25,148 nt of DNA from a virus. Under the pieces are notes generated by a model, which was not told the origin of the DNA, did not search any database, and saw only the letters and a list, made by a program, of their open reading frames with translations. The position numbers were made by a program, and so were the translations under genes. This document shows, piece by piece, positions 1 through 25,148 of this stretch. The stretch lies in IMG/VR virus record IMGVR_UViG_3300013772_000256, positions 1-25,148 of that record; one strand, given 5' to 3'. Numbering within the stretch: the stretch's first letter is position 1; the number at the start of each line of letters is the position of its first letter.

Positions 1-637
1 CATCTAAGCTGTCCAGCCTATACTTATTCCAGCCAGGCTCTTTTTGAGAATTAGCAGCGTACCCTGTTGGAATATTCGGATTAAAAACAAGTAAGATTCT
101 GCTGTTGCCTTGCAGGTTTCCTTCAATAGCGCTAAATATTGTTTCATTCACTCCCGATGCCTCAGTTATTATAAACATAGTATTTACAGCGTGAAAACCT
201 GACCATGCTTCCGGCGTATTTTCATCTGCTTTGAACCCGGTAAGAAACCATTCTTTCTCATCGGTGCGAATATCATAACCAACTAATCTACCTGGCAAAT
301 ACTTGGCTTTTCTAAAGAGCCGTGTAAATTCAGGTACCATAATATTTCCGACTTGCCTATCTGTAGGAGCCGTTAATGCTACTTTTGTATTCTCAATAAG
401 GTTGCCCTTTTCATCCCATTTCGGAGTAAGGTAAAGGAAACAAATAGCAGCTACGGCACTCACAAAGTCTTTTCCCCTTGCTGTTCCGCTGGCTACCGAC
501 GTTCTTGAATTGTATTGACAGCTTGAAAGTATTGCCTGCTGTTCCGGATCTAAATTTACATGAAGCATTTCACGCGCAAATAGATTCCAGTCTTTGCTCC
601 ACGATATAAATTTAGATTTAACTTCATCATCTTTCAT
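1..637 (-). CDS. terL: Terminase large subunit, N-terminal ATPase part (cut by window edge)
   Basis: This is the DNA-packaging motor ATPase that translocates phage DNA into the prohead. The reading frame is open from an ATG at 637 to the window edge, giving 212 residues. A Walker A-like loop SGTARGKD lies at about residues 50-57. A Walker B-like strand followed by the family signature EASGV lies at about 154-163 (MFIITEASGV), and a later ...FNPN segment resembles motif III of this terminase group. The Walker B position before the catalytic Glu is Thr where Asp is usual. The C-terminal nuclease domain would lie beyond base 1. The start overlaps the end of the small-subunit gene by 11 bases, as expected for a terS-terL pair. 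Identity rests on this motif order and on the neighbour. Confidence 0.88.
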   Translation of the reverse strand, partial: MKDDEVKSKFISWSKDWNLFAREMLHVNLDPEQQAILSSCQYNSRTSVASGTARGKDFVSAVAAICFLYLTPKWDEKGNLIENTKVALTAPTDRQVGNIMVPEFTRLFRKAKYLPGRLVGYDIRTDEKEWFLTGFKADENTPEAWSGFHAVNTMFIITEASGVNETIFSAIEGNLQGNSRILLVFNPNIPTGYAANSQKEPGWNKYRLDSLD

Positions 638-1082
638 TTGAAGTTTCTTTTAGAAAATCCAAGAATCCTTTAACGGTAACTTCCGATTTATCCGGCTCTT
701 TATTCCACTTTTCATGTTTTCTTTGTTTAAGCCAAAAAGCCATTGCTGCGGTATCCGGCGGTAATTCGGTTTCTGTCGTTACAACCTCTTCCCCGAATAT
801 TTCTCCCGTTTCTTTATTGCGAAGCTGTTTGGTTGTAGTGCTTTTTACCTTTAGCCCGATAGCTCTTTTAAATAAAGAACTTTCAACATAGAAGTTTAAC
901 GGTTTTCTTCCCTTTTTTAATGCTTCGGTAAGTTTCGGACGCAAGTTCTTTAATTCACTAAAATAAGTCTTATTATAGCCAATTTTTCCCGCAATCTGCA
1001 TATCGTCAAGCCCATCTCTTGCCATTTCTTCAATCATGTTTAGATTGTCCTTATCGTCAAAGTCAAACTTTAGCCTGCTCAT
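627..1082 (-). CDS. terS: Terminase small subunit-like protein
   Basis: A 151-residue protein likely to recognise phage DNA and load the large terminase. The N-terminal 50 residues look like a helix-turn-helix (DGLDDMQIAGKIGYNKTYFS). The middle has the RAIGLKVK segment followed by a charged beta region, and the C-terminal part carries LPPDTAAMAFWLKQRK, a pattern typical of small terminases of this family. It lies directly upstream of terL with a short overlap, and its ATG overlaps the stop of the ParB-like gene as ATGA, suggesting translational coupling. Length is normal for the family. An unrelated HTH regulator is possible but unlikely given the C-terminal signature and position. Confidence 0.82.
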   Translation of the reverse strand: MSRLKFDFDDKDNLNMIEEMARDGLDDMQIAGKIGYNKTYFSELKNLRPKLTEALKKGRKPLNFYVESSLFKRAIGLKVKSTTTKQLRNKETGEIFGEEVVTTETELPPDTAAMAFWLKQRKHEKWNKEPDKSEVTVKGFLDFLKETSNER

Positions 1083-1759
1083 ATAAATTCAATCATTTTA
1101 CTTAATACTTCGCCTTTTACAAAACGTTCATCTTCGCTTATTCCTGCGCGCTTCATAAAAGCTACTTTATTTTTATAATTATCGAATGTTACCGAAAAAT
1201 AAGGTTCACCCTCCCATTCACTTTCTAATTTTTCCTTGTATTTTTTCTTTTTTTCTTTTACGGCAGCTTTCCTTTCTTCTAACGGCCTTTGAGTTTCAAT
1301 AATATCATTAATTGCATCAGATATTATTTCGGTTTCTCTTTCCATTTCCACTCCAATGATATTTAAGTCTATCTCATCTAAACCGGCTGCTTTGTAATCA
1401 ATTTCAGAAAGAAGGTCTTTCATAATCTCTAAATCAAATTCACCTTGTACAGTGGAGGAGTTCATAAAAACATTCTGCTCTTTTTCTTCTTTGTCGGAAA
1501 GATTTATGATTTCTACCCTGATTTGATAATCTTTATTCTTTTCCAATGCATCCAATGCTTTTAACCTTTGGTGCCCTGAAACAAGATTTCCCGTTTGTTC
1601 ATTCCAAACTATGCCTCCCATTAATCCACGCTCTTTGATGTTTTTCTTAATGGCCGCCAAAGCCTTATCGCTTATGAATCTTGGATTATAAGGAGCGTTC
1701 TTTATCTGGCTTCTTTTAATAACTCTATAATCAGTCTGGTACTTTGTTGTCGTATTCAT
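1079..1759 (-). CDS. ParB-like (ParB/sulfiredoxin fold) nuclease-domain protein
   Basis: A 226-residue protein with a ParB-type N-terminal domain: the NPR segment (about 25-27) and the signature SGHQRL (61-66), followed by an acidic helical part with DLEIMKDLLSEIDY and a highly charged Lys/Glu region near 165-180. Phage and island ParB-like proteins with this motif often bind or cut DNA or hydrolyse nucleotides; the substrate here cannot be told. The gene is followed by terS with an ATGA overlap and preceded, after 25 bases, by a PAPS-reductase-like gene. Such pairs resemble the IbrB/IbrA pair of Escherichia coli in domain content. It is not a plasmid-type ParB: there is no HTH partner domain and no ParA nearby. 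Confidence 0.8.
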   Translation of the reverse strand: MNTTTKYQTDYRVIKRSQIKNAPYNPRFISDKALAAIKKNIKERGLMGGIVWNEQTGNLVSGHQRLKALDALEKNKDYQIRVEIINLSDKEEKEQNVFMNSSTVQGEFDLEIMKDLLSEIDYKAAGLDEIDLNIIGVEMERETEIISDAINDIIETQRPLEERKAAVKEKKKKYKEKLESEWEGEPYFSVTFDNYKNKVAFMKRAGISEDERFVKGEVLSKMIEFI

Positions 1760-1784
1760 ATAAAATTCTTTCAGATAACGGAAA

Positions 1785-2414
1785 CTATTTTAGTATTTTT
1801 CTTAAGTCATTGCGGTAGTGATCTCTTAAATATAGATAACAATCTAAATTAAAGCCAACGCCATTACTTCTTTTGTCTCCGTAATTTATTGGTTGAGGTA
1901 GCCGGTTTCTTTTTATATAACGTAAAACATCCGCCTTGCTCCAATTCGACAAAGGATAAACTTTATCCGTTTTACTTATCCCCTCAAGTTCATAACCATT
2001 TAGCGTAAGCCTTCTATTTAACCCATCGTCCTTTTTCCATCCATAAAATGTGTAACCACAATTTAATTTTATTCTTATCGCCTCATCAATATCTGAAAGA
2101 GTTGTTTTACGTTTAATATTCTTATTAGGTGTGCAATAAATACCGTTCTTATAAATTTGAGAAAGTCCGTAATGCGGAACTTGAGTAAACTTAATATTAA
2201 AATATTTGCCCTGGCTCCACTTTATATATTTCGTTATATGCTCTAAATCTTTAACAAAATACATAAACACACATTCGACCTGTTCAAATTTTTTAGCTAA
2301 TAAATCGAGCAAAACAATAGAATCTTTGCCGCCGGAATAAAAAAGTATAACACGGTTCGTTTTTAGGCTAACCGTGTTAATTACATAGTTGGCGTGTTCA
2401 AAAGGATTAACCAC
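1785..2414 (-). CDS. PAPS reductase-like PP-loop protein (IbrA-like)
   Basis: A 209-residue ATP pyrophosphatase-type protein. The PP-loop SGGKDS lies at residues 27-32 after a beta strand (RVILFY), followed by LLDLL. The rest (VFMYFVKDLEH, YGWKKDDGLNRR, VYPLSNWSKADVLRYI) fits the phosphoadenosine phosphosulfate reductase family as found in phages, where the true substrate is usually unknown. The annotated start is a GTG at 2414. From memory of the family I expect about ten more N-terminal residues. The same frame is open upstream (encoding KHVEAPRLQ just before the GTG) but has no usable start codon. A 25-codon ORF in another frame supplies an ATG at 2484, so an N-terminal frameshift is possible. 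It precedes the ParB-like gene. Confidence 0.78.
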   Translation of the reverse strand: MVNPFEHANYVINTVSLKTNRVILFYSGGKDSIVLLDLLAKKFEQVECVFMYFVKDLEHITKYIKWSQGKYFNIKFTQVPHYGLSQIYKNGIYCTPNKNIKRKTTLSDIDEAIRIKLNCGYTFYGWKKDDGLNRRLTLNGYELEGISKTDKVYPLSNWSKADVLRYIKRNRLPQPINYGDKRSNGVGFNLDCYLYLRDHYRNDLRKILK

Positions 2415-2484
2415 TTGAAGCCGCGGCGCCTCTACGTGCTTTAATTTGGCGCGATGTTAAAATTTGACCTCTTCTACGTCTCAT
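2407..2484 (-). CDS. Short basic ORF ahead of the PP-loop gene (possible displaced N-terminus)
   Basis: A 25-codon frame from an ATG at 2484 to a TAA at 2407-2409. It begins MRRRRGQILTSRQIK, is Arg-rich, and overlaps the GTG start of the PAPS-reductase-like gene in another frame. It may be a leader peptide, the true N-terminus of the downstream protein separated by a +1 frameshift, or chance. There is no clear ribosome-binding site. Low confidence. Confidence 0.2.
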   Translation of the reverse strand: MRRRRGQILTSRQIKARRGAAASSG

Positions 2485-2514
2485 AACATTTGAATTTAAA
2501 AGTGAATAAAATAC

Positions 2515-2790
2515 TTATAATAATTGCACCTCGCCTAAGCTGATTGCATAACTAATATCTTTTGAATTATTACTCCATTCGGCAACTGGAATCTTTTCAC
2601 AAACCCCATTAAACCCAACCTTTATTCTTCTCGCACTTTTTGAATATCCATGCTGAAAAATTATATCATCATACCTTTTACCAATTAATCTTTTTGTCCA
2701 GAAGGGCTTAATTTCCCGATACTCTTCTTTTTTTTCACCAGAGGCGATCATATCAAACCAATTACCTTTTAAAATAAGAAATAGCGTCAT
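2515..2790 (-). CDS. ASCH-domain protein
   Basis: A 91-residue single-domain protein. The start LILKGNWFDMIASGEKKEEYR and the following PFWTKRL match the ASCH fold, a PUA-like beta barrel thought to bind RNA or modified nucleotides. Small phage ASCH proteins are common, but their substrates are mostly unknown. It starts at an ATG at 2790 after an AT-rich gap of 125 bases (2791-2915) in which I see no convincing promoter. The downstream gene is the PAPS-reductase-like protein. The family call is fairly firm; no biochemical role is claimed. Confidence 0.75.
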   Translation of the reverse strand: MTLFLILKGNWFDMIASGEKKEEYREIKPFWTKRLIGKRYDDIIFQHGYSKSARRIKVGFNGVCEKIPVAEWSNNSKDISYAISLGEVQLL

Positions 2791-2915
2791 ATATATAATT
2801 ATTATACTAAATATACTAATTATTTTAATAACTAAAAAATTTATTTTATACCAGCGAAGATAATGGCTATATAAGGTCTAAAAGTTATAAATTAGTAACA
2901 TAATGAGTTTGGTTA

Positions 2916-3356
2916 CTATTTTATGATCTCATCCATCGAAAGGATAACATCTGATTTAAAGTCATCATAAACATTAAGCCTTACAATTACTGTACTTATG
3001 CTTTGACTGATCCATGTGCGGTGAACCTTTAAAACCTTTGAAAGCTGGATGCATAATCTCCTTCTCATTTTTGTTTGACTAAGAGATATAAGATCCGGGT
3101 TATACAGTTTGATGATGATAGCAAGGAATACAAGCCTGAGATACACGTATTCCTTTTTTGTCCGTGTAGCTGAATTAATGGAAGCAATGCCTTTTAACTT
3201 GCAGAATTTTGTAAAAAGGTCGGGTATCTGAGTAATATCCTTTTTCAATGGTTTAATATCTTCAATACTTTTAAGAAGGCGCAAGGCAATTTCCGGACTT
3301 AACTGATGAGTCATGATGCCAATGTTTCGATAATCAAGGGATGATAATGTGGTCAT
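2916..3356 (-). CDS. Putative DNA-binding protein with DnaA domain IV-like C-terminus
   Basis: A 146-residue protein, mostly helical and basic. The C-terminal half (RLVFLAIIIKLYNPDLI..., LCIQLSKVLKVHRTWISQSI, NVYDDF) has the spacing of a helix-turn-helix in which ISQSI would be the recognition helix, reminiscent of DnaA domain IV-like proteins of Bacteroidetes phages. No ATPase motif is present. An alternative start is Met15. It follows the DUF1064 gene by 14 bases. A role in early regulation or replication is inference. Confidence 0.55.
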   Translation of the reverse strand: MTTLSSLDYRNIGIMTHQLSPEIALRLLKSIEDIKPLKKDITQIPDLFTKFCKLKGIASINSATRTKKEYVYLRLVFLAIIIKLYNPDLISLSQTKMRRRLCIQLSKVLKVHRTWISQSISTVIVRLNVYDDFKSDVILSMDEIIK

Positions 3357-3370
3357 AAGTAGTTGGGTCT

Positions 3371-3790
3371 TTACGTTTCTTTAATTTCAATATTGTATTT
3401 ATCCTTTAATAATTTTCGCTTCATGATGTAAACTGGCAACTTTCGTGTCATTTCCGATTTTACATCCTCAATAATTTGCTTCCCGGTTTTTGCATCCCAA
3501 TACACGAAGTCGGCCAGATATTCACATTTCCTTTCTGTTTCATTAGCTTCAATCAAGAGGAAAGGTTTTTGTAATTCCAGTAATCCTATCTCGCCGGCCT
3601 TTTTTAAAAGTTTTAATTCTATAAATCTTTTTGCCTCTTTTTCTGAATGAAAAACGATTCCATCTACTTCGCATTTATTATTCCCGTACTTTGATTTCTT
3701 TATCCTTTTCCCGGTGTCGGCAAAAAGATGATCATTCAGCCGTGAGCAGGAAGATTTTTTAAGAGATTCTATAGTGAAGGAAGTTTTCAA
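3371..3790 (-). CDS. DUF1064 family putative endonuclease
   Basis: A 139-residue protein matching DUF1064, a phage family with a restriction-endonuclease-like core. Visible signatures are SKYGNNK near residue 33, the FHSEKEAKRFIELK helix, YLADFVYWD (Asp of the nuclease core) and IIEDVKSEMTR (the D-V-K element), ending with a YIMKRKLLK helix. It may process DNA during replication or packaging. Its frame opens with a TTG at 3790 that overlaps the stop of the upstream ribbon-helix-helix gene as TTGA, so a non-ATG start with translational coupling is likely; there is no ATG ahead of the conserved part. Confidence 0.75.
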   Translation of the reverse strand: MKTSFTIESLKKSSCSRLNDHLFADTGKRIKKSKYGNNKCEVDGIVFHSEKEAKRFIELKLLKKAGEIGLLELQKPFLLIEANETERKCEYLADFVYWDAKTGKQIIEDVKSEMTRKLPVYIMKRKLLKDKYNIEIKET

Positions 3791-3942
3791 AACGGTAATT
3801 TTTTTTCTTTTAAAAAACCTTCGCGTTCCATTTTTTCACGAATGGCGGCTCTAACAAATTCAGATTTTCGTTTCATTTTTTGCAGTACATCTACTGTATC
3901 ATCTGACAAACGGAAACGTAATATTTTTTTAAATGTTTTCAT
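3787..3942 (-). CDS. Small ribbon-helix-helix (CopG/MetJ-type) protein
   Basis: A 51-residue protein starting at an ATG at 3942 and ending with a TGA at 3787-3789. The sequence KILRFRLSDDTVDVLQKM, then KSEFVRAAIREKMERE, fits the beta strand-helix-helix of RHH repressors: alternating residues in the strand, a polar turn, and an S-E-F-V-R-x-A-I second helix. Such proteins dimerise and bind short palindromes. A 20-bp palindrome lies 14 bases ahead of its start. Its stop overlaps the TTG start of the DUF1064 gene. An autoregulator or early repressor is the natural inference; toxin-antitoxin use is not supported, since no toxin is adjacent. Confidence 0.7.
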   Translation of the reverse strand: MKTFKKILRFRLSDDTVDVLQKMKRKSEFVRAAIREKMEREGFLKEKKLPF

Positions 3943-3955
3943 ATAAAATGTCCTA

Positions 3956-3975
3956 CATTATTGCGTATAATAATG
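3956..3975. promoter_or_regulatory. Palindrome, candidate operator for the ribbon-helix-helix protein
   Basis: A perfect 7-bp inverted repeat with a 6-bp spacer (CATTATT-gcgtat-AATAATG). It lies between the end of the 67-residue gene (stop at 3978-3980) and the start of the ribbon-helix-helix gene (3942). Position and symmetry suit autoregulation, but binding is inferred only. Confidence 0.45.
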
Positions 3976-3977
3976 AG

Positions 3978-4181
3978 TTATACCTCATTGCTACCTTTGC
4001 GTTTCTTTACAGCTTTTGGCAACCTTTTTAGAGCGGCATTAATTTCTTTCAGTTCCTCTTTGCTAAAATCTATCGGATTATTCCGGCTATTAAAGCCACG
4101 AATTTTAAACTTATGGCTTTTAATGTGAGGTAAGAAGTCTGCAAAGAAACTATCTGCTTTTATGTATTTCCAAATGCTCAT
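3978..4181 (-). CDS. Hypothetical small protein (67 residues)
   Basis: I do not recognise this protein. It begins MSIWKYIKADSFFADFLPHI, then a short basic stretch, then a helix KEELKEINAALKRLPKAVKK, and it ends basic. There are no Cys pairs and no membrane segment. Its ATG overlaps the stop of the upstream 86-residue gene as ATGA, which supports it as a real, coupled gene. The candidate operator for the ribbon-helix-helix gene follows its stop. Confidence 0.5.
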   Translation of the reverse strand: MSIWKYIKADSFFADFLPHIKSHKFKIRGFNSRNNPIDFSKEELKEINAALKRLPKAVKKRKGSNEV

Positions 4182-4438
4182 TGTAAATATTTTGCGCCAA
4201 TCCTTATAGGGGAAGAGTACTTAAATTTACCTTCTTTTATATTCCTGATTGCCTCAGTAAGCGTAAATCCAATCCAAATACCGTCAATTGTCCATCCTGC
4301 ATCGGTAGCCCAATGTGAGGCATAAATAACAATTCCGTCATCAAAGTTATTTCTATACACCTCTCTTAATGCGTTTACTAATGGATGACCTGGCTTTTCC
4401 TTCACGTAAAAACTGATATAAGAGTGCCCCTTTTTCAT
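4178..4438 (-). CDS. Hypothetical protein (86 residues)
   Basis: Unrecognised small protein with a compact alpha/beta look: YISFYVKEKPGHPLVNALRE, then IVIYASHWATDAGWTIDGIW and a helix LTEAIRNIKEGKFK. The start chosen is the ATG at 4438, which overlaps the stop of the upstream gene as ATGA; the frame extends six bases further to a TTG, which is less likely. Its stop overlaps the next ATG in the same way. No function is proposed. Confidence 0.5.
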   Translation of the reverse strand: MKKGHSYISFYVKEKPGHPLVNALREVYRNNFDDGIVIYASHWATDAGWTIDGIWIGFTLTEAIRNIKEGKFKYSSPIRIGAKYLQ

Positions 4439-4638
4439 AACCAATCCAATTTTGATACTGCATAAAAAAATTGCTCATATATAATATTAGTTGCTTTTTT
4501 ATTGTATTTTTTTTCGATTCTTTTTATAATGCGAATCAACTCTTTATTCTTATTCATAAATTCTGTTGCTTGGATCATATTATATCGCTTCCAAATCTTT
4601 TCTTCTACCTGATATTTATATGATACTAAATGTTCCAT
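4435..4638 (-). CDS. Hypothetical small basic protein (67 residues)
   Basis: Unrecognised. A short, Lys-rich helical protein with aromatic residues throughout (MEHLVSYKYQVEEKIWKRY..., ELIRIIKRIEKKYNKK). It is the first gene after a likely promoter (4643-4674) and is translationally coupled to the next gene by ATGA. This position suggests it heads a transcript that includes the small early genes down to the terminase. Confidence 0.5.
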   Translation of the reverse strand: MEHLVSYKYQVEEKIWKRYNMIQATEFMNKNKELIRIIKRIEKKYNKKATNIIYEQFFYAVSKLDWL

Positions 4639-4642
4639 ATAG

Positions 4643-4674
4643 CTAAGTTACGGAAACTTTTTAGTTTCACAAAA
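4643..4674 (-). promoter_or_regulatory. Candidate Bacteroidetes-type promoter
   Basis: On the minus strand a TTTTG (4674-4670) is followed after 19 bases by TAACTTAG (4650-4643), one mismatch from the Bacteroidetes -7 consensus TAnnTTTG; the spacing suits the -33/-7 layout known for this phylum. The ATG of the 67-residue gene starts four bases further on, so the leader would be very short. A hairpin GAAACT-tttt-AGTTTC (4653-4668) lies between the two boxes. Not tested experimentally. Confidence 0.4.
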
Positions 4675-4700
4675 TTTATTTTTCAAGCTACCCGCAACGA

Positions 4701-4830
4701 GGTATAACATTCGGCTTTCTGATACGGGGCTGACGAATAAATTCTGAACATTTTTTCTCTAATCGGCTTTAGTGCTGGGTCGGCTGACGTTCACTGAATC
4801 CCCGCATCAGAAAGCCGCCGGACGTTATCG
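4701..4830. repeat. Palindromic element 1 (long imperfect inverted repeat)
   Basis: An 18-base arm (CGGCTTTCTGATACGGGG, 4712-4729) has a near-perfect inverted partner at about 4799-4816, with one mismatch. ATAAC (4704-4708) and GTTAT (4824-4828) lie at the outer edges. The interior carries GGGGCTGAC (4726-4734) and GGCTGACGTTC (4782-4792), both also present with similar spacing in element 2. It fills the 210-base gap between two genes and encodes nothing obvious. It could be a structured RNA, a REP-like palindrome or a recombination site. Confidence 0.6.
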
Positions 4831-4848
4831 GTCAGCACTACCCGACTT

Positions 4849-5127
4849 TTAACGATAAATCTTAATTTGAAAATGTTTTTGAGTAGCCTTCCTTACTTCT
4901 CTTTTAGAAGCGTTTTTATTTGACTTTTTAAAATCAATAGCCCATTGCCTCATTTCTGTTAATTCATTTGCTGATGGAATGCGTAAATAATCAGGAACAT
5001 CTTTGTTTGATAGGTCGTTGCTGTTTTTAACGGAAAGTGTTTCCATTTTCTTTTTTACAATTTCTTTTTTATCAAATGGATTTTTGAACGCTTCTGATAG
5101 CAATTCTGTAAAATTTCTTTCTTGCAT
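4849..5127 (-). CDS. Hypothetical protein (92 residues)
   Basis: Unrecognised. It begins MQERNFTELLSEAFKNPFDK, has a polar middle (SVKNSNDLSNKD), and then a helical basic C-terminal half (ELTEMRQWAIDFKKSNKNASKREVRKATQKHF) that could bind nucleic acid. Four bases separate it from the upstream gene, so it belongs to the same transcript. The palindromic element 1 follows its stop. Confidence 0.5.
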   Translation of the reverse strand: MQERNFTELLSEAFKNPFDKKEIVKKKMETLSVKNSNDLSNKDVPDYLRIPSANELTEMRQWAIDFKKSNKNASKREVRKATQKHFQIKIYR

Positions 5128-5131
5128 TTTT

Positions 5132-5380
5132 TTATGATTTTTTGGTTAAAAATTCTTTTTCATCACCCTCATTATAAGGGTCAAGTTTCACGGCATAGCC
5201 AGAAGCTAATTGTATCTTCTTTAATGCATCCGTTGCCGTTTCAAACATATCTTTCATCATTGTTCTTGCTTCTGCGTTGAAAGGCATTGTTTGATTTGTT
5301 CTCATGGCTGTATTATCTTCTATGAAGGTTTCTAAAGCCATGTGAATTACTTTTACTTCTTTTGGTGTTAATGCGTTCAT
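5132..5380 (-). CDS. Hypothetical helical protein (82 residues)
   Basis: Unrecognised, mostly helical (LTPKEVKVIHMALETFIEDN, then EARTMMKDMFETATDALKKI). It resembles small conserved phage proteins of unknown role only in general character. The stop lies four bases before the start of the 92-residue gene. No motif supports a function. Confidence 0.5.
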   Translation of the reverse strand: MNALTPKEVKVIHMALETFIEDNTAMRTNQTMPFNAEARTMMKDMFETATDALKKIQLASGYAVKLDPYNEGDEKEFLTKKS

Positions 5381-5401
5381 GTATTTTAAATTTTGACGTT
5401 A

Positions 5402-5608
5402 CTAATTAATTGCCCGTGCCGAACCGATAACAATCGGTTTTGGGCAAGTGGGGCTGACCTGCAAATTATCAGCAGTAGAATCGCTATTTTGCTGCGGTTC
5501 AGGCTGACGTTCTTTAATGTTCTTTAGATTCATAATATTGATTTTTTGTTCGTTTACTATCACCAATGCAGTGACATTTGTTTTTATTTTACGTTTTGAA
5601 TAATCCAT
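5402..5608 (-). CDS. Doubtful ORF reading through palindromic element 2
   Basis: A 68-residue frame whose ATG at 5608 overlaps the end of the preceding gene by 20 bases. A second ATG lies at 5533 (MNLKNIKERQPEPQQ...). Most of the C-terminal half is encoded by element 2, including the hairpin that gives CPKPIVIGSARAIN at the end. The composition is low in complexity and no family is recognisable. It may be a real short protein that absorbed the repeat, or an accidental frame through a non-coding element. Confidence 0.3.
   Translation of the reverse strand: MDYSKRKIKTNVTALVIVNEQKINIMNLKNIKERQPEPQQNSDSTADNLQVSPTCPKPIVIGSARAIN
5424..5523. repeat. Palindromic element 2, related to element 1
   Basis: It shares with element 1 the blocks ATAACAwTCGGyTTT (5427-5441), GGGGCTGAC (5450-5458) and GGCTGACGTTC (5502-5512), in the same order. 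Spacing from the second to the third block is 52 bases here and 56 in element 1. On its left edge AACCGAT-aaca-ATCGGTT makes a tight hairpin, enclosed by TTGCCC and GGGCAA. The sequence between blocks differs from element 1, so this is not a recent duplicate. Confidence 0.5.
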
Positions 5609-5792
5609 CCAGCTCTTCCCGGATTCTACCTATCTGTTCACTTTTTTTATCTTCCTCCATCTCAAGCAATGATTTTTCCAGTTTCATAATATTGTAGAGC
5701 CGCTCTGCCTTTCCCAACAAATCCGGAATGTGTCCCGGAAATTCATTCTTCAACTGCTCAGCGATTACCTGTATCATCTCACGATCTTTCAT
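5589..5792 (-). CDS. Hypothetical helical protein (67 residues)
   Basis: Unrecognised short helical protein: MIQVIAEQLKNEFPGHIPDL, then LYNIMKLEKSLLEMEEDKKSEQI, which suits a short coiled coil. It starts eight bases after the dnaB-type helicase gene and is probably co-transcribed with it. A helicase accessory role is possible but not shown by the sequence. Confidence 0.5.
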   Translation of the reverse strand: MKDREMIQVIAEQLKNEFPGHIPDLLGKAERLYNIMKLEKSLLEMEEDKKSEQIGRIREELDGLFKT

Positions 5793-5800
5793 AAAAAATA

Positions 5801-7213
5801 TTAAAAAGGCATATCATCATCATTATCGGTTTCATAGTGACTTTTTACAGGAGGAAGGTCTTTTACTGATTTCCAGTTGGAGCTTCGTTCTCTGAATTTC
5901 ATTTTAGGGCCATCAAAATCAAGTGGAATAATTAGGTTGGGTATCCCGTTTCTCCATTTTCTGATAACTATATCAGCCTGTCCTTCCGTTGAATTACCTT
6001 GTTCATCCTCTAAATGCCCACTCTTAAAATCTGAATGCAAAAACATTGCTACGTCGCTATCTTGTTCAACAGCGCCACTTTCGCGAAAATCAGAAAGCTG
6101 TGGATATCTTTCTTTACCTTTCCTTTTGTCAACTTCACGGTTTAACTGGGCTAAAATAATTAAAGGCACTTCCAGTTCTTTAGCTATAATCTTACAACCC
6201 CTGCTTATTTTTGCTACTTCATTTTCCCGGTTTCGGTTGCTTTGACTGTCACCTTCCACTAACTGCAGGTAGTCTAAAATCAAACAATCAAGCCGTCCCT
6301 TTTTATGTTTTAATTTATAAGCTTTAGCCCTGATCTCCGGAATATTCACTTCTGTTTTATCTGACACAGAAATTGGGAGCGTGGCAGTAACTTCGCTAAT
6401 TCGTTTATAAAAGAACTGCCTTTGGTTTTCATCTTGAAATAACCCTCTGAAAATTTCAGTAAAAGGCATATCGGTATCAATTGCTGAAAAACGGGCGGCT
6501 ATTTCGTTATTATTCATCTCTAATGAGATAAACCCTACCTGGTTACCGTTCCTTGCCATATTCATAGCCATTTGTCCTGCAAAAGCACTTTTACCCACTG
6601 ATGGGCGTGCGCCAATTACAATCATTTGCCCTTTGAAGAACCCACCGTATAACCGGTCAATAGTTGGAAATCCGGTTAATAATCCTACTCCTTTTGTTTT
6701 TACCATTTCATCCTGATGCTTGTAAAGTCCGATCATCAGTTCATCCATATCTTTCCAGTCGCTGGTAAAATTTACACTGCTTAGTTCTGTTAGTTTTTGC
6801 TGAAGGCTGTAAATTTCTTTTCTTGAATTTTCACTTTTAGTTCCTGAACTGGTAAGCAAAATAATTTCCCGGTCAATCCACATTTGCTTTAAGATCACTG
6901 CGTAATATTCAATATTGGCGGTACCGGTTATCTTGCTGGTAAGTTTTGCCAAATAATGCCCTACGTTATCTCCTGAAAAAGTTTCTATCCGTTTTCTTCT
7001 AATGATAAAATCCATCATTGAAAGCATGGTTAACGGCATATTGTTTTCAAACATTTCAAACATAAAACAGTAAATCTGTTTATGATCATCTGTGTAAAAA
7101 GTTTGTTCTTCCAATAACCCAAAAATCCTCGAAAAAGCAGAATCCTCTAAAAGGCAGGCGCCTAATATTTCATTTTCCAGGAATGTTGAGTAATGAATAT
7201 TTTTTATAAACAT
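5801..7213 (-). CDS. dnaB: Replicative DNA helicase, DnaB family
   Basis: A 470-residue hexameric helicase that would unwind the phage replication fork. The N-terminal DnaB domain spans about residues 8-115. The RecA-like domain has FPTIDRLYGGFFKGQ, Walker A GARPSVGKS (201-209), the SLEM segment (230-233), Walker B CLILDYLQLV (310-319), and the AQLNREVDKR and SDFRESGAVEQDSD motifs. The C-terminus includes RKWRNG and a DF.GP.MKF.E ending typical of DnaB. The length matches the family. It lies three bases after a DUF4373 replication protein gene, a common phage pairing in which the upstream protein may initiate replication or load the helicase. No primase is seen in the window. Confidence 0.95.
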   Translation of the reverse strand: MFIKNIHYSTFLENEILGACLLEDSAFSRIFGLLEEQTFYTDDHKQIYCFMFEMFENNMPLTMLSMMDFIIRRKRIETFSGDNVGHYLAKLTSKITGTANIEYYAVILKQMWIDREIILLTSSGTKSENSRKEIYSLQQKLTELSSVNFTSDWKDMDELMIGLYKHQDEMVKTKGVGLLTGFPTIDRLYGGFFKGQMIVIGARPSVGKSAFAGQMAMNMARNGNQVGFISLEMNNNEIAARFSAIDTDMPFTEIFRGLFQDENQRQFFYKRISEVTATLPISVSDKTEVNIPEIRAKAYKLKHKKGRLDCLILDYLQLVEGDSQSNRNRENEVAKISRGCKIIAKELEVPLIILAQLNREVDKRKGKERYPQLSDFRESGAVEQDSDVAMFLHSDFKSGHLEDEQGNSTEGQADIVIRKWRNGIPNLIIPLDFDGPKMKFRERSSNWKSVKDLPPVKSHYETDNDDDMPF

Positions 7214-7216
7214 AAA

Positions 7217-7951
7217 TTAGTATTGGTCGGCAGTTCGTAATGGTGGTGCTGAATTTTGCTCTCTGGCAGGCGTTCGGATGTTTTTATTTATTTTTTGGGT
7301 TTTTACCCAATTAATAAAATGCGAATGAACACTTTCAAGGTCCTGGTAATATTTTTTGCCGGTAAGATTTTGAATTTTAAAAACTTCCCATAATCTAACA
7401 ATTTCATCTTTTGTCACATCCGTTTGTTGGGTTATTTTCATCAGTTCGATGGCAGAAGTTATTTTTTGTTCAGGAAGATTTTTTACATCTTCATTTTTAG
7501 GCATGGAAGGAAAATTATTTTCTTTTTTATTTTCTTTTATACTTTCCTTTATTTTACTTTCCTTTCCTTTAATAGTATTACCATCGTTTTTCGTTGGTAA
7601 TACGTTCGTATTTTGCCATCTTTTACGAATGGATTCTTTTGCTTTTTCAGACTTTTCAGAACGCTTATCTATTCTACGTTTGGCGCTGTTAGACCAAAAA
7701 TATTTTCCATCATTTTCAAACAAATCAAAATCATTAATAACACTCAAAACGGTTATTTCTTTCTCTCTTAAATCTCCAGCAATAGTTGGAATTTCAGAAA
7801 GAGGCAAAAACCCATTTTCTTCAAAAAGCATTTCAACGATTGACCAGTAAATTCCAATTCCTGATTGCCGGTGTTTTAATTTTACTTTTATTAATTTTCT
7901 GTCATTTCTCGCATTGAAATCATGTGAGAAATAAAAGGATTCTTTAGCCAT
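7217..7951 (-). CDS. DUF4373 (Lin1244/Lin1753-like) phage replication protein
   Basis: A 244-residue protein. Residues 5-100 carry the DUF4373 signature: FYFSHDFNARNDRKLIKVK, then HRQSGIGIYWSIVEMLFEE, and a winged-helix-like part. The middle (about 100-150) is Lys/Ser/Glu-rich and probably disordered. The C-terminal part (RLWEVFKIQNLTGKKYYQDLES..HFINWVK) resembles the DnaD/DnaB_2-type tail of helicase-loader proteins. It sits directly before dnaB, which supports a role in origin recognition or helicase loading; this is inference. No ATPase motif is present. It starts at an ATG at 7951, seven bases after the endonuclease gene. Confidence 0.75.
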   Translation of the reverse strand: MAKESFYFSHDFNARNDRKLIKVKLKHRQSGIGIYWSIVEMLFEENGFLPLSEIPTIAGDLREKEITVLSVINDFDLFENDGKYFWSNSAKRRIDKRSEKSEKAKESIRKRWQNTNVLPTKNDGNTIKGKESKIKESIKENKKENNFPSMPKNEDVKNLPEQKITSAIELMKITQQTDVTKDEIVRLWEVFKIQNLTGKKYYQDLESVHSHFINWVKTQKINKNIRTPAREQNSAPPLRTADQY

Positions 7952-7958
7952 ATAACAA

Positions 7959-8612
7959 TTAATTTTTTTTAAGATAGATACTAAAATCAGCCAGTTTATG
8001 ATTTTCTAAAGCCTTAATACATTCCTGTAAAAATTCCCATTGCTCTTGATCTCTTTCACGGGTATCAAAATACACTTCATTAATTGCCTCAATTATTCCT
8101 GTCATAGTTGTATGCAATCTTTTTAAACGAAGCTTATCATATTCTTCATGCCGGTCATCTTCATACTCAGGCAGATCAATTAATTTATAAGCCTCACTCC
8201 CAGAAACGCGGAACATTTGCCACCCCGTTTCATCGTATATTCTTTGATCACGGATATGATCTTTCTTTTTATCATGAAATTCTTTTCCGTCAATTTCAAG
8301 CCCTATTTTTAAATAAGGATTTCCGAAATCAACACGATAATTTAAAACAGGATATTGAGGATATAATACAATGCCGAAATATCTTATTTCTTCCCAGGCG
8401 AACCATTCTATTGGAGTTAATATTTCCTTCCAATTAAAAGGGTAAGAATCCATCCAGAGCCTGTTATTTTGTTTTTGCAGGTAAATAATAAAAGGTTCAA
8501 ATTCTTTGTAGTATTCTGCAATAATCTGATGCCTGGCATAATCGCTTTTTGCCTTAGCATATTTTTCTCTTTGATTAGAGAAAAAAGCTTTGTAAAATTT
8601 AGAAATATCCAT
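7959..8612 (-). CDS. Restriction-endonuclease-fold (DUF559/Vsr-like) nuclease
   Basis: A 217-residue protein whose centre has a PD-(D/E)XK layout: TPIEWFAWEEIRYFG helix (66-80), YRVDFG (Asp95), a strand with the metal-binding LEIDGKEFH (Glu106, Asp108), a K/R-rich helix DHIRDQRIYDETGW, and MFRVSGSE (133-140). This is the pattern of DUF559 and Vsr-like single-strand or mismatch nucleases. The N- and C-terminal helical parts have no clear match. It lies between the Pol X-like gene and the replication genes, so a role in replication or repair is plausible. Starts at an ATG at 8612. Confidence 0.7.
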   Translation of the reverse strand: MDISKFYKAFFSNQREKYAKAKSDYARHQIIAEYYKEFEPFIIYLQKQNNRLWMDSYPFNWKEILTPIEWFAWEEIRYFGIVLYPQYPVLNYRVDFGNPYLKIGLEIDGKEFHDKKKDHIRDQRIYDETGWQMFRVSGSEAYKLIDLPEYEDDRHEEYDKLRLKRLHTTMTGIIEAINEVYFDTRERDQEQWEFLQECIKALENHKLADFSIYLKKN

Positions 8613-8651
8613 AAAATAATTTTTAATTCAATATAAAAAATATAATACTTT

Positions 8652-9260
8652 TTACCTGTACCTTGGCTCAATCCACATAACTCCAAGCCATTCAAAAAAA
8701 TCTTTTTCACTTATCCACACCGGAGGTTTTTCGCCATCCGGATTACTAACGATCCATGAAACGATCTTGCCTGCATTATCTCTTTTTGGATAACAATCAC
8801 TCCTTCTTCTTAATCCGAGATAAGTACCTACCCAACCTAATTCAGTCCACCTGGCAGCAATTACCTTATGTGAATAATCTGCAGAGCCGGTACGGATCAC
8901 CAGTTGCCGGTAATAATCTTCCTTGGTTGGCATAAAGAGATCCATCTTAATGTCTCCTTTTAAGATTACCTGCATGTACCGTCCATCCGTATTTCCTTTT
9001 ACCGTTTCTTTTTTGATATAATCAATCACCGATTTAAAGCCTGGTACCGTTTGATAAATGCCGCCACCAAAAAGATCAGTAGGAACGAATTCTTTTTTAG
9101 GCAGGCAAACGATCTCTATATCCTTTACAAATTCTTTTCCCCTTCTGAGGCTTCCTGCCTTATGGATGATATCACAATTAGGCTGTAGAAGCTCAAATAC
9201 CTTATCCGCAATTTTATTGGCGTATTGATAAGAGAAAGAGGGTGTTTCGGTTTTAGTCAT
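8652..9260 (-). CDS. DNA polymerase beta-superfamily nucleotidyltransferase (minimal Pol X-like)
   Basis: A 202-residue protein with the Pol X palm: AGSLRRG (35-41), then KDIEIV where Asp47 and Glu49 take the place of the usual D-x-D pair, and a third acidic residue Asp107 in IKMDLFMP. The TGS of RTGSADYS (124-126) and the C-terminal WVGTYLGL/ISEKDFFEWLG also fit Pol X thumb parts. The 8-kDa lyase domain and helix-hairpin-helix motifs seen in full Pol X enzymes are absent. It probably adds nucleotides to DNA ends or fills gaps; the substrate is unknown. Its ATG overlaps the stop of the MazG-like gene as ATGA. Confidence 0.75.
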   Translation of the reverse strand: MTKTETPSFSYQYANKIADKVFELLQPNCDIIHKAGSLRRGKEFVKDIEIVCLPKKEFVPTDLFGGGIYQTVPGFKSVIDYIKKETVKGNTDGRYMQVILKGDIKMDLFMPTKEDYYRQLVIRTGSADYSHKVIAARWTELGWVGTYLGLRRRSDCYPKRDNAGKIVSWIVSNPDGEKPPVWISEKDFFEWLGVMWIEPRYR

Positions 9261-9526
9261 AAAGTTTCTTTTAGGTTTTCTAAAAATCTGATTGCAGAAA
9301 CAGCCGATTGTATTGCCGTTTTTCTTATTCTTTCAATCTGTAATTCCTGCAATTGTTTTGCTTCCGCTTTATCATATTTACGATCCAAACATGCCTGCAT
9401 TAATTCTCCGGACTCTTTAGTTACGATTCCAGCCTGTGCGCAAACGTGATCAGGCCAGTTGGGCTGCAGTTTCTTTGCTGCTCGCAATTCAAGTTCTATG
9501 GCTTGCCAGATGTGGTTTCGTTTCAT
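9257..9526 (-). CDS. MazG-like helical protein, possible nucleotide pyrophosphohydrolase
   Basis: An 89-residue helical protein. The segment LQPNWPDHVCAQAGIVTKES followed by GELMQACLD (Glu38 and Glu41 in KESGEL) and the later AIQSAVSAIRFLENL resembles short phage MazG-like proteins, in which an E-x-x-E pair binds metal for hydrolysis of nucleoside triphosphates. The second acidic pair expected from this fold is weak (ELQIERIRK). Both ends overlap neighbours as ATGA (the fusion gene downstream of its ATG, the Pol X-like gene at its stop). A nucleotide-pool role would suit the neighbouring polymerase and methyltransferase genes. Confidence 0.5.
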   Translation of the reverse strand: MKRNHIWQAIELELRAAKKLQPNWPDHVCAQAGIVTKESGELMQACLDRKYDKAEAKQLQELQIERIRKTAIQSAVSAIRFLENLKETL

Positions 9527-12159
9527 GCTGGAATTTTTATTTTATCAGCAATAAAATCAAAAAGTGTAGGAATACCGATTTTATATTCAGCGGCTTTTAA
9601 ATGAACTGCTCCATCTAAAAAATATTGCGGGTTCAATTCATGTCCAATACCGTAACGTCCTTTTAATATTGCTCTTAGCGGAACAGTCATTAATCCGCCA
9701 AACGGATCATAAACAATATCTCCGGGATTACTCATTTGATCAATCACACGATCTCCAATATCAAATTGTAAAGGGCAGATATGCATTTCCTTACCCATGC
9801 TCCATTGGGTACCATTTAGCGTGAGCATGCGGGTAATATCTGTCCATACATCATCACTCCAGCTTTGTGGTTGCAGCAGCATAAAGCCGCTTGGGAGTTT
9901 ACCCATCACCTCTAAATCTTCAGCAATTTTTACATGCTGTTCAAAATCATAAATTGTGTGAAGGCTATGTTCTTTGAAGTTTTGGAAAATAGCAGAATGA
10001 TCCATTTCAGCTAATTCTTTTGGGTCCATTAACCTATCGCCTGAACTGCGAGCGTATCCATGTGCATCTATCTGCCAGCGTGAACGGGAATATCCGCTTC
10101 CTGGTACAATTGGAAGAGCATAATCTTCTTTTCTGTATTTTTGGGTTAAACCGTCTTTTTTTCTTTGAAGTGGTTTTGCTTTTTCTACAGGAAAGTCACT
10201 ATAAGAATTACTTGTATCGGTAGGATCCTTTCTGAAGATTAATAAATACTCCGGCATTCCCACTCCCATTTTGCTTCCATCCTTGCATTGTTCAGTCCAG
10301 CCTAAACGATAAGTTTGATTATTTTCCCTTACCACATCAGTAACAATGGTTTTCATTCCCATATATCCGAAGCCATGTTTTTCATAATGAAGTACCGCAT
10401 CAATATGTAAGTGATCAACGGTCTGGTACCCACGCCCTGTTAATCCGCTTGGAGTAATTCTATCCTTCACATGAATGCACATCAAACGGCCAGGCATCAG
10501 GCATTTTAAAAGATTTGGAGTTAAGTAATCCATTTGTGTCCAGAACTCTTTTTTATTCTCACTGTGCCCGAAATCAGCATAATTAGGAGAGTATTCATAT
10601 TGATTTCCAAAAGGAATTGAAGTGAGGATTAAACCAACACTGTTTTCTTCCATATTTGCAGATTCAAGAACGTTATCATTGTTTACGATGTGGTAATTTT
10701 TACCCTTGATTTCAATTCTTTCAACGCCTATTTTCCGGGTTAAAATCTCTGCCATTGCAGAAACTGAAAGGCCATATTTTTTAATGATATCTGTCATTAC
10801 TTTTACTTGTTTATTGTGATTATTCCATTTTTCTTCTAATCGTTTCCTGATCTGCCTTTCGGCTTCAGTATAAATAAGATCAATCCTTACACGATGTTTT
10901 TGCTGAAATCTGAGAATGCGGTGAATAGATTGGATGAAGTCATTGAACTTAAACCCGATGCCGGCATAGATGGCCCAATGGCAATAATATTGAAAGTTGC
11001 ATCCGCTGCCTGCCATTACTGGTTTAGCTGCTAACTCCTGAAATTCACCATCTGAAAAACCGATGATTGCTTTTACTTTTGTTTCTTCATCCTGCGAGCC
11101 TGTTAATATCCTAATAGATGGAACAGCCTTTTTTATTGCGTCTCTTTCTTTATCCTGGTCATGCCAGATAAGCCGATGAGCTTCGGGATCTTCATTCCTT
11201 ATTTCAAGTAGTTTTTCTACACGGGCGTTAATACTTTCCCTCTTTTCTTTAGAAGCACCCTGCAGTCCTATAGCATCGTCTTTTAATAATTTATACTGGC
11301 CATTCCATCCAATACCCCCGTCTGAATGATCAGAGGGTATCTCATGCCAGCGGATGTCAATTTCCGGCATATTATAATCAAGATCATCATCGGCATTTCC
11401 GGTTAAATCGGATGGCTTTGATACAAACAAGGCCCAGGATGCTACCCATAACCAGAACTCTTCTTCTTTGTGAGCATGAAGGGTAAGCTTATCCGCTTTG
11501 GTAGAATCTCTTTTGAAAAACCTGGTTTTTGCCTGGCTCACATCCATCACACCTAAAAAGTCGGCATAAGCAAGTAATTCTATGTATTCATTAGGCGAAG
11601 GAGTAGCAGTGGCCACAAACCGGTAAGGAACACATTCTGTTCCTCTTCGGTTTCCCATCGGGCCGGCATCACCAGTGAACAATCGCATGAATTCACGAAA
11701 TGTTTTTGAACCACCCAAACCTCTCAAAACAGAGGCTTCGTCAAGTGAAGCAACCTGGAATAATCTCGGATCAAGTTTGCCGTCTCTAACGGTTTCATAA
11801 TTGGTTAAATAAATTCCGGTTTCACCAGCTTCGGAAATATTCCTGATAAATTTTGGCGGTGTTTCCCAACCCAATATCTTTTTTGAATCCCTTATGAATT
11901 CCTGCCTTACACCCAGAGGGCAAATAATTAATCCTCTACCACCGGTTTTTAATAGAATGCATCTTACTGCTTCTAATTGGGTAACAGTTTTATGAAGTCC
12001 AAATGAAGCAAAACAAGCTCTTCTTCCACCGCGCACCATCCATTTTACCATTAGTTTGTTATGATCTTTCAAAGCAGGATTGATATCAGAATCATTGATC
12101 TCAAAGCCGCTATTTTGTGCTAACCTGACTTTACTTTTTAAAAAATCTTGATATTCCAT
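9523..12159 (-). CDS. Helicase-DNA methyltransferase fusion (SF2 helicase plus beta-class N4/N6 methylase)
   Basis: An 878-residue two-part protein. Residues 1-450 form an SF2/SNF2-like helicase: a P-loop region ASFGLHKT (51-58, with GLHKT in place of GLGKT), DEAS box (140-143), TATP (184-187), and a motif VI-like QSIHRILRFQQ (410-420). Residues 485-878 form an amino-methyltransferase with motif IV at 512-518 (LTSIPFG, where (S/N/D)PP(Y/F) is usual) and motif I DPFGG (818-822) near the C-terminus. The order IV, recognition region, motif I is beta class, modifying N4-cytosine or N6-adenine. It may methylate phage DNA against host restriction while remodelling it. No separate endonuclease domain is visible. 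Its ATG overlaps the preceding stop (TAATG). Confidence 0.85.
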   Translation of the reverse strand: MEYQDFLKSKVRLAQNSGFEINDSDINPALKDHNKLMVKWMVRGGRRACFASFGLHKTVTQLEAVRCILLKTGGRGLIICPLGVRQEFIRDSKKILGWETPPKFIRNISEAGETGIYLTNYETVRDGKLDPRLFQVASLDEASVLRGLGGSKTFREFMRLFTGDAGPMGNRRGTECVPYRFVATATPSPNEYIELLAYADFLGVMDVSQAKTRFFKRDSTKADKLTLHAHKEEEFWLWVASWALFVSKPSDLTGNADDDLDYNMPEIDIRWHEIPSDHSDGGIGWNGQYKLLKDDAIGLQGASKEKRESINARVEKLLEIRNEDPEAHRLIWHDQDKERDAIKKAVPSIRILTGSQDEETKVKAIIGFSDGEFQELAAKPVMAGSGCNFQYYCHWAIYAGIGFKFNDFIQSIHRILRFQQKHRVRIDLIYTEAERQIRKRLEEKWNNHNKQVKVMTDIIKKYGLSVSAMAEILTRKIGVERIEIKGKNYHIVNNDNVLESANMEENSVGLILTSIPFGNQYEYSPNYADFGHSENKKEFWTQMDYLTPNLLKCLMPGRLMCIHVKDRITPSGLTGRGYQTVDHLHIDAVLHYEKHGFGYMGMKTIVTDVVRENNQTYRLGWTEQCKDGSKMGVGMPEYLLIFRKDPTDTSNSYSDFPVEKAKPLQRKKDGLTQKYRKEDYALPIVPGSGYSRSRWQIDAHGYARSSGDRLMDPKELAEMDHSAIFQNFKEHSLHTIYDFEQHVKIAEDLEVMGKLPSGFMLLQPQSWSDDVWTDITRMLTLNGTQWSMGKEMHICPLQFDIGDRVIDQMSNPGDIVYDPFGGLMTVPLRAILKGRYGIGHELNPQYFLDGAVHLKAAEYKIGIPTLFDFIADKIKIPA

Positions 12160-12362
12160 TAAGCTGCTTTAGTTTTAAATAATTCCATTTGTAAATATTC
12201 ATTCACCGGTATTCCTGTTTTTACTCTTATCAAATCCTGAAATATGCAATCGGTGCACCAATGGCCACAAAAAAATCTAAAGATGTCATTATCCACTTCT
12301 TTAAGTTTAAATCTCTTTGATGAGCTAGGATATTTATAATATTCTCCGATGAAATAATTCAT
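12159..12362 (-). CDS. Small Cys-containing protein (67 residues)
   Basis: Unrecognised. It has aromatic residues at the N-terminus (MNYFIGEYYKYPSSSKRFK) and a cluster FFCGHWCTDCIF (C-x3-C-x2-C, with a His between) that could hold a metal. It is one base short of clear spacing: its TAA shares a base with the ATG of the fusion gene, so translation is coupled. Twelve bases separate it from the m5C methyltransferase gene. An accessory role in modification is only suggested by position. Confidence 0.5.
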   Translation of the reverse strand: MNYFIGEYYKYPSSSKRFKLKEVDNDIFRFFCGHWCTDCIFQDLIRVKTGIPVNEYLQMELFKTKAA

Positions 12363-12374
12363 GATTCAAGTGTT

Positions 12375-13793
12375 TTAATTAAGTGATTTTATACATTGTC
12401 CTACCAGCCATTCCATGGCCGGTGGAGTTACAGCGTTTCCTAATTGTTTTACCTGGTCTTTTGAAGAGCCAAGGACGGTATATGTGTTGTCGAAACCCAT
12501 TCCTATTTGAACCTCATGAGCCTTGATTGTTCTGTAATAACAATCCTGTATGTCCGGAATCTTTTCTTTATCATAATAAGACAATGCAACCCGGTCAGTA
12601 CCGGTAAAAGTTCCCACAGGTGATGTGATAGCAGAACAAACATCAGAGCTGCCATTGTAATAAGATAAATAAGAGGTTAATTTTTGAGGACTGAAAATGC
12701 CATGATATTCTTTTGTTGTAAAAGTGGAAATTGATTTTTCGATACCTCTGCTGGTGCTTTGTCCTTTATTTTCAACAATGAAAGGTGTCATTGGATTGAA
12801 ACAAATTCCGGAAGTTTGCCTGGTTGATTGTGTAAGAAGTGAATCAAAAATGGTTCTTACATAAGACGAGTCAGACGCTTTGGTGTATTCATTTTTAATA
12901 ATAAAAGGAGAGGCATTAAAATCGTATTCATTAAGCCAGAAACGTTTTCTTCCAACATCAATTCTTCTAAGAGTATTATCTACTATCTTAGGTTTTATAT
13001 CGCCGATTCTTCTCCCAGGTATTGACCAATCAATGCAATTAAAAGCAGCATAATAATATGGTTTTACAACATCTCCATGAATCGGACAGCAATAAACATA
13101 TTGCTTATTATACTTACCAAACTTTTCATCTTTCTTCTTCCACGATTGAATGGCATGAATATCTTTTTCGCACTTATGACAATAAGCCAAAGGAGTGAAA
13201 TTTAAATCAGGAGCTTTATTTCCTTTCTTCCAAAAAACTACATACATCCTGTCCCTGCTTTGTGGCGTGGGATGACAAAACATAGAGTTTAAATAAACGC
13301 ACTTATGTTGATACCCGAGAGAATACATTGCATGCAACCAGCTTTCAAACATTACCCATTTTCTGGCTTCCACTACGTTTTCAACTATAATTAAATTGTA
13401 GGAATGATATTCTGCAAATCTTGCTACGTCCCACATGGTCGCCCGGCTTCTTTCATCAGAAGGATCAATGATAGCCTTTGTAAATAACTCTGTTTGTTTT
13501 TTTGGTTTCTTTTTCCCATTTCCATTAGTGTGATTAGTGCATTCCGGACTGGTAATTAAAATATCAGTTGAACAATATCTTCGCGGATCGCTTGCTGAAA
13601 TATCAGTACAATCATGATCGGTATCCGGGAAGTTGGTATTGTGCGTTTCAATGGCAAGTTTCCAATGATTTAAGGCAAGCTTTATCTCCACGCCACCACC
13701 AATACTTCTGCCGTAATTTCTTGCGCCTTGTGATGATCCACCGGCCCCGCAAAACTGGTCTGTGATTGTTATGTGTGATTTTTTCTTTGTCAT
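12375..13793 (-). CDS. DNA cytosine-5 methyltransferase with zinc-ribbon insertion
   Basis: A 472-residue m5C methyltransferase. Motif I FCGAGG is at 14-19. Motif IV is ITSPECTNH with the nucleophile Cys85 (SPEC, where PPC is usual), motif VI is ENV (138-140), motif VIII is QSRDR (178-182), and motif X is LGNAVTPPAMEWLV near the C-terminus. An insertion at about 205-239 carries CHKC and CCPIHG, which looks like a zinc ribbon before the target-recognition region. It transfers methyl groups to cytosine C5, probably protecting phage DNA from restriction. There is no cognate endonuclease beside it. Its ATG overlaps the end of the GNAT/Mom-like gene by four bases. Confidence 0.9.
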   Translation of the reverse strand: MTKKKSHITITDQFCGAGGSSQGARNYGRSIGGGVEIKLALNHWKLAIETHNTNFPDTDHDCTDISASDPRRYCSTDILITSPECTNHTNGNGKKKPKKQTELFTKAIIDPSDERSRATMWDVARFAEYHSYNLIIVENVVEARKWVMFESWLHAMYSLGYQHKCVYLNSMFCHPTPQSRDRMYVVFWKKGNKAPDLNFTPLAYCHKCEKDIHAIQSWKKKDEKFGKYNKQYVYCCPIHGDVVKPYYYAAFNCIDWSIPGRRIGDIKPKIVDNTLRRIDVGRKRFWLNEYDFNASPFIIKNEYTKASDSSYVRTIFDSLLTQSTRQTSGICFNPMTPFIVENKGQSTSRGIEKSISTFTTKEYHGIFSPQKLTSYLSYYNGSSDVCSAITSPVGTFTGTDRVALSYYDKEKIPDIQDCYYRTIKAHEVQIGMGFDNTYTVLGSSKDQVKQLGNAVTPPAMEWLVGQCIKSLN

Positions 13794-14251
13794 TTTTCTT
13801 TACTTAATTTTTCAAGTATTCTTAATTTGTTCACTTTTGTAATACCAATTTGTTTCCAGCCGTTTACTTTAAAACAATAACCAGGGTTTTTACTTTTAAT
13901 TTTGAAAGGATTTATATAAGTATAAAATCTTTCATTAGGCCATTTCTCCCTTGCAATGTTTTCAGCTTGCTTTAGTAATTCAGAAGAAAGGATGTTACTC
14001 TCATTTCTAAAAACCGAACAATTAATTCCCTGTTGTTTATCCATACTTCTAAATTTTCTCCAAACAAAAAGCGCATCATTATTTTTACCAATCAAAACCA
14101 CTTTTTCTCCTGGGCCTACAAACAATTTTCGTTTTCTTCCATCTTTATAATTGTAGCAGCTGTAATGCTTTTCAAATAATTTAAGAGCAACCGTATTTCC
14201 ATCTTTAACTTTTATCCAATAGATTTCATCATTAAATAATCTGTTACTCAT
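13790..14251 (-). CDS. GNAT-like protein related to phage Mom-type DNA modification proteins
   Basis: A 153-residue protein with an alpha/beta order suggestive of the GNAT fold: TVALKLFEKHYS, FVGPGEKVVLIG, DALFVWRKF, CSVFRNES, SSELLKQAENIAREKWPNER, then FYTYINPFKIKSKNPGYCFK and VNGWKQIG. The run SxFRNE...SSELL...A...WPxxRxYTYxNP...NPGYCFKxxGW recurs in phage proteins that I associate with Mom-like adenine modification, but this is from memory and not certain. It is coupled by short overlaps to the m5C methyltransferase (downstream) and a small gene (upstream), fitting a DNA-modification cluster. Confidence 0.5.
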   Translation of the reverse strand: MSNRLFNDEIYWIKVKDGNTVALKLFEKHYSCYNYKDGRKRKLFVGPGEKVVLIGKNNDALFVWRKFRSMDKQQGINCSVFRNESNILSSELLKQAENIAREKWPNERFYTYINPFKIKSKNPGYCFKVNGWKQIGITKVNKLRILEKLSKEK

Positions 14252-14576
14252 TTATAATTTCTAATTTCCCTTCTAAAATTTGGTCTATGGCCGTTTCAAT
14301 AGCTTCCCTTTGTGTAGGATTCAATAAGGCGATCTTTTCATTTATGGCCGGTATTGCAAGCACATCAGAATTAACCTCCTGCTTAATTCCTTCACGAACT
14401 TCTTCAGGCAAAAATGGATGAGTGGTTAAGTCAGTGTGAATCCATTTTATTTTATGGCTGTAACTCCTGAAGAGCTTTGCACCTTTGCTATCTGCATGCT
14501 CACGAATGAAATCTTCAAAGTGTTCCTGTGCAAGTTTTAAATGATGCACCGCGCTTACGATGTTGCTTCCTTTCAT
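14244..14576 (-). CDS. Hypothetical helical phage protein (110 residues)
   Basis: Unrecognised as a named family. It is almost wholly helical: SAVHHLKLAQEHFEDFIREH, SKGAKLFRSYSHKIKWI, and LPEEVREGIKQEVN, ending acidic (LEGKLEIINE). Its ATG overlaps the end of the SNF2 helicase gene by four bases and its stop overlaps the GNAT-like gene, so it is made together with both. It could be a partner of one of them; no catalytic motif is seen. Confidence 0.55.
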   Translation of the reverse strand: MKGSNIVSAVHHLKLAQEHFEDFIREHADSKGAKLFRSYSHKIKWIHTDLTTHPFLPEEVREGIKQEVNSDVLAIPAINEKIALLNPTQREAIETAIDQILEGKLEIINE

Positions 14577-16246
14577 ATTTTAATTTTAGAAAACAGGTTT
14601 ATAAATTCATCAATCATATTTGTTTCAATTTCTTCTTCAGCGCCGGTAACCTGGTTCACGATGTTTCTTTTCTTTTCAATAATTTGATAGATATGTTCGT
14701 CAATGGTTTCATGGCCGAGGAAGTAATCACACTGCACAGAATTCTTTTGCCCGATGCGATGTGTGCGATCTTCGCATTGCTCACAATCTGCTGGATGCCA
14801 CGGCAACTCAATAAAGGAAACCCTGGAAGAAGCTGTAAGGGTAATTCCTACGCCACCGCTCTTTATATTACAAACAATCACCTGCACCTTAGGATCATTC
14901 TGGAACCCGTCCACGGCCCTTTGCCGCTGGTCCATGCTGTCATCGCCGGTAATGGTTACGGTGCCGGGAATAGCTCTTTTTAATTCCTGAACGATTTCTT
15001 TATGCCAGGCAAATACAACGATCTTTTCTCCTGAATCAACCACTTCTTCAATGTGTTCTATCATTTGCTCAATCTTGCCGCGTGCGGATATTTTTTTCAG
15101 AATGCCAATCATTACCATTACTTCTCCGCGAAGGCTTTTTGTGATCTCAGCATCTGTTTTTGAAAGATTTTCTTTCAGGTAGGCTTTTAAATCATTCTCA
15201 GCTTTATTATATTCCGCTCTGGTACTGATATCGCATCTAACAATATTTCTCATTTTGTCAGGAAGGTCTGTAAGCACTTCTCTTTTTTCCCTGCGATAAA
15301 AACAATTCTTATGCATCAGGAAATTCAATTCTTTTAAATTGCTTGCCTGGTTGTAGCCCTGGCAATAACGATTCATAAATCCAGTGTAACCGCCAAATAC
15401 CTGTAACCTATCAATTATGTGCAATTGTGGGATCAGGTCCATTGGCTTATTTACAACCGGCGTTCCTGTGAGTGCCAGCACATATTCTTTGCCTTTAGAA
15501 ATACCCATTACAAACTTGGATTGCTGTGTTTTTCCGTCCTTGCAACGATGAACTTCATCTATGATTATTGCATCAAATAAATTAATAGTATCATTGAAAT
15601 GAATATGATTAATCCGCAGCGGCATTTTGTTGCCATTTTTATCAAGATGGATATCTATTTTTTCAACAAAGAATTTCTTCAGGCTCTCATAATTGCAGAT
15701 GAAATATTTGATCATGCCTACTTTGTAGAATTGCGGCCAGGTAGTTTTAACCCGGTCTTTTAAGATCAATGCTTTTTTGTAGGTCCATTTTTCTTCTATC
15801 TCGCGTTTCCAGTTTTCGCGCAAGGTGGCCGGACAAATAACCAAAATACATTTGCAGCCGGCACCTTCAACGGTTGCTATTGCTTGAATTGTTTTTCCAA
15901 GGCCAGGCTGATCCCCAACTATCAATTTCTTTTTATCGAGCGAATAAGCAACACCTTTGCTCTGGTAAGAAAACATTTCCATGCGTAAAGGAATATCAAT
16001 CATCAAATCGGGGAGAGGGCTTATTTCTCCACTTACTGCTTCGGCGTTAAAAGCTTTTGGCTTATCGCCAAAGGTTGCGGCCCAGGATAACAATGCATTC
16101 CTTGAATGAGCGGGAACAAACCAAAACTTTTCTCCATGGCGGTTTCTAAAACCGGTTCCGGGAATTTGTTTTATAGCATCTACCAGCCATGGTTTGTATT
16201 CAAACCTTACTTCAAAGCCATTTGATATTTCGTTTATCTCAACCAT
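14573..16246 (-). CDS. SNF2-family DNA helicase/translocase
   Basis: A 557-residue ATPase. An N-terminal HARP-like segment (FEVRFEYKPWLVDAIKQIPG, RHGEKFWFVP) is followed by Walker A GDQPGLGKT (111-119), DEVH (230-233), LTGTP (259-263), and the C-terminal helicase lobe with NIKSGGVGITLTAS, SFIELPWHPADCEQCEDR and HRIGQ (motif VI). All SF2 motifs are intact, unlike in the helicase half of the fusion gene. It probably remodels DNA in replication, recombination or modification. Its start overlaps the end of the upstream 67-residue gene by 13 bases. It belongs to a common phage class of SNF2 proteins and need not be chromatin-related. Confidence 0.9.
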   Translation of the reverse strand: MVEINEISNGFEVRFEYKPWLVDAIKQIPGTGFRNRHGEKFWFVPAHSRNALLSWAATFGDKPKAFNAEAVSGEISPLPDLMIDIPLRMEMFSYQSKGVAYSLDKKKLIVGDQPGLGKTIQAIATVEGAGCKCILVICPATLRENWKREIEEKWTYKKALILKDRVKTTWPQFYKVGMIKYFICNYESLKKFFVEKIDIHLDKNGNKMPLRINHIHFNDTINLFDAIIIDEVHRCKDGKTQQSKFVMGISKGKEYVLALTGTPVVNKPMDLIPQLHIIDRLQVFGGYTGFMNRYCQGYNQASNLKELNFLMHKNCFYRREKREVLTDLPDKMRNIVRCDISTRAEYNKAENDLKAYLKENLSKTDAEITKSLRGEVMVMIGILKKISARGKIEQMIEHIEEVVDSGEKIVVFAWHKEIVQELKRAIPGTVTITGDDSMDQRQRAVDGFQNDPKVQVIVCNIKSGGVGITLTASSRVSFIELPWHPADCEQCEDRTHRIGQKNSVQCDYFLGHETIDEHIYQIIEKKRNIVNQVTGAEEEIETNMIDEFINLFSKIKI

Positions 16247-16437
16247 TTTTTATTTTGATATTCTGATATTACTTTTTCTATTTGCCAAAAGAAGAATCCT
16301 GTTATTACAGATATTTGTTCGGATGTTGCTCCACTTCTCCAATATCCAATGATGGCAGCTTTCTCATATTTATTAAGTAAATACATATCATCCACCCTTT
16401 TCTTCAATAATTGTGGTGATTGGAAATTTAGATTCAT
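16234..16437 (-). CDS. Small HTH-like protein (67 residues)
   Basis: A short basic protein: LLKKRVDDMYLLNKYEKAAI, then RSGATSEQISVITGFFFWQIEKVISEY, a layout suggestive of a helix-turn-helix (ATSEQISVITG). It is not recognised as a family. Its ATG overlaps, as ATGA, a stop codon that belongs to an out-of-frame tail downstream of the broken reverse transcriptase gene rather than to the reverse transcriptase itself. Its own end overlaps the SNF2 helicase start. Confidence 0.5.
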   Translation of the reverse strand: MNLNFQSPQLLKKRVDDMYLLNKYEKAAIIGYWRSGATSEQISVITGFFFWQIEKVISEYQNKKWLR

Positions 16438-16444
16438 TGGATAA

Positions 16445-16933
16445 TTACAGCATTAACTTCCGGATCAAATTCTGCAATAACAATATCTCCGAGGATAACA
16501 TTAAGAACTTTTTCACATCCAGTTTCAAACAATACTTTGTTTCCTGTTCATTTATTAATGCCTTCTTTACGGCATTAGCGGCGGCGTGTATGCCCTTTCC
16601 TTTGATGCAGCTATAAGTGTCGGTTGTAAATATGGAGACAAAAACAGGCTCTAAAACGTTCATTATTGCATGGTGAATAATGCGGTCAGGAAAATAAGGT
16701 AAGCGAAATATTTCGCGCTCCTTTGGCTCGTAAATTTTGAAGGTTGTATAAGCAGATGTTTTGTAAGTTCTATCAATAAGCATTTTATGAAGCATCAAAA
16801 TATTTGCTTCGCGGTTTTTATCATGCAGCTTTATACCATACTGAAAACCCTTCCCTTTTCGGGCATTCATATCAGCCAGATGAAGATTATCCAGGCTGCA
16901 AATTTGTTGGTATAAATTGTTTAATCTTTTCAT
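16445..16933 (-). pseudogene. Truncated DGR reverse transcriptase (N-terminal third only)
   Basis: A 162-residue frame. The start (MKRLNNLYQQICSLDNLHLA, ARKGKG) and the following YTTFKIYEPKEREIFRLPYF and DTYSCIKGKGIHAA are typical of DGR reverse transcriptases of the group II intron-like clade. The first catalytic motif KLDVKKF (Asp139) is present. The expected continuation after KKF is Y-P-x-x-D and then about 200 more residues with the YxDD box; instead the frame gives an unrelated hydrophobic tail and stops at 16445. No YxDD is found elsewhere in the window. It lies downstream of the template repeat, the usual DGR order. No accessory (avd-like) gene is seen. It could be a real deletion or an assembly join. 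Confidence 0.85.
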
Positions 16934-17045
16934 TGCCTTTGCTTCTAAAAGGTCGCTTTCATTTTACTTACCAGCGCCCTTTGTGTAGAAAGTTGTTTTT
17001 TGCCATGTGGCAAGGCCTGTACTGCATTAAAAAAAATCTTTGCTT

Positions 17046-17121
17046 AGGTGGACGCTGCAATTCGTATTCGTATTCCAGTTATCGTAATCGTTGTACGACA
17101 GGGCGGAACCTGAACCTGAAC
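17046..17121 (-). repeat. DGR template repeat (TR)
   Basis: A 76-bp non-coding segment between the second target gene and the reverse transcriptase. Its coding-strand copy reads as Asn-rich codons if translated (S-Y-N-D-Y-D-N-W-N-T-N-T-N-C-S), the usual template design that gives wide amino-acid choice without stops. It aligns without gaps to VR1 (69 bp) and VR2 (76 bp). All differences are at template adenines. The flanks differ sharply from the VR flanks on both sides, which marks the ends. Confidence 0.93.
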
Positions 17122-17156
17122 AACCGCAGCCATTACAGTACACAACCCTTTTTCTT

Positions 17157-17540
17157 TTATGCTTTCAAATACAGGTCTTCATATAATTTAATGAATTGCT
17201 TTCCTGCATATTTTGCCGTTTCCGAATCCCGATATGAAAGGCGGACGCCGCAACCCGTACCCGCATCCCAGCCATCGTAAACGCCGTACGACAGGGCGGA
17301 ACCCGAAGGCTTACTTTTAGTGGCTTTCACTTCAAACCAGGGAAAGTATTTACGTTGGCTCATATCCGTGTAATCCGCTACCCAATCGCCATTTAAAACA
17401 TCAGCTACAACGTTTAGTTTGTATTGAGCAATAACCGGCTTTTGATACTCTTCAGGTATCATAGATACATCCGGCATTTTTTTGGGGTCTAACCCTTTTA
17501 CTTTAAAGGCTTCCTGCCATGTTTTGATTTTCTTTTGCAT
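17157..17540 (-). CDS. DGR target protein 1
   Basis: A 127-residue predicted soluble protein without a signal peptide or membrane segment. The N-terminal part is helical (KTWQEAFKVKGLDPKK, EEYQKPVIAQYKLNVVADVL), then NGDWVADYTD and the aromatic KYFPWFEV. The variable repeat encodes SALSYGVYDGWDAGTGCGVRL, short of the end by about 27 constant residues that include YAGKQFIKLYEDL. This NGDW...YFPWF...CGVRL...GKQF layout recurs in Bacteroidetes proteins and fits a C-type-lectin-like variable fold by analogy with other DGR targets; the fold is inferred. It is a paralogue of the adjacent gene. No tail-fibre features are present, so the ligand is unknown. Confidence 0.88.
   Translation of the reverse strand: MQKKIKTWQEAFKVKGLDPKKMPDVSMIPEEYQKPVIAQYKLNVVADVLNGDWVADYTDMSQRKYFPWFEVKATKSKPSGSALSYGVYDGWDAGTGCGVRLSYRDSETAKYAGKQFIKLYEDLYLKA
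17239..17307 (-). repeat. DGR variable repeat 1 (VR1)
   Basis: 69 bp matching template bases 17046-17114. There are 14 substitutions, every one at a template adenine on the coding strand (13 A to G, 1 A to T). No template C, G or T differs. Most changes fall in Asn, Asp and Thr codons; one is a silent TCA to TCG. Confidence 0.93.
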
Positions 17541-17568
17541 AATTTTTAATTGATTGATGGTTGATTGG

Positions 17569-18018
17569 TTAAATAAATTTGTTATAGATAGAGAGAAACT
17601 GCTTTCCTACATATTCAGCCGTTTCCGAATCCCGATATGAAAGGCGGACGCCGCAATTCGCATTCGTACCCCAGCAAGCGTAACCGCCGCACGACAGGGC
17701 GGAACCCGAACCCGAACGTTTGAAGTATGGATAGTATTTGTACTGACTGGTGTTGCTCAAATCAGCTATCCAATCGCCATTGAGCGACTTAGCAATGATG
17801 CACATTTGAGTAAAGCCGTTTATAGCTTCCTCAAGTTCACTTCCAGGGATTTTATAAGGCAAGATGTTGTAACGATCAATCCCCTGATCTTCGCAGGCAT
17901 CTTCAAAGGTTTTAATACGGTCGGTAATTTTTTGATCATATTTTTTGATCTGTTCAACCTGCTGTTTTGTTAAAGTAATTTCTACTTCTCTGCCGTTAAT
18001 GCTGATTTTTGTTTGCAT
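17569..18018 (-). CDS. DGR target protein 2
   Basis: A 149-residue paralogue of target 1 with the same order of elements. It has a longer N-terminus (ISINGREVEITLTKQQVEQI, then KTFEDACEDQGIDRYN), LNGDWIADLSNTSQYKYYPYF, a Ser/Gly linker, the variable segment SALSCGGYACWGTNANCGVRL, and a constant tail SYRDSETAEYVGKQFLSIYN. No signal peptide or membrane span is seen. The two target genes lie 28 bases apart and look like an old tandem duplication, since only the variable region and the block after it are nearly identical in DNA. Cysteines at two variable sites come from mutated template codons (TAC to TGC and AAC to TGC). Confidence 0.88.
   Translation of the reverse strand: MQTKISINGREVEITLTKQQVEQIKKYDQKITDRIKTFEDACEDQGIDRYNILPYKIPGSELEEAINGFTQMCIIAKSLNGDWIADLSNTSQYKYYPYFKRSGSGSALSCGGYACWGTNANCGVRLSYRDSETAEYVGKQFLSIYNKFI
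17642..17717 (-). repeat. DGR variable repeat 2 (VR2)
   Basis: 76 bp matching the whole template 17046-17121. There are 14 substitutions, all at template adenines (12 A to G, 1 A to C, 1 A to T on the coding strand). Two of them are silent TCA to TCG changes at the 5' edge. The 39 bp ending just inside the repeat (17618-17656) are identical to 17215-17253 in target 1 and probably contain the initiation-of-mutagenic-homology region. Confidence 0.93.
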
Positions 18019-18053
18019 ACGTTTATTTTGAAAAAAGGTTACTTAAAAAGTCA

Positions 18054-18674
18054 TTATTCTGCATCTTTTTCATCCTCATCTTCCAACTCTTCGCCAAACA
18101 ATTCCAGTTGCTGCTCAGGCGCTCTTTTCCCATTAAAAAGATATTCTTCTACTTCATCTATGCAGGCAGAAACATCATCATACAGTTCGGAGAGAAATGG
18201 ATATTCTGATCCTTCAAATTTTGTGAATGGACTAGGCAGATTAACTATGCCATATTTTCCATCTAAGTACCCGCTAATAGTCACCCCTTCGTTTTCATCA
18301 TTTCCACCGATTGAAAATCCTCTGACACCAAATTTTTCATATTCAACTTGTTGAAATGCGGTGGAATTCTTTGGCGCTTTTTCCTGATCTGCAAGTATTG
18401 CCAAATGCCGGTGTAGCTTTTGAAAGGCAGTTTTTAAATCTTCATGAATTGGTACTGTGCAGGAAAGCTTGGTATCTTTTTTACTATGGCCTTGCAGCTC
18501 TTCCGTATATTCTACATTCAGAAAGAGACCATCTTTAATTGAAGCTTTTTTAATTTTTACAGGATTATGTTTTAATTGATTGGAAACGGCTTTCAGATGA
18601 TTGGTGAATTTTTCAACATCGTTAACAACGATTTCGTTTCCTTTTACTGAGGATATTCCATTGCTTTTACTCAT
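18054..18674 (-). CDS. Conserved-looking phage protein of unknown function (206 residues)
   Basis: Not recognised. Residues 1-150 look like a folded alpha/beta protein (NEIVVNDVEKFTNHLKAVSN, LFLNVEYTEELQGH, HEDLKTAFQKLHRHLAILA, GVRGFSIGGNDENEGVTISG). The C-terminus is very acidic (ELFGEELEDEDEKDAE), a feature of some single-strand-binding and DNA-mimic proteins, although there is no OB-fold signature. It lies between the NinB-like gene and DGR target 2. It does not resemble the small helical DGR accessory protein Avd. Confidence 0.55.
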   Translation of the reverse strand: MSKSNGISSVKGNEIVVNDVEKFTNHLKAVSNQLKHNPVKIKKASIKDGLFLNVEYTEELQGHSKKDTKLSCTVPIHEDLKTAFQKLHRHLAILADQEKAPKNSTAFQQVEYEKFGVRGFSIGGNDENEGVTISGYLDGKYGIVNLPSPFTKFEGSEYPFLSELYDDVSACIDEVEEYLFNGKRAPEQQLELFGEELEDEDEKDAE

Positions 18675-18704
18675 AAGAGATTATTTGTTTTTATGTTTTA
18701 AAAA

Positions 18705-19139
18705 TTAAATTGAGTTTTCAAATTCTACTAACTGCTCATTGGGAGAAGGGATGTAAACGTTTAGAAATTCAGCGCTCCATTTGCAAACCGTTTCTATAAA
18801 TTCATTGAATTCAGGAATCGTTAGTTTGGATGTGTGGCCTGCTATTTCTATCAGATCACCGGTTTGTTTATTTACAATATTTCTCTTTAAATGAACCTGT
18901 TTAATTACTTCGTGTGCATCATCATCATTTCTTACTTCATCATAACCGGCATCGTACAATCCGCGGCGAACCAAAGGCACCATTACGGACCAATAGTAGG
19001 CGTTCTGTGGCAGCGACCTTTTCCGGTAATCTTTGAAGGTTAACAGATGCTTTCCATCTTTCAACTGGTTGAACATTGCTTTTAGTTCTGGCATGTTTAC
19101 AATCTTCCGGTTATTAATATTGATGATCAGTTCACGCAT
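18705..19139 (-). CDS. NinB-like recombination protein
   Basis: A 144-residue protein with the features of NinB-type phage recombination proteins: a strand-rich start, YRKRSLPQNAYYW (residues about 38-50, the conserved R-S-x-x-Q-N-x-x-x-W element), a helix with DAHEVIKQVHLKR, and the C-terminal TIPEFNEFIETVCKWSAEFL followed by IPSPNEQ. NinB binds single-stranded DNA in lambdoid phages. Its position beside the exonuclease-like and RecT genes agrees. Its start overlaps the end of the exonuclease-like gene by 13 bases. Confidence 0.6.
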   Translation of the reverse strand: MRELIININNRKIVNMPELKAMFNQLKDGKHLLTFKDYRKRSLPQNAYYWSVMVPLVRRGLYDAGYDEVRNDDDAHEVIKQVHLKRNIVNKQTGDLIEIAGHTSKLTIPEFNEFIETVCKWSAEFLNVYIPSPNEQLVEFENSI

Positions 19140-19804
19140 GTTGCAATTGGTTTGATATTTCCAAAAAGATACCAGTAGCGAAAAGCCAATTCCTGGTATT
19201 TTGCACGTCCGCTGTTATATAATTCTGATCCACGTTTCACCGGCACTTTAAATATTTTGTGATTCACTTTGCTTATGCCGATGAATATGAAATTGGATTT
19301 GTTTTCTATGTCCATATAGAAAGCCGCCTGTCGATCGTAATTGTAATGATGGATGGATTGCTCAAAAGCCTTTTGAGAAGTGCATGCAGTAGTTTTTAAA
19401 TCTCCGGATAAATCAATCTTTGGTGCAAAAAAATCCCATTTGCAACGAACGTCTAAATCGAAATCAAATCCATTATATTGAATAGGCCAATCCTTTCTGA
19501 TGCTCACTTTCTGCATCTCACATTGATTGGACAATGACCTGCAGAATGGATCCGCAAAAAATACTTTCTTCATTTTAATGGCCGTATCAAATTCCTCTTT
19601 TTGGAATTGGGTACCGCAAACAGTCAGGTTGTAATAATTCACCTGCTCCGGCTCTGTGATCATTGCATCCAAAAGACTTCCAAACCGGAAAGCCGCTTCC
19701 AGGTCAATCACAATTTGCTGTGGAAGCCAATACTTTTCCAGCCAGCCCAATTCTGAATTGGAAACTTCCGGACGTGAATAATATGGATCAACGATTATTG
19801 ACAT
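19127..19804 (-). CDS. RecE/exonuclease VIII-like PD-(D/E)XK nuclease
   Basis: A 225-residue protein with the layout of phage PDDEXK exonucleases: FRFGSLLDAMI (about 40-50), VRCKWDFF with Asp124 and then DLSGDLKTT (132-139, the D-x-K element), and NYDRQAAFYMD (155-165), the RecB-family-like Q-x-x-x-Y helix. It would resect 5' ends so that RecT can anneal the exposed strand. RecT lies about 2.4 kb upstream in the same transcript. The protein is shorter than E. coli RecE, as expected for the isolated nuclease domain. Confidence 0.8.
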   Translation of the reverse strand: MSIIVDPYYSRPEVSNSELGWLEKYWLPQQIVIDLEAAFRFGSLLDAMITEPEQVNYYNLTVCGTQFQKEEFDTAIKMKKVFFADPFCRSLSNQCEMQKVSIRKDWPIQYNGFDFDLDVRCKWDFFAPKIDLSGDLKTTACTSQKAFEQSIHHYNYDRQAAFYMDIENKSNFIFIGISKVNHKIFKVPVKRGSELYNSGRAKYQELAFRYWYLFGNIKPIATCVN

Positions 19805-20041
19805 TTATAAAATGTGTGTTTTGGGAATTCCAAATTTTGTTTCCATTTCAATTATTCTATCCATACGATCTTTGCCAGGTAAAGAGGTTTCGTTTATATT
19901 CTTCACCATTTTTAAAACATCTTCTATTAAATATTTAATGTTTTGATTAACTCCACAAATTGCATTTGCTCTTTCTTCATCTGCCTTATTAGGACATAGG
20001 GACGAAACAATTCTTTCAGAAACTTTGTATGTTGATTCCAT
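19805..20041 (-). CDS. Hypothetical protein (78 residues)
   Basis: Unrecognised: a helical protein (SERIVSSLCPNKADEERANA, NIKYLIEDVLKMVKNI) with a basic and acidic mix and two cysteines far apart. It ends directly at the ATG of the exonuclease-like gene, so it is co-translated in the recombination module. No function is proposed. Confidence 0.5.
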   Translation of the reverse strand: MESTYKVSERIVSSLCPNKADEERANAICGVNQNIKYLIEDVLKMVKNINETSLPGKDRMDRIIEMETKFGIPKTHIL

Positions 20042-20070
20042 TAATCATGATTTTAAATACTGAATTGATT

Positions 20071-20220
20071 TTATTCTTGTTCAATTATCCAGAGATCTTC
20101 TTTCGCCTCAAATTTTCTTTGTTCCTCCTGGATCAGGATTTCTTCATCCAAATAGGTATCTGATTCAGAAGCTACATTTCCGTAATTCTCCATCTGCCAG
20201 GTTATGTATGCTTCACTCAT
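20071..20220 (-). CDS. Small acidic protein (49 residues)
   Basis: A 49-residue frame from an ATG at 20220 to a TAA at 20071-20073. The sequence MSEAYITWQMENYGNV, then LDEEILIQEEQRKFEAKEDL is acidic and helical. Its ATG overlaps the stop of the HNH endonuclease gene as ATGA, the same coupling seen throughout the window, which supports it as real. Not recognised. Confidence 0.5.
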   Translation of the reverse strand: MSEAYITWQMENYGNVASESDTYLDEEILIQEEQRKFEAKEDLWIIEQE

Positions 20221-20768
20221 GATTCGGTTGCTTTTTTATATTTCCAATAAAATCCGTAACACTTATATCCATCACGAATAGCTTGTTGTGGATATCCACT
20301 AATTTTTTTACCTAAAAATCTTAAAGCGTCATTCATTGAATCAAACGAATGAATAATCTCACCGGAGTCATTTAATAATTCCACAGCTAACTTTTTATGA
20401 TTCCCACGGCCATTTAAATATGTATGAAGATTATTTTCAGAAGGAGTTGCCCATTCAAGATTTTCAACATTATTGTTAGTTCTTATAAAATCAATATGAT
20501 TGACATCTCTTTTATTATCAGGGTTACTTAGAAAAGCCAAAGCAACAAGCCTGTGAACCAATTGCATTTTACTCTTTGTGGCTTTTTGTAAATTAACTTG
20601 TAAATAGCCGCGACTATCTAAAGCCGGATTTAATACAGTTCCCTTCTGAACTCTGGAACCATTTGATCTTGCTCCAACGACTCTATCCAAGCCCCTGACG
20701 TTTCCAAAACTTGAAACCTCATAATAATTTTCATAGCCTCGAATAGGCAACCATACTTCAATAGTCAT
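20217..20768 (-). CDS. Stand-alone NUMOD4/HNH homing-type endonuclease
   Basis: A 183-residue protein. The N-terminal NUMOD4 motif is WLPIRGYENYYEVSSFGNVR (6-25), with a middle LNPALDSRGYLQVNL. The HNH core is VHRLVALAFLSNP (71-83) with His72, VNHIDFIRTNNNVENLEW (89-106) with Asn90-His91, and ATPSENN (107-113). A NUMOD1-like part (FDSMNDALRFLGKKISGYPQ) follows. Such proteins are usually mobile and nick or cut DNA at specific sites. Here it forms tidy four-base overlaps with both neighbours rather than sitting in an intron, so it is either long resident or used by the phage. Confidence 0.88.
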   Translation of the reverse strand: MTIEVWLPIRGYENYYEVSSFGNVRGLDRVVGARSNGSRVQKGTVLNPALDSRGYLQVNLQKATKSKMQLVHRLVALAFLSNPDNKRDVNHIDFIRTNNNVENLEWATPSENNLHTYLNGRGNHKKLAVELLNDSGEIIHSFDSMNDALRFLGKKISGYPQQAIRDGYKCYGFYWKYKKATES

Positions 20769-22135
20769 TTTGTTTTCCGATTTACTGCTTTAAATGTTTC
20801 TTCATATTTTAAAAACTTGCTATCAATGAATTGACCCTCTTTATGAGCAACCTTTTCACAATAAGCCTTCATCTGATCTAATTTGGTATTACCTAACTTA
20901 TCGAGAGGATAATTTTTCCCTTCTTTATCAAAGAACAGGGCAAATATTTGAGTATAACCTACAGGGTGAAGCACATTAATTTCATAACCCTGCCTTGATT
21001 CAGGAGCAGGTGCAGATTCAGCCATGGCAGCTTCCTGTTCAAACATTACCATTGTTTGTTCGCCTTGCTTTTTTACTTCTGCTTCCAAATCTGATTTACG
21101 TTTTTGTTCTTCCGCTTCCGCTTTCATTTTGTCGGATTCTTCCTGTTCCCGGCGCCTCTGTTCTGCAGCAGCAGCATCCTGCTTTTTCTTCATTTCTGCC
21201 TGGCGTTCCTGCTCTTTTTGTCTTTCAATAGCAGCTTCAGCTTCCAGGCGCTTCTTTTCTTTTGCATTGGCATTAACAATCTCTGCCTGCCTTTTTTCTT
21301 CGGCAATCCTGTCAGCTTCTGCCTGAGCTTTCGCTTCATCATCCAGCCTTTTTTGTTCCTGCAATTCTGACAATTTTGAAGGAAGTTTATCAACCAACTC
21401 ATCTTTAAGAAGGTTCATTTCGGAGAGAAAAACTTCTTCTAATTGTGATTCATTTACTATAATAACCGCATCAGCAAATGATTTTAATTCAGCATCAGAA
21501 TGATATTTGACAGTAATTGAAGTATAAGGCCCTTCGTGTTTGAATTGAAAAGAAAATGTCAACTCTTTTAACTTGCCAGATAATACGTCAAACTTTTCAA
21601 GTGGGATAGCATTGAAACCGCTTTGCATTTTGGTTTTTCTTTCAAGCAAATACTGAGTGAATTGTTCTTTATAATTTGCTTCCATCTGGTATTTGATATC
21701 AATCGCCTCACTTGCTTTGGCCGCTTCCAATTCAGCCTGTTTTCTTTTGCGTTCCTGTTCAGCGGCCACCTCCTTTGCATACTGATCACGATGGCCTTGT
21801 ATCTGGGAAGGAATGGTTCCTGCTTTCTTTACGTCCAAATCATTTTCCACCTCAGTAAACATTTTCTTCAACTGGTCCATGATCTGTGTAACACCGGCGC
21901 GGCTTTCCTTCATTGATTTATTGGCAGCGCTTACATTCGCCAGGTATTTATTAGCACGCTCATCGGCTTCCGGACTCATACCTTCTTCCTGAATTGTAGC
22001 AAGAATATTCCTTCCAACAGCGATCGCTTTTTCTTTTCTGTTTTGATTGGCCATTAATATTTCCGGACCTGTTTTTAAAACCTCTAAGGAGTTTTCAATA
22101 ATGGTGACCTGGTTATTTTCTATTACTGTTTCCAT
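20765..22135 (-). CDS. Long coiled-coil protein of the recombination module (456 residues)
   Basis: Residues about 110-145 and 250-370 are Ala/Glu/Lys/Gln-rich coiled coil (for example EKKRLEAEAAIERQKEQERQ), giving a TolA-like composition by convergence. Between them lies a folded part (FSFQFKHEGPYTSITVKYHS), and the C-terminal 75 residues (YEINVLHPVGYTQIFALFF...) form another small domain. It has no signal peptide or membrane span and lies between recT and the nuclease genes, as similar proteins do in Bacteroidetes phages. A structural or inhibitory (Gam-like) role is possible, but no homology is claimed. It starts at an ATG at 22135. Confidence 0.65.
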   Translation of the reverse strand: METVIENNQVTIIENSLEVLKTGPEILMANQNRKEKAIAVGRNILATIQEEGMSPEADERANKYLANVSAANKSMKESRAGVTQIMDQLKKMFTEVENDLDVKKAGTIPSQIQGHRDQYAKEVAAEQERKRKQAELEAAKASEAIDIKYQMEANYKEQFTQYLLERKTKMQSGFNAIPLEKFDVLSGKLKELTFSFQFKHEGPYTSITVKYHSDAELKSFADAVIIVNESQLEEVFLSEMNLLKDELVDKLPSKLSELQEQKRLDDEAKAQAEADRIAEEKRQAEIVNANAKEKKRLEAEAAIERQKEQERQAEMKKKQDAAAAEQRRREQEESDKMKAEAEEQKRKSDLEAEVKKQGEQTMVMFEQEAAMAESAPAPESRQGYEINVLHPVGYTQIFALFFDKEGKNYPLDKLGNTKLDQMKAYCEKVAHKEGQFIDSKFLKYEETFKAVNRKTK

Positions 22136-22161
22136 TTTATAAAAAGTTGATTGGTTAAAAA

Positions 22162-23094
22162 TTAAAATTCATCATCCTCATAAGTGATGCTTGCAGAAGG
22201 TTGTTTCTTTGGTTCTTCTGTAAATGATTCATCATTCAATTGATCTACCTGTCTTTCAATGGTGTTTCCTTCCGGAGCATTCACGGAAGGCATGCTACCG
22301 TTTAAGCCATAATCAATTTTAGGAGTAGTTTCTGCATCTTCATCCACGATATTGCTATGCAGTTGGGAAAATTCTCCCATCCTCATTTTTGGATAAGAAC
22401 GAAACGCATGTTTCAAGGTTTTTGCCTGGATCATTCCTGGCAATCCATCAGTCCAGGCCTTTGAATTAGGGTCCTTGCTGAACTTTCTCAACTTCTGTAT
22501 TTCTTCAATACTCAATACTTTGTAATCAGCGGATCCATCATTGCGCTCAATACGGAGATAACAAGCAATAATATTATCAGTCTGGCGTGGGAAGGTGGCC
22601 ACATGTTCAAGAAATACTGATCCGTTTTTAGTCCCATGCTGAAAATGATCACCTTCATAAACAAGAATTGGATTGTCAGCATATTTTATTTGGCGCTGCT
22701 GTACCCTCATGTGCAATTCTCCGTAACCACTAATCATTAGCGTGGCTCTTTTCTCCCACTTAGGCGCTGTTTTGGTTCCTACATTAGTATTAAAAGAAAC
22801 CACGTAGGCGTGCTTCATAGAAGGATCAAATGATAATCCGTTCACGGCCATGTCAAGGAAGCATCCATAAAGAGATAATTTACTGCATGCCTGTAAATCT
22901 GCTTTATCCTGAATCAGTTTCATGAAGTGAAATTTTTCCGCTTCATACTTTGCGATTGCTCTTTCAGCGTCGCCACCATTCATGATTGTATAGATGTGTT
23001 TGAATCTATCGGCCACTTCCGGCAGGTTGGCCAGTTGGGCCGGAGAAGTCTGTTCAATCTTTTGAACAATACTTAATTTTCCATTTGTTTCCAT
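22162..23094 (-). CDS. recT: RecT family single-strand annealing protein
   Basis: A 310-residue protein with the RecT core: KLSLYGCFLDMAVNGLSFDP (about 72-91), HAYVVSFN, TLMISGYGELHMRVQQRQI, and SKAWTDGLPGMIQAKTLKHA with FRSYPKM near 240, which matches the conserved C-terminal helix region of RecT. The last 60 residues are acidic and probably flexible. It anneals complementary single strands during phage recombination and works with a 5'-3' exonuclease, here the RecE-like protein. It is preceded by a gap holding a strong hairpin (23136-23161). Confidence 0.88.
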   Translation of the reverse strand: METNGKLSIVQKIEQTSPAQLANLPEVADRFKHIYTIMNGGDAERAIAKYEAEKFHFMKLIQDKADLQACSKLSLYGCFLDMAVNGLSFDPSMKHAYVVSFNTNVGTKTAPKWEKRATLMISGYGELHMRVQQRQIKYADNPILVYEGDHFQHGTKNGSVFLEHVATFPRQTDNIIACYLRIERNDGSADYKVLSIEEIQKLRKFSKDPNSKAWTDGLPGMIQAKTLKHAFRSYPKMRMGEFSQLHSNIVDEDAETTPKIDYGLNGSMPSVNAPEGNTIERQVDQLNDESFTEEPKKQPSASITYEDDEF

Positions 23095-23135
23095 AACTTT
23101 GATTTTTATTATTATTTCCGAATTAATTTTTTAAG

Positions 23136-23161
23136 AAGGTACCGGCTCCAACCGGTACCTT
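23136..23161. terminator. Perfect hairpin before recT, possible terminator or attenuator
   Basis: AAGGTACCGG pairs perfectly with CCGGTACCTT around a six-base loop. On the plus strand it runs into TTTT; on the minus strand, the direction of the genes, it is followed by CTTAAAAAATTAATTC, a weak U-tract. It lies 41 bases before the recT start and 22 bases after the stop of the 40-residue ORF. It could end the upstream transcript partly or shape the recT leader. Confidence 0.5.
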
Positions 23162-23183
23162 TTTGATTACTGACTTTCAACCA

Positions 23184-23306
23184 CTACTCATCAACCGGTT
23201 CTCCTGAACCTTCAATTGTCGTTTCCGGAGGAGTAGAAGTACCTGCAGTTTCTTCTTCGTCATTTTCATCGCCTGGATCTCTGAAAGAGATGTTTTGTTT
23301 TTTCAT
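23184..23306 (-). CDS. Small acidic protein (40 residues)
   Basis: A frame from an ATG at 23306 to a TAG at 23184-23186. It begins MKKQNISFRDPGDENDEEET and is then rich in Thr, Pro, Glu and Gly. It is predicted to be disordered. It has an A-rich leader like other genes here (TTAACCAAAAACAAAAAAC before the ATG). Low complexity makes function unguessable; the rest of the 330-base region 23095-23424 holds only two hairpins. Confidence 0.4.
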   Translation of the reverse strand: MKKQNISFRDPGDENDEEETAGTSTPPETTIEGSGEPVDE

Positions 23307-23377
23307 GTTTTTTGTTTTTGGTTAAGAAAAAAGATTTAAAATTTTTATTTTGATACTGATTTTGTTTTTAAAATAAG

Positions 23378-23402
23378 CACCGCCGGATGAAGATCCACGG
23401 TG
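23378..23402 (-). terminator. Rho-independent-like terminator after the beta-barrel gene
   Basis: On the minus strand CACCG pairs with CGGTG, with an inner GGAT-cttc-ATCC stem, followed by CTTATTTTAAAA. It lies 22 bases after the stop of the beta-barrel gene. The stem is strong; the U-tract is interrupted. Confidence 0.6.
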
Positions 23403-23424
23403 GGTCTCTTTTGATTTAATACAC

Positions 23425-23898
23425 CTAAAACATTATGTGAAAACCTATTGTCGCTTCCATTGATTTATTGACTAACATCGCTTCAGCATACAGCGCCCCA
23501 TATTCGCTTATAATACTTGTCTGGTACTTTAACGAGTATCCGAAATAGCTCCCGTTATTCTCAGGGTTATCACTGTTGCACAGATTATAGAAGTATCCGG
23601 CAGATGCTATGAGATTGCTTCCTGCGATATTGTATCCCAGCTTACCTCCGAAATAATTAGGCGAATTAACCGTCCTGGTTAATGTTGGCTGCATCATCAC
23701 TTCTGCAACTATATTGCTCACCTGGTACCCAACTCCTATTTTCACCACCGGCGATATAGCTTTTGTTATTCCCTTTTCACCGGATTGATTGAACCTTGCC
23801 GCGCCGCCGCCGAGATCTATGTGAGCCTGGCCATGCGAAAAAAGAGGCAAGAATAGTAGTAATAATGCGATTTTTTTCATTTGTGGTAAGCGTTTCAT
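23425..23898 (-). CDS. Predicted outer-membrane beta-barrel protein with signal peptide
   Basis: A 157-residue protein. It has a clear signal peptide (basic start, MKKIALLLLFLPLFSHG, likely cut before Gln24), then alternating hydrophobic and polar strands rich in Gly, Tyr and Ser (KIGVGYQVSNIVAEVMM, YFGYSLKYQT, LYAEAMLVNKSMEATIGF) and a terminal aromatic residue (HIMF), as expected for a small barrel of about eight strands. A second Met at residue 7 is an alternative start. In phages such a gene suggests lysogenic conversion or superinfection exclusion, as with Lom of lambda; this is inference. It has its own terminator and a non-coding leader of about 84 bases. Confidence 0.7.
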   Translation of the reverse strand: MKRLPQMKKIALLLLFLPLFSHGQAHIDLGGGAARFNQSGEKGITKAISPVVKIGVGYQVSNIVAEVMMQPTLTRTVNSPNYFGGKLGYNIAGSNLIASAGYFYNLCNSDNPENNGSYFGYSLKYQTSIISEYGALYAEAMLVNKSMEATIGFHIMF

Positions 23899-23982
23899 GA
23901 CTTTTTAAAAATTTCTTGTGGCAGGTTGGTTTTTCAAATAATATCTGTGCCTGGACCTTCCGGGCTATATATAATTCATTGG

Positions 23983-24135
23983 TCATTGTTCTAACATTTG
24001 GTCACCGGTTAATTCTACTGAATCCTCCTGTTCTTTCTCCACATATTTGATGACTGTTTTTTTGTAGGCGATCCAGGCGACGATTACTACGCCTATAAGA
24101 AAAAACAGGGCGATTACAATTTTCTGCTTCAGCAT
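23983..24135 (-). CDS. Small single-span membrane protein (50 residues)
   Basis: Starting at the ATG at 24135, the protein begins MLKQKIVIALFFLIGVVIVA, one transmembrane helix, followed by a charged tail (KKTVIKYVEKEQEDSVEL). The frame is open eleven codons further to a GTG at 24168, but the ATG gives a cleaner membrane protein. It overlaps the C-terminal part of the 91-residue frame 24002-24277 in another frame. A holin or spanin part is conceivable but no lysis genes are adjacent. Confidence 0.5.
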   Translation of the reverse strand: MLKQKIVIALFFLIGVVIVAWIAYKKTVIKYVEKEQEDSVELTGDQMLEQ

Positions 24136-24277
24136 TAGTTTGTGGTTTTTTGAGATTATATAATTCACTTCTTAAAAATCGTTTTGCTTTTGTAGTGGTA
24201 GCATTAGCAAGCCTTTCGCTGTAATGCTTCAATTGAAATTCCTTTAGTTCTGAGGGTGTTAGTAAAAGAATGTTCAT
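24002..24277 (-). CDS. Hypothetical protein (91 residues), C-terminus overlapping the membrane protein gene
   Basis: The first 47 residues (MNILLLTPSELKEFQLKHYS, TTTKAKRFLRSELYNLKKPQ) look like a normal helical protein, and the ATG overlaps the stop of the coiled-coil gene as ATGA. The rest is Arg/Asn/Ser-rich and lies over the membrane-protein frame, so it looks like out-of-frame translation. Either the two genes overlap strongly, or a frameshift has destroyed an earlier stop. Confidence 0.45.
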   Translation of the reverse strand: MNILLLTPSELKEFQLKHYSERLANATTTKAKRFLRSELYNLKKPQTNAEAENCNRPVFSYRRSNRRLDRLQKNSHQICGERTGGFSRINR

Positions 24278-24516
24278 GATAAAATACTGTTACGTGATAA
24301 GGTAGGTATCTCAAATATTTCTTTTTCCAGGGCCTCCAGTTTCTTCTGATCTTCAAAATTCTGTATAGCCAATTTTTCAACAGTGAATTGCAACCGGTTG
24401 GCTTCCCTGTTGTGAAAACTAAATTCATCCTTTAATTTGACCAGGCTTTCCGTTCTCTGTTTTATAACAGAGGCCAAAAGGTCTCTTCGCTTTGTAATAT
24501 TTTCGTTATTTTGCAT
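24274..24516 (-). CDS. Short coiled-coil protein (80 residues)
   Basis: Unrecognised. A heptad-like helix runs through most of it (KRRDLLASVIKQRTESLVKL, NRLQFTVEKLAIQNFEDQKK). It overlaps the next gene by ATGA. Starts at an ATG at 24516. No function is proposed. Confidence 0.5.
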   Translation of the reverse strand: MQNNENITKRRDLLASVIKQRTESLVKLKDEFSFHNREANRLQFTVEKLAIQNFEDQKKLEALEKEIFEIPTLSRNSILS

Positions 24517-24545
24517 TCTGGATTAAGTTTTAGATCGTTTAAAAT

Positions 24546-24806
24546 TTAATTCCTGGCTACTGGTCGTGCAGTAGCTTTTTTATTTAATTCTTTCTGTAAA
24601 AGAGCGCCTGCCATTTTCTTCAGCCTGGCCTTTTTTCTTTTTGCCAGGAACTTTGCCACCACCTGTGGATCAATTGTTTTTTTACAGCGTCCGGTGGAAA
24701 CCGGCTGCTGCTCTTTCTCTATTAGCCTGTCGGCTTTTTCCATCAGCACCTGGGCCATGGCCTTGATGCTTAATAATTCATTATATCTTATCTCTGAACT
24801 GGTCAT
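24546..24806 (-). CDS. Basic hypothetical protein (86 residues)
   Basis: Unrecognised. The N-terminal half is a helix (EIRYNELLSIKAMAQVLMEK), and the C-terminal half is very basic (FLAKRKKARLKKMAGALLQK, then NKKATARPVARN), suggesting nucleic-acid binding. It starts at an ATG at 24806, one base after the stop of the upstream gene. Confidence 0.5.
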   Translation of the reverse strand: MTSSEIRYNELLSIKAMAQVLMEKADRLIEKEQQPVSTGRCKKTIDPQVVAKFLAKRKKARLKKMAGALLQKELNKKATARPVARN

Positions 24807-24807
24807 T

Positions 24808-25074
24808 TTAGGCTAACTGTAATTGGCTTTCGGCAAATAATTCTTTTACATGCTCTTCGGCTTTGTCATCTATCTTTTTCATGCCGCCTAATAGTTCGAG
24901 CACCGGCTTTATTTCCGTGCCTTCATATTCCACGCTGTCAATATCAGCGTTGTATTTACCGTCCTCAAAACAGCCATAGCCTTCCACCGTTAGGTATCCG
25001 CAATTGATACCTTCCTGGTTTACCGGCATTTCAAACCGGAAATGGATCGTGTTGTGTTTGCATTTTCTGGTCAT
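24808..25074 (-). CDS. Hypothetical protein (88 residues)
   Basis: Unrecognised small beta-rich protein (HNTIHFRFEMPVNQEGINCG, YLTVEGYGCFEDGKYNADID) with a helical end. The start is set at the ATG at 25074, preceded by an A/T-rich leader. The same frame is open to 25125, but the extra residues come from the leader and a T-run, so they are unlikely to be translated. It is the first gene in transcription order within the window. Confidence 0.5.
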   Translation of the reverse strand: MTRKCKHNTIHFRFEMPVNQEGINCGYLTVEGYGCFEDGKYNADIDSVEYEGTEIKPVLELLGGMKKIDDKAEEHVKELFAESQLQLA

Positions 25075-25148
25075 GATTTTAAATTTTATTTTTATTAAAA
25101 AAAAGGGCACTATCGTAGCCTTCACGCCTGCGGAAAACCTTGCAGGGG

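Follow-up and report, generated by a model that had tools for sequence, protein, structure and literature searches.

The viral DNA analysed here (25,148 bases; the window denotes this whole stretch) carries a real signature of a diversity-generating retroelement (DGR), but the cassette is broken as assembled, and it is a further member of a kind already described (PMC3521204, PMC10907252). That its repeats are the product of adenine-specific retrohoming, in which a template repeat (TR) was copied in the past into both variable repeats (VR1 and VR2), is strongly supported. The most satisfactory account, which we regard as probable, is that this is the DGR of a phage, probably one of Bacteroidota, with a real past of retrohoming, from which a later deletion removed the catalytic half of the reverse transcriptase (RT) and a partner gene, so that the cassette as assembled is not self-sufficient.

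Table 1. Positions of the cassette components in the window, with examples of the partner gene from related loci
Feature	Coordinates	Strand	Remarks
TR	17046..17121	minus	76 bp; repeat family D1; flanked by target 1 and the RT fragment
VR1	17239..17307	minus	69 bp; C-terminal part of target 1; 14 differences from TR
VR2	17642..17717	minus	76 bp; C-terminal part of target 2; 14 differences from TR
TR-RT spacer with conserved hairpins	16934..17045	minus	112 nt; covariation in 51 sequences; resembles Rfam RT-17 (RF03020)
RT fragment	16508..16933	minus	residues 1-142, stopping just past motif A (LDVKKF); phrog_1423 3.3e-49 over residues 1-142
Tail of the RT frame, unrelated to RTs	16445..16507	minus	residues after the break LMLSSEILLLQNLIRKLML, then stop; relatives have YPSxDH here
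Gene X, probable 3' remnant of another gene in a different frame	16434..16514	minus	frame EKVLNVILGDIVIAEFDPEVNAVIIQ; stop overlaps the next start codon
Target 1	17157..17540	minus	127 aa; phrog_11581 6.1e-18; homologues adjoin TR/RT in relatives
Target 2	17569..18018	minus	149 aa; phrog_11581 1.6e-17; paralogue of target 1, 42% identical (alignment)
Gene of about 100 aa at the RT end, examples in relatives	L003:1308-1613; L004:2590-2886; L072:6944-7255		

A gapless alignment of the TR with the two VRs on the minus (coding) strand yields 13 A to G changes and one A to T in VR1, and 12 A to G, one A to C and one A to T in VR2; all 14 differences in each VR lie at TR adenines, and none of the 28 falls on a template C, G or T. 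The probability that all 14 mismatches would fall on A by chance is 7.5e-11 for VR1 (A at 19 of 69 sites) and 5.6e-11 for VR2 (A at 20 of 76 sites) under the hypergeometric distribution. This bears out the original prediction, which had placed all 28 differences at adenines with A to G as the commonest change, and the alignment of 17046-17121 with 17239-17307 and 17642-17717 that it proposed is the one described here. The match of VR1 to the TR stops at 17307, in agreement with the shorter VR1 given there. None of the 106 non-adenine sites is changed, which gives a 95% bound of 2.8% per site, itself a loose one. The TR is intergenic relative to the minus-strand genes, and the VRs lie inside the two target ORFs.

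The original prediction further placed the 76-bp TR between an RT gene and two targets. The TR and the targets stand, but the supposed RT gene (16445-16933) encodes only the N-terminal part of such an enzyme, and the complete cassette that was implied fails on two counts: the RT is without its catalytic palm (neither SQ nor YADD), and the conserved gene expected downstream of it is absent. Residues 1-142 are up to 75% identical to intact RTs of at least 316 aa, and by sequence they appear to be of the same family as RTs that adjoin TR/VR pairs, placing the fragment in the DGR clade; homology is lost at residue 142. In complete viral RTs, LDxKKF is followed by YPSxDH, then by SQ (region 4) at residue 182 and YADD at residue 213. 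Both of these motifs lie past the break, and the RT frame of the window ends before either. A tblastn search of the whole window with full-length relatives recovered the N-terminal part only, and we accordingly reject a split or frame-shifted RT. A weak tblastn match at 188-346 (E about 0.1) is a separate open frame after the small-terminase gene and was likewise rejected as a piece of RT. The 25,148-base record, itself a fragment of the phage genome, contains a single RT match, and another RT could lie outside it. Given that SQ and YADD are found neither in the RT frame nor in the rest of the window, we have filed the locus as a DGR relic and not as a working DGR.

Scans with the RT recovered 80 loci in IMG/VR, at 63-75% identity, and 80 further loci in genome contigs, the best of which are mainly from Bacteroidota (Niastella, Pedobacter, Chryseobacterium, Elizabethkingia and Flavobacterium), with some from Ignavibacteria. 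Adenine-restricted TR/VR pairs occur beside most of the viral RTs, usually as two VRs, which lie upstream of the TR at distances of about 190 and 400-600 bp, and the order small targets, TR, RT is kept in most of about 80 viral relatives. The locus is thus a member of a widespread DGR clade, and the host of the phage, as judged from these relatives, is probably a member of the Bacteroidota. In two of the related loci (L003 and L072) three genes come after the RT: first the one of about 100 aa, next a gene homologous to window ORF 18054-18674, and last an SNF2 helicase whose family is also represented in the window, at 14573-16246. The RT, partner gene and helicase of these relatives run in one direction, as do the RT fragment and helicase of the window, and the junction at the end of the RT fragment therefore keeps both order and strand. 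A scan of IMG/VR with the helicase returned nothing, although distant homologues are present within the RT loci already collected. No close relative with an intact arrangement was found among these loci, the nearest RT being 75% identical, and tblastn searches with gene X and with ORF 16234-16437 gave no relative in phages, in 22 related records or in IMG/VR.

The gene missing downstream of the RT encodes a protein of about 100 aa and can be found where the RT ends in 124 of 163 RT loci, most commonly overlapping the end of the RT gene by 14, 4 or 8 nt; a profile search of the window found no match to it. The family corresponds to phrog_19665 and has no significant match in Pfam. A predicted model of fair quality (pLDDT 88) retrieved nothing significant with Foldseek, and VIA-align gave matches up to Z 6.8, with many OB-type nucleic-acid-binding domains among them. 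As such Z values are common for small barrels, an OB-like fold is at best a suggestion from the model. Profile searches against solved structures returned only insignificant matches for this protein and for the targets. No description of the gene came up in the literature searched, though one may exist elsewhere. The protein is a candidate partner of the RT.

Unlike the enzyme, the RNA component of the system appears to be preserved. In an alignment of the TR-RT spacer of the window with those of 50 relatives, 95.1% of the cells pair and 10 of the 12 pairs show two-sided changes (113 cells). The covariation score is 0.572, whereas shuffled alignments give 0.206 and sliding the structure along the alignment gives no more than 0.118; the latter control is biased in favour of the structure, which was predicted from the same alignment, but the two-sided changes are nonetheless many. 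As read from the alignment, conserved RGTA and GAA strands in the spacer may form a loop-E-type internal loop. Rfam searches at the gathering threshold gave no match in 8 relatives; below it, the window spacer matches RT-17 with 36.9 bits (E 3.3e-5; gathering cut-off 40.4) and the spacers of relatives score 32-39 bits; RT-17 may thus represent the spacer RNA of DGRs of this type. In the Bordetella phage BPP-1 the spacer brings in the RT-Avd complex and primes cDNA synthesis (PMC12875486). With its hairpins kept, the RNA substrate therefore looks intact while the enzyme is not.

Homologues of the targets are present in 111 loci, with two per locus in 84 of them and a median length of 151 aa. 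With a possible C-type lectin fold of the targets in mind, a structure was predicted; its confidence is low across the VR (pLDDT 56-57), and fold searches returned no match. The genes of the window lie mostly on the minus strand, and the DGR is set (window 5801-23094) among replication and recombination genes encoding a DnaB helicase, DNA methylases, the SNF2 helicase, an exonuclease-like protein and RecT, with no recognisable tail genes beside it; hence the targets may not be receptor-binding proteins. Separately, the nearest relative of target 2 (46%), whose end resembles a VR, is encoded at L082:6001-6465 on a contig with Mu-like transposition genes (identified by eye). The 9.9 kb examined of that contig contains no RT and no TR/VR pair, and this gene is possibly an orphan target.

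The share of A to G among the changes in VR1 and VR2 (25/28, 89%) is unusually high for the DGR clade. In 63 non-redundant viral relatives A to G makes up 57% of changes, with a maximum of 77%, such that the window lies above all 63 (P 2.7e-4); when the base 3' of every adenine is taken into account, 16.4 of 28 would be expected, and the excess remains (P about 1e-4). A published survey of DGRs puts this share at about half (PMC6642488), and opposite A the BPP-1 RT inserts C most often (59%), with strong context effects (PMC12875486). Some of the outer A to G differences, which are common to both VRs, may be fixed boundary differences and not products of mutagenesis. The excess can be explained by selection acting on both VRs, or by chance, the feature having been picked after inspection. 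Because it was noticed post hoc at one locus among 64, we build nothing on it.

Taken together, these observations suggest how the locus reached its present state. As the repeats and the homology show, the RT once copied the TR RNA into cDNA with errors opposite adenines, and this cDNA replaced VR1 and VR2, thereby altering the C-terminal parts of two small paralogous proteins. A later deletion is then proposed to have fused RT codons 1-142 with the end of a downstream gene that is unrelated to the RT, taking the catalytic half of the RT and the conserved partner gene and sparing the TR, VRs, targets and spacer RNA. Judged from the synteny with L003, the removed stretch would measure at least about 0.8 kb, beginning within the RT and extending across the partner gene. 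The deletion is seen in the assembly, and the sequence suggests its presence in the genome itself. Following it, retrohoming by the cassette alone would be impossible. As the repeats carry no non-adenine change, we infer that retrohoming probably ended with a recent loss, or else that the population is still supplied by intact copies or by an RT that acts in trans.

Not every alternative to a deletion in the genome is of equal weight. Ordinary drift between the two targets and a pseudogene copy, with no retroelement involved, could appeal to the paralogy of the targets, which have sequence in common outside the VRs; it is refuted by the restriction of the differences to adenines, with a P of about 1e-10 for each VR, and by the recurrence of the same TR-VR pattern in most relatives, leaving it with practically no credibility. 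In this respect the claim of the original prediction, that the repeats reflect adenine-specific DGR retrohoming and not divergence of paralogues, is strongly supported by the mutation record, the homology of the RT and the conservation of both gene order and spacer RNA. A more serious alternative is that the DGR is intact in the real phage, the truncation being an assembly misjoin or the contig following a minority deletion form that exists beside members with an intact RT. The clean VR/TR pairs are what an active system would show, the targets, TR and spacer RNA are undamaged, closely related viral RTs show no truncation except where a contig ends, and in Thiohalocapsa the diversity of a degenerate locus has been explained by intact structural variants (PMC10907252). 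Against this, the junction (about 16507/16508), 0.5 kb from the repeats, shares no repeat of at least 14 bp with the rest of the window, which counts against a simple misjoin without excluding one, and the joined parts are in conserved order and strand. We consider this explanation unlikely, though it retains appreciable weight.

It is also conceivable that the cassette is still diversified in trans by a host RT, or one from a co-infecting phage, able to recognise the TR RNA. The intact spacer RNA, the clean repeats and the departure of the A to G count from that expected by context would all be in keeping with such an arrangement, for which there is a precedent in Thiohalocapsa, where it has been inferred (PMC10907252); but no partner RT can be linked to the phage, and this DGR clade normally uses its own RT, which adjoins the TR in relatives. 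We rate the proposal as very improbable. A further version, which we rate about as low, is a parasitic DGR, in which the phage shed its RT and partner gene and its TR RNA is diversified by the foreign RT of a host or co-infecting phage. Were this true, the A to G-rich spectrum would reflect the foreign enzyme.

Inactivation of the RT in a cassette with clean repeats has precedents. The DiGReF survey of 2012 described DGRs with truncated RTs and adenine-only VR/TR pairs in Ruminococcus gnavus ATCC 29149, Acaryochloris marina MBIC11017 and Bacteroides sp. 9_1_42FAA, and read them as very recent inactivations (PMC3521204). The window resembles these inactivated DGRs in its truncated RT and in VR/TR differences at adenines alone; in those cases a stop, an insertion element or a frameshift was responsible, whereas here the catalytic half and the next gene have apparently been deleted. 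With the two-target cassettes of Bacteroidota phages and prophages (L002-L085, L087 and following) it shares the order targets, TR, RT, homologous targets and RT, and the same spacer RNA, but it is without the complete RT, and the gene of about 100 aa found in most of them. For incomplete loci of Thiohalocapsa PB-PSB1 two explanations have been offered, action in trans and the existence of intact structural variants, which were seen in long reads (PMC10907252). Those degenerate loci likewise have machinery missing or pseudogenised; however, they are chromosomal, with complete cassettes elsewhere in the genome, and this record holds no other RT. The BPP-1 DGR is similar in its adenine-specific TR/VR errors and in the RT beside the TR, and its spacer RNA is required (PMC12875486). 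It differs in having one target, a tail-tip protein, and the accessory gene avd; here the targets number two, both small and situated among replication genes, and no Avd was recognised.

The locus illustrates that a perfect adenine-only record is no proof of a working DGR, as the same contig is without the catalytic half of the enzyme, and surveys that score TR/VR patterns alone would count this cassette as intact. The deletion form offers a natural case for the question of cassettes served in trans. In the wider clade, the conserved small gene that adjoins the RT, whose product has a predicted fold that is OB-like at best, is a candidate partner worth testing.
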